Below are positions 1 to 60,658 of a stretch of DNA of 60,658 nucleotides, in pieces. Positions within the stretch are counted from its first letter, which is position 1; each line of letters starts with the position of its first letter. The DNA lies in assembly GCA_018241125.1 (NCBI GenBank), contig JAFEEL010000010.1, positions 1 through 60,658 on the forward strand, given 5' to 3'. Under the pieces are notes generated by a model. It was not told the DNA's origin. It ran no database searches and worked only from the letters and a program-made list of their open reading frames with translations. Position numbers and translations under genes: made by a program. Source of the stretch: Pseudomonadota bacterium (lineage in GTDB: Bacteria > Pseudomonadota > Gammaproteobacteria > Xanthomonadales > Xanthomonadaceae).

Positions 1-158
1 CCGGCGTAGGCCGTGCCCTTGCCGTTGCGCCGCAACTCGCGGCTGACCGTGCTCGGATGACAGCCGATCTCCCGCGCGCAGTCCTTCTGTGAAAACCCCG
101 CGCGGCGCAGCGCGGCAATCTGGTAACGTTGTTCCAAGGTCAGGTGTCGATAGTTCAT
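1..158 (-). CDS. IS30-family transposase, N-terminal part (cut by window edge)
   Basis: Reading the minus strand from the ATG at 158 gives a protein that begins MNYRHLTLEQRYQIAALRR and continues with a helix-turn-helix (GFSQKDCAREIG, then HPSTVSRELRRN). This is the characteristic DNA-binding N-terminus of IS30-family transposases, which bind the IS ends. Only about 52 codons lie in the window; the catalytic DDE domain would be to the left. The insertion sequence must extend past the gene start to its terminal inverted repeat, probably to about 200-215, directly against the helicase frame that follows. I cannot tell whether the complete element is intact. Confidence 0.85.
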   Translation of the reverse strand, partial: MNYRHLTLEQRYQIAALRRAGFSQKDCAREIGCHPSTVSRELRRNGKGTAYA

Positions 159-2779
159 GCGCAACTCCACTTGGCGGTGAAGCGGCGCAGGCTACGGCAC
201 CTGGCCCGCTTCAGTTCAAGGAAATTGCACTTCGCGGTTTAATCCACCATGTTGTTCTCAAACACAACTTCGTTCGAGGGTGGCTTGAGAGAAATCTGTC
301 TATCCCATCCGGACAATTCCCGGACGATGAGCAGATTGCAGCCATTGCGGCAGTCTCAGGAACCGTCCAAATCACGGCACGGGCGGGCAGCGGCAAGACC
401 ACCACGTTGATTCGGCGGGCTTGCTTCTTGATGCGCCATTGTAAGGTGCAAGCAAATCAGATCTTGTTGCTGGCTTTCAACCGTGCGGCTGTTCTGGACG
501 TGCGGAAAAAGCTGCTGCTGACCTTGTGCCCTGCCGCCGAAGGCACCGTAGCGCAGGCGATGCATGCCAGAGAACGGGTGAATCTGAAGCCTTTGGATCG
601 CGAAGTCGCGGCTGTCGACAACGCGATAGACATCCATCAAGTGGCAATGCCGAGCGTGATGACCTTCCATGCGCTTGCCTATGGCTTGGTTAATCCACAA
701 CAAACACTTTTGATCGATGGAGCGGATGGCAACGGATTCGGCTTGAGCCGGGTCTTGCAAGACGTGATAGACGATCACCTGCGTGACAACAATTGGCAGC
801 CTCGCATTCGTCAGATGATGCTCGCCCATTTTCGGCATGATTGGGAAGTGGTAGAGAATGGCGGATACGCCATTCCAGACCGCGATGCGTTACTCGCTCA
901 CCGCAGGGCGTTACAGCGCGAAACACTGCGCGGTGAGTACGTGAAATCTTTCGGTGAAAAAGTAATTGCCGACTTCTTGCTTGAGCACGGCGTGCCGTAC
1001 AAGTACGAACGCAACCATCGCTGGAGCGGATTCAACTACCGTCCCGACTTCACCCTGTTCCGCAGAGCAGGGCGAAATGCCAGTGGCGTCATCATCGAAT
1101 ACTTCGGATTGCAGGGAGAGCCTGACTATGACGAGCAGTCAGCGCGCAAGCGGGAATATTGGTCGAACAAGCCGCAATGGGACTTTTTGGAGTTTTCGCC
1201 AGCGGTTATTTTCAGGGAAGGAGTAGAGGCGTTTCGCTCCCGACTTCGTTCGGCGCTCATTCCTCTGGGCTTCGCGTGCGAGCCTCTGGCGGCTGACGTG
1301 CTTTGGGAGAAGGTGAAAAAGCGGGCGATAGGTCGGTTCACCAAGGCGATGGTCACTTTCATCGGACGCTGCCGGAAGCGTCTAGTGACACCAGAGAAGC
1401 TTGATGCCTTGATCGCCTCTCACCAGCCTGCGACAGATGCCGAGGCACAGTTCTTACCACTGGCGCGCCGATTCTACGCCGGGTATTTGCAAGCGCTGCG
1501 AGCGACGGACAGCGAGGATTTCGATGGCATCATGCAGCGGGCTATCAACGCTGTCCAAACGGGTGAAACTCTGGTGCGGCGTGGCGGCCATGTCGTATGT
1601 GATCTTGCCCGTGTCCGCTTTCTCTCGGTTGATGAGTTTCAGGACTTTTCTGAATTGTTCTATCGGCTGGTTCACGCGATTCGCAAGAGGGGTGATGGCG
1701 TGCAGTGCTTCTGCGTCGGCGACGACTGGCAAGCCATCAACGGCTTCGCCGGTTCTGACCTGAAGTATTTTCGCGAATTTACGAAGTACATGGGGGATTC
1801 GACACGACTTGCGATTACGACGAACTACCGCTCGAGCCAAGCTGTGGTGGCGGCAGGGAATGCAGTCATGGATGGGAATGGCACGTCCGCTCGTGCGCGG
1901 CCTGAGGCTCCTGCGGGGACAATTCTGTTCGCGAACATGGATGATTTCGATGCGACGCTACTTGAACAAAAAAATCATCGGGGAGACGACATAACGCCCG
2001 CGGTGTTGCGAATTGCGGCCACATCCATCGCGGCTGGACGGAGTGTCGCCGTGCTGTGTCGACGGAATACGATTCCGTGGTATGTGAATTTGGAAGGTGA
2101 TCGTAGCTTGCATGCGTACGTGGAGCGATTGCGTGGATTTTTTCCAGAGGACAGCCGCCACAAGATTTCGGTAGCTACCACGCACAAGTTCAAGGGCTTG
2201 GAACGAGACGACGTAATTGTGATCGACGCCGTTCGACGCAGCTATCCGCTCGTGCATCCGGACTGGGTCTTTTCACGAGTCCTTGGAGAATCCATCGAAC
2301 AGATCGTGGCAGAAGAACGACGCCTGTTTTACGTCGCTGTCACACGCGCCAAGGGTACCGTGATTCTGTTCGCCGACATGAAAAATGAATCTGAATTTTT
2401 GGCCGACTTGAAGGCGAAAACGACGGTGACGGTGGTCAATTGGAACGATTATGCGCCACACGACGTGGATTCAAGGCGCTATGTCATTCAGATCACGAGC
2501 AGACCGGGAATGGGCGTTCGCAACGACAACGGAGGGCTCGATCAGCCAACGTTTGTAATCAGGGAGTCGCTAAGGCTCTCTGAGTACAGGTTCCGCGGTG
2601 GCGCGAAGAAGGTTTGGGAGAAGACAGTCTCGGTCGATAATTTCGAGATCAGCAAGATCCTCAGCGAACTGTGGGTTCCCGATGCAAGTGGTATCGACGT
2701 AGTCGAATGCGACGGCGCGAATAAGGTGGTAGGAAAATGGTTGGTAGATGGCGGGGAGTTCCAAGAAGTCGCCTTCTGA
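89..2779 (+). CDS. UvrD-type SF1 helicase with embedded nuclease domain, probably 5'-disrupted by IS30
   Basis: The 896-codon frame encodes an SF1A DNA helicase. Visible motifs are Walker A ARAGSGKTTTL (about residues 97-107), motif II FLSVDEFQDF (about 511), motif III CVGDDWQAINGFAGSD (about 542), motif IV TTNYRSS (about 577), motif V ATTHKFKGLERDD (about 695) and motif VI RRLFYVAVTRAKG (about 744). Between motifs I and II sits a nuclease-like insert with GEKVIADFL (about 287), RPDFTLF (about 317) and IIEYFG (about 335), resembling a PD-(D/E)XK/Vsr-type fold. The GTG at 89 lies inside the antisense transposase, and roughly the first 40 codons are IS sequence, so the native start has probably been lost or lies further in. 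I see no convincing internal start before Walker A. GC is lower than in the neighbours, suggesting acquired DNA. The role is likely DNA repair or phage defence; the exact family is not assigned. Confidence 0.8.
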   Translation: MKTPRGAARQSGNVVPRSGVDSSCATPLGGEAAQATAPGPLQFKEIALRGLIHHVVLKHNFVRGWLERNLSIPSGQFPDDEQIAAIAAVSGTVQITARAGSGKTTTLIRRACFLMRHCKVQANQILLLAFNRAAVLDVRKKLLLTLCPAAEGTVAQAMHARERVNLKPLDREVAAVDNAIDIHQVAMPSVMTFHALAYGLVNPQQTLLIDGADGNGFGLSRVLQDVIDDHLRDNNWQPRIRQMMLAHFRHDWEVVENGGYAIPDRDALLAHRRALQRETLRGEYVKSFGEKVIADFLLEHGVPYKYERNHRWSGFNYRPDFTLFRRAGRNASGVIIEYFGLQGEPDYDEQSARKREYWSNKPQWDFLEFSPAVIFREGVEAFRSRLRSALIPLGFACEPLAADVLWEKVKKRAIGRFTKAMVTFIGRCRKRLVTPEKLDALIASHQPATDAEAQFLPLARRFYAGYLQALRATDSEDFDGIMQRAINAVQTGETLVRRGGHVVCDLARVRFLSVDEFQDFSELFYRLVHAIRKRGDGVQCFCVGDDWQAINGFAGSDLKYFREFTKYMGDSTRLAITTNYRSSQAVVAAGNAVMDGNGTSARARPEAPAGTILFANMDDFDATLLEQKNHRGDDITPAVLRIAATSIAAGRSVAVLCRRNTIPWYVNLEGDRSLHAYVERLRGFFPEDSRHKISVATTHKFKGLERDDVIVIDAVRRSYPLVHPDWVFSRVLGESIEQIVAEERRLFYVAVTRAKGTVILFADMKNESEFLADLKAKTTVTVVNWNDYAPHDVDSRRYVIQITSRPGMGVRNDNGGLDQPTFVIRESLRLSEYRFRGGAKKVWEKTVSVDNFEISKILSELWVPDASGIDVVECDGANKVVGKWLVDGGEFQEVAF

Positions 2780-2892
2780 GTTCCAAGCTCAATGCGTGAT
2801 GCCATTAGGCACCGATCCCGCCCGCTCTCACGTTGTCGCGGATTTTTAAAGCAGCACCAACCCGCGCACCTGCTGACCGCGCCCGCCGAACG

Positions 2893-3234
2893 TCAGCCTT
2901 TCGGGTGCGCGTGCCGCATCGTGTCCAGCGCCAGCAGCGAATGCGCGTAAGCGCCGCCGGCGCGCATCTCCGCGGCCACCCAGATCGCTTCCATGATCTG
3001 CGCGTCGGTCGCGCCGCGCTTGAGCGCCTCGGCGGCGTGGCCCTTGATGCAGTACGGGCACTGGGTGACGTGCGCCACCGCCACCGCGATCAACTGCTTG
3101 GTGACGTTGGGCAGGGCGCCATCGGCGAACACCGCGGCGCTGAACGCCTTGAACGCTTCCAGCGGCTTGGGTGCCAGTTCACGGCGCATGCGCGCCAGTT
3201 CGGCATCGGGTTTGGGATACATGCTCGGATCCAC
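2893..3234 (-). CDS. AhpD-like carboxymuconolactone decarboxylase family protein
   Basis: A small all-helical protein with the AhpD/CMD signature HVTQCPYCIKGH (CxxC plus nearby His). In this family the motif supports peroxidase or thiol-disulfide activity, although many members have no known substrate. I place the start at GTG 3234 because GAGGAGA lies 6 bases upstream (3241-3247), giving 113 aa. The longer ATG at 3288 sits inside a palindromic repeat (3281-3313) and has no ribosome site. An internal ATG at 3222 is also possible. The gene is co-oriented with lipA and lies about 90 bp downstream of it. Confidence 0.75.
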   Translation of the reverse strand: MDPSMYPKPDAELARMRRELAPKPLEAFKAFSAAVFADGALPNVTKQLIAVAVAHVTQCPYCIKGHAAEALKRGATDAQIMEAIWVAAEMRAGGAYAHSLLALDTMRHAHPKG

Positions 3235-3280
3235 GTGCGGTCTCCTCGATGCGTCGGTGAAAAATCCATGGCCGATGACG

Positions 3281-3313
3281 CCGTTCATGGTTCGACCGGC
3301 CCACCGCGAACGG
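3281..3313. repeat. 33-bp CCGTTC...GAACGG palindromic repeat, intergenic copy
   Basis: An imperfect palindrome starting CCGTTCATGGTTCGAC and ending CACCGCGAACGG, between the AhpD-like gene and lipA. It differs at about three positions from the copy inside soeA at 20983-21015. Every copy of this shape carries an internal CATG, which creates false ATG starts. Confidence 0.8.
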
Positions 3314-3324
3314 TATTTACCGGA

Positions 3325-4302
3325 TCACAAACCCAGATTATTGCGCTCCAGCACGCGCTCGGCGCGATAGCTCGAACGCACCAGCGGGCCGGCGACGGCT
3401 TCCACGAAGCCCTTGCCCAGCGCCAGTTCGCGGTAGGCATTGAACTGCTCGGGGGTGACGAAACGCTGTACCGGCAGGTGGTGTTGGCTCGGGCGCATGT
3501 ACTGGCCCATCGTCACCACGTCCACGTTGGCCGCGCGCATGTCGTCCAGCGCCTGTTCTATCTCTGCATCGGTTTCGCCCAGACCGAGCATCAGACTGGT
3601 CTTGGTGATGGTCTGCGGGGCGTGGCGCTTGGCGAACGCCAGCACGTCGAGAGTCTGCTCGTAGCCGGCGCGCGGATCGCGCACCGGGTGGGTGAGGCGG
3701 CGCACGGTTTCAAGATTCTGCGCGTAGGTGGCAAGACCGGCGTCGAGCACCTTGGCCACGCAATCGTGACGGCCAGCGAAATCCGGCGTGAGCGCTTCCA
3801 CCGCCGTGCTCGGCGAGCGCGCATGGATGGCGCGGATGCAGGCCGCGTAGTGCGCCGCGCCGCCGTCGGGCAGATCGTCGCGGTCCACCGAGGTCAGCAC
3901 TACGTAGTGCAGGCCCATCAGCGCCACCGCGTCGGCGACTTGTGCCGGTTCCAGCGGGTCCAGCCAGCCGTTCGGGTTGCCGGTATCGACCGAGCAGAAC
4001 TTGCAGGCGCGCGTGCACACCGAGCCCATCAACATCAAGGTGGCGGTGCCGCGACCCCAGCACTCGGCGAGGTTCGGGCACTTGGATTCGGCGCACACCG
4101 TGTTGAGCTTGTGCGTGCGCACGATGTCGCGGATGGACTCGTAGCCGGCACCGGATGGCAGCTTGACGCGCAGCCACGGCGGCTTGCGATCCACGTCGGG
4201 CACGCCGGTGACCGCGTTGGGCTTTTGCCCGCCCTTGATCGCGCGGGTGCCTTGCGGGCTGGTGAACTTGGTGCCGTCGGGGACTTGCGGAACGCTGGAC
4301 AT
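3325..4302 (-). CDS. lipA: Lipoyl synthase
   Basis: 325 aa. A radical-SAM enzyme that inserts two sulfurs into octanoyl groups on lipoyl domains of 2-oxoacid dehydrogenases and the glycine cleavage system. It shows the auxiliary cluster motif [12 protein letters not shown], the radical-SAM motif CTRACKFC, and the conserved [15 protein letters not shown] and GLGETDAEI segments. The C-terminal RSSYRAE includes the RSSY serine typical of LipA. Length is normal for the family. lipB, its usual partner, is not beside it; an AhpD-like gene follows. A TAGAAT -10-like box sits at 4333-4338 (minus strand), about 30 bp before the start. Confidence 0.97.
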
Positions 4303-4381
4303 GGTGTGGCTTGCGGCGCTGGAAAGACCGTCATTCTAACGCGCGCGGCCCTAGTGGCCTTGAGTGGCCGTCGCGGCTGTT

Positions 4382-4490
4382 GTGGGAGGGCCTTCCAGGT
4401 CCGACTGTACTATCAATAATTGTTGTCGCGGCTGGAAGCCGCTCCCACAGAAGCCGCTCCCACGAGCCGCTCCCACGAGCCGCTCTCACA
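4382..4490. repeat. REP-like palindrome pair with 13-bp tandem decay, in a 304-bp gap
   Basis: The lipA to S10 peptidase gap (4303-4606) holds a REP unit: GTGGGAGGGCCTTCCAGGTC facing GTCGCGGCTGGAAGCCGC, followed by about three degenerate tandem AGCCGCTCCCACG words. The same family recurs near 10901, 25348 and 46248. Apart from the lipA promoter region I see nothing else in the gap. Confidence 0.8.
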
Positions 4491-4606
4491 CAAGCCGGGG
4501 CAGGACTTCCGGCACTGTCGGGGCGGGCGTGATTGCGGCCCACTGCACGCTTCCCGACGCCTGCTCACGGCGCCTGATCCATCCATCCGTCCTGCGAGGA
4601 GTGCCC

Positions 4607-6241
4607 ATGACCCGGCGCGCGAACCTGCTCACCGCCCTGCTGTTGCCTGCCGTGCTGCTGTCGGCACCGTTGTGCGCACAAGACCGTCCCGATGGCGACG
4701 GCCCTCCGGGCGGCGGCGGACCGGGCGGCAAATCGGCGGCGGCGGTGTATCAGGATCGCGTGGCCAAGGAAGTGGGTGATGCGTGGACCAGCCCGCCGGT
4801 GGCCGAGCGCGACGTGTCCACCGCGCATTCGATCACCGCTGGCGGGCGCACGCTGAACTACCACGCCCACGCCGGCACCATCACCTTGCGCGACGCCGAG
4901 TCCAAGCCGGTCGCCAGCGTGTTCTATACCGCCTACACGCTCGACGGCGCCAACCCATCCACGCGCCCGCTGACCTTCTTCTGGAACGGCGGCCCGGGCT
5001 CGTCGACGATCTGGCTGCGCATGGGTTCGTTCGGGCCGATGCGCGTGCAGACCACCAGCCCGGAAACCATCCGCCCGGCACCCTACGCCTTCGGCCCCAA
5101 CGCCGACACCTTGCTCGACAAGACCGACATGGTGTTCATCGACATGATCGGCACCGGCTACTCGCGCCCGCTCGGCGACGCCAAGGCCAAGCAGTTCTGG
5201 GGCGTGGACGAGGACGCCGACGCCTTCGCCAAGACCATCATGCGCTGGACGACCAAGTTCAGTCGCTGGTCGAGCCCGAAGTTCCTGTTCGGCGAAAGCT
5301 ACGGCACCACCCGCGCGGCCGCCGTGGCCTACCAGTTGCAAGATCGCGGCATGGCGCTCAACGGCGTGGTGTTGCTGTCGTCGATCCTCAACTACGGCAT
5401 CGAGCAATCCGGCTACGACCAGGGCTACGTCAGCTACCTGCCCAGCTACGCGGCCACCGCGTGGTACCACCACAAGCTGGCCAATCGCCCGGCGGAACTG
5501 GCGCCGTTCCTTGAGCAGGTGCGGCAGTTCGCCGCCGGCCCGTATGCGCAGGCGCTGGCGAAGGGCCAGAACCTCACGCCGGCCGAAACCGACGCCATCG
5601 CCAACCAGATGTCGGCCTACATCGGCATCTCGCCCGAGTACATCAAGCGCGCCAACCTGCGCGTGGACTTGGGCCGCTTCGAGAAAGAACTGCTGCGCGA
5701 TCAGCGCCTGACCGTGGGGCGCTTCGACTCGCGCTACACCGGCGTGGATGCCGACGCGGCCGGCGAGAATCCGGACTACGACGCCTCCGATACGGCGATC
5801 TCCGGTGCCTTCATCGCCACCTTCAGCGACTACATCGTGCGCGATCTGGGCTACAAGACCGACATGCCGTATCTGGTGGCGGCCTATGGCAGCAGCGGCT
5901 TCGAATGGGACTTCAAGCACCGCGCGCCCGGTGGCTGGGAGCGCCAGAACAACCCCGACGTGGCGGTGGATCTGGCCGCGGCGATGCGTACCAATCCCTA
6001 CCTGCACGTGCTCTCGCTCAACGGCTACTACGACATGGCCACGCCGTTCTTCGCCACCGAGTACGACATCGCGCACATGATGCTCGAACCGGCGCAGAAG
6101 CAGAACCTGGAGTTCCGCTACTACCCGTCCGGGCACATGATCTACCTCAACCCCGACGCCCTGCACCAGTTGCACGCCGACCTGGCTTCGTTCTACGACC
6201 GCACGGTGGATGCGGCAATGCCGGCCAAGGGGCACCGCTAG
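4607..6241 (+). CDS. Serine carboxypeptidase, S10 family, exported
   Basis: 544 aa from the ATG at 4607, which has GAGGAG about 7 bases upstream. The frame remains open for 81 codons further, but only over repeat sequence. An N-terminal signal peptide (LLTALLLPAVLLSAPLCA) precedes a Gly/Pro-rich stretch. S10 features are WNGGPGSS (about residue 126), the nucleophile in GESYGTT (Ser about 231), Asp in NGYYDMATPF (about 477) and His in PSGHMIY (about 509). The family removes C-terminal residues from peptides, often at acidic pH; in this lineage the proteins are predicted periplasmic or secreted. It stands alone, convergent with ctaB. Confidence 0.9.
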   Translation: MTRRANLLTALLLPAVLLSAPLCAQDRPDGDGPPGGGGPGGKSAAAVYQDRVAKEVGDAWTSPPVAERDVSTAHSITAGGRTLNYHAHAGTITLRDAESKPVASVFYTAYTLDGANPSTRPLTFFWNGGPGSSTIWLRMGSFGPMRVQTTSPETIRPAPYAFGPNADTLLDKTDMVFIDMIGTGYSRPLGDAKAKQFWGVDEDADAFAKTIMRWTTKFSRWSSPKFLFGESYGTTRAAAVAYQLQDRGMALNGVVLLSSILNYGIEQSGYDQGYVSYLPSYAATAWYHHKLANRPAELAPFLEQVRQFAAGPYAQALAKGQNLTPAETDAIANQMSAYIGISPEYIKRANLRVDLGRFEKELLRDQRLTVGRFDSRYTGVDADAAGENPDYDASDTAISGAFIATFSDYIVRDLGYKTDMPYLVAAYGSSGFEWDFKHRAPGGWERQNNPDVAVDLAAAMRTNPYLHVLSLNGYYDMATPFFATEYDIAHMMLEPAQKQNLEFRYYPSGHMIYLNPDALHQLHADLASFYDRTVDAAMPAKGHR

Positions 6242-6300
6242 GCGCGCTGGACGGGCCAGCTATCGGCGCGCGGCGCATCGACGCGGCGCGCCGCGCCGCT

Positions 6301-7242
6301 TCAGCCCACCCGCTGCCAGGCCATCGCGGTGGCGCCGGTCGGCGGCAGCAGCCAGTGGTCGGCCAGCAGGAAGGCGAACAGCGCCATCAGGTAGATGATC
6401 GAATAGCGGAACATGTCCATCGCGAACAGCTCGCCGGGCGGCTTGAGCATGCGTACGGCGTAGTACACGAACACCGCGTCGAGCACCAGCGCGCCGCCGA
6501 GGTAAAACGCCCCGCTCATGCCGGTCGCCCACGGCAGCACCGTCACCACGGTCAACATGAGGGTGTAGAGCAGGATTTGCCAACGGGTGAACTCCACGCC
6601 GTGCGTCACCGGCAGCATCGGCACCATGGCGCGGGCGTAGTCGTCGCGGCGGAAGATCGCCAGCGCCCAGAAATGCGGCGGCGTCCACACGAAGATGATC
6701 AGCACCAGCAGCAATGCGTACGGGTGCAGTTGATCGGTGACCGCCACCCAGCCCAGCGCCGGCGGCGCGGCGCCGGCCAAGCCGCCGATGACGATGTTCT
6801 GCGGGGTGGCGCGCTTGAGGAAGGCGGTGTAGATCACCGCGTAGCCGATCATCGAGGCGAACGTCAGCGCGGCCGTGAGCAGGTTCACCCACACCGCTAG
6901 GATCGCCATCGAGGCCGCTGCCAGCGCCAGCGCGAACATCAGGGCCTGGCGCGGCGCGATCTGCCCGACCACGATCGGCCGCCACGACGTACGCGTCATT
7001 TTCGCGTCGATGCGCGCATCGAGCAGTTGGTTGATCGCCGCCGCCGAGGCCGCGGCCAGCCAGATGCCGAAAAAGCCGAGCACGGCCGTGCGCAGCGGCG
7101 GCAAGTGCGGTGGCGGAATGGGCGCGCCGGGCGGCGGATCGGTACGCGCCAGCAGCATGCCGATCAGGGCGGTGAACACGATCAGCGCCACCACCCGCGG
7201 CTTGGTGAGCTGCCAGTATTGGCGCAGGGTCGATGCGCTCAT
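6301..7242 (-). CDS. ctaB: Protoheme IX farnesyltransferase (heme O synthase)
   Basis: 313 aa, start [19 protein letters not shown] polytopic inner-membrane prenyltransferase of the UbiA superfamily that attaches farnesyl to heme B to make heme O. It has the conserved N-terminal LTKPRVV, the Asp-rich [15 protein letters not shown] and the second loop [16 protein letters not shown] type motif (here [13 protein letters not shown]). The start ATG overlaps the ctaA stop as ATGA (7239-7242), so the two genes are translationally coupled. The longer frame upstream overlaps ctaA and is not real. Together with ctaA it supplies heme A for aa3 oxidases; the oxidase structural genes are not in this window. 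Also called cyoE. Confidence 0.95.
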
Positions 7243-8393
7243 GCCGATCGTTCCGGCACGCCATCGGGCGGGCGCAGACGCGCCAGCAAGCTGACCACGG
7301 TGAACAGCAGCAACGCCGCGCCGGCGTTGTGCGCCACCGCCACCGGCAGCGGCAGGTTGAACATCACGTTGGCGATGCCAAGGCTCACCTGCGCCAGCAG
7401 CAGCACCAACAGCAGCCCGCCCCAGCCGCGCACGCTGGGCGTGCGCAGCAGGCGGATGGCGACCGCGCCCAAGTGCCCGAGCACGAGCAAGGCGACGATG
7501 CGGTGGGTCTCCTGGATCGCGATGCGCGCCGGGTTGGCGAGCACGCCGCCGCTGTAGTCCACGCCGAAGCCACGCCAGAGCACGAAGCCTTGATGGAAAT
7601 CCATCTGCGGCCACCAGTGATTCAGGCAGGTCGGAAATTGCGCGCCGCAGGCCCACGCTGCGTAGTTGGCCGACGTCCAGCCGCCGAGCGCGAGTTGCAC
7701 CACCAGCAATCCGAATCCAATCCATAACAGGCGGCGCAGCTTGGGCGCGGTCGCCAGCGTCAGCCGCGCGCCCGGCGTGGCCTGCCACGCCAGCGCGACC
7801 AGCAGGGCAAACGTCGCCAGGCCGCCCAGCAGGTGGCCCATCACCACGATCGGCATCACCAGCCAGGTCACCGTCCACTGCCCGAGCAGCGCCTGGAAGA
7901 TCACCATCGCCAGCGCCAGCGCACCCAGCCGCGCGCAGGTGTCCTTGCCCGAACGCAGCGCGATCTTGAGCAGGATCAACTCACCCGATGCCGCCGCAAC
8001 GCCGGCGGCGACGTGCACCCCGCGCATGTATGCATACACCGACAAACCCACCGCGATGCTGGCGGTGGCCACCTCGACGATGCCGTTGCGCCGCCGGCGC
8101 ACCGCCAGCAGGGCCAACGCCAGCACCAGCACGCCCAGCGTGCCGGCGAGCATGCGGTGCACCTGTTCGCGCCACGCCAGCGCGCTTTCGTACGGCCGGC
8201 CGGGGAACGCCTGATCGGCGCGCGCCACGTCGTGCGCCTGCGTGGGCCACGCGGCGTGGCCATAGCAGGTGGGCCAGTCCGGGCAGCTCAGGCCGGCTTG
8301 CGACAAGCGAACGAAGGCACCGAACACGATCACGCACAGGGCGAAAGCGGCGGCCAGCCAGGCCAGCCGGTGGAAGTGGCGGTGCGGGGTCAT
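7239..8393 (-). CDS. ctaA: Heme A synthase (COX15/CtaA)
   Basis: 384 aa, eight predicted membrane segments. It oxidises heme O to heme A at the C8 methyl. The first helix and loop read [22 protein letters not shown], typical of COX15/CtaA, and paired heme-ligand histidines are seen in [10 protein letters not shown] and later [10 protein letters not shown] and [10 protein letters not shown]. The length fits the proteobacterial COX15 type. It is the first gene of a two-gene ctaA-ctaB operon and is divergent from the diguanylate cyclase gene across a 184-bp gap. Confidence 0.95.
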
Positions 8394-8577
8394 GCGGGCA
8401 TTTTACCCGTCACGGTGGCCATGTTTGGTGAGCAACCACGCGCCCCTGCGCCCCGAGGCGGGGAAAAGCGTGTGTCCGAGGCTGCCGAGAGCCACGCAAA
8501 TGCGCCATCATGGCAACCGACCCGAGGGCCACGATGCGTGGCTCGGGGATCTTCGAGGCGCGAGGAACATTGCGAGC

Positions 8578-9891
8578 ATGTCCACATCGGAACCGCCATC
8601 GTCCGCTGCGTCGTTCGACCCGTTCCGCGCGCTGCTGGACGAAGTCGGCGCGTTCGTCTACACCACCGACCGCCAAGGCCGCTACACCTATGCCAACCGT
8701 CTGGTGCTGGAGTTGCTCGGCGGGCACGCATTGGAATATGTGCTGGGCAAGGACATCAGCCATTTCTTCGGCGAGACAGGCAACGCCGCCTTGCGCGAAA
8801 CCGACCGACGGGTGCTGGAAGACGGTGAAACCCTGGTGCGCGAGGAGACCAACCTGATCGCCGCCACCGGCGAGCTGCGCACCTACTGGTCCACCAAGAA
8901 GCCGCTGCGCGATGCGACCGGCGCCATCGTCGGGCTGCTGGGCATCTCCCACGACATCACCGAGAAAAAGCGCCTGGAAGACACGGTGCGCGAGCAGAAC
9001 GCGATGCTCGACGCGATCCTGGAAAACGTCGACGCGCTGGTGTACGTCAAGGGCGCCGACCGGCGTTTTCGTTACGCCAACCAACGCACCGCCAGTGCTT
9101 TCGGCCTGCCAGTGGAGCGCATCGTCGGGGCGCTCGACAGCGAGCTGATGCCGGTCGAGGCCGCCGATCGCTTCTGGGAAAAGGATCGGCGAATCCTCGC
9201 CACCGGCGAACGTTGGGCCGGCGAGGAGACCTTGTTCGATGCCACCGGCAAGATGCATCACTACTGGAGCGTCGTGGCGCCGCTGCTGACACCCAATGGG
9301 CGGCCGGCAGTGGTTGGTTTGAGTACCGACATCACCGAGCTGCACGAGCTGAAAGAAGAACTGCGCCGGCAGGCGACCACCGATGGTCTGACCGGGATCG
9401 CCAACCGCCGCAGTTTTCTGGCGCAGGCCGAGCGCGAGTTCGCGCGCAGCCGTCGCCACGGCACCGCGCTGAGCTTGATCGCCATCGACATCGATCACTT
9501 CAAGCGCATCAACGACGAACTCGGGCATCCGACCGGCGACCGCGTGCTGCGCGAGTTCGCCGCCGCAGTCGCCGCGACCTTGCGTAGTGTGGACTTGTTC
9601 GCGCGTACCGGCGGCGAGGAGTTCTGCATCCTGTTGCCCGATACCGACGGCGAACAAGCCACGGTCACCGCGCAGCGCGTACGTGAGCTGGCGCACTCGG
9701 TGGTCGTCGATCCAGTGCAGGCGGATTGGTGCTTGCACCTGAGCGCCGGCGTGGCCAGCTTGCGCGCCGGCGATGACGGTTTCGAACAGCTGTTTGCGCG
9801 TGCCGATCGGGCGCTGTACGCGGCCAAGCGACAGGGGCGCGACCGCGTGAACCGGTCGGGCGACGACGAGAATGCTTCGTCAGCCCGCTGA
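8578..9891 (+). CDS. PAS-PAS-GGDEF diguanylate cyclase
   Basis: 437 aa. Two PAS domains (about residues 15-125 and 140-260, each closed by a DIT motif: SHDITEKKR, STDITELHE) are followed by a GGDEF domain. The active site is GGEEF, in ARTGGEEFCILLPD, and an intact inhibitory I-site RSVD lies exactly five residues upstream, so the protein is likely an active, product-inhibited c-di-GMP synthase. No membrane segment is seen, so sensing is probably cytoplasmic. The start ATG at 8578 has a CGAGGAA site upstream; the frame extends 103 codons further but without PAS-like sequence. Confidence 0.92.
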   Translation: MSTSEPPSSAASFDPFRALLDEVGAFVYTTDRQGRYTYANRLVLELLGGHALEYVLGKDISHFFGETGNAALRETDRRVLEDGETLVREETNLIAATGELRTYWSTKKPLRDATGAIVGLLGISHDITEKKRLEDTVREQNAMLDAILENVDALVYVKGADRRFRYANQRTASAFGLPVERIVGALDSELMPVEAADRFWEKDRRILATGERWAGEETLFDATGKMHHYWSVVAPLLTPNGRPAVVGLSTDITELHELKEELRRQATTDGLTGIANRRSFLAQAEREFARSRRHGTALSLIAIDIDHFKRINDELGHPTGDRVLREFAAAVAATLRSVDLFARTGGEEFCILLPDTDGEQATVTAQRVRELAHSVVVDPVQADWCLHLSAGVASLRAGDDGFEQLFARADRALYAAKRQGRDRVNRSGDDENASSAR

Positions 9892-9903
9892 GCCAACGCC
9901 GCT

Positions 9904-10836
9904 TCACCTCGCCGCTGCCGCCCGCTCGGTCAGCCAATCGCGCGGCCGCAGGTAATCGGCCAACCGTGCCTCCGCACTGCCAGCTTCCGGCGCGTAGCCG
10001 ATCTCCCAGCGCACGCGCGGCGGCAGGCTCATCAAGATCGCCTCGGTGCGGCCGCCGCTTTGCAGGCCGAACAGGGTGCCGCGATCCCAGACGAGGTTGA
10101 ACTCGACATAGCGGCCGCGTCGGTACAGCTGGAACTCGCGCTCGCGTTCACCATACGGCGTGTCCTTGCGCCACCGCACGATCGGCAGATACGCATCGAG
10201 ATAGGCATTGCCGACCGCACGCACGAAGCCGAAGGCGTTGGCGAAGCCGCCGTCGCGGAAGTCGTCGAAGAACAAGCCGCCCACGCCGCGCGCTTCGTTG
10301 CGATGTTTGAGAAAAAAATACTCGTCGCACCAGCGTTTGCAGCGCGCGTACAGATCCGTGCCGAACCGCATGCAGGCGTCGCGGGCGACGTGGTGCCAGT
10401 GCAGCACGTCGGCGTCGAAGGGATAGAACGGGGTGAGATCGAAACCGCCGCCGAACCACCAGATCGGTGCGCCGGATGCGGGCGTGGCTTCGAAGTAGCG
10501 CACGTTGGCATGGCTGGTCGGCACGTAGGGGTTGCGCGGGTGCACCACCAGCGACACGCCCACCGCACGCCACGGCGCGCCTGCCAGCTCGGGCCGGTGC
10601 GCGGTCGCCGAAGGCGGCAGGGTCGCGCCGCGCACGTCGGAAAAGCCCACGCCGGCTTGCTCGAACACCGCACCTTCGCGCAGCACCCGTGAGTTGCCGC
10701 CGCCGCCCTCAGGCCGCTGCCACACGTCGTCGCCAAAGCGCGCGCCGCCGTCGGCGTCTTCCAGCGCCGCGCAGATGCGCGTTTGCAGGCCGGAAAGAAA
10801 CACCTGGACGGCGACGATGTCGGGTGCATCGAGCAT
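9904..10836 (-). CDS. hemF: Oxygen-dependent coproporphyrinogen III oxidase
   Basis: 310 aa. It catalyses the two oxidative decarboxylations converting coproporphyrinogen III to protoporphyrinogen IX using O2. Family blocks include [38 protein letters not shown], and [15 protein letters not shown] near the C-terminus. The start is ATG 10836 ([15 protein letters not shown]); the longer open frame to 11337 runs antisense through the chorismatase gene. A TACGCT box ends about 8 bases before the ATG, so the transcript may be leaderless. Confidence 0.96.
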
Positions 10837-10900
10837 GGCGCGTAGCGTACACGGGCGAGCGTGCATGATAGTGGTTTGACCAGACTTCGGATGTTGAAAG

Positions 10901-10947
10901 CCCGCCGCGATCAGAACCGCAATCGGGCCTGCAAGGCCCTCCCACAA
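10901..10947. repeat. REP-like palindrome, hemF-chorismatase gap
   Basis: On the minus strand this reads GTGGGAGGGCCTTGCAGGCC followed by a degenerate CGCGGCGGGC half, the same family as 4382-4447 and 46248-46407. It lies in the divergent hemF/chorismatase intergenic region. Confidence 0.65.
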
Positions 10948-11006
10948 CAGCATGCGGACGGCCATTCCAAAGGACATGTGCAAGGCCCGCGCGCGGAGGC
11001 TGCGGC

Positions 11007-11012
11007 TATAAT
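11007..11012 (+). promoter_or_regulatory. -10 box (TATAAT) for the chorismatase gene
   Basis: A perfect TATAAT ends 8 bases before the GTG at 11021, so the transcript would begin at or within a few bases of the start codon (leaderless). No good -35 hexamer is visible 17 bases upstream (GGCCCG). Confidence 0.5.
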
Positions 11013-11020
11013 CGCCAGCA

Positions 11021-11956
11021 GTGAACGTCTCCCAGCAATCCGCCGCCACGCGCTCGCTTGCCGGCCCCGCCGCGCCGTCGTTGCGAGTGGACTTCGTCGA
11101 TCGACCGTCGGCGCTGCGGTTTGCTTTCGTCGCAGGCGTCGTTGACGCGCAGCCGGTGCGGTGCGCGCACCTGGCAGGGCCGCCCGAACCCGAATGCTGG
11201 CAGCTCGGCGCGGATTTCCGTGTGCAGGCACAAGCAGTGACGGAGATCGATGGCGACATCGAAACCGCTGCACGGCGTGCGTATGTGGCGGTGCTGGCGG
11301 CAGTTCGCGCCAGCGCACAACCGCATCTTGTGCGCATCTGGAACTACCTCGGCGCGATCAACGACGGTGCTGGCGACAACGAGCGCTACCGGCGCTTTTC
11401 CGTCGGTCGCGCCGCGGCGGCGGACGCGGCGTTCAACGCCGAGCCGCCGGCGGCCACTGCGATCGGCCACGACGGCGGCGCGGGCGTGTTGCAGGTCGTG
11501 GCGCTGTGCGCGGCGACGCCCGCCATCGCGCTGGAAAATCCGCGGCAGACGCCCGCCTGGAGCTACCCACGCGAATATGGCCCGGTGTCGCCGGGCTTTT
11601 CGCGCGGCGCGCTGCTGGATGCTGGATCGCACGCGCCCACGCTGCTGGCCTCGGGCACCGCGAGCATCGTCGGGCATGTTTCGCAGCACGTCGGCGATGT
11701 GGCCGAACAGCTGCGCGAGAGCCTGCGCAACCTCGATGCGCTGCTCACGGTCGGCAGCCAGCGCGCCGACATCGGGTTCCATTTCGAACGCTGCCAAGCG
11801 CTGCGCGTGTACCTGCGCCATGCGCACGATCTGCCGCTGGCGCAGGCGGTGATCGCGCGCAGTGGCCTGCCGTCCGAGTGCGTCGTCTATCTACGCGGCG
11901 ACGTATGCCGGCGCGAGCTGGACGTGGAGATCGAGGGCGTGTTCGGCGTGGGGTAG
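11021..11956 (+). CDS. xanB2: Chorismatase, XanB2/FkbO/Hyg5 family
   Basis: 311 aa. Chorismatases cleave pyruvate from chorismate; XanB2 of Xanthomonas makes 3- and 4-hydroxybenzoate for xanthomonadin pigment, signalling and ubiquinone. Signature blocks are [20 protein letters not shown] (about residues 107-126), [14 protein letters not shown] (about 183-197), [12 protein letters not shown] (about 212-223) and the C-terminal [11 protein letters not shown] with two glutamates. An in-frame stop at 11009 makes GTG 11021 the first possible start; internal TTG/GTG codons are alternatives. It stands alone: no xanthomonadin (pig) genes are adjacent in this window. The symbol reflects family resemblance; whether the product is 3-HBA, 4-HBA or a dihydroxy-diene cannot be read from the sequence. 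Confidence 0.85.
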
Positions 11957-11971
11957 ATTGCAGAGCCGATC

Positions 11972-12472
11972 TCAGCCGCGGTGGCTGCGAATCGACTCCA
12001 GCAATTCCACCAGTTCATCCGGCTCCATTCCGTAGGTATCCGGCAGCTGCGCCTCGAATCCGAAGTTGTCGAAGTTGAACTTGCGCAGGCGTGAGGCCGG
12101 GCCGCAGCCGGGCCGGTAATTCCAGCCCACCCACACGCCCCGCGCCGGCGAATGCCCGAGTACGCCGAACCCCACCACATCCTTCCAGAGCGTGCGGTGG
12201 CGGCGAAACAGCGCACGCATCTCGAAACCCTGCGCATCCAGTTGCAAGCGACTCACGCCGGGCACCAGTTGCAACGCGCTCACCAACGCGCACAACCCGA
12301 AAAACCCGATCACACACCACGCCTGCCACGCCGGCGAGTTCGCCGGATCGTGCAGCATGATCACTCCGCCCGCACCCAACGCCACCGAAATCGCCAGTAC
12401 CAGCAGCCACTTGCGCGGCGACGGGTTGAGCGTGATCGGCAATCGCGGCCGGGGCGATTGGGCAGCTGTCAT
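11972..12472 (-). CDS. Small membrane protein with PH-like domain, function unknown
   Basis: 166 aa, start MTAAQSPRPRLPITLNPSPR. Two hydrophobic helices near the N-terminus (WLLVLAISVALGAGGVIML and AWCVIGFFGLCALVSALQL) precede a beta-rich region (LQLDAQGFEMRALFRRHRTLWKDVVGFGVL) resembling small bacterial YcxB/PH-type domains, ending in an acidic helix. Its ATG overlaps the S9 peptidase stop as ATGA (12469-12472), so it is the coupled second gene of that operon. No catalytic motif is recognised. Confidence 0.75.
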   Translation of the reverse strand: MTAAQSPRPRLPITLNPSPRKWLLVLAISVALGAGGVIMLHDPANSPAWQAWCVIGFFGLCALVSALQLVPGVSRLQLDAQGFEMRALFRRHRTLWKDVVGFGVLGHSPARGVWVGWNYRPGCGPASRLRKFNFDNFGFEAQLPDTYGMEPDELVELLESIRSHRG

Positions 12473-14853
12473 TTCAGCGTATGCTCGAACAACTCGTCGA
12501 TGCGCCGATACTCGTCCAGCCACGCATCGGCGTCTTCGAAGGCGTGCCGTTCCAGCGGATAGGGCGCGATGCTCCAGCCATCCTTGTGCAGCTCGATGAG
12601 CTTTTGCACCAGCCGTACCGAATCCTGGAAGAACACGTTGTCGTCCATCATGCCGTGGCAGATCAGCAACGTGCCTCGGAGACCGTCGGCGAACTCGATC
12701 GGCGAACTGCGCCGGTAGGCTTCCGGGTCGAGGTCGGGCGTGTTGAGGATGGCTGAGGTATAACCGTGGTCGTACTCGGACCAGTCGGATACCGGGCGCA
12801 GCGCGGCGCCGGCCTTGAACACCTCGGGCGCGCGGAACAGCGCCATCAGGGTCATGAAGCCGCCGTAGCTGCCGCCGTAGATGCCGACCTTGTCCGGGTT
12901 GCCCTGGGCGTTGGCGACCATCCACTTCACGCCGTCCAGATAATCCTCCAGCTCGGGGTGGCCCATGTTGCGGTAGATCGCCGTGCGCCAGTCGCGGCCG
13001 TAGCCAGCCGAGCCGCGGTAATCCATCGCCATCACCACGTAGCCTTGCTGCACCAGCAACTGCTCGAACATCTGTTCGCGGAAGTAGTACGACCAGCGCG
13101 AGAAGCTGTCCTGCAGGTAGCCGGCGCCGTGCACGAACATCACGATCGGGTAACGTTTGCCGGGCTCCAGCGTGGCCGGTCGGTAGAGCTTGGCCCAGAT
13201 CGGTTTGGCGCCGTGCGTGGATGGCACCTGCACGAAGCGCGGGGCGAGGAAGCTGCGCGCCTTGTAGCTGTCCGTGCGGGTGTCGGTGAGCGCGGTGGCC
13301 TTGCCGCCAGCGGCCGGCACCACCGCCAGCTGCGGCGGCAGGAAGGGGCCCGAATAGCGCACCAGCAGCTGCTTTTGATCTGGTGACAGGGTGAAGTCTT
13401 CCACGCCTTGCAAGTCGGTGATCTCTTTCACCGCATCGGTGTGCAGGTCTTGTTCGCACACCTCGTAACCGCCCGGCCACTTGCGGTTGCACACGAACCA
13501 CGCGCGCATGCCATCAGCGGAAAGCTGCACGCCGGACGTTTCCCAGTCGCCGTGGGTGCGCTCGCGCGCCGGCTGCCCCGGCACCACGGTATACAGGTGC
13601 GAGTAGCCGGATTGTTCGGACAGCAGCCACAGCGTGCGGTTGTCCGGCATCCAGCCGAAATCGTTGAAGGCGAACGAGTTGACCCACGCCGGGTCGGTCA
13701 GGCGATGGGCGCTGACGAAGGCCTTGCCAGAAAAATCCACGGTGGCGATCCAGCGATCCTTGTTGTCCACGCTCAGCAGCTCCACCGCGAGCTGACGGCC
13801 ATCGGCGCTCCACGCCATGCCCGCAGCGCGCACCGGGCGATGGCCTTTCAGGGGCGCCTTGCCGGCGGCCTTGCGCAGCGCCGCCAGCGGGTCGACGTCG
13901 ATCCCCGGCAGGCCGGCGACGGACACATCGGCGAGCTTGCCCGTGCGCAGATCGATCAGCTTGAACGCCTCGCCCGGCGGGTCGTTGCGACCGACGCGGA
14001 TGCGCTCGGGCTCTTGTTCCTCGTAGCCGCTGTCGGTGACGAACTTCTGCAACTTGCCGATGCGCCCCGGATCGGCGTCCTTGGGCGAGGTCGCCACCAG
14101 CGCCAGGCGCCCGTCGGGCGAGAGCGACGAGGCATCGATGCTCGCATCGGCGCCCAGATACACCGGCGCCGGCGCGCGCGTCGGGTCGGCCGCGCGCTGC
14201 TCGCGCTGCTGTTGCTGGCGGGCGTCGCGGGCCTGCTTTTGCTCGCGCAAGGTGGCGAACAGGCGCATCTGGTTGGCTGCCATCACGTCCGGCGGCGGCG
14301 GCGCGTCCGGATCTTTTTCCGCCTTGAGTTGCAGCGCCGTCTCCACCACCCGTTGGTCGAAGCGGTAGCGGAACCAGGTGTCGTCGACGTGCCAGATCAC
14401 GCCGGCATCGCCCGCGGTAAAGTTCACATCAGACGCGCCGGCCACGCCACGGGTGACTTGCGTCAGGGTACCGGTTTGCAGATCGCGCACGAACACGTCG
14501 CCGTTGCGCACGAACACGCTGCGGCGGCGGGCGGCGTCGTAAACCGGGTTGCCGGCGTCCAGGTCGGCGCGTTCGGTGTCGGGCACCGCCCGCATCGGCG
14601 AACTACCGGACGCCGCGACCACATACAGGTCGCGCACGCCGCCGTGATCCGGGCTGCCAACGCGCTTGAGCGGGAAGTAGGCCTGCTTGCCGTCCCACGA
14701 CCACCAAGCGGTATCGATCGGCGGGCCGATCCAGTCCGGGTTGGCCATCGCCTGTTCGAGCGTAATCGACGTGGGCGGTGCCGTTGGCGGCGCCGGTTGC
14801 GCGAGCGCCCCGGCGACGGTGAGCGACAAAGGCAGCAAGAACGCGGCGCGCAT
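12469..14853 (-). CDS. S9 family prolyl oligopeptidase / DPP IV-like peptidase, exported
   Basis: 794 aa with a signal peptide (AAFLLPLSLTVAGALAQP), a long beta-propeller region with a Gln/Arg-rich insert around residue 205, and a C-terminal alpha/beta-hydrolase domain. The catalytic triad is visible: Ser in GGSYGGF (about 661), Asp in HGMMDDNVF (about 735) and His in ERHAFED (about 769). The propeller restricts access to small peptides in this family. It is probably periplasmic, degrading proline-containing peptides for nutrition, which fits the other exported peptidase at 4607. It forms a coupled pair with the small membrane protein downstream. Confidence 0.92.
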   Translation of the reverse strand: MRAAFLLPLSLTVAGALAQPAPPTAPPTSITLEQAMANPDWIGPPIDTAWWSWDGKQAYFPLKRVGSPDHGGVRDLYVVAASGSSPMRAVPDTERADLDAGNPVYDAARRRSVFVRNGDVFVRDLQTGTLTQVTRGVAGASDVNFTAGDAGVIWHVDDTWFRYRFDQRVVETALQLKAEKDPDAPPPPDVMAANQMRLFATLREQKQARDARQQQQREQRAADPTRAPAPVYLGADASIDASSLSPDGRLALVATSPKDADPGRIGKLQKFVTDSGYEEQEPERIRVGRNDPPGEAFKLIDLRTGKLADVSVAGLPGIDVDPLAALRKAAGKAPLKGHRPVRAAGMAWSADGRQLAVELLSVDNKDRWIATVDFSGKAFVSAHRLTDPAWVNSFAFNDFGWMPDNRTLWLLSEQSGYSHLYTVVPGQPARERTHGDWETSGVQLSADGMRAWFVCNRKWPGGYEVCEQDLHTDAVKEITDLQGVEDFTLSPDQKQLLVRYSGPFLPPQLAVVPAAGGKATALTDTRTDSYKARSFLAPRFVQVPSTHGAKPIWAKLYRPATLEPGKRYPIVMFVHGAGYLQDSFSRWSYYFREQMFEQLLVQQGYVVMAMDYRGSAGYGRDWRTAIYRNMGHPELEDYLDGVKWMVANAQGNPDKVGIYGGSYGGFMTLMALFRAPEVFKAGAALRPVSDWSEYDHGYTSAILNTPDLDPEAYRRSSPIEFADGLRGTLLICHGMMDDNVFFQDSVRLVQKLIELHKDGWSIAPYPLERHAFEDADAWLDEYRRIDELFEHTLK

Positions 14854-14992
14854 CGGAACCTCCCGATTTTCGATGGCAAAGCGGCCAGCCTAACAGGGCG
14901 ACAGGGCAGCCGACTGCGCCAGAAGTCACGCCCGGCGCTTTAACGGCGGCGCATTTCCGGCCACAATCGCACCCGTCCCCTCGCGCCATCCC

Positions 14993-15313
14993 ATGCACGC
15001 CTACGTCTACAAGTCGTCCCGCAAGGCCGACACCTACGTGTACCTGCGCGAACGCGACGGCTTCGCGCTGCTGCCCGAGCCGCTGCGCGATGGCTTGGGC
15101 GCGTTGGTGTTCGTGCTGGAGGTGGCGTTGACGCCCGCGCGCAAACTCGCCCGCGCGGATGCCGCAGTGGTGCGTGCGCATCTGGCCGAGCGCGGCTTCC
15201 ACGTGCAGATGCCGCCCCATGGCGTGGGGCGGTCGGCGGTGGAGCGTCTGCACGACATGGCCGCCCTGGCTGCCGAAACACGATGCGACGCGGGTTCCGA
15301 TGACCGCCTCTGA
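14993..15313 (+). CDS. YcgL domain protein
   Basis: 106 aa. The N-terminus [18 protein letters not shown] and the block [20 protein letters not shown] followed by FHVQMPP match the YcgL family of small conserved gammaproteobacterial proteins of unknown function. Its 3' end overlaps the ankyrin gene start by 14 bp (15300-15313), implying co-transcription. Confidence 0.88.
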
Positions 15314-18300
15314 GCGCCCCGCCCGGCAAGGGCTGCGCGCCAGCGTGGCGCTGATCGGAGGCATCGGTCTGTCGCTGGCGCCATTGTTTGCGCCCTTGCC
15401 ATGGGCGCTGGCCGGACCCTGGCTGGCGCAGCCGTTGTATGCGCTGGGTACGGCGTGGTGGCTGGGGTCGCGCCCGGTCGGTGAGGAGCCCGGACGCTGG
15501 CTGCCCGACGCGATTGCCTTGGCGGTGTTGTGGGGCGCGGCAGGCGTGCTGGCGTACCTGGCGATGGCCTGGCCGCTGCCGATGCTGCTTTCCAATGGCA
15601 GCCTCGGCGCTGCCCTGGGCGCCAGCGCGGCCACCGGGTTCGGCTTGATCGTGCTGTGGCGCTACTGGCCGGTGTTCGCCCGCGCCGAGCGCGTCGGCGG
15701 CGGGCTGGCCGATCTGTACGAAACGGCCAGCGACGACATCGAAGTCGGCACCGGTGCCGGACTGGGCATCGCACTGGCGATCGGCGCGATCCTGGCGATG
15801 ACTTTGTGCGCCGGCTGGGACGGACTGGCCCCGCCGCTGGCGCGGGTGGTCTTGTTCGCCGCGCAGGCGCTGCTGGCACCGCTGCTGCACGGCGCGATCC
15901 ACGCCTTGGGCGCGCAGCCGCCGCGCAGCCGCTTCGAGTACGTCGAGCCGGAGCACGCCTCCGAAGACGGGCAATGGCCCGGATCGGCGCCGGCGCCGAT
16001 TCCGTTCGAAGAACTGGGCGATCCAAACCTGCGCGTGTACGCCGCTGCTCGCGCCGGTCGCGCCGACGAGGCGATCGCCGCACTGCGCCGCGGGGCCGAT
16101 CCACACCGCCTGCCTGACCCGGACGATCGCGATCAGCGCAGCTTGCCGGTGCTGGCCGCGGTGATGCCCGACGTGGCCTTGTTGCGTGAGTTGATTGCCC
16201 GCGGGATCGACATCAACCACGAGCATGCCGGGTTGACGCCGCTGTTGGCAGCCACCCGCGACAGCTGGCATGGGCGCATCGAGACAGTGACTACCTTGCT
16301 GGCCAACGGCGCCGACCCGCGGCATGCCGATCGCGAAGGCAACACGCCCCTGCACCACGCCGCGCGCAGTTCCGATGTCGATGTGACCGCGCGCCTGCTC
16401 GATGCGCAGGCGCTGATCGATGCCCTCAATGGCGATGGCTTCAGCCCGTTGGGCGTGGCTTGCGAAGCGGGCAACTGGCGGTTGGCGCGCTTCCTGCTGG
16501 AGCGCGCGGCGCGCCCGGAGCCCGATCGCGGCCAGCCGGCGATACTCGCTGCGGCCGGCGGCGACGACGATGCTGCTGGCGTGCAGTTGCTGCTCAAGCA
16601 CCACGCGCAGGTGGACGCGCGTGGCGATCATCAGACGACGGCCTTGATGCTGGCCAGCACCTGCGCCAACGCGGAGATCGTCGCGGCGTTGCTGGCCGCC
16701 GGGGCCGAGATCGATGCCCGCGACAGCGAAGGGCAGACCGCGCTGATGCACGCCGCGCGCGCCGGCAGCGACGCGGTGGTCGAAATGCTTGCCAAGGCCA
16801 ACCCCGATCCGGGATTGGTGGACTTGCAGGGGCGCAACGCGCTAGCCCACGCCTGTGCTTCACAAGCCAGCGAACCCTCGCTGATCCGCGCCCTGGTCGG
16901 CATGGGGGTGGATGCGCACCGGCAGAGCAACGACGGTCGCCGTGCCATCGACCACGCGCTGGCCGCCGGGCGCTGGCGGTTGGTGGTGGAACTGGATCCG
17001 AATTATCCGCTGCCCGACAGCGTGGCCGAGGATCTGGCCGCCGGCCCGGTCGAACGCAGCCCGGCGCAATTGCTGCGCGAGGCGTTGGTCGTGCGTCGCT
17101 TCGAGGCGGCTCAGGCGGCGCTGGCGCTGGGCGATGCGCACGAGTTGGCGAGTGCGCAGCTGCGTGATTTCGTGCTGGAAGCCGATCTGGACGTGTTCGA
17201 CTGGCTACTGGCGCACGGTGCCGACCCGGAAGCGCGCGAGCCCGGCCAGGACAGCCTGCTGTTTGCCGTGCTCGATCGCGGTGGCGGCGGCACGGTTACC
17301 GCGTGGCGCCTGCTCGATCGTGCGGTGTCGCCGGCCGGCGCCGGCGGGCTGGCGCGTTATCTGCATGCCTGCATGCTTTCCGAGGCCAGCGCGCGCTCGC
17401 GTGAGCAGCTGGCGCTGGCCTTGCTCGAACGCGGTGCCGATCCGTTCGTCGCCAGCGCCGGCACGCCGCCATTGCATTTCACCATCCGCTTGGGCTGGTT
17501 GCGCCTGGCCGAACGCCTGCTGATGCTGGGCATCGCCCCGGACGCCCGCGATACGCGCGGCATCACCGCCTTGCAGCTGGCGTGCACGCTCGGTCGGGAG
17601 ACGGCAGTGCGCTTGTTGGTCGGTGCCGGTGCCTCACCGGATGCGCGCACGCCCACCGGCGAAACGGCGCTGGGCATCGCCTTGGCCGCCGAACGCAGCG
17701 ATCTGGTGGCGTGGCTGGATTGGCGCGGCTGGCGCCTGCCGCTGCGCCCGCTGCACCCGACCGACCTGCCGGCCGCGGCGGCGGTGGGTGACGCTGGTGC
17801 GGTGCGTCGCTTGCTCGACCTTGGCATGCCGATCGACACCGTCGATGCACAAGGCTGTACCGCCTTGCTGCGCGCCGCCGGTGGCGGGCAACTGGTGGTG
17901 GTGGGCATGTTGTTGCAGCGCGGCGCCGACGCTGCCATCGTCTCGGCGGCTGGGGCCACGCCGCTGACCGCGGCGATCAGCATGCGCCACCCGCAGATCG
18001 TGGAAATGCTGTTGGCGCATGGGGTCGACATCGAGCACGCGCTGCCCGGCGGGGTCTCCCCGCTGCTGCTGGCTGCCGCGCTGGGCCTGCCGGACATGGT
18101 GGCGCGCCTGCTCAACAAGGGCGCCGACTTGGCGCGACGCGACGATCGCGGCTTGGGCGCCCTGCATTGTGCTTGCGGGTACGCCTTCCAGGCGCACGAC
18201 CGGCAGCGCGCGCTGGCGCTGCTCGACGACCTGCTGCTGGCCGGCGCCGAGATCGACGCCATCACCGGCAAGGGAGAAACGCCGTTGCTGCTACTGACCG

Positions 18301-18617
18301 GCGCGGGCGCCGAGGCCGGTGCGGCCGGCGATGAGGAGGTGTTGTTGGCCGCGCTCGAGTCCTTGCTTGGCGCTGGCGCGGCCGTCGAGGCGCGCGAGGC
18401 GCGTGGATACACGGCTTTGCATTTCGCGGCAATGCATGGCTTGGGGCGCGTGGTGCAACGGCTGCTGGCCGCCGGCGGCGACGGCGGCGCGCGCGACATC
18501 CTCGGGCGCACACCCTACGACATGGCGTTGCAGCACGGTTATGCCGATGTCGCGGCAGAAATCGAGCCGCTGCGCGCCAGCGGCCCACCGATCGCCCGGC
18601 GCGCCCGCAAGGAGTGA
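15300..18617 (+). CDS. Large membrane-anchored ankyrin-repeat protein
   Basis: 1105 aa from ATG 15300. The first roughly 215 residues hold about five hydrophobic helices (for example [20 protein letters not shown] and [20 protein letters not shown]). From about residue 240 to 1095 come many ankyrin repeats with typical words such as [41 protein letters not shown] and [20 protein letters not shown]. Around residues 560-750 the repeat is more diverged. Ankyrin arrays bind proteins, so this is probably an inner-membrane scaffold facing the cytoplasm; no enzyme domain is seen. It overlaps ycgL and is followed 42 bp later by soeA. Confidence 0.88.
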
Positions 18618-18659
18618 TCCTGGCTCGCGGCGGCGGCGGCATGGCGGCACAATGACTGC

Positions 18660-21599
18660 ATGCGCGAACCCATACTCGATTTGTCGCCGTCGCCCGGCGA
18701 CACCATCAAGACCACGACGTGCTACATGTGCGCATGTAGATGCGGCATCAAAGTCTGGCTGAAAGACGGCGCGATCCGCTACATTCAGGGCAACCCCGCG
18801 CACCCGGTCAATCGCGGCGTGCTGTGCGCCAAGGGTTCGTCCGGGATCATGCAGCACTATTCGCCGGCGCGGCTGCGCAAACCGCTGCTGCGGGTGGGTG
18901 AGCGCGGGGCCGGCGAGTTCCGCGAAATCGAATGGGACGAGGCGCTGGCGCTGGCGACGCAGTGGCTGGGCGACATCCGCGCGCGCGATCCCGACGAGTT
19001 GGCCTTCTTTACCGGCCGCGACCAGAGTCAGGCGCTGACCGGGTGGTGGGCACAGCAGTTCGGCACCATCAACTACGCCGCGCACGGCGGTTTCTGCTCG
19101 GTCAACATGGCCGCCGGCGGGCTGTACACGCTCGGCGGCAGTTTCTGGGAATTCGGTGAACCCGATTGGGAGCACACCCGGTACCTGATGCTGTGGGGCG
19201 TGGCCGAGGACCACGATTCCAACCCGATCAAGCTCGGCTTGGGCAAGCTCAAGGCGCGCGGCGCGAAGATCGTCGCGGTCAATCCGGTGCGCAGCGGCTA
19301 CGGCGCGCTGGCCGACGAGTGGATCGGCATCCGCCCGGGCGCCGATGGCTTGTTCGCGTTCGCGCTGATCCACGAGCTGCTGCGATCCGATCGCATCGAT
19401 CTGGATTATCTGGTGCGCTACGCCAACGCGCATTGGCTGGTGATCGCCGACCCGGGCGCGGCCGACGACGGGATGTTCGCGCGCGATGCGCAGGGCCGGC
19501 CGCTGTGCTTCGATCAGCGGGCCAACGCAATCGTCGATGCGGGAGCCACCGACATCTCCCCGGCCGTGGTTGGTGAATACGTTTTATCGGATGGACGCAA
19601 GGCGGTGCCGGTGTTCCACCTGCTCGCGCAGCGCTACCTCGATCCGCAGTATTCCCCGGATGCCGTGGCCGATCGCTGCGGCATTCCCGCCGACACCATC
19701 GCCCGCATCGCCCGCGAACTGGCCGCGGCGGCGTTCGACAGCGGCCTGAAACTTCCCATCGCGTGGACGGACGTGCACGGTCGGCGCCACACGGAAATGA
19801 TCGGGCGGCCGGTGGCGATGCACGCCATGCGCGGGATCGCCGCGCACGCCAACGGCTTCCATACCTGCCGCGCGTTGCACGTGTTGCAGATGCTGCTCGG
19901 GGCGATCGACGCGCCCGGTTCGTTCCGCTACCAGCCGCCGTATCCGCGGCCGATCCCGCCGGCGGCGCGCCCGGCCAAAGGCCGTCGCGCCGATGGCACG
20001 CTGGATGGCCCGCCGCTGGGTTTCATCCACGGCCCGGAGGATCTGGTGGTGGATGCCGATGGCCAGCCGCTCCGCATCGACCATGCGTATTCGTGGGCCT
20101 ACCCGCTGGCGCTGCACGGGATGATGCACGCGGTGATTCGCAACGCGTGGGCGGGTAACCCGCGCAAGATCGACACGCTGATGATGTTCATGGCGAACAT
20201 GAGCTGGAACTCGTCGATGAACACCGGGCAGACGATGCGCATGCTCACCGACAAGGATGCGGCTGGCGCTTACAAGATCCCGCGCATCATCTACGCCGAC
20301 GCCTACGCCAGCGAGATGGTCGCCTATGCCGATCTGGTGTTGCCCGATACCACCTATCTGGAACGCCACGATTGCATCTCGTTGCTGGATCGGCCGATCT
20401 CCGATGCCGATGGCGCCGCCGACGCGATCCGCCATCCGGTTTTCGATCCGGCCACGCAGGTCGATGCCGACGGCAAGCCACGCGACGTGCGCGGCTTCCA
20501 GTCGGTGCTGCTGGATCTGGGTGCGCGCCTGCAGCTGCCGGGGATGGTCGATGCGAGCGGCGCGCCGATCTATCGCGACTATGCCGATTACATGGTCAAC
20601 CACCAGCGCGCGCCGGGCGTGGGTCTGCTCGCCGGCTGGCGCGGTGCCGATGGCACTTTGCACGGCAAAGGCCCGCCGAACCCGAAGCAACTCGAAGCCT
20701 ACATCGCCCACGGCGGCTTCTGGCATGCGCCGATCCCGGAATCTGCGCGCTACTACAAGATGGCCAATCGCGATTACCTGGAATGGTCGGCGCAGATGGG
20801 TTTCATCGGCCGGCCCGAGCCGGTGGTGTTGCAGATCTACTCGGAGACGTTGCAGAAGTTCCGGCTGGCCGCGCGCGGGCATGGCCCGGTGCAGCCGCCC
20901 GAAAAGGAGCGGGCGCGAGTGGAGCGTTATTTCGATCCGCTGCCGATCTGGTATGAGTCGTTCGAGGGGGCCGAAGTGGAAGCCGTTCATGGTTCGACAG
21001 GCTCACCACGAACGGGATCTTCGACAGGCTCGCCACGAACGGGATCTTCGACAGGCTCACCACGAACGGATTCCCCATACCCGCTGAGCGCCGTCACCCA
21101 GCGACCGATGTTCATGTACCACGCCTGGGGCTCGCAGAACGCCTGGCTGCGGCAGATCGCCACCGACAACGCGCTGTACGTGCACCCGCACACCGCCGCC
21201 AAGTTCGGTATCGCCGATGGCCAGATGGCGCATCTGGATTCACATCTGGGGCGGATGACCGTACCGGTGCGTTGCGTGGGCAACGTGCAGCCGGACACGG
21301 TGTGGACATGGAACGCGATCGGCAAGCGTCGCGGCGCGTGGCGACTGGCAGCCGACGCCCCCGAGGGCCGCCGCGGTTTTTTGCTCAACCACCTGATTTC
21401 CGACCGCACCGAGCGGGGCGATTACGTCAACGCCGATCCGGTCACCGGGCAGGCGGCGTGGTTCGACCTGCGTGTGCGGATTTCCCCGGCCGGCGTCGCC
21501 GCTGATGCCGCCAGCGAACCGCAATATCCCACCATATCAGTAGGCAATACGCCGACCGATCCGCTACGCTACGGGGCAAGCTTCCGGAGCCGGCCATGA
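18660..21599 (+). CDS. soeA: Sulfite:quinone dehydrogenase molybdoprotein subunit (SoeA-like)
   Basis: 979 aa, DMSO-reductase-superfamily molybdoenzyme. The N-terminal 4Fe-4S motif is CYMCACRCG with the fourth Cys in NRGVLCAKG; the likely Mo ligand is Cys in HGGFCSVNMAAGG (about 148). There is no Tat signal, in line with SoeA, which works on the cytoplasmic side, oxidising sulfite to sulfate. Segments such as FFTGRDQSQALTGWWA, WGVAEDHDSNPIKLGLG and FNMF-free MFMANMSWNSSMN match my memory of Allochromatium SoeA closely. Between about residues 775 and 803 an in-frame repeat expansion (20983-21069) adds a GSSTGSPRT-type linker absent from relatives, just before the C-terminal domain. Thiosulfate/polysulfide reductase subunit A is the alternative family, but the missing signal peptide and the soeB/soeC partners favour SoeA. 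Confidence 0.85.
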   Translation: MREPILDLSPSPGDTIKTTTCYMCACRCGIKVWLKDGAIRYIQGNPAHPVNRGVLCAKGSSGIMQHYSPARLRKPLLRVGERGAGEFREIEWDEALALATQWLGDIRARDPDELAFFTGRDQSQALTGWWAQQFGTINYAAHGGFCSVNMAAGGLYTLGGSFWEFGEPDWEHTRYLMLWGVAEDHDSNPIKLGLGKLKARGAKIVAVNPVRSGYGALADEWIGIRPGADGLFAFALIHELLRSDRIDLDYLVRYANAHWLVIADPGAADDGMFARDAQGRPLCFDQRANAIVDAGATDISPAVVGEYVLSDGRKAVPVFHLLAQRYLDPQYSPDAVADRCGIPADTIARIARELAAAAFDSGLKLPIAWTDVHGRRHTEMIGRPVAMHAMRGIAAHANGFHTCRALHVLQMLLGAIDAPGSFRYQPPYPRPIPPAARPAKGRRADGTLDGPPLGFIHGPEDLVVDADGQPLRIDHAYSWAYPLALHGMMHAVIRNAWAGNPRKIDTLMMFMANMSWNSSMNTGQTMRMLTDKDAAGAYKIPRIIYADAYASEMVAYADLVLPDTTYLERHDCISLLDRPISDADGAADAIRHPVFDPATQVDADGKPRDVRGFQSVLLDLGARLQLPGMVDASGAPIYRDYADYMVNHQRAPGVGLLAGWRGADGTLHGKGPPNPKQLEAYIAHGGFWHAPIPESARYYKMANRDYLEWSAQMGFIGRPEPVVLQIYSETLQKFRLAARGHGPVQPPEKERARVERYFDPLPIWYESFEGAEVEAVHGSTGSPRTGSSTGSPRTGSSTGSPRTDSPYPLSAVTQRPMFMYHAWGSQNAWLRQIATDNALYVHPHTAAKFGIADGQMAHLDSHLGRMTVPVRCVGNVQPDTVWTWNAIGKRRGAWRLAADAPEGRRGFLLNHLISDRTERGDYVNADPVTGQAAWFDLRVRISPAGVAADAASEPQYPTISVGNTPTDPLRYGASFRSRP
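20983..21069. repeat. Palindromic repeat expanded in frame inside soeA
   Basis: A 33-bp palindrome (CCGTTCATGGTTCGAC...CACGAACGG) is followed by two 27-bp partial copies, each starting GATCTTCGACAGGC and ending CACGAACGG. The total of 87 bp is exactly 29 codons and each added copy is 9 codons, so the reading frame is kept. A diverged single copy lies at 3281-3313. Confidence 0.92.
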
Positions 21600-21664
21600 G
21601 CCCACAGCGCGCCACCGATCGCATTCCCGCCGCCGCACGCGCGGCCGAGGCGGCGCGCGGATGA
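21596..21664 (+). CDS. Possible 22-codon micro-ORF coupling soeA to the transporter gene
   Basis: An ATG at 21596 overlaps the soeA stop as ATGA and opens a 22-codon frame (MSPQRATDRIP..., Arg/Ala rich) whose TGA at 21662-21664 overlaps the next ATG at 21661, again as ATGA. The product has no recognisable fold; the frame may serve only to hand ribosomes from soeA to the transporter gene. It could be chance. Confidence 0.35.
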   Translation: MSPQRATDRIPAAARAAEAARG

Positions 21665-23430
21665 GCTGGCAGGCGTGGACGGTCGCGGGCCTGCTGGCCG
21701 GGGCGATGACCCTGTTCGTCAGCGAGAAGCTGCGCTACGACGTGATCGGCCTGCTGGTGCTGGGGGTGCTGCTGGCGACCGGCATCGTCACCCCGGCCGA
21801 GGGCTTGAGCGGCTTTTCCAACGAGGCCACGGTGGCGATCGCGGCGATGTTCGCGCTCAACGCCGGCGTGGTCGGCACCGGCGGGCTCGACCCGGTGGTG
21901 CGCATGCTGGTGCGCATCCGCAAGCCGTGGCTGCTGACCTTGTCGATCATGGGGATGATGGCGTTCCTCGGCGCGTTCATCAAGAACACCGCGCTGGTGG
22001 CGACCTTCCTGCCGGTGTGTCTGACCGTGTGTGCGCGCACGCGCACGCCGCCGTCGCGGGTGCTGATGCCGATGTCGTTCGCCGCGCAGATGGGCGGGGT
22101 GTGCACCCTGATCGGCACCTCTTCCAACCTGCTCACCAACAGCCTGGCCAAGCAGGAAGGGCTGGCCGGCTTTGGCGTGTTCGAGTTCGCCCAGCTCGGC
22201 GTGGTGCTGGCGATCGTCGGCATCGGTTACATGATGACGATCGGGCGCTGGTTGCTGCCCAAGTCCACCGACGTGCCGTTGGCCGAGGGCGCGGTGCACG
22301 GCAAGTACGTGACCGAGCTGCGGGTGAAGATCGGCTCGCCGTTGCTCGGTCGCGCGCTCGACGAGTTGCGGCTGGGCGAAAAATACGGCGTGGCGGTGCT
22401 CGAACTGGTGCGCGGCGAGGAACGCATGTGGTCGCCGCAATCGCAGAAGCTGGCCGCCGACGACGTGCTGGTGGTGCGCGGGGAGTGGGATCGGCTGGGC
22501 AAGTTCCAGTACGAGGCCGGGCTGGCGCTGCAAGCCAGTTCGCGCGCCGCGCAATGGGGCGGGATGGCGCGGCGGGTGCTGGTGCGCGCGTTGATCGCGC
22601 CCAATACGCACCTGGTCGGGCAGACCTTGGCCGAACTGGATTTTCGCTGGGCGTATCAGGCGTTGGTGTTGGCGGTGCAGCGCCGCGGCGAGGTGCTGCG
22701 GGAACGCATCCACAAGATCCGTCTGGACCGCGGCGACACCCTGATGATCCTGGTCGATGAAAAGGCGCTGCCGGACCTGGAGCGCGTACCCGGTCTGGTG
22801 GTGCTGGGCGAGCGCGCGCAGGCGCCGGCCTCACGCAAGCGCGCACCCATCGCCATCGCCATCCTGCTCGGGGTGATCGTGGTCTCCGGACTGGGCCTGC
22901 TGTCGATCGTGGTGGCCGCGCTGATCGGCTGCGTGCTGATGGCGCTGACCGGCTGCTTCAAGCATGCCGATCCCTACGAGGTGATGGACTGGAAGGTGAT
23001 CGTGCTGCTCGGCGCGGTGTTGCCGCTGGGCATCGCCATGCAGAAAACCGGGCTGGCGCAGCATCTGGTGGACATGGGCATGACGCTGGTGCACGACAAC
23101 GACCCGCTGCCGGGCCTGTTGATGGTGTATCTGCTGACCGCGCTGCTGACCGAGCTGATGGGGCACAATCCGTCAGTGGTCATCATGCTGCCGATCGGGG
23201 TGTCGGTGGCCCATGCCCTGCACGTGGACCCGACGCCGTTCGTGGTCGCCACCGCGTTCGCCGCCGCCACCTCCTTCGCCACTCCGGTCGGATACCCCAC
23301 CAACACCATGGTCTACAACGCCGGCGGTTACCGCTTCACTGACTTCCTCAAGATCGGGGTGCCGATGATCGCATTGTTCTGCGCGATCTCGATGGCGCTG
23401 ATCCCGCGCATCTGGCCGTTCGCGCCATGA
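21661..23430 (+). CDS. SLC13/DASS-type anion permease with two TrkA-C domains
   Basis: 589 aa. N- and C-terminal membrane halves of SLC13 type are seen (GFSNEATVAIAAMFALNAGV; FIKNTALVATFLPV; GTSSNLLTN; later LTELMGHNPSVVIMLPIGV and FATPVGYPTNTMVY). They flank a cytoplasmic region of about residues 210-390 with two RCK_C/TrkA-C-like modules (LGEKYGVAVLELVRG; YQALVLAVQRRGEVLRE). This architecture is known in sulfate and other oxyanion transporters. It lies between soeA and soeB, joined by ATGA overlaps on the soeB side (23427-23430), so it is part of the operon. I infer it moves sulfate out of, or sulfite or an organosulfonate into, the cell; the direction is not readable. Confidence 0.85.
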   Translation: MSWQAWTVAGLLAGAMTLFVSEKLRYDVIGLLVLGVLLATGIVTPAEGLSGFSNEATVAIAAMFALNAGVVGTGGLDPVVRMLVRIRKPWLLTLSIMGMMAFLGAFIKNTALVATFLPVCLTVCARTRTPPSRVLMPMSFAAQMGGVCTLIGTSSNLLTNSLAKQEGLAGFGVFEFAQLGVVLAIVGIGYMMTIGRWLLPKSTDVPLAEGAVHGKYVTELRVKIGSPLLGRALDELRLGEKYGVAVLELVRGEERMWSPQSQKLAADDVLVVRGEWDRLGKFQYEAGLALQASSRAAQWGGMARRVLVRALIAPNTHLVGQTLAELDFRWAYQALVLAVQRRGEVLRERIHKIRLDRGDTLMILVDEKALPDLERVPGLVVLGERAQAPASRKRAPIAIAILLGVIVVSGLGLLSIVVAALIGCVLMALTGCFKHADPYEVMDWKVIVLLGAVLPLGIAMQKTGLAQHLVDMGMTLVHDNDPLPGLLMVYLLTALLTELMGHNPSVVIMLPIGVSVAHALHVDPTPFVVATAFAAATSFATPVGYPTNTMVYNAGGYRFTDFLKIGVPMIALFCAISMALIPRIWPFAP

Positions 23431-24242
23431 CCGGCCTGCCCGCGCCGTCGCCGAAGAAACTCGGCCTGGTGATCGATCTGGACACCTGTGTGGGCTGCCA
23501 TGCCTGCGCGCTGGCGTGCAAGGAATGGAATGCTGGCGGCATCGCCGGGCCGCTGACCGACGAGAACCCCTACGGTGCCGAGCCGTTCGGGGTGTGGTTC
23601 AATCGGGTGCATTCGTATGAAGTGCAGGGAGAGGGGAGACGGGAGACGGGAGACAGATCGTCGACCGCCGCGCTTGCGTCTCCCGCTTCCCGTCTCCCGT
23701 CTCCCGCTCTCACCGTCCACTTCCCGCGCTCGTGCCTGCACTGCGAAACCCCGGCCTGCGTGACGGTGTGCCCGACCGGGGCCAGCTACAAGCGCGCCGC
23801 CGACGGCATCGTGCTGGTGGACGAGGACAAGTGCATCGGCTGCAAGCTGTGCTCGTGGGCCTGCCCGTATGGCGCGCGCGAGTATTCGGCGGTCGAGGGG
23901 GTGATGAAGAAGTGCACGCTGTGCGTAGATCGCATCTACAACGAGCATCTGGACGAATCCGAACGGCAGCCGGCCTGCGTGCAGGCCTGCCCGACCCGGG
24001 CGCGGCATTTTGGCGATCTGGGTGATCCCGATTCCAGCGTGTCGAAGTTGGTCGCCGAGCGCGGCGGCCGCGACCTGCTGCCGGAACTGGGCTACAAGCC
24101 GACCAACAAGTACCTGCCGCCGCGGCCGAGGCGGGCCGGTGGTGCGGTTGCATCCGACGCGTCGTCGCCGGCAAACGCAGTGCTCGACGCCAAGGCGTTG
24201 CCGCCGGTGTTGCGGTGGCTGGACAGGATGCTGTCGCGGTGA
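23427..24242 (+). CDS. soeB: Sulfite dehydrogenase iron-sulfur subunit (SoeB-like)
   Basis: 271 aa electron-transfer subunit with four 4Fe-4S cysteine groups: CVGCHACALACKEWN (about residue 22), CLHCETPACVTVCPTGA (about 103), CIGCKLCSWACPYGA (about 138) and CTLCVDRI...CVQACPTRA (about 163-190). It would carry electrons from SoeA to the membrane subunit. Between the first and second groups, residues about 67-94 (GEGRRETGDRSSTAALASPA and onward) are encoded by a low-complexity inverted repeat and look like an in-frame insertion. The start overlaps the transporter stop as ATGA. Confidence 0.9.
   Translation: MTGLPAPSPKKLGLVIDLDTCVGCHACALACKEWNAGGIAGPLTDENPYGAEPFGVWFNRVHSYEVQGEGRRETGDRSSTAALASPASRLPSPALTVHFPRSCLHCETPACVTVCPTGASYKRAADGIVLVDEDKCIGCKLCSWACPYGAREYSAVEGVMKKCTLCVDRIYNEHLDESERQPACVQACPTRARHFGDLGDPDSSVSKLVAERGGRDLLPELGYKPTNKYLPPRPRRAGGAVASDASSPANAVLDAKALPPVLRWLDRMLSR
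23626..23710. repeat. Low-complexity inverted-arm element inserted in frame in soeB
   Basis: A purine arm (GGGAGAGGGGAGACGGGAGA and one more unit) is followed by a spacer of about 22 bases and a pyrimidine arm (GTCTCCCGCTTCCCGTCTCC and more). The arms can pair into a long hairpin. The frame stays open through it. Confidence 0.85.
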
Positions 24243-24324
24243 GGGGCATGACGGCGAAGCGGTCGTGCGGTTTCGGCGCGTGGCGGCCAACCATGGCGCA
24301 GCGCATCGAGCGTCGTATTGCCCG

Positions 24325-24375
24325 GGGTGGGCTTGGTGCCCACCCGTTCATGCCGTCCGCGCGGCAGTGCCGCGC
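24325..24375 (+). other. Two hairpins in the soeB-soeC gap
   Basis: GGGTGGGC-TTGGT-GCCCACCC (24325-24345) is a perfect 8-bp stem. GCGCGG-CAGTG-CCGCGC (about 24358-24374) lies just before the soeC start. Neither has a following T-run. They may stabilise or tune the mRNA between soeB and soeC; the first may be a dispersed REP. Confidence 0.5.
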
Positions 24376-24387
24376 GAGCGTGATGGC

Positions 24388-25329
24388 ATGAACCCTGCCC
24401 TGTCCGTCATCTTTTTCACCACGCTCTCCGGGGCCGGCTACGGGCTGTGGTTCTGGTGGGCGCTCGATGGCTTCGGGCTCGGTTTGGGGCGGAGTAGCGA
24501 AGATGTCTTGTTCGCGTGGCTGCTGGCGGCCGTCGTCGGTTTCGTGCTGGTCACCGTCGGCCTGCTCAGCTCCACTTTGCATCTGGGCAAACCCGGGCGT
24601 GCGTGGCGGGCGTTTTCGCAGTGGCGCACTTCGTGGCTGTCGCGTGAGGGCGTGGCCAGCCTGCTGGCTTACGCCGCGTTCGTGGCCTGCTTCATGGCGC
24701 TGCGCTGGAATCTCACCGCTGCCGTGCCGCTGGCCGCAGCCGCCGTGGCGCTGCTGGCGCTGGGCACGGTGTGCTGCACGGCGATGATCTACGCCTGCCT
24801 GAAAACCGTGCCGGCGTGGCGGCAGAAGCTGGTGCTGCCCGGATACCTCGTGTTCGCCTTGCACACCGGCGGCCTGCTGCATGCGGCGGTGTACGCGCTG
24901 GCCGGCGCCCGTCCCGTGCTCACCGCGCCGGCGCTGGTGATCCTGGCCACCACCAGTTTGGCGACGGCGTGGATCAAGGAAGGCTACTGGCACGCCATCG
25001 ACCGCATCCAGTTCCCGTCACGCGCGGCGGCGACCGGCTTGGAAGGTTTCGGGAACGTGACCACCTTCGAGCGTCCGCACACACAGGCCAACTACCTCAC
25101 CCACGAAATGGGGTTCGTGTTGGCGCGTAAGCACTCGGCCCGCCTGCGCCTGCTCGCGCTGCTGGCGTTCGCGGTGCTGCCGCTGCTGGCATTGATCGCA
25201 TCGGTGCTGCTGCCGGGCAGCGCGGTGTTCGCGCTGCCGTTGGCCGCGCTGGCGGCATTGGCCGGTGCGTTCGTCGAACGCTGGCTGTTCTTCGCCGAGG
25301 CCAGGCATCTGGTGATGTTGTATTACTGA
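24388..25329 (+). CDS. soeC: Sulfite dehydrogenase membrane anchor (SoeC/DmsC-like)
   Basis: 313 aa, about eight hydrophobic helices, DmsC family (LSGAGYGLWFWWA; LLSSTLHLGKPGRAWRAFSQW; TAMIYACLKTVPAWRQK; AFVERWLFFAEARHLVMLYY). It anchors SoeAB to the inner membrane and passes electrons to quinone. Family words such as STLHLGKP and FVERWLFFAEA match SoeC. The start ATG 24388 is 145 bp after soeB, unlike the ATGA overlaps upstream; no strong ribosome site is visible. Confidence 0.88.
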   Translation: MNPALSVIFFTTLSGAGYGLWFWWALDGFGLGLGRSSEDVLFAWLLAAVVGFVLVTVGLLSSTLHLGKPGRAWRAFSQWRTSWLSREGVASLLAYAAFVACFMALRWNLTAAVPLAAAAVALLALGTVCCTAMIYACLKTVPAWRQKLVLPGYLVFALHTGGLLHAAVYALAGARPVLTAPALVILATTSLATAWIKEGYWHAIDRIQFPSRAAATGLEGFGNVTTFERPHTQANYLTHEMGFVLARKHSARLRLLALLAFAVLPLLALIASVLLPGSAVFALPLAALAALAGAFVERWLFFAEARHLVMLYY

Positions 25330-25347
25330 ATCGCTTGCTGTGCCGTC

Positions 25348-25371
25348 GTGGGAGCGGCTTCTAGCCGCGAC
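25348..25371. repeat. REP half-unit between soeC and hemC
   Basis: A single palindrome starting GTGGGAGCGGCTTCTAGCCG, the right-hand half of the REP family seen at 4382 and 46248. It sits between the convergent ends of soeC and hemC and could stabilise or terminate both transcripts. Confidence 0.7.
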
Positions 25372-25377
25372 CGCCGA

Positions 25378-26307
25378 TCACGTCGTGGCCAAGCGCGCCA
25401 GCAGTTCTCCGGCGCCGGCATCCAGCAGATCCTGCGCGACCCGTTGCCCCAAGGCCTGCGGATCGCTCGCCGCGCCCACGCCCTGCGTGCGCACCAGTTC
25501 GCCGCTGCGTGCATCGCCGACCAGGCCTTGCAGGTGCAGGCGTTCGCCATCGAGGGTCGCGTAGCCAGCCACCGGCACCTGACAACTGCCGTGCAGCGTC
25601 CGGTTCATCGCCCGCTCGGCGTCCACGCACAGGCGCGTGGGTGCGTGTTCGAGCGCGGCGCACAACGTCTGCGTGGCGGCATCGTCGGCGCGGCATTCGA
25701 TGGCGATCGCGCCCTGCGCCACCGCCGGCAGCCAGTCGGGCGCGCACAGGCGCTGGCGGATGCGCGCGTCCAGCCCCAGCCGCTGCAAGCCGGCGCAGGC
25801 CAGCACGATGGCGTCGTACCGACCTTCGTCGAGCTTGTGCAGGCGAGTGCCGAGGTTGCCGCGCAAGTCTTCCACGCGCAGGTCCGGCCGGCGCGCGCGC
25901 AACTGCGCCTGCCGGCGCAACGAGGACGAACCCACGCACGCGCCGTGCGGCAAATGCTCCAGCGTGGCGTGGATGTTGCTGACGAAGGCGTCGAACGGAT
26001 CGGCGCGTTCGAGCACCGCGGCCAGCGCGAACGGTTCGTCGAGCTGCATCGGCACGTCCTTGAGCGAGTGCACGGCGGCATCGGCGCGGCCTTCGAGCAT
26101 CGCCACTTCGAGCTCTTTCAGAAACAACCCCTTGCCGCCGATGACCGCCAGTGGGCGGTCGAGGATCTGGTCGCCGCGGGTGCTCATCGGCACCAGTTCG
26201 ACCCGCAGCCCTGCATGCGCGGCGCGCAGCAGGCCGGCCACGTGCCCGGATTGCCACAGCGCCAGCGGGCTTTCGCGCGTGGCCAATCGCAACGGGCGTG
26301 CCGTCAT
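25378..26307 (-). CDS. hemC: Porphobilinogen deaminase (hydroxymethylbilane synthase)
   Basis: 309 aa from ATG 26307. It polymerises four porphobilinogens into hydroxymethylbilane, early in tetrapyrrole synthesis. The dipyrromethane-cofactor Cys is in [13 protein letters not shown] (about 242); other blocks are [40 protein letters not shown] and LRGNLGTRL. The start overlaps the algR stop as TGATG (a GTG one codon earlier is also possible), so hemC is coupled to algR as in Pseudomonas. Confidence 0.97.
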
Positions 26308-27041
26308 CACAAGTGCCGGATGCGTTCGCGCAGTGCCGGCAGGCAGCGACGGCTGACTTCCAGTGGTGCGGCGACGTTGCGCAGCAGGATATGCGACTGG
26401 CCGTCGTGGCCGCGACGCAGTTCGAGCACCGCGTCGGCGGCGACCAGGCAGTTGCGGTGGATGCGCAAGAAACGCTCGCCGAACTCGGCCTCCAGCGATT
26501 TCAACGACTCCTCGATCAAGTCCTCGCCGCGCGCATGGTGGACGGCGACGTATTTTTCATCCGCCTGCAGGTAGGCAATGTCGTCGATCGGGATCAGTCG
26601 CAAGCTGCCGCGCAGGCGTGCCGAAAGATGACTGCGGGCCTGGCTGCGCGGCAACTCCGGCAGCGGCGCGTGCGGACGCACGGCGACCTGCCGACGGGCA
26701 CGCTCCAGCGCCGTGGCCAGGCGTTCGGCGCGTACCGGTTTGACCAGGTAATCCACCGCCGCGGCCTCGAACGCGGCCAGCGCGTGCGCATCGTAGGCGG
26801 TGCAGAACACCACCGCCGGCGGCGTCTCCAGCCGCGCCAGATGGTGCGCCACTTCCAGCCCGTCCATCACCGGCATGGCGATGTCCAGCAGCAGCACGTC
26901 CGGGTGCAGGCTCTCCACCGCGGCCAGAGCCTCGCGGCCATTGCCGGCTTGCCCGACCACCGTCACGTCGGTGTGCGCGGCCAGCAGCCCGCGCAGGCGT
27001 TCGCAGGCCAGCGGTTCGTCGTCGACGATCAGCACGTCCAT
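26307..27041 (-). CDS. algR: LytTR-family response regulator (AlgR-like)
   Basis: 244 aa from [20 protein letters not shown]. The receiver domain (about residues 1-115) has the acidic pair DDE, phospho-acceptor Asp in [14 protein letters not shown] (about 53), Thr in FCTAYDA and Lys in YLVKPV. A LytTR DNA-binding domain follows (about 140-240: [32 protein letters not shown]). AlgR controls twitching, exopolysaccharide and virulence genes in relatives. It is joined to hemC as in Pseudomonas, but the usual sensor partner gene (fimS/algZ) is not upstream; a MITE-like element is. The longer frame to 27170 reads into that element. Confidence 0.92.
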
Positions 27042-27113
27042 GCGGCGGGTGCGACAGGCGGTGGGCTCGTTGCGCATGGTAGCCAGCTGCGCCGTTTCCC
27101 GCCATCGGCGGAT

Positions 27114-27270
27114 TAGCAGGCTGTTGAAAAACAGCCTGCTGATGCGATCCATGGACGGATCGCACGCCAATCAAACACGCAAGTGTTTGATTGGCGGAGC
27201 CGAGTACGGGCATGTACCGGACTCGGCGCGTTGAAAAAGGGCAGGAAAGCCCTTTTTCAACAACCTGTTA
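27114..27270. repeat. 157-bp MITE-like element, complete copy
   Basis: The ends are imperfect inverted repeats: TAGCAGGCTGTTGAAAAA on the left, and the reverse complement of the right end reads TAACAGGTTGTTGAAAAA. The base triplet GAT flanks both sides (27111-27113 and 27271-27273), a possible 3-bp target duplication. Inside are several hairpins: GCAGGCTGTT/AACAGCCTGC, CGATCCAT/CGGATCG, ATCAAACAC/GTGTTTGAT, and TTGAAAAAGGGC/GCCCTTTTTCAA. No coding capacity. A second copy begins at 60529. Confidence 0.9.
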
Positions 27271-27272
27271 GA

Positions 27273-27953
27273 TCAGGCCGCCGGCCAGCGCGCGCCCAGC
27301 CACGTCGCCAGCGCCATGATTTCCGGCGGGCATACCTGATGGGCCATCGGGTAACTGTGCCAGTCGATTTTCATGCCCAGCGCACGCAGGGCGTCGCGGC
27401 TGCGTTCGCCCAACGCCTGCGGCACGATCGGATCGAACGCGCCGTGTGCCATGAACACCGGCGTGCTGCGTGCGGTCCGCGTGCTCTGGGCGATGCTGGA
27501 TTCGGCGATCGGCAGGTAGGTGGACAAGGCCACGATGCCCGCCAGCGGCTGCGCGCGCCGCACCCCGGCGGCCAGTGCGATCGCCCCGCCCTGCGAGAAC
27601 CCGGCCAGCACCACCCGCGAGGGTGGCACGCCGCGCTCGCCTTCACGGGCGATCAAGGCATCGGCCAGGCCGATGGACTGACGCACGCCGGCCTCGTCCT
27701 GCCGGGCGGCGATGTCCACCCCGGCGATGTCGTACCAGGCGCGCATGCGCATGCCGCCGTTGACCGTGATCGGCCGCACCGGCGCGTGCGGGAACACGAA
27801 CCGCACCGGCGGCCAACCCGGGCGCAACAGTTGCGGTACCACCGGGGCGAAGTCGTTGCCGTCCGCCCCCAGCCCGTGCAGGAACACCACGGCGCACGTC
27901 GGGTTCGGGGCGGTGGTGATCTCGATGCAATCGGGGAGCACGGGATGGATCAT
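27273..27953 (-). CDS. Carboxylesterase / phospholipase family alpha/beta hydrolase
   Basis: 226 aa from ATG 27953 (MIHPVLPDCIEIT). It is a family of small cytoplasmic esterases related to EstB and acyl-protein thioesterases. The triad is Ser in AGFSQGGA (about 111), Asp in AFDPIVP (about 166) and His in YPMAHQV (about 199); the oxyanion segment is FLHGLGADGNDF. The stop codon lies directly against the MITE-like element and could have been altered by its insertion, although the C-terminus looks complete. Physiological substrate unknown. Confidence 0.9.
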   Translation of the reverse strand: MIHPVLPDCIEITTAPNPTCAVVFLHGLGADGNDFAPVVPQLLRPGWPPVRFVFPHAPVRPITVNGGMRMRAWYDIAGVDIAARQDEAGVRQSIGLADALIAREGERGVPPSRVVLAGFSQGGAIALAAGVRRAQPLAGIVALSTYLPIAESSIAQSTRTARSTPVFMAHGAFDPIVPQALGERSRDALRALGMKIDWHSYPMAHQVCPPEIMALATWLGARWPAA

Positions 27954-28069
27954 GGCGGGCGCGGCCGGCAGAAAGTCGCCACCATAACCCATGCTCGTGA
28001 TGGCGCGGGCTCTTTACACGCGCGCATGGCGGGAGCATGTTGACGGCATCCCACACGCAGGAGGTGAAC

Positions 28070-28789
28070 ATGAAACTCCGGGTGCTGGCTGGCTCGCTGC
28101 TGTTGTTGGCGGCCATGAACGTGGCGGGCGCCGACGATCGCGCCACGCGGCAGGCCGAATCGCGCGCCTTGCAGGCGCAAATCGACCAGATGGACACGCA
28201 GGTGCGCGACCTGAGCAACCGCCTGCACGCGCTCGACGCCGGGCAGCCCGGCGCCAGCGGCGACCGCGATGCTCTGCGCGCGAAGATCCGGCAGATCGGC
28301 AACGATCAGGATCTGCTCGAACAACGCTTGCGCGAACTGCAGTGGGAGGGTCGGGATCCGTCTTACACCGGTACGTCACCCGCGCCGCCGCCGCCAGCGC
28401 CCCCGCCGGCACCGCTGGCACCGCTGGCAACGCCGATGGCGCTACCCCCGCCGCCTCCGCCGCCTCCGGTCGCGCAGGGCCCGAAGCTGCGCGAAGCCGC
28501 CGACCCGGCGCCGTACCTGAAAGCCGCCGGTGACGCGGTGGGGATGTTCTTCTACAACCCCTACAAGCTGATTCCGGTCGGCACCCACCAACTGGCCATC
28601 TACACCAATTTCGACGAGGCCTACCTGCTGGATCTGGATGGCGACTGCCCGGCGCTGTTGACCGCACGCAAGATCACCATCGAGAACTTCTCGACCCGCG
28701 TCATCGCCGGACGCCATGCCGTGCTCGCCGACGATGTGCGCTGCCCGATCAGCGGCATCCGCAAGCTCTACGTCAACCGGTTGCGCTAG
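28070..28789 (+). CDS. Exported coiled-coil, proline-rich protein with C-terminal conserved domain
   Basis: 239 aa, with a strong GGAGGTG ribosome site 6 bases before the ATG. Signal peptide MKLRVLAGSLLLLAAMNVAGA; coiled coil about residues 25-90 (RALQAQIDQMDTQVRDLSNR); Pro/Ala-rich linker about 100-142 with a run of eight prolines; C-terminal domain about 155-239 (NPYKLIPVGTHQLAIYTNFD; CPALLTARKITIENF; ADDVRCPISGIRKLYV). That domain resembles the DUF6491 group of secreted proteins; this assignment is tentative. Probably periplasmic or outer-membrane associated. Function unknown. Confidence 0.8.
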   Translation: MKLRVLAGSLLLLAAMNVAGADDRATRQAESRALQAQIDQMDTQVRDLSNRLHALDAGQPGASGDRDALRAKIRQIGNDQDLLEQRLRELQWEGRDPSYTGTSPAPPPPAPPPAPLAPLATPMALPPPPPPPPVAQGPKLREAADPAPYLKAAGDAVGMFFYNPYKLIPVGTHQLAIYTNFDEAYLLDLDGDCPALLTARKITIENFSTRVIAGRHAVLADDVRCPISGIRKLYVNRLR

Positions 28790-28819
28790 CGCCGCGGCAC
28801 CCACGGTCTGCTGCAGCCT

Positions 28820-30886
28820 TCAAAACAGTCCATCGCTGAAATCGAAATCCAGCCGCTCGCCGACCGCGCCGACCAGATTGCCTTGCAGGTAGTCGATCCC
28901 GCTCATCCACAGCGAGGCGGCTGCGTGCGCGTCTTCCACGCGCGGAGCGATGACCTTCACGCCCAGACGATGGGCGTGGGCGATGATGTTGGACAGGTCG
29001 TTGCGCACGTCCTGCGGCGCGTTGGCCGCCAGATAGCGCGGCGCCAGCTTGAGGAACGCCGGCGGGTCGGCTTCCAGCAGGCGATCGGCCTGCTCGCCGT
29101 GTTCGTATTGCACCCGGCACATGCGCACGCCCGACGCGTGCAGCGCCTTGCCCAGTGCGGCCAGCGCGGCCGGATTGAGCAGGGCGTCCTCGTTGCGGCA
29201 CTCCAGCACCAGCGCTTCGCCGACGCCGCCGTGGCGGAAGATCTCCGCCAGCATCCATTGCGCCTGATCCGGGGCGGTCAGGCTGGCCAGCGACTGCGGC
29301 ACGAACAGGCGCACCGGACGGCCGTGGTCGCGTTGGATACGCGCCACGCCCAGCGCGCGCGTCAGCACGCGGCGGTCGAGTTCGAGCAGCAGGTTGCCGC
29401 GCGCGGCCACCGGCAGGATGTCGGCGGCGGCCAGCAACTGGCCCTTGGCATCGCGCAGACGCAGCAGGGTCTGGTACTGCGCATCGGTGCCGCCCTTGAC
29501 CGCGACGATCGGCTGATAGGCCAGCCCGATGCGGTCTTCGGCGATGGCCTGGCGCAGGTGGGCGACTTCCTCGGCTTCGCGTTGGCGCTGTGCCGTACCC
29601 ATCGAAACGTAGCGCTTCACGCCCTCGACCAGCGTGCGTGCTTCGCGGCTGGTGCGTTCGGCGGCGTCGAACAACGTGGCCGAATCGGCAAATCCGTCGC
29701 GCCACGGGCATACGCCCACCGCGATGCGCAGTTGCAAGGACACGCCACCGACCTGGAACGTCGAGGCCATCAGCTGCTCGCGCAGACGCGCCGCCAGCGC
29801 GTCGAGGCCAGCGTCGTCCAATCCCGCGGCCAGCACCAGAAAGGCGTTGTCGTGGATGCCGGCGGCGATTTGCGAGGCGCCCAGCGCACCGACCAGCACG
29901 CGACCGGCCTCGCGCGCCAGCCGCTCCAGCTCGGCCAGGCCGATGCGGGTGCGCAATGCCGAGGAATCGACGATGCGCACGAACAACAGGCCCCCTTCGC
30001 TGGCGGCGGCATCGGCCAGCACCGCATCGAGCCGTGCGAACAACGCCGCCCGGCGATACAGGCCGCTTTCGGCATCGCGCTCGGGCGGGGCGGCCGCGGG
30101 AACCTCCAGCTCGCGCATGCGCCGTACGCGATTGCGCACGGTGGCGATCAGGTGCTTCGGGCGGATGGGTTTGGCGAGGAAATCGTCGCCGCCGGCATCG
30201 ATGGCCGAAAAGCGCGCTTCCGGATCACTCTCGCCGGACAAGAACACGATCGGCGTGTTGCGGAATTGCGGATGTTCACGGATCAGCGCGGTCAACTCCA
30301 CGCCGTTGGCATCGGGCATGTGCAGATCCATCAGCACCAGTTCGGGGTGCTGGAACTCCAGCGCCTCCAGTACCCGCAGCGGATTTTGCTCGACCTCGGC
30401 CTGCATGCCGGCGTTGTTGAGCACGCTTTGCGCGAACAGCGCCTGTGCGCGGTCGTCCTCGACGATCAGCACGCGCTCCGAGTCGGTCGCCGCCGGCGCC
30501 AGCAGGGTCTTCAGATTGCGCACGATCTGCACGATCTCGAAGGGCGGGAACACGATTGCCCCGGCGCCCGCGCGGCGCGCTTGCAGACGCGAACGGATGT
30601 TGTCCTCGGGCAGCAAGGCCAACAGCGGGATGGCCTGACTCTTGTCGCGCGACTTGAGCTGCGCCTGCCGGCGGATTTCGCCGACCGCTTCCAGATCGCC
30701 GACGTGGCTGGCGTCGACCACCAGCGCGTGCGGCGACAGGCCCAGCACCAACTCGCGAAACTCGTCCACCGAGTCGACCGCTTCTACCTGGAAGCCGGCG
30801 CTGTCCAGTCGCTGCGCCAGTTCGTCGCCGGCCGGATGCGGCGCGCTCAGGACATACACGCTGCGCGGGGTGGTCGCCTGGGTCAT
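28820..30886 (-). CDS. REC-REC-GGDEF-EAL protein with degenerate catalytic sites
   Basis: 688 aa. A first receiver-like domain lacks the acidic pair (VYVLSAPHPAG). A second (about residues 137-255) is complete: LIVEDDRAQ, LVLMDLHMPD, FLSGESD, AKPI. The GGDEF domain (about 275-400) reads AGIHDNAF where GGDEF should be, and the EAL domain (about 435-688) reads YQTLLRL in place of EAL, though it keeps DYLQGNLVG. So it is probably neither cyclase nor phosphodiesterase but a phosphorylation-controlled c-di-GMP receptor or scaffold, in the manner of FimX. No partner kinase is adjacent. Confidence 0.88.
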   Translation of the reverse strand: MTQATTPRSVYVLSAPHPAGDELAQRLDSAGFQVEAVDSVDEFRELVLGLSPHALVVDASHVGDLEAVGEIRRQAQLKSRDKSQAIPLLALLPEDNIRSRLQARRAGAGAIVFPPFEIVQIVRNLKTLLAPAATDSERVLIVEDDRAQALFAQSVLNNAGMQAEVEQNPLRVLEALEFQHPELVLMDLHMPDANGVELTALIREHPQFRNTPIVFLSGESDPEARFSAIDAGGDDFLAKPIRPKHLIATVRNRVRRMRELEVPAAAPPERDAESGLYRRAALFARLDAVLADAAASEGGLLFVRIVDSSALRTRIGLAELERLAREAGRVLVGALGASQIAAGIHDNAFLVLAAGLDDAGLDALAARLREQLMASTFQVGGVSLQLRIAVGVCPWRDGFADSATLFDAAERTSREARTLVEGVKRYVSMGTAQRQREAEEVAHLRQAIAEDRIGLAYQPIVAVKGGTDAQYQTLLRLRDAKGQLLAAADILPVAARGNLLLELDRRVLTRALGVARIQRDHGRPVRLFVPQSLASLTAPDQAQWMLAEIFRHGGVGEALVLECRNEDALLNPAALAALGKALHASGVRMCRVQYEHGEQADRLLEADPPAFLKLAPRYLAANAPQDVRNDLSNIIAHAHRLGVKVIAPRVEDAHAAASLWMSGIDYLQGNLVGAVGERLDFDFSDGLF

Positions 30887-30961
30887 GGCGAGATACCGTG
30901 TCGAATGGCTTGCGGGGGAGGCGGAACGAACGCGCCGCTACCCGGCCAGACTACTACACGA

Positions 30962-32221
30962 TCACCGCTGCGTGCGGTAGTTCGGCGATTGCCGCAGATC
31001 CCAGGCATGGCGGGCGATGACCAGATCCTCGTCGGTGGGAATCACCCACGCCGACACCGCGGCATCGGCACTGGAAATGCACGGGCCGCCGGCGGTGTTG
31101 GCCGCCTCGTCCAGACCCAGCCCGAGCCACGCCGCCTGCTCGCACACGCGGCGGCGGATTTCCGCGGCGTGCTCGCCGATGCCGGCGGTGAACACCAGCG
31201 CATCCAGTCCGCCGAGTGCGGCGGCCAGCGAGCCGATCTCGCGGCCGATGCGGTAGACGAACAGGTCGATGGCCTCGCGCGCGTGCGGATCGGCGCTGGC
31301 CAGCAGCTCGCGCATGTCGTCGCTGATCCCCGACACCCCGAGCAGGCCGGAGTGCTGGTGCAGCAGGTCGGCGACCTGCGCGGCGCTCATGCCCTTGTGT
31401 TGCAGCAGGTAGAGCACCACGCCCGGATCGAGGTTGCCGCAGCGCCGCCCCATCACCAACCCATCCAGCGCAGTGAAGCCCATTGTGGTGGCCACGCTAC
31501 GCCGCTGGCGCAATGCGCTCAGACTGGCGCCGGCGCCCAGATGCGCCACGATCACCCGCCCGTTCGTTGCTTGCGCACCCAGAAAATCGGGCAATACGCT
31601 GGCGATGTATTCGCAAGACAGTCCGTGGAAGCCGTAGCGGCGCACGCCTTCGGCGGTCAACGCGCGCGGCAGCGCAAAGGCGGTGGCCACCGGCGGCTGG
31701 CTGGCGTGGAAAGCAGTATCGAAACAGGCGAGCTGCGGCAACCGCGGATGCAGTGCCGACAGCGCATCGATCGCGGCCAGTGCGTGCGGCTGGTGCAATG
31801 GCGCCAACGGGATTTGCGCCCGCAGATCGGCCAGTGCCTGCGCGTCCAGCCACAGCGGGGCCGTGTGTTGGCTGCCGCCGTGGACGACGCGGTGGCCGGC
31901 CATGCCCAACGCGTGTCCGGTTGCTCCCACCCACTCGAGCATGGCTGCCAGCGCCTGCGCATGGTCGGCTGCGGGCGCGAGCGCACGTTCGGCCAGCATG
32001 CCGCCGTCGGCGCCGCGCACCACGAAACGCGCCGCGCCGCCGATGCCAGCGCAGTACCCACGCCAGATCAAGGTATTGGCGGCGGGATGGCGATCGCCGG
32101 CGTACAGCGCGAACTTCAGGCTCGACGAGCCGGCGTTGAGGATCAGTACATCGCCGCAGTCGGCAGGCGCTGGTCGTTGTCGCCCATTCACGGCGTGGGC
32201 GCCAACGGTCGCCGTGCCCAT
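30962..32221 (-). CDS. ackA: Acetate kinase
   Basis: 419 aa from ATG 32221. It interconverts acetyl phosphate + ADP and acetate + ATP. ASKHA-family blocks are LILNAGSSSLKFALY, GHRVVHGG, CFDTAFH, RRYGFHGLS, HLGAGASLSA, MGFTALDGLVMGRRCGNLDP and FTAGIGEHAAEIR. A GTG start at 32191 that overlaps the upstream stop as GTGA is an attractive alternative and would trim ten residues that have no counterpart in the family. It is the second gene after the MaoC-phosphotransacylase fusion. Confidence 0.94.
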   Translation of the reverse strand: MGTATVGAHAVNGRQRPAPADCGDVLILNAGSSSLKFALYAGDRHPAANTLIWRGYCAGIGGAARFVVRGADGGMLAERALAPAADHAQALAAMLEWVGATGHALGMAGHRVVHGGSQHTAPLWLDAQALADLRAQIPLAPLHQPHALAAIDALSALHPRLPQLACFDTAFHASQPPVATAFALPRALTAEGVRRYGFHGLSCEYIASVLPDFLGAQATNGRVIVAHLGAGASLSALRQRRSVATTMGFTALDGLVMGRRCGNLDPGVVLYLLQHKGMSAAQVADLLHQHSGLLGVSGISDDMRELLASADPHAREAIDLFVYRIGREIGSLAAALGGLDALVFTAGIGEHAAEIRRRVCEQAAWLGLGLDEAANTAGGPCISSADAAVSAWVIPTDEDLVIARHAWDLRQSPNYRTQR

Positions 32222-33582
32222 AACAGCGCGATGGCGCACGAGGCCAACCGCGCCGGCACGCCGTCGGCACGCGAGGTAAGCACGATCGGCACGCGCGCGC
32301 CGAGCACGATCCCGGCGGTTTGCGCGTCGGCCAGGTATTCGAGCTGTTTGGCCAGGATGTTGCCGGCTTCCAAATCCGGAGCGAGCAGAATGTCCGCCCG
32401 CCCGGCCACCGCCGAGGCGATGCCCTTGGCCTGCGCGGCCGCCTCCGACACCGCATTGTCGAATGCCAGCGGGCCGTCGAGGATGGCGCCGACGAGCTGT
32501 CCGCGCTCGGCCATCTTGCACAGCGCCGCCGCGTCCAGGGTCGATCGCAGGTCGGCGCTGACCGTTTCGACTGCCGACAGGATCGCCAGCCTCGGCGACT
32601 CCACGCCCAGCGCACGCACCAGATCGATCGCGTTTTGCGCGATATCGGCCTTGGCCGGCAGATCGGGCTGGATGTTGATCGCCGCGTCGGTGACATACAA
32701 CATCCGCGGGTAGGCCGGGGCATCGATGGCAAACACATGGCTGATGCGCCGGCCGGTGCGCAGGCCGCCGTTGGCGGCCACCACCGCCTGCATCAACTCG
32801 TCGGTATGCAGCGCGCCCTTCATCAACGCCTCGACCTTGCCGTCCCGCGCCAGCGCCACCGCGGTCGCGGCGGCGGCATGGCTGTGCTCGGTGTCGATCC
32901 GTTCGCAGCCGGCCAGATCAATGCCCACCCGCGCGGCGGCATCGCCGATGCGCCGTTGCGGGCCGACCAGCACCGGTACGATCAGCCCGGCCTGTGCGGC
33001 CGCGAACGCACCGTGCAAGGAAAGTTCATCCACCGGGTGCACGATCGCCGTGCGCAGCGGCGGCAAGCCCCTGGCTTGCGCAATCAGGGCCTCGTGCCGG
33101 CGGCCTTTCCAGTACAGCGCCACGCTGGGCATTTCCACCGCTTCGCGCGAGATTTTTTCCGTCGGCGCCAGCACCAGGGCCGTGCCGACGATGACCTGCT
33201 CGCCGCGCTGGTTGAGCACCGTGCAATCAAGGCTCACCCGGCGCTTGCTTTCGTCCTTGCCGGCCACCCGCACGCCGGCGCGCACGGTATCGCCGACCGC
33301 GACCGGGCGCAGGAAGCGCAGCGATTGTTCGAGGTAGATCGTGCCCGGCCCGGGCAGCTGCGTCCCCAGCACCGCCGAGATCAGCGCCCCGCCCCACATG
33401 CCGTGGGCGACGACATGGCCGAAGCGATCGCCCCTGGCGTAGTCCTCGTCCACATGCGCCGGGTTGATGTCGCCAGACATGGCGGCGAACAACGCGATGT
33501 CCTGCGCGGTGAGCGTGCGCTCCAGGGTCGCGGCGTCGCCCAGATGCAGCTCGTCCCAGGTGCGGTTTTCGATGCGGGTCAT
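32188..33582 (-). CDS. MaoC-like hydratase / phosphate acyltransferase fusion
   Basis: 464 aa. Residues about 5-150 form a MaoC hot-dog domain with the hydratase motif in DINPAHVDEDYAR and GHVVAHGMWGGALIS. Residues about 165-464 form a phosphotransacetylase/phosphotransbutyrylase domain (VGPQRRIGDAA; ARDGKVEALMKGALHTDELM; DAAINIQPDLPAKADI; DILLAPDLEAGNILAKQL). With ackA next to it, it probably converts acyl-CoA to acyl phosphate for ATP formation. Acetyl versus butyryl preference is not readable. It may couple enoyl-CoA hydration with acyl transfer or simply be a fused pair. Confidence 0.9.
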   Translation of the reverse strand: MTRIENRTWDELHLGDAATLERTLTAQDIALFAAMSGDINPAHVDEDYARGDRFGHVVAHGMWGGALISAVLGTQLPGPGTIYLEQSLRFLRPVAVGDTVRAGVRVAGKDESKRRVSLDCTVLNQRGEQVIVGTALVLAPTEKISREAVEMPSVALYWKGRRHEALIAQARGLPPLRTAIVHPVDELSLHGAFAAAQAGLIVPVLVGPQRRIGDAAARVGIDLAGCERIDTEHSHAAAATAVALARDGKVEALMKGALHTDELMQAVVAANGGLRTGRRISHVFAIDAPAYPRMLYVTDAAINIQPDLPAKADIAQNAIDLVRALGVESPRLAILSAVETVSADLRSTLDAAALCKMAERGQLVGAILDGPLAFDNAVSEAAAQAKGIASAVAGRADILLAPDLEAGNILAKQLEYLADAQTAGIVLGARVPIVLTSRADGVPARLASCAIALLWARRPLAPTP

Positions 33583-33626
33583 GGCAGCCACTGACAGATG
33601 CGATGGAATGGGGGGCGGAGTGGATC

Positions 33627-33699
33627 TGGGCCCATCAGGACTCGAACCTGAAACCAAGGGATTATGAGTCCCCTGCTCTGACCATTGAGCTATAGGCCC
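33627..33699 (-). tRNA. tRNA-Ile2 (anticodon CAT, lysidine-type)
   Basis: On the minus strand the 73-base cloverleaf starts GGGCCTATAGCTCAATGGTC; the acceptor GGGCCTA pairs with TGGGCCC, the T-arm contains GGTTCGAGTCC, and the anticodon loop CTCATAA gives CAT. The arm GGGGACTCATAATCCC resembles ileX/ileY rather than initiator or elongator tRNA-Met, so the C34 is presumably modified to lysidine and the tRNA reads AUA. CCA is not encoded. Confidence 0.9.
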
Positions 33700-33769
33700 G
33701 CTGCAAGAATCGCGATGATAGCGATCCTTTGTCGATGGCGCGCATCGAAGCAACGACGGCCACCGAGAC

Positions 33770-33793
33770 AAAACGGCCGCTCGCGCGGCCGTT
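33770..33793 (-). terminator. Terminator downstream of rpoD
   Basis: A perfect stem ACGGCCGC-GCGA-GCGGCCGT followed by TTTGT on the minus strand, 35 bp after the rpoD stop. Confidence 0.8.
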
Positions 33794-33827
33794 CATGGAA
33801 GTCGCTATTGCCGGCGCCCGGATCGCC

Positions 33828-35663
<1,836 letters not shown>

Positions 35664-35690
35664 GGGAGCGCCGCGAAAAGTTGACCTAGC

Positions 35691-35696
35691 ATTATA
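35691..35696 (-). promoter_or_regulatory. -10 box of rpoD promoter
   Basis: Minus-strand TATAAT in GTTATAATGC, giving an expected start about 20 bases before the rpoD ATG. The best upstream -35 candidate, TTGGGC, has a long 19-bp spacer. Confidence 0.6.
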
Positions 35697-35728
35697 ACGC
35701 GGTCCGGCCCCGGTTGCCCAAGAGCTAC

Positions 35729-36181
35729 TCAGGGCCGGTCGGGACGAGCCGCCAGCAGGAACGTCGCTGGCCCGTCGTTGACCAGCTCGACCTGCATGTG
35801 CGCCCCATAACGCCCGATGGCGACCAGCGGATGACGCGCGCGCGCCAGATCCACCAAATACTCGAACCAACGCAGTCCGGCGGCGGGGTCGGCCGCGGTG
35901 GAGAACCCCGGACGCATGCCCTTGCGGGTGTCGGCGGCCAGGGTGAACTGGCTGACCAGCAGCAGCCCGCCGCCGGTGTCGGCGAGGCAGCGGTTCATCC
36001 TGCCGTGCTCGTCTTCGAAAATGCGGTAGCCCAACAATCGCTCGCAGGTGCGCCGCGCCTGCGCCGCGCCGTCGCCCGGTTCGACCGCGACCAGCGCCAG
36101 CAGGCCCGCGCCGATGGCGCCCACGACCTGACCTTCGACGGCAACGCTGGCACGGGTCACGCGCTGGATCAGGGCGAGCAT
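35729..36181 (-). CDS. dtd: D-aminoacyl-tRNA deacylase
   Basis: 150 aa from [20 protein letters not shown]. It removes D-amino acids mischarged on tRNA. Conserved motifs are [18 protein letters not shown] (SQFTL) and the C-terminal NDGPATFLL (NxGPxT), which form the cross-subunit active site. Size is normal. A low-complexity repeat lies immediately upstream (36187-36233), and the longer frame through it is not credible. It is the last chromosomal-type gene before the helicase-nuclease island. Confidence 0.95.
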
Positions 36182-36186
36182 GGCAA

Positions 36187-36233
36187 GGGGGACGGGAGAC
36201 GGGAGACGGGAGGCGGGAGGCGGGAGACTGGAG
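36187..36233. repeat. Purine-rich low-complexity arm, left of helicase-nuclease gene
   Basis: Near-tandem GGGAGAC / GGGAGGC words. It matches the purine arm of the soeB element and faces a pyrimidine arm at 41745-41776 on the other side of the 5.4 kb gene. Confidence 0.85.
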
Positions 36234-36301
36234 AAATAAGCGTACCGTGACGCTTGCGGATTCCATATAGTGATCCACGGTGATGGTTCACCGGAGGTCG
36301 C

Positions 36302-39300
36302 ATGGTCCCTCAAGATGCTGATGGCCCTGTCGATGGTCAGGCTGATATCGAATCAGCCCTAGAGAAGCTGCGGTTGAAGTTGCTCGACCTGACGGGTCGC
36401 AACAGACTTCTGAACTTCAAGCACACCGCAGGACGTTCTCTTCAGCTTTGCCCACTGGATCTTGACAGGACTTTTCAGCGTCTTGTTACAACCGCTGGTG
36501 CTCGACTCACCTTATCCCCGGTCCCAGAACCCAGCCGCAATGACTGGGTGGAGAAGGCGGGGCGGCTAGCGAAGCCCGACGCAAAGGAGTTTGCTGCGCG
36601 ACAAGGCCTTCGCATTGAACTGGAGGAACCATCGCCAAAGGGCAACGAAACCCGAGATTGCACTTCGTGCCAGACCCTCTACTACACAGAAGATTTGGGG
36701 AAACATTGCCGAAAGCTTGATCGCGAAGCACGCCTCGCAATCGAGGAGACAGGCTCTAACATGTTTTATTTGGTGTTCGGATTCCTTGAGTTTCCGGATG
36801 TACCAGATTCAGATCGCCTCTTCCAGTCTCCGCTGATTTGCTTGCCGGCAAGAATGGAGCAAATCCAGGATGGAACGAAGACCATCTTCAAGCTCGCGTT
36901 TACAGGTGACGAAGTCGATGAAAATTTGTCCCTCCGCGAAAAACTGAAACGTGATCACTCATTTATCCTTCCATCTTTCCCTGAAGAAGAGGAAGGAATT
37001 GAACGCTATTTCCGGGAGATAGAACGAGCGATTTTCGACAAGCCACGCTGGCGCGTTCGGCGAGCGATGAATCTTGCCCTTTTGTCTTTTGCGAACATGC
37101 TGTTGATCGGCGAACTCGAACCCGATCGATGGGTGGATGCGGACGGAAACAACAGGCTGACCGATCACGAAGTTGTGATGCGCGTCTTCGAAGGGCAGGA
37201 ACATGGCCCATCGGTTGATGGAGAGACCCAATACGCCGACGAATACGATATTGACTCTAGCCCCAGCTACGACTTCCCTATCATCTTCGATGCCGACAGT
37301 TCGCAGCACAGTGCGCTGATCGACGTCATGAAGGGCTACACGATGGTGATTGAAGGGCCTCCCGGCACAGGGAAGTCTCAAACGATTACAAACATCATTG
37401 CCGCGTGCCTGCACGCAGGGAAGTCGGTGCTATTCGTCGCGGAAAAATTGGCAGCGTTACAGGTGGTGAAGGGACGCCTCGAACAGGCGGGCTTGGAGTC
37501 GTTTGTGCTTGAGCTCCATTCGAACAAGACAAGCAAAAAACTCGTGCTGGAATCCATCAATGAACGGCTCAAAAAGCGTGCACCACCCAACAGAAATGTC
37601 GAAGCCGACGAAGCTCGGCTTAGCGAGCAGAAGGCGGCCCTCCGGGAACATGCAGACCTCCTTGAAAGTCACATCGGCAACAATCTCGGATGCTCCGTCC
37701 ACGACATTCTTTGGCGTGCCGAACGAGCTCGCTGCAAACTGGGACCTTCGGCTGAGACCTTCAAGCCAGTTGCCATTGAAGGCGCTCCCACGTTCTCCAT
37801 GCGGGACTATCAGTCAAGAACTGATCAGGTTCGATATCTAGCAAATCACTACGATGAAGTCGGCTCGTACAATGCTGATCACCCATTGTGGGGTTTCTAT
37901 CCGAATATCTTGGCTCCGGGCGACGATCTGGCCATTAGCAACGCAGTTGCCGAGGGACTCTCCCTGGCATCTAGACTTGAACAACTCACGGATCAGCTTG
38001 TAGTTGATTTTCACTTCAAACAAGACGAAACGTTAGGAAGCGTGAAGATCAGCGAGACCGCGCAACAGGCGGACCAATTGGTCAAGTCGCTGCCTTCCAT
38101 CACGTCGTTGGATGTCTTGGTTAGAATTTTTTCCCGCGATCGATCGCATAGTGACGTTGCCATTCAGGCGATTGAGGATGGGCAGAAGAAACTAAAGCAA
38201 ATCGACGATCTTCGCGAGCGAACCACAGGAAAACTTCTTCTTGAACAAGTACCCAAGTGCCGAATCTTGGACGCTGACGAAGCGTTTGCGCGCCAACTCA
38301 AGATCGACGGCCTAACCGCTTCAGCACTGGCGTTGCTGGCCCACAAATTGGCGCAAGCCACCGCTGAAGCTACCTATTCGGTCGCAGAGCTAGATCGTTT
38401 ATCCTCGATAGAGGGGCTGTCGGCCGCAAACAGCATATCGGGCAATGATCAGTTCCACGCCTGCATCGCCGCTGTTCGCACAGCACCTACAGCACTATTT
38501 TTATTGCGTCACGATGGCTTAGTCGCATCCGACGCTTCCGGAGTCCTGAGTCGCGCCATTTCGCAGCGCACAAGTCTTTTGGATACAGAGAAAGACTTAG
38601 CGAGTCGGCTTTATCTCGATGACCTTCCAGATGAGCGCGAGGTTCGTGCAGCCATCTTGACGCTGAGAGAGGGAGCGCGGTGGTTCAGGATTTTCCAAAA
38701 ACCGTGGCGGAGAGCCATTGCGCTACATCGCAAGCTACAGCGGCGAAAGCAGCGAATCCCCTCTGCCGCGCGTCTGGAAGAACTGGAAGCCCTTACAAGA
38801 CTCACGCGTGAAAAGGCTGCGTGGCTCGAAGATCGTTCGCTGCGGACGATCGCGGGACAGGCCTTTCACGGTTTCGATACTCCGCTGGATCAACTTCAAG
38901 ATCTTGTCGCTTGGATCAATTGCACCAAAAAGAGCCTTGAACTGGCAAGTGCGCATTCGGTCGGGCTCCGGCCCGAAACTGTTTCGGTCTCCACGGTCGA
39001 GAAGCTGCGGGCCGCCGACGAGGGCTTCTCGACGCATAAGAGGGCCCTTGCGAAATTCAGCGCTGGAATCGCCACGTTCTTGCCCGGCACGATCCCTGAC
39101 TTCGATGATGGCGGCTCAGCCTTATGGACGGTAAAACTGGAGGCTTTGGCCCGTACCACAAAGCGAATTGCGGAATTGGCAAACCAAGCCGCGCTAGTGG
39201 CTGCACCAGAAGTTCCGCTAGGTACCATCTTCGAAACCTTGAAGTGTGCACGAACTCTTTTGATATGCGAACAAGAGCTTGCGTCGTCGAAGGTGCTGGC

Positions 39301-41722
39301 CGATGCGCTGGGCGATCGTCACTCCAGATTCCGCGATGAGCTTGACGAGATCAATAGAGCTATCGCTTTTGGCTTGGTGGTTAGGAAGTCAACCTTCCCC
39401 GCGGAGCTCAAGCAACAACTTTGCTCGGAACGCGCCTGCACGCTTGTCCCAGTGTTGAAGCGACTCGTTTCTGAGATCGAAAGGCTCTGGCACGAGCTTC
39501 AGAAGCAACTGCACACGCTACGGCAGTTTGGTGAAGTCCATAAAGCTGAATGGATGCCGCATTGCAAGCCTGATGCTAGCGAAGCTTCGCTCACGAAGGT
39601 GAAATTCGAGCGGGCTCAGTCTGGGGTCGACGGGCTAATCGCGTGGTCACAGTACCTTCAAGGGCGTAAGGCTTGCATTGAGCTCAATCTTTCAGCGTTT
39701 GTCGAGGCACTCGAAAGCCAAAGCGTTTCCTCGAAGTTGTTGCCGTACGCATTTACCTATCGATTCCACGCATCCATTGCTGAGAGCTTGTTTCGTCAAC
39801 ATCAGGTTTTGAAACGCTTCCGGGCTACTCACCACAACAACGTCAGATCAGATTTCCGTGCGCTGGATAAGGCGCTAATAGCCGTACGCGGGCGCCAGAT
39901 CGCCGCCCGCTGCATAAAGACCGCTGCGCCCCCTTCCGGCAACAACGGAATGCGGGTTGAGCAGAAAACGGAGATGCATCTCATCGATCTTCTCCGATAT
40001 CAGGTACGGCCACGCGTAACTGTGCGCTCCATGATGAAGCGTGCCGGGCGTGCGATACAGGCTCTGAAGCCATGCTTCATGATGGGTCCTCAGGCCGTGG
40101 CTCAGTTCTTGGACCCTGGAGCGCTGATGTTCGATGTAGTAATCATGGACGAGGCGTCACAGATGCGGCCGGAGGCGGCAATCGGCGCGATTGCCAGAGG
40201 CAAGCAATTGATCGTTGTAGGGGATCCCAAGCAGCTTCCGCCCACTTCATTCTTCTCTCGGTCGCAGGCACCTGAAGACGAACAACAACATTTTGCTGCG
40301 GTGGATGCCGAGTCGATTCTAGATGTCGCATCCATGCATTTCACGCCCGTGCGCTCGTTACGATGGCACTATCGCTCGCGCCACGAATCCCTGATTGCGT
40401 TTTCGAATCAGAAGTTTTACGACGGCAAGTTGCATGTGTTTCCATCGCCGTACCCGCGCTCAAAGGCTCTCGGAGTTCGTTCTCACTTTGTAGCTGATGC
40501 GGTCTATGAGAATCAGATGAACCAAAGAGAAGCTGCTCGAGTGGTGGACTTCATTGTTGAGCATGTTACGTCGAACCCAGGTCTTTCTTTGGGTGTTGTG
40601 ACATTGAATGTCAGACAGCGAGATCTTATCTCGGAGCTACTCCAAGAGCGTTTCAGGGCAGTTCCCGCCGCGGATCGCGTTTTGGAGAAATGGAGCAAGG
40701 AAGGTCAAGGGCTTTTCGTAAAGAACCTAGAAAATGTCCAGGGTGATGAGCGTGACTCCATCATCATATCGACCACATTTGGTCGCCCCCCCGGCGCGAG
40801 CAGACCGCATCAATACTTTGGCCCGATTAGTCAGGAGGGTGGCTGGCGCCGGCTAAACGTGCTGTTTACCAGAGCTCGTTCATCGGTCCTCGTAGTCACG
40901 TCGCTTCGCGATACGGACATAGTTGTCGACATACGAACGCCAAGAGGGACTCGGGCACTCAGGGACTATCTTTTGTTTGCTTCAACTGGTGTCCTCAGAC
41001 ACGAGTCGGGAACAGAAACCGGCCTCAGCCCAGAGTCTGACTTTGAGATTGCGGTCATCACAGCCCTTCAGATGGAGGGCTATACATGCGTACCGCAGGT
41101 CGGTGTTGGCACCTTCCGCATCGACATAGGCGTACGGCACCCGGTATACCCGCATCTTTTTCTCGCGGGGATTGAGTGTGATGGAGCCGCCTATCATTCG
41201 GGGGTCACAGTCCGCGATAGAGACCGGATCCGTCAGGAGATACTTGAGTGTTTGGGCTGGAAGGGAAAGCTTTGGCGCATTTGGTCTACAGAGTGGTTCC
41301 GGGGTCCCCGCGCTGAGTTGAAGAAGCTACTGGTGTTTCTCGCCGGTCTCGCGGCACAGCAACTGGATCCAACTATCGTGTTGGAAGACATAGGGACAGC
41401 TCAGGACGAGCCCGGCGAGATCGTGAGCGAAGATTTGTCGGCCGTCAGCGAACAAGCTATGACGCTTGTCTTGGATTCCAATGACCTAGAAGTTGAGGTT
41501 GGGGACCACGTCACTTACATCGATCTGGATGTCGATCCTGCTAGGGAAGTTTCGGTAGCTATCTCCAACAGCACCCACGACCTTACCCAAGGGATAATTT
41601 CCAGTCAGAGTCCATTTGCTCAAGCTCTTATCGGAGGGATGGTCGACGAGACGGTGGTATTGAGGATCCCTCGAAACCCTGACCGCCATTTCAAAATTCA
41701 GAGTATCCAACGAAGATCATGA
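36302..41722 (+). CDS. Giant DUF4011 SF1 helicase with C-terminal MTES_1575-type nuclease
   Basis: 1806 aa. The N-terminal DUF4011 block is RLKLLDLTGRNRLLNFKH (about residues 24-41), continuing with LYYTEDLGKHCRKLDREARL (about 126). Walker A is EGPPGTGKSQT (about 350), followed by roughly 900 residues of mostly helical sequence. Motif II is VIMDEASQM (about 1280), then VVGDPKQLPPTSFF (about 1309), WHYRSRHESLIAFS (about 1357), the QGDERDSIIIS segment (about 1481) and NVLFTRARSSVLV (about 1519). The tail (about 1580-1680) is a restriction-like nuclease: FRIDIGVRHP and GIECDGAAYHS supply D and E-x-D, then IWSTEWFRG. GC is near half by eye, far below its neighbours, and the codon use is unlike theirs. 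It stands alone between dtd and an LPS gene: a one-gene island. Such helicase-nuclease fusions occur among candidate phage-defence genes; that role is inference. Confidence 0.88.
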   Translation: MVPQDADGPVDGQADIESALEKLRLKLLDLTGRNRLLNFKHTAGRSLQLCPLDLDRTFQRLVTTAGARLTLSPVPEPSRNDWVEKAGRLAKPDAKEFAARQGLRIELEEPSPKGNETRDCTSCQTLYYTEDLGKHCRKLDREARLAIEETGSNMFYLVFGFLEFPDVPDSDRLFQSPLICLPARMEQIQDGTKTIFKLAFTGDEVDENLSLREKLKRDHSFILPSFPEEEEGIERYFREIERAIFDKPRWRVRRAMNLALLSFANMLLIGELEPDRWVDADGNNRLTDHEVVMRVFEGQEHGPSVDGETQYADEYDIDSSPSYDFPIIFDADSSQHSALIDVMKGYTMVIEGPPGTGKSQTITNIIAACLHAGKSVLFVAEKLAALQVVKGRLEQAGLESFVLELHSNKTSKKLVLESINERLKKRAPPNRNVEADEARLSEQKAALREHADLLESHIGNNLGCSVHDILWRAERARCKLGPSAETFKPVAIEGAPTFSMRDYQSRTDQVRYLANHYDEVGSYNADHPLWGFYPNILAPGDDLAISNAVAEGLSLASRLEQLTDQLVVDFHFKQDETLGSVKISETAQQADQLVKSLPSITSLDVLVRIFSRDRSHSDVAIQAIEDGQKKLKQIDDLRERTTGKLLLEQVPKCRILDADEAFARQLKIDGLTASALALLAHKLAQATAEATYSVAELDRLSSIEGLSAANSISGNDQFHACIAAVRTAPTALFLLRHDGLVASDASGVLSRAISQRTSLLDTEKDLASRLYLDDLPDEREVRAAILTLREGARWFRIFQKPWRRAIALHRKLQRRKQRIPSAARLEELEALTRLTREKAAWLEDRSLRTIAGQAFHGFDTPLDQLQDLVAWINCTKKSLELASAHSVGLRPETVSVSTVEKLRAADEGFSTHKRALAKFSAGIATFLPGTIPDFDDGGSALWTVKLEALARTTKRIAELANQAALVAAPEVPLGTIFETLKCARTLLICEQELASSKVLADALGDRHSRFRDELDEINRAIAFGLVVRKSTFPAELKQQLCSERACTLVPVLKRLVSEIERLWHELQKQLHTLRQFGEVHKAEWMPHCKPDASEASLTKVKFERAQSGVDGLIAWSQYLQGRKACIELNLSAFVEALESQSVSSKLLPYAFTYRFHASIAESLFRQHQVLKRFRATHHNNVRSDFRALDKALIAVRGRQIAARCIKTAAPPSGNNGMRVEQKTEMHLIDLLRYQVRPRVTVRSMMKRAGRAIQALKPCFMMGPQAVAQFLDPGALMFDVVIMDEASQMRPEAAIGAIARGKQLIVVGDPKQLPPTSFFSRSQAPEDEQQHFAAVDAESILDVASMHFTPVRSLRWHYRSRHESLIAFSNQKFYDGKLHVFPSPYPRSKALGVRSHFVADAVYENQMNQREAARVVDFIVEHVTSNPGLSLGVVTLNVRQRDLISELLQERFRAVPAADRVLEKWSKEGQGLFVKNLENVQGDERDSIIISTTFGRPPGASRPHQYFGPISQEGGWRRLNVLFTRARSSVLVVTSLRDTDIVVDIRTPRGTRALRDYLLFASTGVLRHESGTETGLSPESDFEIAVITALQMEGYTCVPQVGVGTFRIDIGVRHPVYPHLFLAGIECDGAAYHSGVTVRDRDRIRQEILECLGWKGKLWRIWSTEWFRGPRAELKKLLVFLAGLAAQQLDPTIVLEDIGTAQDEPGEIVSEDLSAVSEQAMTLVLDSNDLEVEVGDHVTYIDLDVDPAREVSVAISNSTHDLTQGIISSQSPFAQALIGGMVDETVVLRIPRNPDRHFKIQSIQRRS

Positions 41723-41744
41723 GCGATCGAGACGTTGTGCATTC

Positions 41745-41776
41745 CGTCTCTCCTCTCCCGCTTCCCATCCCCCTTA
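41745..41776. repeat. Pyrimidine-rich low-complexity arm, right of helicase-nuclease gene
   Basis: GTCTCTCCTCTCCCGCTTCC and following bases, the complementary sense of the purine arm at 36187-36233. It runs up to the -10-like TACACT before the acyltransferase gene. Confidence 0.75.
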
Positions 41777-41788
41777 CACTCTGCGCCC

Positions 41789-42706
41789 ATGCGTTTGGCC
41801 GACCTCGCCGGATCCTCCCTGTACGCGCTGGCCTATTTCGTCGGCCGGCTGCCGCTGCGGGCGCTCGACGGCCTCGGCGCGGTGACTGCGTGGCTGGCGC
41901 GGGTGCTGGACGTGCGCGAGGCGCGGGTGGCGCGCTGCAATCTGGCGGTGATCGGCCCGCCGCTGGATGGGCCTGCTCGCGAGCGCATGTTGCGACAGAC
42001 GCTGCGGGCCACCTTCACCGGGCTGTTCCAGACCCTGCGCTTGTGGACGCGCCCGGAACGCGCCAACCTGCGCCTGATCGGTGCCGTGCACGGGCAGGCG
42101 GCGTTCGATGCGGCGCTGGCCGCGGGCAAGGGCCTGATCGTGGCCGCGCCGCATTACGGCAACTGGGAGCTGCTCAACCAGTGGCTGGCGTCGCGCACGC
42201 CGATCATGATCCTGTACCGCCCGCCCGAGCATGCCTCCGGCGAGGCCTTCCTGCGCCGGGTGCGTGGGCGGGCGAACGTGCAACAGGTGCCGGCCACGGG
42301 CACGGCGATGCGGCAATTGTTCCGCACGCTCGCAGGTGGTGGCGTGGTGGGCATCCTGCCCGATCAACAGCCCAAGGCGGGTGATGGATTGTTCGCGCCG
42401 TTCTTCGGTCGCCCGGCGCTGAGCATGACCTTGCTGCCGCGGCTGGCGCAGCGCACCGGAGCGAGCGTGCTGTTCGCGGTCGCCGAACGCGTTGCCGGGC
42501 GGGCGCACTTTGATATCCACATTTTTCCTGCCGATGCAGCGCTGCATGGCGACGACCTCGCGGCGGCGGTGGCGGCGATGAATGCGGCGGTGGAAGCCAT
42601 CGCGCGCCGCGATCTGGCGCAGTACCAGTGGACCTACAAGCGTTACAGCGTGTTGCCGCCGGGCACGCTCGGTCCCGATCCCTACGCGCCGGGATTCGTG
42701 CCGTGA
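41789..42706 (+). CDS. LpxL/HtrB-type lysophospholipid acyltransferase
   Basis: 305 aa from ATG 41789 (MRLADLAGSSLYALAYFVGR). A membrane-associated acyltransferase of the lipid A late-acyltransferase family. It has an N-terminal hydrophobic helix, the catalytic HX4E motif in APHYGNWELLNQW (about residue 121), and the downstream GILPDQQPKAGDG and FFGRPALSMT blocks. The likely job is acylating Kdo-lipid A. TACACT ends 8 bases before the ATG, suggesting a leaderless transcript. It is joined to the next glycosyltransferase by a GTGA overlap. Confidence 0.88.
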   Translation: MRLADLAGSSLYALAYFVGRLPLRALDGLGAVTAWLARVLDVREARVARCNLAVIGPPLDGPARERMLRQTLRATFTGLFQTLRLWTRPERANLRLIGAVHGQAAFDAALAAGKGLIVAAPHYGNWELLNQWLASRTPIMILYRPPEHASGEAFLRRVRGRANVQQVPATGTAMRQLFRTLAGGGVVGILPDQQPKAGDGLFAPFFGRPALSMTLLPRLAQRTGASVLFAVAERVAGRAHFDIHIFPADAALHGDDLAAAVAAMNAAVEAIARRDLAQYQWTYKRYSVLPPGTLGPDPYAPGFVP

Positions 42707-43485
42707 GCACGCCGCTGCCGATCTCCGGGGTGGTCATCGCGTGCAACGAGGCCGACCGCATCGGCCGCTGCGTGGCGTCGATGGCGGCGCTGTGCGCGGA
42801 GGTCGTGGTGCTGGATTCGGGTTCCACCGACGCCACCGAACGTGAGGCCCAGGCCGCCGGCGCGCGCGTCATCGCGCAGCCGTGGCTGGGCTTTGCCGCG
42901 CAGAAGAACGCCGCGATCAGCGCCGCGTCGCAGCCGTGGGTGTTGCTGCTGGATGCCGACGAGTGGCTGGACGAAACCGCCGATGCCGGGCTGCGCGGGC
43001 TGTTCGAGCGCGGCGAGATCGAGCGCGCTGATGTGTGGCGGCTACAACGGCGCACGCATTTTCTGGGTGCCGTGCTCGATCACGGCGGCTGGGGCGCCGA
43101 AGCCGTCGAGCGCTTGTTCCGTCCGGATCTGCGCTACCTGCCGGCCGACGTGCATGAAAAACTCGACCTGCGCGCGCGGCGCGTGGCGCGCGTGCGGGCG
43201 CGCATCGAGCACGACACCGCGCGTTCGCTGGATGAATACCGCGGCAAGCTGGCGCGCTACGCGCAGTTGTGGGCGCGGCAGAAGTTTGCCGAAGGCCGGC
43301 GCGCCGGCGCGCTGGCCGCGCCACTGCACGCCGGCGCGAACTGGATCAAGAATTACCTGTTGCGCGGCGGCTTCCGTGATGGTGCGCTGGCCGCCACCTT
43401 CCACGCCTGCCATGCTCGCTACGTGTTCGCCAAGTACCGCGCCTTGCGCGATTTGGCGCGCTCGGGCGCGGCCGGTTCCCGCTAA
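42703..43485 (+). CDS. Family 2 glycosyltransferase, WaaE/KdtX-like
   Basis: 260 aa, GTG start overlapping the acyltransferase stop (GTGA). GT-A fold features: VVIACNEADRIGRCVASM, VVLDSGSTDAT, NAAISAASQPWVLLLDADEW with the DXD-like DAD, and the LPADVHEKL segment typical of the LPS inner-core glucosyltransferases WaaE/KdtX. With the lipid A acyltransferase upstream, LPS core assembly on the cytoplasmic face is the likely role. Confidence 0.87.
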   Translation: MSTPLPISGVVIACNEADRIGRCVASMAALCAEVVVLDSGSTDATEREAQAAGARVIAQPWLGFAAQKNAAISAASQPWVLLLDADEWLDETADAGLRGLFERGEIERADVWRLQRRTHFLGAVLDHGGWGAEAVERLFRPDLRYLPADVHEKLDLRARRVARVRARIEHDTARSLDEYRGKLARYAQLWARQKFAEGRRAGALAAPLHAGANWIKNYLLRGGFRDGALAATFHACHARYVFAKYRALRDLARSGAAGSR

Positions 43486-43505
43486 CATCGACAGCCCAGC
43501 CACGA

Positions 43506-44171
43506 ATGCCGCGCATGTCCCTGCCAGATTGCCACCTTGACCTGGGTTGCGGCGAGCACCCGCGCAATCCCTACCGGCGCGCGCACCTGGCCGGCGTGGA
43601 CATCCGCGCGCTGGCGACCACGCCAGGCTTCGATTACCGCGTGGCCAACCTCGTGCTGCAGCCGATCCCGTGGGCGGACGGCAGTTTCGGATCGGTGTCG
43701 GCGTTCGACTTCCTCGAACACGTGCCGCGCATCCTGATGACGCCCGACGGCCGCGACACGGTGTTCCCGTTCGTGCGCCTGATGGACGAGATCTGGCGCG
43801 TGCTCGCGCCCGGCGGGCTGTTCTACGCGCTCACCCCGGCGTACCCGCACCCGGAAGCGTTCGTCGATCCGACCCACGTCAACTTCATCGCCGAGGGCAC
43901 CCACGACTATTTTTGCGGGGACGCGCCGCGCGCGGCGATGTATGGATTTGCCGGGCGCTTCGAGCCGCTGCGAACCGATTGGGTGCGCGTGGGCGAAGCC
44001 TACAGTCCGTTGCCGGATTCGCCCGACAACAAGGCGAATCATCGCGGCCTGAAAGGGATTTCGCGCGATCTGCGCGCGCTCTCGCGCAACCTGCGCGGGC
44101 GCCCGGAAGCGGGCCGGCGGGCGATGTACCTGCGCTGGGAGTTGCGCGCGGTGAAGGATCGGCACGCGTGA
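43506..44171 (+). CDS. Class I SAM-dependent methyltransferase
   Basis: 221 aa. SAM-binding motif HLDLGCGEHPRNPYRRAH, acidic loop GVDIRAL, and SAFDFLEHVPRIL followed by EIWRVLAPGGLFYALTPAYP, typical of Methyltransf_11-type enzymes acting on sugars or small molecules. A second ATG (MSLPDCHLDLGCG) at 43515 is a plausible start. The GTGA overlap with the following glycosyltransferase places it in the surface polysaccharide operon. Confidence 0.85.
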   Translation: MPRMSLPDCHLDLGCGEHPRNPYRRAHLAGVDIRALATTPGFDYRVANLVLQPIPWADGSFGSVSAFDFLEHVPRILMTPDGRDTVFPFVRLMDEIWRVLAPGGLFYALTPAYPHPEAFVDPTHVNFIAEGTHDYFCGDAPRAAMYGFAGRFEPLRTDWVRVGEAYSPLPDSPDNKANHRGLKGISRDLRALSRNLRGRPEAGRRAMYLRWELRAVKDRHA

Positions 44172-45226
44172 GCGGCGTGCTGTTCTGGGATCCGGTCTGC
44201 GCGCGCCCCTACGACACGCAATCGATCCAGCGCGAGGCCACCGGCGGCACCGAATCGACGGTGGTGCGCATCGCCGACGCGCTCGACGCTTTCGTCATCC
44301 AGCACAACCGCACGCAAGCTGCCGGGCGGTACCTACCGCCGGGACGCATCCAAGGCATCGACCACGTGGTGCTGGTGCGCGATCCGCGCGCATTGCCGCG
44401 GTTGCGTGCGCTGTTCCCGGAAGTGCGCTTCAGCCTGTGGGTACACGACCTGATCGGCCGCGGCTCCACGCGCGGCCGTTGGCTGGCGGCGGTGCGCAAC
44501 GATCTGCGCGAACTGAACCTGCGCGTGGTGTGCGTGTCGGAATTCCAGCGGCGCGGCGTGCGGGCGGCGCTGGACGCGATCGCTGCGGGCATCGACGCGC
44601 GCACGATCCACAACCCGATCGATCCGGCGCTCGCGCCCGATGCCACCCCGGTCGATCCGGATCAGTTGGTGTTTTTTTCCTCGCCCAACAAGGGGCTGGC
44701 GTTCACGCTGGATGCCTTTCGCGCGCTGCGCCGGGCCATCCCGAGCGTGCGCCTGATGGTCGCCAACCCCGGCTACAAGGCCGATCGCGCGGCGCGCATC
44801 GACGGCGTGCAGTGGCTGGGCGCACAGCCGCAGGCGCATGTCCACGCGCAGGTGCGCAGTGCGCTGTGCACGTTCTGCCCGAACTTCGTGATTCCCGAGA
44901 CGTTCGGGCTGGTGTTCGCCGAATCACTGGCACTTGGCACGCCAGTGCTCACCCACGACTGCGGCGCGGCGCAGGAAGTGATCGGCGATCGGCGTCAAGT
45001 GTTGCCGGTGAGCGCGGCGCAGCGCGCGTATGCGCGGGCCACGCGGCGCCTGTCGGCGCGCCTGCGTGCCGGCCCGGCGCGGATCGCGGGCGGTGCCGGA
45101 TTGTTCGACGCCCACATCAACACAATCCGCGCCTGGCGCAACGGAGCGCGCCCGATGGTCGGCCCCGATCCGCGCTTCGCGCTGGCGAATGTCGTCGCGC
45201 AATGGCGCGCACTGCTGGCCTCTTAA
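44168..45226 (+). CDS. Family 4 (GT-B) glycosyltransferase
   Basis: 352 aa from GTG 44168, which overlaps the methyltransferase stop. N-terminal segment SIQREATGGTESTVVRIADA (acceptor side, GGTE loop) and C-terminal donor-site blocks VFFSSPNKGLAFTLDAF and CPNFVIPETFGLVFAESLAL with the E(x7)E pattern, then GTPVLTHDCGAAQEV. A retaining group 1 glycosyltransferase is likely; the sugar is unknown. Confidence 0.85.
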   Translation: MSGVLFWDPVCARPYDTQSIQREATGGTESTVVRIADALDAFVIQHNRTQAAGRYLPPGRIQGIDHVVLVRDPRALPRLRALFPEVRFSLWVHDLIGRGSTRGRWLAAVRNDLRELNLRVVCVSEFQRRGVRAALDAIAAGIDARTIHNPIDPALAPDATPVDPDQLVFFSSPNKGLAFTLDAFRALRRAIPSVRLMVANPGYKADRAARIDGVQWLGAQPQAHVHAQVRSALCTFCPNFVIPETFGLVFAESLALGTPVLTHDCGAAQEVIGDRRQVLPVSAAQRAYARATRRLSARLRAGPARIAGGAGLFDAHINTIRAWRNGARPMVGPDPRFALANVVAQWRALLAS

Positions 45227-45231
45227 TCGAA

Positions 45232-46218
45232 ATGGATGCGAGCGCGCCGCTGCCGAGCGTCACCGTGCTGGTGATCGCCTACCGCATGCGCGCGACCATC
45301 GCCGCCTCGATCGCCTCGGCGCTGGCGCAGACGCTGCCCTGCGAAATCATCGTTTCCGACGACAGCTCGCCCGACGGCACCTTCGAGGCCGCGCAGGCCG
45401 CGGTTGCCGGCTACGCCGGGCCGCATCGGGTGAGCGTGCGCCAGACCGCGGAAAATCGTGGCCTGTGCGCGCACCTGTACGAGTTGGCGCAGCTCGCCAG
45501 CGGGCCGGTGTTGGTGTGTCTGGCCGGTGACGACATCGCCTACCCGCAGCGCGCGCAGCGCCTGAGTGAGGCGATGGCCGCGCACCCCCACGCGCAGGTG
45601 ATCGGCTCGCAGGTGGACGACATCGACGTGCATGACCGCGTGCTCGCGCGCGGTGTGCGCGGCCTGCCCGAGGTCAGCGACCAGCGCTGGTTCCTGCGTC
45701 GCGGCAAGCTGCTGATGGTGCTGGGTGCGTCGATGGCGCTGCGCCGCACGTTGCTCACCGACCTGCCGCCGCTGCAAGGTGCGGTCGAGGACACCATGCT
45801 CAGCCTGCGCGCCGCCTTGGTCGGGGAATGCCGCTGCCTGCCCGAGGCGTTGATCGGCTACCGCCGGCACGACCACAATCTCAACGACTTCATGAACGAC
45901 CGCAGCGACAAGTCGTGGGAGACGTACGTGCGGCGCACGCAGCGGCTGGTCAAGCAATACCGCGTGATCGCCGACGACCAGCAGCGCTGCGTGGCAGCGC
46001 GCCCCGATCTGCCCGAAGAACGCCGCCACCTCGGACTGGAGTTGGCGCGCATGTACCGGCTGGAGGCCGACATGCGCGACGCGTTGATCGCGCTGCCGCG
46101 CTGGCGCTGGTTGGGCCCGCTGTGGCGCGGCCTGTGTCATCCCGGCCTGCGCCGCAAAAGCGCCGAGCGTGCGTTCAAGCTGCTGCTGCCGCGACGCTGG
46201 TTCGGACGCAGCGGTTGA
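45232..46218 (+). CDS. Family 2 glycosyltransferase
   Basis: 328 aa, ATG 5 bp after the previous stop. GT-A features: VTVLVIAYRMRATIAASIAS, IIVSDDSSPDGTFEAA, NRGLCAHLYE, and GPVLVCLAGDDIAYPQR (DXD-like GDD). The C-terminus is basic and hydrophobic, consistent with membrane association. It is the last gene of the plus-strand surface-polysaccharide operon; REP units follow. Confidence 0.87.
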   Translation: MDASAPLPSVTVLVIAYRMRATIAASIASALAQTLPCEIIVSDDSSPDGTFEAAQAAVAGYAGPHRVSVRQTAENRGLCAHLYELAQLASGPVLVCLAGDDIAYPQRAQRLSEAMAAHPHAQVIGSQVDDIDVHDRVLARGVRGLPEVSDQRWFLRRGKLLMVLGASMALRRTLLTDLPPLQGAVEDTMLSLRAALVGECRCLPEALIGYRRHDHNLNDFMNDRSDKSWETYVRRTQRLVKQYRVIADDQQRCVAARPDLPEERRHLGLELARMYRLEADMRDALIALPRWRWLGPLWRGLCHPGLRRKSAERAFKLLLPRRWFGRSG

Positions 46219-46221
46219 CCG

Positions 46222-46244
46222 ACCCGGGACTCGGGACTCGGGAC
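46222..46244. repeat. Short low-complexity GGGACTC arm
   Basis: GACCCGGGACTCGGGACTCG-type near-tandem words just after the glycosyltransferase stop, a one-armed relative of the purine-arm elements. Confidence 0.6.
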
Positions 46245-46247
46245 GGC

Positions 46248-46407
46248 GTTGCGGCATCCCGCTACCTGTGGGAGGGCCGTCCTCGGCCCGATGGCAGTTT
46301 GCCGTCGCGGCTAGAAGCCGCTCCCACGTTGCGGCGTCCCGCGACCGGTGGGAGGGCCGTCCTCGGCCCGATAGACGTTTGCCGTCGCGGCTAGAAGCCG
46401 CTCCCAC
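46248..46407. repeat. Tandem 80-bp REP doublet
   Basis: Two direct 80-bp units (46248-46327, 46328-46407). Each has a 20-bp linker (GTTGCGGC..), then GTGGGAGGGCCGTCCTCGGC facing GTCGCGGCTAGAAGCCGCTC. They differ at only a few positions. They fill the gap between convergent glycosyltransferase genes and probably act as mRNA 3'-end stabilisers or terminators. Confidence 0.9.
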
Positions 46408-46429
46408 AAGAGCCGCTCTCCCGGCACGG

Positions 46430-47395
46430 CTACCGCCCGCTGGGCGAGAAGCCCGTCTCCCGCCCGGCTCGGCGCAGATTTTTTGCAACCCGCCACTGCA
46501 TCTTCAGCGCGTCCAGCGCCGGCACGCCTTTCCAGCGCGGCAGAGCGCGGCGCAATCGCCACAGCAATCGCATCAGCGCCGTGTTCCGACCGTGCTCACG
46601 CGCCGCATCCATCGCCGTGGCGAGCGCTGCGGCGGTGTCCGCATCGCGCCAGCCCAGCCGCGCATAGCCACGCATCAAACTGTGCCGGTGATCCAGCCAC
46701 GCGTTCGCGCTGGCCGGGTCGCGGCGCGCTCGCCCACCCTTGCCCATCGGCGAGAACGCCGTGGCATGCCGGCGAAAGCGCACCAGCGGCGCGTCGAGGT
46801 AGCGCACGCCGTTGCGGCCGGCCGCGCACAGCGCCAGCCACCAATCGTGGTAAGCCAACTCCGGAAACGGGCGCACGGCCGCGAACAGGTCGCGGCGCAG
46901 CACGCTGGCGTGCCCGGATACCGAGTTGGCGAACAAGAACTGCAGGGGCGCCGTGCCTTCCAGCATCCGCGTACCCTGCGACACCCGGCGTCCGAGTGAG
47001 CGTCCGTCCGCATCGACGTATGCCGAATCGCAGTAGATCAGGTCGGCATCGCCCAGTGCCGCCACCAGCCGCGCCAGCTTGTCGGCTTCCCAGATATCGT
47101 CTTGATCGGCCGGTGCGATCAGATCACCGCGGCACAGCGCCATCGCCGCCTCGAAGCTCGCGGTCGGCCCCAGATTGCGCGGATTGGCCTGCCAGCGCAG
47201 GCGTGGGTCGGCCTGCGCGTACTGCGCGAGGATGGCGCAGGTGTGGTCGGAGGATCCGTCGTCCAGCGCCACCACCTCCAGAGCCACGTCGCGCTGGGCC
47301 AGCAGCGAGTCCAGTTGCTCGCGCAAGTAGCGCGCCCCGTTGTAGGTACACAACGCGACGGACACTTGCGGCGGCGGCGGGGGTGCGGCAGACAT
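46430..47395 (-). CDS. Family 2 glycosyltransferase (rhamnosyltransferase-like)
   Basis: 321 aa from MSAAPPPPPQVSVALCTYNG. Blocks: NGARYLREQLDSLLAQ, VVALDDGSSDHT, NPRNLGPTASFEAAMALCRG, LIAPADQDDIWEADKL (catalytic DQDD), and LAYHDWWLALCAAGRNG. This pattern is common in O-antigen rhamnosyl- or galactosyltransferases. Convergent with the operon on the plus strand. Confidence 0.86.
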   Translation of the reverse strand: MSAAPPPPPQVSVALCTYNGARYLREQLDSLLAQRDVALEVVALDDGSSDHTCAILAQYAQADPRLRWQANPRNLGPTASFEAAMALCRGDLIAPADQDDIWEADKLARLVAALGDADLIYCDSAYVDADGRSLGRRVSQGTRMLEGTAPLQFLFANSVSGHASVLRRDLFAAVRPFPELAYHDWWLALCAAGRNGVRYLDAPLVRFRRHATAFSPMGKGGRARRDPASANAWLDHRHSLMRGYARLGWRDADTAAALATAMDAAREHGRNTALMRLLWRLRRALPRWKGVPALDALKMQWRVAKNLRRAGRETGFSPSGR

Positions 47396-47435
47396 CGCGG
47401 GGCGCAGCGGCACCGGCGCGGATCGGTGCCGGTGG

Positions 47436-47918
47436 TCAGGATTTGCCGCGCGCCAGCGGCAAGTCGGCCGACTGCCATGCGCTGACCCCGCCATCGAGCC
47501 AGTACACGGTCTTGAAGCCGGCCTTGACCAAGCGCTTGGCGGCGGTGGCCGAAGTCGTGCCGTTGCGACACACCAGCGCCACCGGCAGTTCGCGAACCTT
47601 GGCCAGATCCTTGTTCTCCGGGTCGAACTGGCTCATCGTGACGCTGCGCGAACCGATCACGTGCCCTTTCTCGAAGTCGCCCGACGCGCTGACGTCCACC
47701 ACCAGCACGTTGTCGCGATTGATCAGTTCGGTCAGTCGGGCCGGCCCAATCGCCCGATAGCCGCGCGTGAAGCGCGACAGCTCATTGGCGATCAGGGCGA
47801 TCGTGACCCCGACCAAGCCCAGTACCAGCAAGGTGTGGTTGGCGAAAAACGCTTGCAATTGCGCGGTCGGCGGCACGGTACGGGAGGTCGTGGCGGGAGG
47901 CCGGCGATTATAAGGCAC
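47436..47918 (-). CDS. Membrane-anchored rhodanese (YibN-like)
   Basis: 160 aa. One N-terminal hydrophobic helix (TLLVLGLVGVTIALIANELS) then a rhodanese domain with active-site Cys in LVCRNGTTSATAA (about 117) and DGGVSAWQ at the end. The family transfers sulfane sulfur; a single-TM rhodanese of this size is like YibN. The first codons contain a perfect TATAAT (47907-47912, minus strand), so the real start may be GTG 47876. It sits about 40 bp downstream of the glycosyltransferase promoter side, on the same strand. Confidence 0.85.
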   Translation of the reverse strand: MPYNRRPPATTSRTVPPTAQLQAFFANHTLLVLGLVGVTIALIANELSRFTRGYRAIGPARLTELINRDNVLVVDVSASGDFEKGHVIGSRSVTMSQFDPENKDLAKVRELPVALVCRNGTTSATAAKRLVKAGFKTVYWLDGGVSAWQSADLPLARGKS

Positions 47919-47943
47919 CGCGCTGGCCGCCGGTGCCGACTGC

Positions 47944-47949
47944 TAGACT
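47944..47949 (+). promoter_or_regulatory. Extended -10 box of putA
   Basis: TGCTAGACT at 47941-47949 gives a TAGACT -10 with an extended TG, about 39 bases before the putA GTG. No clear -35. Confidence 0.4.
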
Positions 47950-47988
47950 GGCCACTTTCCCGCGTGCGACCTGCAAAAGGGCCGTTTC

Positions 47989-50900
47989 GTGACCGACATC
48001 CTGCTACCTGAACTCCCCACGCCCGGCGACGCTTTGCGCGAGGCCATCACCAGCGCCTGGCTGCGCGATGAGAACCAGCACGTGCGCGCACTGCTGGAGG
48101 CGGCGCGGTTGTCGCCGGCCGACAGTGCGAGCATCCAGCGTACCGCGGTCGATCTGGTCGAGCGCGTGCGCAAGCGGGCGCAGAAGCAGGGCGTGATCGA
48201 AGCGTTCATGCGGCAATACGACCTGTCTTCCGAGGAAGGCGTGTTGCTGATGTGCGTGGCCGAAGCGCTGCTGCGCATCCCCGATCAGGCCACCGCCGAC
48301 AAGCTGATCGCCGACAAGCTGGGCGACGCCAACTGGGAAGCGCATCTGGGCAAGAGCGAGTCGTTGCTGGTCAACGCCTCGAGCTGGGGCCTGATGCTGA
48401 CCGGGCGCATGGTCGGTTTGGCCGGCGAAACCCGCCGCAACGCCGTCGGCGCGCTGCGCCGACTGGTCGGTCGCGCCGGCGAGCCGGTGATCCGGCTGGC
48501 GGTGCGCCAGGCCATGCGCATCATGGGCCACCAGTTCGTCATGGGCCGCACCATCGACGAAGCGCTGGCGCGCAGCCACAAGGCGGAAGGCGGCTACCGG
48601 CACTCGTTCGACATGCTCGGCGAGGGCGCGTTCACGCAAAAAGACGCCGCGCGGTATTTGCAGGCCTACCGCAAGGCGATCGGCGCCATCGGCGCCAGCG
48701 GCCCGCGCGGAACGTGGGCCGGTACCGATGTGTTCGCCGCGCCGTCGATCTCGGTCAAGCTGTCCGCCCTGCATCCGCGCTATGAGCACGCCAAGCGTGC
48801 GCGGGTGCGCGCCGAGCTCACCCCGCGCGTGCTCGAACTGGCACAACTGGCCAAGGCGCAAGGCATTGGTTTCACCATCGACGCCGAGGAGTCCGACCGC
48901 CTGGAACTGTCGCTGGACGTGATTCTGGGCGCCTTCGCTGATCCGTCGCTGGCGGGCTGGAATGGTTACGGACTGGCGGTGCAGGCCTACCAGAAGCGCG
49001 CGCCGTTCGTGCTCGATGCGCTGATTGCCAGCGCCCGCCAGCACGGCCGGATCATGCCGGTGCGGCTGGTCAAAGGTGCCTACTGGGACTCGGAGATCAA
49101 GCGCGCCCAGACCGATGGCCTGCCCGGATACCCGGTGCTCACGCGCAAGCCCAATACCGACGTGAGCTATCTGGCCTGCGCCAGCAAGATGCTCGGTGCC
49201 ACCGACGCGCTGTATCCGATGTTCGCCACCCACAACGCGCACACGCTGGCGGCGATCCATCACCTCGCCCGGCAGTTGCACGGCCACTGGCAGGCAGGCG
49301 GCGCACCGTACGAATACCAGAAGCTGCACGGCATGGGCGACGACTTGTACCGCGAGGTGGTCGGCCCCGAGCGTTTCGATGTGGCCTGCCGCGTGTATGC
49401 GCCGGTCGGCTCGCACGAAGACCTGCTGCCGTATCTGGTGCGCCGCCTGCTGGAGAACGGTGCCAACTCCAGCTTCGTCAACCGCATCACCGACGAATCC
49501 ATTTCCGCGGCCTCGCTGGTCGCCGACCCGACCGCGGTAGTGGCCGGCTTTTCCGACTGCAAGCACCCCAACATCGCGCTGCCGCGCTTGTTGTACGGAT
49601 CCGGGAGGATCAACTCGATGGGCGTCAACCTGGCCAACGATCAAGACCTGCGCGTGCTGGGCGAGCGCATCAAGGCCGCCAGCGGCCCGTGGACGGCCGC
49701 GCCGCTGGTTCCCGGCGCCAGCACCTCCGGTACGCAAATCACCACCACCAGCCCCGCCGACCGCACCGGCATGGTCGGTCATTGGCTGGCCAGCGATGCG
49801 GCGACGGTGGAAAAGGCGCTGGCCAACGCGGTGGCCGCGCAACCGGATTGGGATGCGGTGCCGGCCGGTGGCCGCGCCAGGATCCTCGAAAACGCTGCGG
49901 ATCTGCTGGAAGATCGGCTGCCCGAGTTCATCGCGTTGTGCACGCGCGAGGCCGGCAAGACGATCCCGGATGGTGTGGCCGAGGTGCGCGAGGCGGTGGA
50001 TTTCCTGCGTTACTACGCCGGACAGGCGCGCGCGCTGCTCGCCGAGCCGGTCAAGCTGCCCGGCCCCACCGGCGAATCCAACGAACTGCGTCTGCATGGT
50101 CGCGGGGTGTTCGTGTGCATCAGCCCGTGGAACTTCCCGCTGGCGATCTTCATCGGCCAGGTCGCGGCCGCATTGGCCGGTGGCAATGCCGTGCTCGCCA
50201 AGCCCGCTGAGCAAACCAACCTGATCGGCTACGCCGCGGTCAAGCTGCTGCACGAGGCCGGGGTACCCGAGGCGGTTTTGCAGTTCCTGCCCGGCGACGG
50301 CGCCAGCGTCGGTGCCGCGCTCACCCGCGATGCGCGCGTGGCCGGCGTGGCCTTCACCGGCTCGACCGAGACGGCGCGCGCCATCAACCGCGCGTTGGCC
50401 GCCCGCGATGCGCCGATCGCGGTGCTGATCGCCGAGACCGGCGGCCAGAACGCGATGATCGCCGACTCCTCGGCCCTGCCCGAGCAGCTGGTGAAGGACG
50501 CGATGACTTCGGCTTTCGGTTCGGCCGGCCAGCGCTGCTCGGCGGCGCGCGTGTTGTTCGTGCAGGCCGACATCGCCGACAAGGTGATCGGCATGCTTGC
50601 CGGGGCGATGGACGAGCTGGTGGTCGGCGATCCGGCACTACTATCGACCGACGTCGGCCCGGTGATCGATGCCGAGGCGCTCAAGGTGCTGGAAGAGCAC
50701 GCCATTCGCATGGATCGGGAGGCGCGGTTGCTGAAGAAAGCCAGGCTCGGGGATGGCTGCGCGAACGGCACGTTCTTTGCCCCGCGCGCCTACGAGCTGC
50801 AATCGCTCGAGCAGTTGCGCCGCGAGGTGTTCGGCCCGGTGCTGCACGTGATTCGCTACCGCGCCGGGGATCTGGATGCGGTGATCGACGCCGTCAACGC

Positions 50901-51174
50901 CACCGGCTACGGCCTGACCTTGGGCATCCATTCGCGCATCGACGCCACCATCGAGAAGATTTCCTCGCGGGTGAAGGCCGGCAACTGTTACGTCAACCGC
51001 AACATGATCGGTGCGGTGGTCGGCGTGCAGCCGTTCGGCGGCGAAGGACTGTCCGGCACCGGCCCCAAAGCGGGCGGCCCGCACTACCTGCTGCGCTTCG
51101 TCACCGAGCGCACGCGCACGATCAACACCACGGCCGCCGGCGGCAACGCGTCGCTGCTGACGTTGGGTGAGTGA
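47989..51174 (+). CDS. putA: Bifunctional proline dehydrogenase / P5C dehydrogenase
   Basis: 1061 aa, GTG start. It oxidises proline to glutamate via pyrroline-5-carboxylate, passing electrons to quinone and NAD+. The proline dehydrogenase barrel (about residues 120-470) has SVKLSALHPRYE, RLVKGAYWDSEIKRAQ and CHDYEYQ-like EYQKLHGMGD. The aldehyde dehydrogenase half (about 560-1045) has catalytic Cys in GSAGQRCSAARV (about 849) and PWNFPLAIFIGQ. It starts without the ribbon-helix-helix DNA-binding domain of E. coli PutA, so it is a catalytic-only form and lacks the roughly 250-residue extra C-terminal domain. Flavin is expected. Confidence 0.96.
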   Translation: MTDILLPELPTPGDALREAITSAWLRDENQHVRALLEAARLSPADSASIQRTAVDLVERVRKRAQKQGVIEAFMRQYDLSSEEGVLLMCVAEALLRIPDQATADKLIADKLGDANWEAHLGKSESLLVNASSWGLMLTGRMVGLAGETRRNAVGALRRLVGRAGEPVIRLAVRQAMRIMGHQFVMGRTIDEALARSHKAEGGYRHSFDMLGEGAFTQKDAARYLQAYRKAIGAIGASGPRGTWAGTDVFAAPSISVKLSALHPRYEHAKRARVRAELTPRVLELAQLAKAQGIGFTIDAEESDRLELSLDVILGAFADPSLAGWNGYGLAVQAYQKRAPFVLDALIASARQHGRIMPVRLVKGAYWDSEIKRAQTDGLPGYPVLTRKPNTDVSYLACASKMLGATDALYPMFATHNAHTLAAIHHLARQLHGHWQAGGAPYEYQKLHGMGDDLYREVVGPERFDVACRVYAPVGSHEDLLPYLVRRLLENGANSSFVNRITDESISAASLVADPTAVVAGFSDCKHPNIALPRLLYGSGRINSMGVNLANDQDLRVLGERIKAASGPWTAAPLVPGASTSGTQITTTSPADRTGMVGHWLASDAATVEKALANAVAAQPDWDAVPAGGRARILENAADLLEDRLPEFIALCTREAGKTIPDGVAEVREAVDFLRYYAGQARALLAEPVKLPGPTGESNELRLHGRGVFVCISPWNFPLAIFIGQVAAALAGGNAVLAKPAEQTNLIGYAAVKLLHEAGVPEAVLQFLPGDGASVGAALTRDARVAGVAFTGSTETARAINRALAARDAPIAVLIAETGGQNAMIADSSALPEQLVKDAMTSAFGSAGQRCSAARVLFVQADIADKVIGMLAGAMDELVVGDPALLSTDVGPVIDAEALKVLEEHAIRMDREARLLKKARLGDGCANGTFFAPRAYELQSLEQLRREVFGPVLHVIRYRAGDLDAVIDAVNATGYGLTLGIHSRIDATIEKISSRVKAGNCYVNRNMIGAVVGVQPFGGEGLSGTGPKAGGPHYLLRFVTERTRTINTTAAGGNASLLTLGE

Positions 51175-51262
51175 GCGCGGCTTGCGCAGCACCGCTGCGC
51201 GCGTGAACGAACGCCCGCCGCGCTGCGGCGGGCCGGAACGAGTGAGCGCGGCTTGCGCAGCA
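51169..51262. repeat. 23-bp direct repeat at the putA 3' end
   Basis: GAGTGAGCGCGGCTTGCGCA plus GCA occurs at 51169-51191 (spanning the putA stop) and again at 51240-51262, with a GCCCGCCGC/GCGGCGGGC stem-loop between. It may be a small duplication. The stem lacks a T-run, so putA termination is unclear. Confidence 0.75.
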
Positions 51263-51277
51263 GGCGCGTGCGCTGCC

Positions 51278-51404
51278 AAATAAAAACCCCGCGAGCCAGG
51301 GGTGGGCTCGCGGGGCCAGGGGTGGAAGCCGGCCTTGGGGAGAGGCGGACTTCCGGGGATGCACTCAGGGGAGAGAGTCATCCGACAACGGACGTTGCGT
51401 CCGT
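51278..51404 (-). ncRNA. sX13-like small RNA with C-rich hairpin loops
   Basis: Read on the minus strand, this non-coding stretch folds into successive hairpins. CAACGGACG-CAA-CGTCCGTTG (51383-51403) is first. A GGATGACTC stem with loop TCTCCCCT is second. A GGAAG...CTTCC stem with loop CTCCCCA is third. The terminator CCCCGCGAGCC / GGCTCGCGGGG with loop CACCCCT is last, followed by TTTTTATTT. Three loops carrying CCCC, a length near 120 nt and a position just downstream of polA match what I recall of the Xanthomonas sRNA sX13, which regulates mRNAs by pairing its C-rich loops with G-rich sites. The 5' end is estimated; the promoter is weak by eye (CTATCT near 51409). Confidence 0.7.
51282..51315 (-). 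terminator. Rho-independent terminator of the sX13-like RNA
   Basis: A perfect 11-bp stem CCCCGCGAGCC (51287-51297) with GGCTCGCGGGG (51305-51315), followed on the minus strand by TTTTTATTT. It would also end polA read-through. Confidence 0.9.
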
Positions 51405-51570
51405 TGCGAGATAGTTGACCATTACTCACCTTCAGAGTTCGTGAAATCCGACGTGTTTTTCGGGGCGGATTCAGGATGCGTTCATGCCCACAATCCACGT
51501 GCGGATGCCAAGCATGACTTCCGGCACAGAAGATCGTTAGAGCGTTGTTACGACGCGGGTTGTGGCGCGC

Positions 51571-54366
51571 TCAGTGGGCCTGATCCCAGTTCGCGCCGAC
51601 GCCGCAATCCACCACCAGCGGCACCCGCAATTGCGCCGCGTTCTGCATCCGTTGCACGACTTCGCAACGCAGTGTTTCGATGAAGTGCGCATCGGCCTCG
51701 AAAACCAGTTCGTCGTGTACTTGCAGGATCATCAGCGCCCGCTGGTCGTGCGCTTGCAACCACTCGTCGACCGCGATCATCGCGCGCTTGATGATGTCGG
51801 CGGCGGTGCCCTGCATCGGCGCGTTGATCGCCGCCCGTTCGGCACCGGCGCGCAGGCCCTGATTGCGCGAGCCGATGTCGGAAAGGTACAGGCGGCGGCC
51901 GAATACGGTTTCCACGTAGCCGCGCGCGCGCGCACTGGCGCGGGTGCGCTCCATGTAGTCGCGCACGCCCGGGTAACGCGAAAAATACCGGCCGATGTAG
52001 TCCTGCGCCTGCCCGCGCTCGATGCCGAGCTGGCGCGCCAGCCCGAACGCGCTCATGCCGTACATCAGCCCGAAGTTGATCGCCTTGGCGGCGCGGCGCT
52101 GCTCGGAGGTCACCGCCTCCGGCGAGGCTGCGCCGAACACTTCGGCGGCGGTGGCGCGATGCACGTCGATGCCGCTGTCGAACGCGCGCAGCAGGCCGGC
52201 GTCGCCCGACAGGTGGGCCATGATCCGCAGCTCGATCTGCGAATAGTCGCAGGCAAGAATCTGCCGCCCCGGCGGGGCGATGAACGCGGTGCGGATGCGC
52301 CGGCCGTCGGGCGTGCGGATCGGGATGTTTTGCAGGTTTGGATCCGACGAGGCCAGCCGCCCGGTCGCAGCTCCGGCCTGATGGAAACTGGTGTGGACGC
52401 GGCCGGTGTGCGGGTTGATCGCCGCCGGCAGCTTTTCGGTGTAGGTGCTGCGCAGCTTGGCCAGCCCACGGTAGTCGAGGATGAGCCGCGGCAGCGGGTG
52501 GTCGTCGGCGATGGCTTCCAGCGCCTCCTCGTTGGTGGACGGCTGCCCGCCGGGCGTCTTCACCGCCGCTTGCAGTTGCAGTTGGTCGAACAAGATCGCC
52601 TGCAACTGCTTGGGCGAGTCGAGGTTGAACGGCTGCCCGGCGATGCGATGGGCCTCTTGCTGCGCGGCGAGCATGCGCCGGCCCAGATCGGCGCTTTGCC
52701 GGCGCAGCTCGGCGGCGTCTATCAGCACGCCGTTGGCCTCGATCCGTTCCAGCACCGGCACCAGCGGCATCTCGATGTCGCGGTAGACGCGCTCCAGCGC
52801 CGGTTCGGATTGCAGGCGCGGATACAGCGCGTGGTGCAGGCGCAAGGTGATGTCGGCGTCCTCGGCGGCGTAGCGGGTGGCGTCGTCGAGGGCGACCTGC
52901 GAAAACGAAATCTGCTTGGCGCCCTTGCCGGTCACGTCGGCATATTTGACCGTCTGGTAGCCCAGATAGCGCTGCGCCAGCCCGTCCATGTCGTGCCGGC
53001 CGGCTGCGGCCCAGACGAAGGATTCGAGCATGGTGTCGTGCGCGTAGCCACGCACCGCCACCCCGTGCCGGCGCAACACGTGCAGGTCGTACTTGCCGTG
53101 CTGGCCGACCTTCGGCCGCTGCGCGTCCTCCAGCACCGGGCGCAGCGCGGCCAGCGTCGCGGCGCGGTCCAGTTGCGCCGGCGCGCCGGGGAAATCGTGC
53201 GCCAGCGGGATGTAGCAGGCATGGCCGATCTCGACCGCGAAGCTGATGCCGATCAGGTTGGCACACATCGGATCGATCGAATCGGTTTCGGTGTCGAACG
53301 CGATCAGCTCGGCGGCGCGCAGTCTGTCGATCCACGCGTCGAGCTGCGCGGGCGTGGTCACGCACTCGTATTCACCCTTGGCCGACAGTGCCGGGTCGAT
53401 CGTTTCCTCGGCGGCGCCCGCACGCACGAATCCCGCCATGCCGCTTTCGGCTCCCCGCTCCCGGCTCATCGCTACCGGCTCCCTGCCCCCTGCTCCCCGC
53501 TCACCGCTCCCGGCTCCCGGCTTCCCATCCAGATCCTTCAGTGCCGCATTGAACCCGTAGCGCGTGTACAAGGCGCGCAGCTGCTCGACATCCGGATCGC
53601 GCAGCAGCAGCGCGTCGTGCCCCAGTTCCAGCTCGACGTCGGTCTTGATGGTCGCCAACTGACGCGACAGCGGCAGCCGCGGCAGCGCCGCGCGCAGGTT
53701 CTCGCCGACCTTGCCGCCGATCTGGTTGGCGTTGCCCATCACCGCATCCAGCGTGCCGTACTCGCCCAGCCACTTGGCGGCGGTCTTCGGGCCGCACTTG
53801 TCCACGCCGGGGATGTTGTCGGCGGCATCGCCCATCAGCGCCAGCAGGTCGATCACCTGTTCGGGGCGCACCCCGAATTTTTCGATCACCGCCGCCTCCG
53901 AATCCAGCACCGACCCGCTCATGGTGTTCACTAGGCGGATGCCCGGACGCACCAGTTGGGCGAAATCCTTGTCGCTGGTGGAAATGGTCACGTCCACACC
54001 ATCGGCCTGCGCTTGCAGCGCCAGCGTGCCGATCACGTCGTCGGCTTCCACCCCGGCCACGCGCAGGATCGGGAAGCCCAACGCGGCCACGATCGCCAAC
54101 ATCGGCTCGATCTGCGCGCGCAGGTCGGCGGGCATCGGCGGCCGCTGCGCCTTGTAGTCGGGATACAGGTCGTCGCGAAAAGTGGGGCCGGAGGCATCGA
54201 CCACGAACGCCGCGCAGGCGGGCTTTTCCTTCAGCGTGGCGCGCAGCATGTTGACCACCCCGAACAGTGCCCCGGTCGGCTCGCCGGCCGCGTTGGACAG
54301 CGGCGGCAAGGCGTGGAAGGCGCGGAACAGGTAGGACGAGCCGTCGATCAGGATCAGGCGGGGCAT
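51571..54366 (-). CDS. polA: DNA polymerase I
   Basis: 931 aa. 5'-nuclease domain (residues 1 to about 275: MPRLILIDGSSYLFRAFHAL; GDAADNIPGVDKCGPKTA), active 3'-5' exonuclease domain (ExoI AFDTETDSID, about 353) and polymerase domain (motif A ACDYSQIELRIMAHLS, about 705; motif B RRAAKAINFGLMYGMSAFG; motif C QVHDELVFE, about 881). It does repair synthesis and Okazaki fragment processing. The linker between nuclease and exonuclease domains (about residues 281-308, GSGERGAGGREPVAMSRERG...) is encoded by a low-complexity repeat and looks like an in-frame insertion. The sX13-like RNA lies just downstream on the same strand. Confidence 0.97.
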   Translation of the reverse strand: MPRLILIDGSSYLFRAFHALPPLSNAAGEPTGALFGVVNMLRATLKEKPACAAFVVDASGPTFRDDLYPDYKAQRPPMPADLRAQIEPMLAIVAALGFPILRVAGVEADDVIGTLALQAQADGVDVTISTSDKDFAQLVRPGIRLVNTMSGSVLDSEAAVIEKFGVRPEQVIDLLALMGDAADNIPGVDKCGPKTAAKWLGEYGTLDAVMGNANQIGGKVGENLRAALPRLPLSRQLATIKTDVELELGHDALLLRDPDVEQLRALYTRYGFNAALKDLDGKPGAGSGERGAGGREPVAMSRERGAESGMAGFVRAGAAEETIDPALSAKGEYECVTTPAQLDAWIDRLRAAELIAFDTETDSIDPMCANLIGISFAVEIGHACYIPLAHDFPGAPAQLDRAATLAALRPVLEDAQRPKVGQHGKYDLHVLRRHGVAVRGYAHDTMLESFVWAAAGRHDMDGLAQRYLGYQTVKYADVTGKGAKQISFSQVALDDATRYAAEDADITLRLHHALYPRLQSEPALERVYRDIEMPLVPVLERIEANGVLIDAAELRRQSADLGRRMLAAQQEAHRIAGQPFNLDSPKQLQAILFDQLQLQAAVKTPGGQPSTNEEALEAIADDHPLPRLILDYRGLAKLRSTYTEKLPAAINPHTGRVHTSFHQAGAATGRLASSDPNLQNIPIRTPDGRRIRTAFIAPPGRQILACDYSQIELRIMAHLSGDAGLLRAFDSGIDVHRATAAEVFGAASPEAVTSEQRRAAKAINFGLMYGMSAFGLARQLGIERGQAQDYIGRYFSRYPGVRDYMERTRASARARGYVETVFGRRLYLSDIGSRNQGLRAGAERAAINAPMQGTAADIIKRAMIAVDEWLQAHDQRALMILQVHDELVFEADAHFIETLRCEVVQRMQNAAQLRVPLVVDCGVGANWDQAH
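53442..53528. repeat. Low-complexity arm inserted in frame in the polA linker
   Basis: Plus-strand near-tandem words such as CTCCCCGCTCCCGGCTCATC and CTCCCGGCTTCCC; on the coding strand these are GGGAGCSGGGAGC-like. It falls exactly at a domain linker, codes only for Gly/Arg/Glu/Ser-rich residues, and leaves the frame open. Confidence 0.8.
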
Positions 54367-54474
54367 GGCGACGCGCGGCAGAGTGGAGGGCCATTGTAGG
54401 CGCGTGCGTGCAACCGGCGCTTTTCAGATGCCGCGCGCGGTGGGAAGATCGGAGCCCCGAACCGGAGAAGTCCC

Positions 54475-55005
54475 ATGCGCACGCATCGCAAGGAACTGAT
54501 CGTCGCATTGTTGCTGGCCGCCACGCCGACGCTGGCGCTGGCGCAGGACGTGACACCCGCACCGGCGCCGCCGCCGCCGTCGATGGACGACCCCGGGCAG
54601 CCGCCGCCGGCCCCGATCAAGCCCGACGACCCGCGGCTGGGCCCGTTGCCGCCAGAGGCTGCACCCGAGCCACCGCCGCCGCCCGTGCAGGGCCACGAAA
54701 AATCCGACGGCGACCCGACCAACGTGCCGGCGCTGCCGACGGACGATGCCTTCCACCCGCCGCCGAAGAAGCCCGCGCAGGTGCAAGCCGCCGACGGCTA
54801 TTCGGTGCGCAGCTACACCACCGCCAATGGCGACAAGATCGAGGAGTACCGCCACGGCGGGCAGTTGACGCGGGTGCGCGTCAAGCCAGCCAACGCGCCG
54901 GCATTCGAGTTGAACGACTCCAACCACGACGGTCGCATCGATCGCCACGATGCCACCAATGCGCAGACCGTGCCGGTGCAGTGGACCTTGTTCGAGTGGC
55001 ATTGA
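54475..55005 (+). CDS. DUF2782 family exported protein
   Basis: 176 aa. Signal peptide (ELIVALLLAATPTLALAQ), a long Pro-rich region (about 25-95), then a compact C-terminal domain: YSVRSYTTANGDKIEEYRHG, LTRVRVKPANAPAFELND, and PVQWTLFEW, as in DUF2782 proteins found beside polA in xanthomonads. A calcium-like loop word NDSNHDGRIDRHD occurs at about 150. Probably periplasmic; function unknown. Divergent from polA. Confidence 0.82.
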   Translation: MRTHRKELIVALLLAATPTLALAQDVTPAPAPPPPSMDDPGQPPPAPIKPDDPRLGPLPPEAAPEPPPPPVQGHEKSDGDPTNVPALPTDDAFHPPPKKPAQVQAADGYSVRSYTTANGDKIEEYRHGGQLTRVRVKPANAPAFELNDSNHDGRIDRHDATNAQTVPVQWTLFEWH

Positions 55006-55036
55006 TGGGCGCTTGAGCGGCGCCCGGTCGCGGGCA

Positions 55037-55067
55037 GAAAAAAGCCGCGCCCGGCAAGGGCGCGGCC
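55037..55067 (-). terminator. Terminator of the His-rich protein gene
   Basis: Minus-strand stem GCCGCGCCC/GGGCGCGGC (arms 55044-55052 and 55058-55066) followed by TTTTTT, 26 bp after the stop of the His-rich gene. Confidence 0.9.
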
Positions 55068-55092
55068 ATCGCCTGACATCAGCCCGCCGCGA

Positions 55093-55410
55093 TCACTTGC
55101 CGGCTTTGTGGGCCTTGCGCGCGTGATGGTGCTTGGCGTGGTGCTTGCCATGATGTTTGGCGTGGTGCTTGCCGTGGCTCCAGCGCACGCATTTGCCGTT
55201 CTTGTGGCGCGTGCAGCGGGACTGGGCCTTGCCGTGGTGGCGGGCCTTGGCAGCGTGCTGGTGGTGGCTGCCAGCGGTGGGCGAGGCCATAGGCGCTTGC
55301 GCCGGGGCGCTGGCGGGCGCCGGCTGCGCGGCCGGCGCGGCGGATTGCGCGAAGGCGGCGCTGGCAAACACGGACAGGGCAAAAGCGAGCAGGGCGGGAC
55401 GCAGGTTCAT
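55093..55410 (-). CDS. Small exported His/Lys/Ala-rich protein
   Basis: 105 aa. Signal peptide (LRPALLAFALSVFASAAFAQ), an Ala/Pro linker, then a strongly basic tail in which HH and KHHAKHHGKHH words recur, with two cysteines (SRCTRHKNGKCVRW). The clear signal, its own terminator and a ribosome site (GAGGAAT) support a real gene. The tail could bind divalent metals or polyanions; this is inference and no family is assigned. It is not antisense to any better candidate. Confidence 0.7.
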   Translation of the reverse strand: MNLRPALLAFALSVFASAAFAQSAAPAAQPAPASAPAQAPMASPTAGSHHQHAAKARHHGKAQSRCTRHKNGKCVRWSHGKHHAKHHGKHHAKHHHARKAHKAGK

Positions 55411-55726
55411 CGGGATTCCTCGGGCGGACGTTGGGAAGGGTGGAGCGGTGGTGGTGGCAAGTTCACCATGCGCCGTTGCGGTGACGGTTGCACTGGCCGG
55501 ATCATGACGGAAATTTCATCCGCTCTCGCAGGATGGCGGCGACCTTCTGCGCGACCATTCACGTGGCGTTGCCTTGGCGTGGTTGTCGAACCGTTGGCGG
55601 GCGATTCGAGGCGGCGGGGTTGGCTTTTGCAGAATTCGGCGAAGCCCGTCACGGTGCCGACCGACCCCTGAGGGTGTAGGCTGCATTCGAACGCAAGCAA
55701 ATGCCGGGTCAGTTCGGGGGAAATGC
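55411..55726. other. 316-bp divergent intergenic region, no gene seen
   Basis: It lies between the His-rich gene and the HD-GYP gene, which diverge. It must hold both promoters. I see no strong -10/-35 pair, RNA fold or repeat. Confidence 0.5.
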
Positions 55727-57241
55727 ATGTTTGCCAAGCAATCCACAGCCGCGCCGTCGCCTTCGTCCGCCCGCTGGCGGGTGTTGTTGGTGGACGACGA
55801 ACCCGACGTCCACACCATCACCAAGCTGGCGTTGTCGCGCTTCGAACTCGATGGCCGTCGACTGGAGTTCCTGCATGCCTACAGCGGCCAGCAGGCGCGC
55901 GAGATGCTGCGCAGCGAGCCGGACATCGCGCTGGCGGTGGTCGATGTGGTGATGGAAAACGAAACCGCCGGCCTCGAACTGGCCCGCTGGATGCGCCAGG
56001 ACCTGAACAACCACTTCACCCGCATCGTGTTGCGCACCGGTCAGCCGGGACAGGCGCCCGAGGAGCGGGTCATCGTCGAATACGACATCAACGACTACAA
56101 GGAAAAAACCGAGCTCGATCGCAAGAAGCTGTTCACTACGGTGTTTTCGGCGCTGCGCGCCTACCGCGACATCATGCGCATCGATGCCGCACGCCGCCAT
56201 GAGGAGCGCTTTCGCGTCGGTCTGGAAACCGTGCTGGCCGCATCGGCGCACGTGCTCGAACAACGCTCCATGCAGGCCTTCGCCTCGGGCCTGTTGCAAC
56301 AAGTGGCGTCGTTGTTGCATCTGGACGAGCGCGGCGTACTGGTGCGACTGTCCGCGCTGCATGCCAAATCGCGCTACGAGGTGCTGGCCAGCGTCGGGGA
56401 ATGTCTGGACGAGCGTGGTGAAATCGTCCCGGAGATCGTGCAGTCGCTGCAACAGGCCGAGGCCGCGCAGCGGCACATCCTCGTCGATGGCTCGTTCGTC
56501 GGGTATTTCCCATCGCAGCACGTCGCCGCATCCTTGCTGTATCTCAACGGCGTGGACGACGTCGATGAACTGGACATGCGCCTGATCGACATCTTCTCCA
56601 CGCATGTGTCGCTGGCGTTCGAGAACCTGTTGCTCAACAAGGAAATTTTCGACACCCAGGCCGAGCTGATCAACAAGCTCGGCAACGTGGTGGAGTCACG
56701 CTCGGCCGAGGCCGGCAACCATGTGCGGCGGATGGCCGAAGTGTGCTTCCTGCTGGCGCGCGCACTGGGCTATGACGAACCGGAGGCCGAGTTGGTGCGC
56801 CGCGCCGCGCCGATGCACGACATCGGCAAGGTCGCCATCCCCGATGTCGTGCTGTTGCATCCGGGCAAGCTCGATGCCGAGCAGTGGAAGGTGATGCAGC
56901 AGCATCCGAGCATCGGTTTCGACATCCTCAAAGGTTCCGAGCGACCGATCCTGGAGGCGGCCGCCACCATCGCCCACCAGCACCACGAGCGCTGGGACGG
57001 CAGCGGCTACCCGCAGGGCCTGCGCGGCAAGGACATCCACCCGCACGCGCGCATCGTCGCGGTGGCCGACGTATTCGATGCGCTCACCCACGAACGTTGT
57101 TACAAGCCGGCCTGGCCGCTGGAAGAGGTGATCGCCTACATGCGCGCCAACGTCGGCAGCCATCTGGATTCCGAGATCGTGCAGGCGCTGCTGGCCAACC
57201 TCGAACAGGTGCTGGCGGTGAACGAGAAGTTTCCGGATTGA
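55727..57241 (+). CDS. Response regulator with DUF3369 and HD-GYP domains
   Basis: 504 aa from ATG 55727 (MFAKQSTAAPSPSS) with TCGGGGGA upstream. Receiver domain about residues 18-140: LLVDDEPDVH, phospho-Asp in ALAVVDVVMENE (about 72), LRTGQPG, YDINDYKEKTELD. DUF3369 domain about 160-310. HD-GYP domain about 320-500 with MHDIGKVAIPD (about 363) and HHERWDGSGYPQGLRG, all metal and GYP residues present, so probably an active c-di-GMP phosphodiesterase. Convergent with a histidine kinase gene that may be its partner. Confidence 0.93.
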   Translation: MFAKQSTAAPSPSSARWRVLLVDDEPDVHTITKLALSRFELDGRRLEFLHAYSGQQAREMLRSEPDIALAVVDVVMENETAGLELARWMRQDLNNHFTRIVLRTGQPGQAPEERVIVEYDINDYKEKTELDRKKLFTTVFSALRAYRDIMRIDAARRHEERFRVGLETVLAASAHVLEQRSMQAFASGLLQQVASLLHLDERGVLVRLSALHAKSRYEVLASVGECLDERGEIVPEIVQSLQQAEAAQRHILVDGSFVGYFPSQHVAASLLYLNGVDDVDELDMRLIDIFSTHVSLAFENLLLNKEIFDTQAELINKLGNVVESRSAEAGNHVRRMAEVCFLLARALGYDEPEAELVRRAAPMHDIGKVAIPDVVLLHPGKLDAEQWKVMQQHPSIGFDILKGSERPILEAAATIAHQHHERWDGSGYPQGLRGKDIHPHARIVAVADVFDALTHERCYKPAWPLEEVIAYMRANVGSHLDSEIVQALLANLEQVLAVNEKFPD

Positions 57242-57418
57242 TGGTAGCCGTGAATGGTGAATGGTGAATGGTGAATGGTGAATCGTGAATGGTGAATCGT
57301 GAATCGTGAATGGTGAAAGCTTGAAGCAAGAGCTGAAATCGACCACGAGGTCGCGATCACACGTCCGTTTCACGATTCCCGGTTCCCGACTCAGCACTCA
57401 CGACTCACGACTCCCGTC
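57242..57418. repeat. Two-armed low-complexity element between convergent genes
   Basis: The left arm is GTGAATGGTGAATGGTGAAT, continuing with GTGAATCG variants, from about 57249 to 57318. After a roughly 50-base spacer, the right arm is TTCACGATTCCCGGTTCCCG, continuing with ACTCACGACTC words, up to 57420. The arms are in opposite sense and can pair. It fills the whole gap between the HD-GYP and kinase stops. Confidence 0.9.
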
Positions 57419-59404
57419 TCACCGCCCCGCCGGCACCCGGATCGCATAGTGCAGCCCCTGGCCCGGGACGCTGTCCACCGCGATGGTGCCGCCGAGCTTG
57501 CGGGTCACCAGGTTGTAGACGATGTTCGCCCCCAGCCCGCTGCCGCCCTGGCCGCGCTTGGTGGTGTAGAACGGGTCGAACAGGCGCTTGAGCGCCGCCG
57601 CATCCATGCCGATGCCGTCGTCGCGGTAGTCCAGCGCCAGCGCGTCGTCGTCGCGGCGGGCGGCGATGTGGATGTGCCCTTGTGCGACGTGTTCGAAGGC
57701 ATGCACCAGCGAGTTGATGACCAGATTGGTGAGGATCTGCGACAGCGCGCCGGGTACCGAGCGCACGCGCAGCGCCGGGTCGCAATCCACCGCGACCACG
57801 TGCGCGGTCTTTTTCAGCTTGGGCCGCAGCGATTGCAGGATTTCCTCGATGTATTCGGCCACCGCAATCTCGCGCACGTCCTCGCTGGATTGATCCACGG
57901 CCACTTGCTTGAAGCTGCGGATCAGGCTGCTGGCGCGCTGGGTGTTGTTGGTCAGGATGGTCAGGATTTCGTCCACCGCGTCCAGGTGTTCACGCAGGCC
58001 CTGTTCGGTGAGTGCCCCGGTGTCCAGGCGGCCACGCACGCCGCGGGTTTCCTCGGCCAGATGACTGGTCGCGGTCACGCAGATGCCCAGCGGAGTGTTG
58101 ACCTCGTGGGCGATGCCGGCCACCAGCGCGCCCAGTGAGGCAAGGTTTTCCTGCCGCAACAACTCGTCGTGCGCCAGCCCGAGGTCGGTCAGGGTCTTGT
58201 GCAGTTCGTCGTTCTTGGCCTGCAACGTCGCCCGGCCTGCCGCCATGCGCGCGTGGGCGGCCCGCAGTTCGTCGTCGGCCTGCTTGCGCGACAGCGCGGC
58301 GGCGATGTGGTCGGCCACGAAGCTGAGCAGTTTCAGGTCGTGTTCGTCGTAGGCGATGGCCGCGTCGTAGGTTTGCAAGGCGACCACGCCGAGCATGGCG
58401 TCCTGATAGACCAGCGGGGCGCCCATCCAGACGTTGAAATCGAGGTTGCCGATCACGTTCACCAGCTCGCCGGCCGTGAACAGCTCGCGAAACCGCACCT
58501 GATCGATGCACTGCGGCGCGCGCGATTTCATCACGTAGCCGGTCAGGCCGTCGCCGGCCGGCCGGCGGTACTCGGCCGGTGGCTTGGCGTCTTTTTCGTC
58601 CGCGTAGTAGGGAAATCCAACCATGCCGGTGGTCGGTTCGTACATCACCACCGCGAAATTGCGTGCGTACAACAGCTCGCCCATGATCGCGTGCAGGCCG
58701 GCGTAGAAGGCGTCGAGGCCAATGTCCTTGACCGACAGTGCGGAGATTTCGTACAGCACCTTCTGCAACTGCTCGCCGTGGCGACGCTCGGCGATTTCCG
58801 ACTCCAGGCTGGCGGTGCGCTCGGCGATGGCGCGCTCCAGCCGGGCAGCGAACTGCACACGCTCCACGGCGTCGGCGACGTGCTCGCTCATCAGCCCGAA
58901 CAGGGCGATGTCCTCTTCGGAATAGCGAAAGCCCGGCGCATAGCTTTGCACCACGATGGCGCCGAAGGTGATGCCGTCGTAACCCAGCAGTGGCATGCCC
59001 AGCCAGTGCTCGGCCGGGGCGCCGGCGCCGAAGCTGCGCCCTTGCGTGTTGCGGGCGACGATTTCCTCGCGGGTGATGGTCAGCGGTTTGCCGGAACGGA
59101 TCACCATCGCGGTCGGCGAAGCGTGGCTGGGCGGCAGCGGGAACAGGCGTTCCGGGTCGGGGATCTCGTCCTTCTCGTCAACCCGGTAGGCGAAACGGAT
59201 GCCGTGTGCGTTGGCGTCGTGCAGGGCGATGAAGAAGCTGCGCGCCGACATCAAGCGGGCGATGGCGGCGTGCACGGCCTGATAGAAGCCGCGCAGATCC
59301 TTGCAATGCGCCGAGCGCTTGCCGATGTCCAGCACCACCGACTGTACCGCCTCCAGGCGGGCCAGCCGTTGCGCCATCTGCGAAGCGGACAGAGCTTTGT
59401 CCAC
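57419..59404 (-). CDS. GAF-GAF sensor histidine kinase
   Basis: 661 aa, GTG start. Two GAF domains (about residues 25-195 and 225-385), a coiled coil (about 385-425), a histidine-phosphotransfer segment with His in GIAHEVNTPLG (about 433), and a HATPase domain with N box LVINSLVHAFEH, G1 DDGIGMD and G2 GGSGLGANIVYNL. There is no transmembrane segment, so it probably senses an intracellular ligand. Convergent with the HD-GYP regulator across a repeat. Confidence 0.92.
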   Translation of the reverse strand: MDKALSASQMAQRLARLEAVQSVVLDIGKRSAHCKDLRGFYQAVHAAIARLMSARSFFIALHDANAHGIRFAYRVDEKDEIPDPERLFPLPPSHASPTAMVIRSGKPLTITREEIVARNTQGRSFGAGAPAEHWLGMPLLGYDGITFGAIVVQSYAPGFRYSEEDIALFGLMSEHVADAVERVQFAARLERAIAERTASLESEIAERRHGEQLQKVLYEISALSVKDIGLDAFYAGLHAIMGELLYARNFAVVMYEPTTGMVGFPYYADEKDAKPPAEYRRPAGDGLTGYVMKSRAPQCIDQVRFRELFTAGELVNVIGNLDFNVWMGAPLVYQDAMLGVVALQTYDAAIAYDEHDLKLLSFVADHIAAALSRKQADDELRAAHARMAAGRATLQAKNDELHKTLTDLGLAHDELLRQENLASLGALVAGIAHEVNTPLGICVTATSHLAEETRGVRGRLDTGALTEQGLREHLDAVDEILTILTNNTQRASSLIRSFKQVAVDQSSEDVREIAVAEYIEEILQSLRPKLKKTAHVVAVDCDPALRVRSVPGALSQILTNLVINSLVHAFEHVAQGHIHIAARRDDDALALDYRDDGIGMDAAALKRLFDPFYTTKRGQGGSGLGANIVYNLVTRKLGGTIAVDSVPGQGLHYAIRVPAGR

Positions 59405-59483
59405 GAGCGCCCCCCAACGTCCGACGCCAAGCCGCGCGGCGCCACCTGGACATAACCGGATGCGGGCGCACGACCGAGGCGAC

Positions 59484-59489
59484 TAGAAT
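59484..59489 (+). promoter_or_regulatory. -10-like box of arginase gene
   Basis: TAGAAT 46 bases before the arginase ATG; a GAGGAG ribosome site follows at 59524-59529. No good -35. Confidence 0.35.
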
Positions 59490-59534
59490 GCCAGTGTTCG
59501 CCCGCCTGCGGCGATTTTTCTCCGAGGAGCCCCG

Positions 59535-60461
59535 ATGTCCGGCAACGCACACCGAACCGTCGCCCTGATCGGCGCCCCCACCGACATCGGCGCCGGCGCC
59601 CGCGGCGCATCGATGGGCCCCGAGGCCCTGCGCGTGGCTGGCATCGTGCAAGCCCTGCGCGAACGCGGGCTGGACGTGCTCGATCGCGGCAATCTGGTCG
59701 GCCCCTCCAATCCGTGGCTGCCGCCGGTCGATGGCTATCGCCACCTCGATGAAGTGGTGGCGTGGAACCGACTGGTGTTGGGCGCGATCGGCGACGAACT
59801 GGCCGGTGGTCACTTGCCGATCCTTCTGGGCGGCGACCACTGCCTGGGCACCGGCTCGATCACCGCGGTGGCGCGCTGGTGCCGGCAGCGCGGCAAGAAC
59901 CTGCGCGTGCTGTGGCTGGACGCGCACGCCGATTTCAACACCCACCTGATCACCCCTTCAGGCAACATCCATGGCATGCCGGTGGCGTGCCTGTGCGGTA
60001 TCGGCCCGCAGGCGCTGACTCATCTGGACGGCAGCGCCCCGGCGATCACCCCCGACGTGCTGCGGCAGATCGGTATCCGCTCGGTCGATGCGGGCGAGAA
60101 GCGGCTGGTCAAGCAGCACGGCGTGGACATCTACGACATGCGCTACATCGACGAGATCGGCGTCAAGCGGGTGATGGAAGAAGCGCTGGAAGGCGTGGAT
60201 GCCAATACCCACCTGCATGTGAGCTTCGATGTGGATTTTCTCGATCCGGCGATCGCCCCGGGCGTGGGTACCACCGTGCCGGGCGGGCCGAACTATCGCG
60301 AAGCGCAACTGGTGATGGAGATGATCGCCGACACCGGGCGGCTGGGTTCGCTGGACATCGTCGAGCTCAACCCCGCCTTCGACGACCACAACCGTACCGC
60401 GGCGCTGGCCGTGGACTTGGTCGAGAGCCTGTTCGGCAAGTCGACCTTGATGCGTGACTGA
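59535..60461 (+). CDS. rocF: Arginase
   Basis: 308 aa. It hydrolyses arginine to ornithine and urea. The manganese-binding motifs of the ureohydrolase family are complete: GGDHCLG, WLDAHADFNTH and SFDVDFLDP, and the loop SGNIHGMP is typical of arginase rather than agmatinase, as is LGAPTDIGAGARGASMGP-type start. With putA in the window it would feed ornithine into proline/glutamate metabolism. A GAGGAG site precedes the ATG. Confidence 0.93.
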   Translation: MSGNAHRTVALIGAPTDIGAGARGASMGPEALRVAGIVQALRERGLDVLDRGNLVGPSNPWLPPVDGYRHLDEVVAWNRLVLGAIGDELAGGHLPILLGGDHCLGTGSITAVARWCRQRGKNLRVLWLDAHADFNTHLITPSGNIHGMPVACLCGIGPQALTHLDGSAPAITPDVLRQIGIRSVDAGEKRLVKQHGVDIYDMRYIDEIGVKRVMEEALEGVDANTHLHVSFDVDFLDPAIAPGVGTTVPGGPNYREAQLVMEMIADTGRLGSLDIVELNPAFDDHNRTAALAVDLVESLFGKSTLMRD

Positions 60462-60470
60462 CCGACCGCT

Positions 60471-60501
60471 TCACCTCCCCCGCGACTGCGGGGGAAGGTG
60501 A
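60471..60501. repeat. Palindrome downstream of arginase
   Basis: TCACCTCCCCCGC-GACT-GCGGGGGAAGGTGA, a near-perfect stem of 13-14 bp without a T-run. It resembles dispersed palindromes in this lineage and may protect the arginase mRNA end. Confidence 0.7.
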
Positions 60502-60528
60502 GCCACCGCTGGCGATCCGCATCGCCTT

Positions 60529-60658
60529 TAGCAGGCTGTTGAAAAACAGCCTGCTGATGCGATCCATGGACGGATCGCACGCCAATCAAACACGCAAGTG
60601 TTTGATTTGGCGGAGCCGAGTACGGGCATGTACCGGACTCGGCGCGTTGAAAAAGGGC
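60529..60658. repeat. MITE-like element, second copy (cut by window edge)
   Basis: 130 bases almost identical to the first 129 of the copy at 27114-27270; the only difference seen is one extra T (GTTTGATTTGG against GTTTGATTGG). Same orientation. Confidence 0.92.

Follow-up and report, generated by a model that had tools for sequence, protein, structure and literature searches.

Hhe is a single-gene anti-phage system (PADLOC Hhe, NCBIfam NF042953) whose protein joins a DUF4011 domain, an SF1 helicase and an MTES_1575 nuclease in this order, and the single-chain DUF4011 helicase-nuclease is already known as a kind. ProA (NCBIfam NF058533) and the DUF4011 proteins with a DUF3320 tail share the same helicase-nuclease core. 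Mokosh has an SF1 helicase block and a PLD nuclease. How helicase-nuclease defences distinguish phage from host DNA is not yet settled. According to the accessible part of its report, the helicase-nuclease Hna stays inactive before a phage factor appears (PMC13381803). How anti-phage nucleases achieve specificity was reviewed in 2026 (PMC12904381); in the accessible part, the sections deal with sequence and modification, recombination and repair, DNA ends, and membrane location, and a term search of that text did not return ‘RNA polymerase’. In Pseudomonas aeruginosa, the core defence hotspot cDHS1 is bounded on its right by a conserved DUF4011 gene, as stated in the accessible portion of PMC10250203.

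The window analysed here, a stretch of 60,658 nucleotides, contains a gene for an 1806-aa protein with DUF4011, SF1 helicase and MTES_1575 nuclease in one chain (Pfam). The order of the three is that of Hhe, and an annotated Hhe of a Klebsiella plasmid was 34% identical to the 1806-aa protein (558/1664 columns). By the NCBIfam test, the protein is kin of Hhe and no member, because it scored 1296 bits with NF042953, below the curated cut-off of 2000; the match ended at model position 1689, leaving the C-terminal end of the model (1797) unreached. Other members with the C-terminal GreA/GreB (Gre) domain described below also remained under this cut-off (1422 bits for L157, 1441 for L150 and 1368 for L159). 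Three of the tested proteins passed it, namely L156 (2433 bits), L196 (2411 bits) and the annotated plasmid Hhe, L249. The first two are full-length and end in a helical tail, in contrast to the Gre domain at the end of the 1806-aa protein, and L249 terminates soon after the nuclease and adjoins an IS5 transposase. With the ProA model, the 1806-aa protein reached 1029.8 bits (cut-off 1500), and the DUF3320-tailed L088 scored higher in that comparison (1450 vs 1030 bits). The best PADLOC match was the candidate PDC-S37 (1139.5 bits), an entry without description, whose best stretch stopped at residue 1711, ahead of the Gre domain. Mokosh MkoA and MkoC matched with 83 and 72 bits; their best stretch, 1276-1535, covered the helicase part alone with no match beyond that block, and Pfam found no PLD domain in the 1806-aa protein. 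An earlier note on this DNA had called the gene defence-type and could name no described system. The HMM and defence-system searches that it proposed returned DUF4011 and MTES_1575 (Pfam) as well as PDC-S37 and Hhe (PADLOC); this kinship, together with that to the NCBIfam Hhe model, supports the defence label, and Hhe is the described relative that the note lacked.

Table 1. Features of the window (positions in the window) and, in the last row, of a related locus on its own contig.
Feature	Position	Strand	Remarks
Paired heptamer arms in ORF 23427-24242 (soeB per the earlier note)	23627..23705		Arms at about 23627-23654 and 23678-23705; two-orientation locus, one of 3 among 27
dtd, left core neighbour	35732..36181	-	Divergent from lpxL in 81/82 same-contig genomes
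GGGAGAC heptamer array just upstream of dtd	36187..36233	+	27/28 to (GGGAGAC)4; member of a genome-wide repeat family, outside the gene
Single gene, DUF4011 / SF1 helicase / Vsr-like nuclease / GreA-GreB C-domain protein	36302..41722	+	1806 aa, one intact ORF
DUF4011 domain, residues 26-215	36377..36946	+	Pfam PF13195, 107 bits (cut-off 22.2)
SF1 helicase N-terminal motifs, residues 335-395	37304..37486	+	Walker A GPPGTGKS 352-359; Pfam AAA_19, motif search
SF1 helicase C-terminal motifs, residues 1276-1534	40127..40903	+	DEASQ 1283-1287, GDPKQLPPT, QGDERD, LNVLFTRAR; Pfam AAA_11/AAA_12, motif search
MTES_1575 restriction-endonuclease-like domain, residues 1581-1678	41042..41335	+	ECDG 1625-1628; Pfam
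Low-confidence linker, residues 1693-1723	41378..41470	+	pLDDT <50 at model residues 153-183
GreA/GreB C-terminal (RNA-polymerase-binding) domain, residues 1730-1803	41489..41710	+	Pfam PF01272
Weak pyrimidine-rich counterpart of the heptamer array, just upstream of lpxL	41745..41776	-	22/28 to heptamer
lpxL-type acyltransferase, right core neighbour	41789..42703	+
DUF4011 helicase-nuclease L227 fused to a DksA-like domain	13041-13601		Tail of ORF 7053-13601; MAG contig labelled Akkermansia muciniphila

The helicase motifs and the nuclease ECDG were intact in the motif search (Table 1), and the reading of the gene as one DUF4011 helicase with a C-terminal nuclease agrees with our domain assignment. 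That reading was incomplete, as it overlooked the C-terminal GreA/GreB domain, the most informative part of the protein. The low GC reported for the gene was borne out, at 0.541 vs 0.71 for dtd and lpxL; in 1-kb windows, GC was 0.53-0.57 across the gene and about 0.62-0.71 in the flanks. The codon half of the check proposed alongside GC turned out unremarkable, with a mean codon-usage distance of 0.115 vs 0.057-0.215 for 23 reference ORFs, a rough comparison in which the ORFs were hand-picked and some may be in the wrong frame. Codon use is not decisive as proof of foreign origin. A promoter and terminator scan gave fewer sites than shuffled sequences. A second low-GC stretch (0.55-0.57) at 89-2779 holds an 896-aa UvrD-like helicase ORF, which matched PADLOC GajB models in part (best 1e-38).

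The C-terminal domain scored 40.2 bits with PF01272 (cut-off 26.9), and its residues showed the Gre C-domain fold in a fold test. Sequence and fold point to Gre, Gfh1 and Rnk, the C-terminal fold and the loop being common to GreA, Gfh1, Rnk and the 1806-aa protein. In contrast to GreA, whose coiled-coil N-domain stimulates transcript cleavage, Pfam reported the C-terminal domain alone; a Gre C-domain of this sort would dock and not cleave RNA. The Gre C-terminal domain is known to keep its factor at the secondary channel of RNA polymerase, and binding by MtbGre requires the C-domain serine S127, which is equated with S119 of E. coli GreA, as given in the accessible part of PMC3132773. Serines 1767 and 1770 of the 1806-aa protein align with GreA serines, and one of them may correspond to the MtbGre residue; the predicted RNA-polymerase-contact loop is partly conserved (P1771, A1773). 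The domain probably docks on RNA polymerase.

A one-genome-per-species collection scanned with a three-member alignment gave at least 449 confirmed relatives, of which the best 80 of 449 were kept. The C-termini of 89 proteins were then scanned (the 80 loci minus 3 that end too early, plus 11 from other searches and the window protein). At E ≤ 0.001, 49 carried Gre (among them L151, which lies below Pfam’s cut-off), 5 carried DUF3320 and 1 a DksA/TraR finger; since Gre-bearing queries were used to collect the sample, these are not natural frequencies. On a tree of the helicase-nuclease part, tail excluded, the Gre label needed 7 changes vs a shuffled mean of 29.3, with L162 counted as Gre despite in-frame stops ahead of the domain and with ‘helical’, ‘none’ and ‘other’ as tail labels of our own. 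The main clade (56 rows, SH-aLRT 99 by a quick method) contained 48 Gre-bearing members, 6 without a tail domain, 1 with an FGE-sulfatase domain and, nested among them, L227 with DksA. Outside this clade, Gre was found in L151 and L221, which are among the long branches that the tree warns of, as is the 1806-aa protein. The Gre fusion marks a distinct subfamily of DUF4011 helicase-nucleases.

In L227, DksA replaces Gre. The tail matched a DksA-like domain (6ptg, E 1.3e-17) and lies in the same ORF as the core, with like GC (0.397 and 0.377). The matches listed for the phylum (398 genomes, best first) included no other that spans both nuclease and DksA. DksA has a different fold from Gre and the same address, the RNA-polymerase secondary channel; its presence in one nested relative is what would be expected if the address, not the fold, were under selection. 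We must also note other endings. L192, L199 and L206 (Chlorobium, Methylococcaceae and Chlorobiaceae records) are close relatives that share one end point, about where Gre would begin (EEYLDIE or EEYPDSE before the stop), and no Gre-like sequence was seen in the 360 bases after the stop. Their tree neighbour L208 has the FGE-sulfatase domain instead of Gre, and Gre-bearing L204 (12846-14351) has zinc-ribbon matches of the topoisomerase type, below Pfam’s cut-off, after the Gre domain. In the literature searched, in the parts accessible and with most subscription papers outside its scope, no Hhe-type protein with a Gre or DksA domain was described; the accessible text of PMC12839542 has words beginning with ‘grea’ but not GreA. 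Within the same scope, neither the Gre-bearing subfamily nor the idea of a tether was found in print.

The neighbours of these genes were compared with PADLOC. ORFs of at least 140 aa, up to two per side and 164 in all, were obtained from 48 of the 50 loci that bear Gre or DksA and were searched at 1e-20 as two sets of 82. Among the first 25 of 111 families listed for the first set, type I methyltransferases occurred in up to 8 of the 82 neighbours; among the first 25 of 144 for the second, BrxL, JetA, IetS and type III R-M proteins occurred once each. By eye, L150 is preceded by PglZ- and BrxL-like genes, and a Wadjet-like set adjoins L159, L167, L188 and L201. In a rough control differing in size and taxa (49 ORFs of the window and of genome G060, several wrong-frame ORFs having been corrected by hand there and none in the neighbour sets), 14 PADLOC families appeared, each in 1 member, and 10 of the 14 came from one UvrD-like ORF. 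Kinship and neighbours together make a role in defence very probable. The proteins of a Brachymonas and an Acidithiobacillus record were 92.7% identical over 1814 aa, which suggests recent transfer. Matches were present in 443 plasmid and 3 phage records, none covering 80% of the query; the 30 listed of the 443 plasmid matches all ended at residue 1694, ahead of the Gre domain.

We regard it as an evenly balanced proposition that the gene was acquired horizontally and that its 1806-aa product is a single-gene anti-phage system, a helicase-nuclease of the Hhe/DUF4011 kind, from a Gre-bearing subfamily, and tethered to RNA polymerase. The SF1 helicase would move on nucleic acid, and the Vsr-like PD-(D/E)XK domain would cut it. 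The Gre domain on its flexible linker would dock at the secondary channel of RNA polymerase, on the beta-prime coiled coil, and docking would keep the nuclease where DNA is transcribed and opened, so that the target may be heavily transcribed or backtracked phage DNA, or exposed strands. We infer every one of these steps beyond the presence of the Gre domain. Targeting coupled to transcription is a tentative suggestion, and more tentative still is the wider proposal of transcription-coupled immunity, in which a mobile defence helicase-nuclease would ride on, or be recruited by, host RNA polymerase through its Gre (once DksA) module, with the exchangeable tails (Gre, DksA, DUF3320, helical) as aiming parts. 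The tether is favoured because DksA in a nested relative fits selection on address rather than on fold.

That same observation bears on the best of the alternatives, which we consider rather unlikely, namely that the protein is an ordinary Hhe-like defence enzyme whose Gre domain serves oligomerisation or stability and does not contact RNA polymerase. Sensing would then reside in DUF4011 or the coiled region, and possible cues, on the reported pattern of another helicase-nuclease, would be replication intermediates or phage SSB. Against this, sequence and fold specifically indicate Gre, Gfh1 and Rnk, and DksA, the sole other named tail within the clade besides the FGE-sulfatase of L208, likewise acts at the secondary channel. 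Many phages modify host RNA polymerase, and the Gre domain might instead be bait for phage proteins that act at the secondary channel, their binding freeing the nuclease for abortive infection. This guard or decoy arrangement would leave the anatomy unchanged, and Gre and DksA could both act as bait; the partly conserved contact loop, however, suits docking equally, and we find the arrangement improbable. Still less probable is a housekeeping, non-defence enzyme of transcription-coupled repair or RNA-polymerase recycling that resembles HelD; HelD has a role in transcription recycling and, unlike the 1806-aa protein, is not known to have DUF4011 or a nuclease.

To return to the tethered helicase-nuclease, a nuclease of the defence type that comes with its own domain for docking on RNA polymerase suggests the transcription machinery as a recruiting platform, which is cheaply testable. 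A positive result would reach beyond this genome, because Gre-tailed members occur in many proteobacterial and some other records (49/89 in the sample from Gre-bearing queries). If true, the exchangeable C-terminal modules would steer the same cutting engine towards various cellular machines.

The gene is an insertion in a divergent dtd-lpxL gap that is usually short. In a family survey, 89 genomes were searched with lpxL and dtd; both appeared in the match lists of 85, and the best matches lay on the same contig in 82, all but one of which had the two genes as divergent neighbours. With the genome of the window left out, the gap measured 37-522 bp in 77 of 81 same-contig genomes, the exceptions being G035 (1014 bp), G001 (3098 bp), G060 (26191 bp) and G110 (rearranged). 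Further genomes of the same genus had gaps of about 350 bp (G002) and about 80 bp (G004). When 60 genomes were searched with the 1806-aa protein, 10 matched: that of the window, 6 in which the helicase was matched and 3 in which the match was confined to the Gre part. The helicase match was absent from all four same-genus genomes searched with the protein (G004 being only 71% complete), and G001 and G003 of this genus matched over the Gre domain alone, the open frames measuring 240 and 161 aa. The gene would, with the same even balance as the reading to which this belongs, be a solitary cassette acquired horizontally within a formerly short intergenic region. We rejected the interval as a defence hotspot, as just 4 of the 81 other same-contig pairs exceeded 522 bp or were rearranged. 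By eye, the G001 gap holds two ORFs resembling a DUF1501/DUF1800 pair, and in the listed part of the G060 gap the ORFs of at least 330 aa resemble core genes. In the G003 gap (L081), sequence beside the lpxL match resembles, also by eye, the start of an IS transposase ORF and is perhaps an IS remnant.

The heptamer repeats that flank the gene are bystanders. The left array described in the earlier note is real, as is the pair of arms in soeB (roughly 23 nt apart, against the reported 22). Of the right arm, the pyrimidine-rich tract is present and the likeness is weak, since it has zero exact copies of the repeat 12-mer and matches the consensus little better than the best sites in the window outside the arms (21/28, at 57401 and 53495). 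An ungapped inverted match of the left and right sides gave 36/50 nt (72%). The exact 12-mer CGGGAGACGGGA had 93 copies in the genome and its reversed control 0. At 27 repeat loci (26 fetched stretches and the soeB locus), it occurred in one orientation at 24 and in both at 3, so facing arms are not the usual form of the element; at these three, the facing 12-mers were 48, 148 and 408 nt apart, start to start. Helicase-less genomes have GGGAATC heptamers at the dtd start (four units in G098, two in G035), G002 lacks the gene and has a different repeat array there, and no heptamers were seen by eye in G003 and G004. Two adjacent arms at an empty site were not seen by eye in the five gaps read fully and free of N (G002, G003, G004, G035 and G098), and none of the 20 repeat families listed, of at least 60, gave a direct-repeat pair bracketing the gene. 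The insertion itself, as proposed in the earlier note, stands; its vehicle, insertion into or recombination between two arms of a GGGAGAC element, we reject as very improbable, since heptamer-like tracts on both sides of the gene and the three loci with facing 12-mers are outweighed by a genome-wide family, 24/27 single-orientation loci, heptamers at dtd without the gene, a right arm of only 22/28 and the lack of a bracketing direct-repeat pair in the families listed.

According to the accessible part of PMC4692102, GGGAATC heptamers in Xanthomonas form G-quadruplexes and are mostly intergenic, at a mean of 28 nt from the 5′ neighbouring ORF; GGGAGAC does not appear in that text. In the arrays of the genome of the window, G000 (e.g., L110, L112 and L119), GGGAGAC was mixed with GGGAAGC, GGGAGCA and GAGGACA types, so that several simple-repeat families are common to the same sites.
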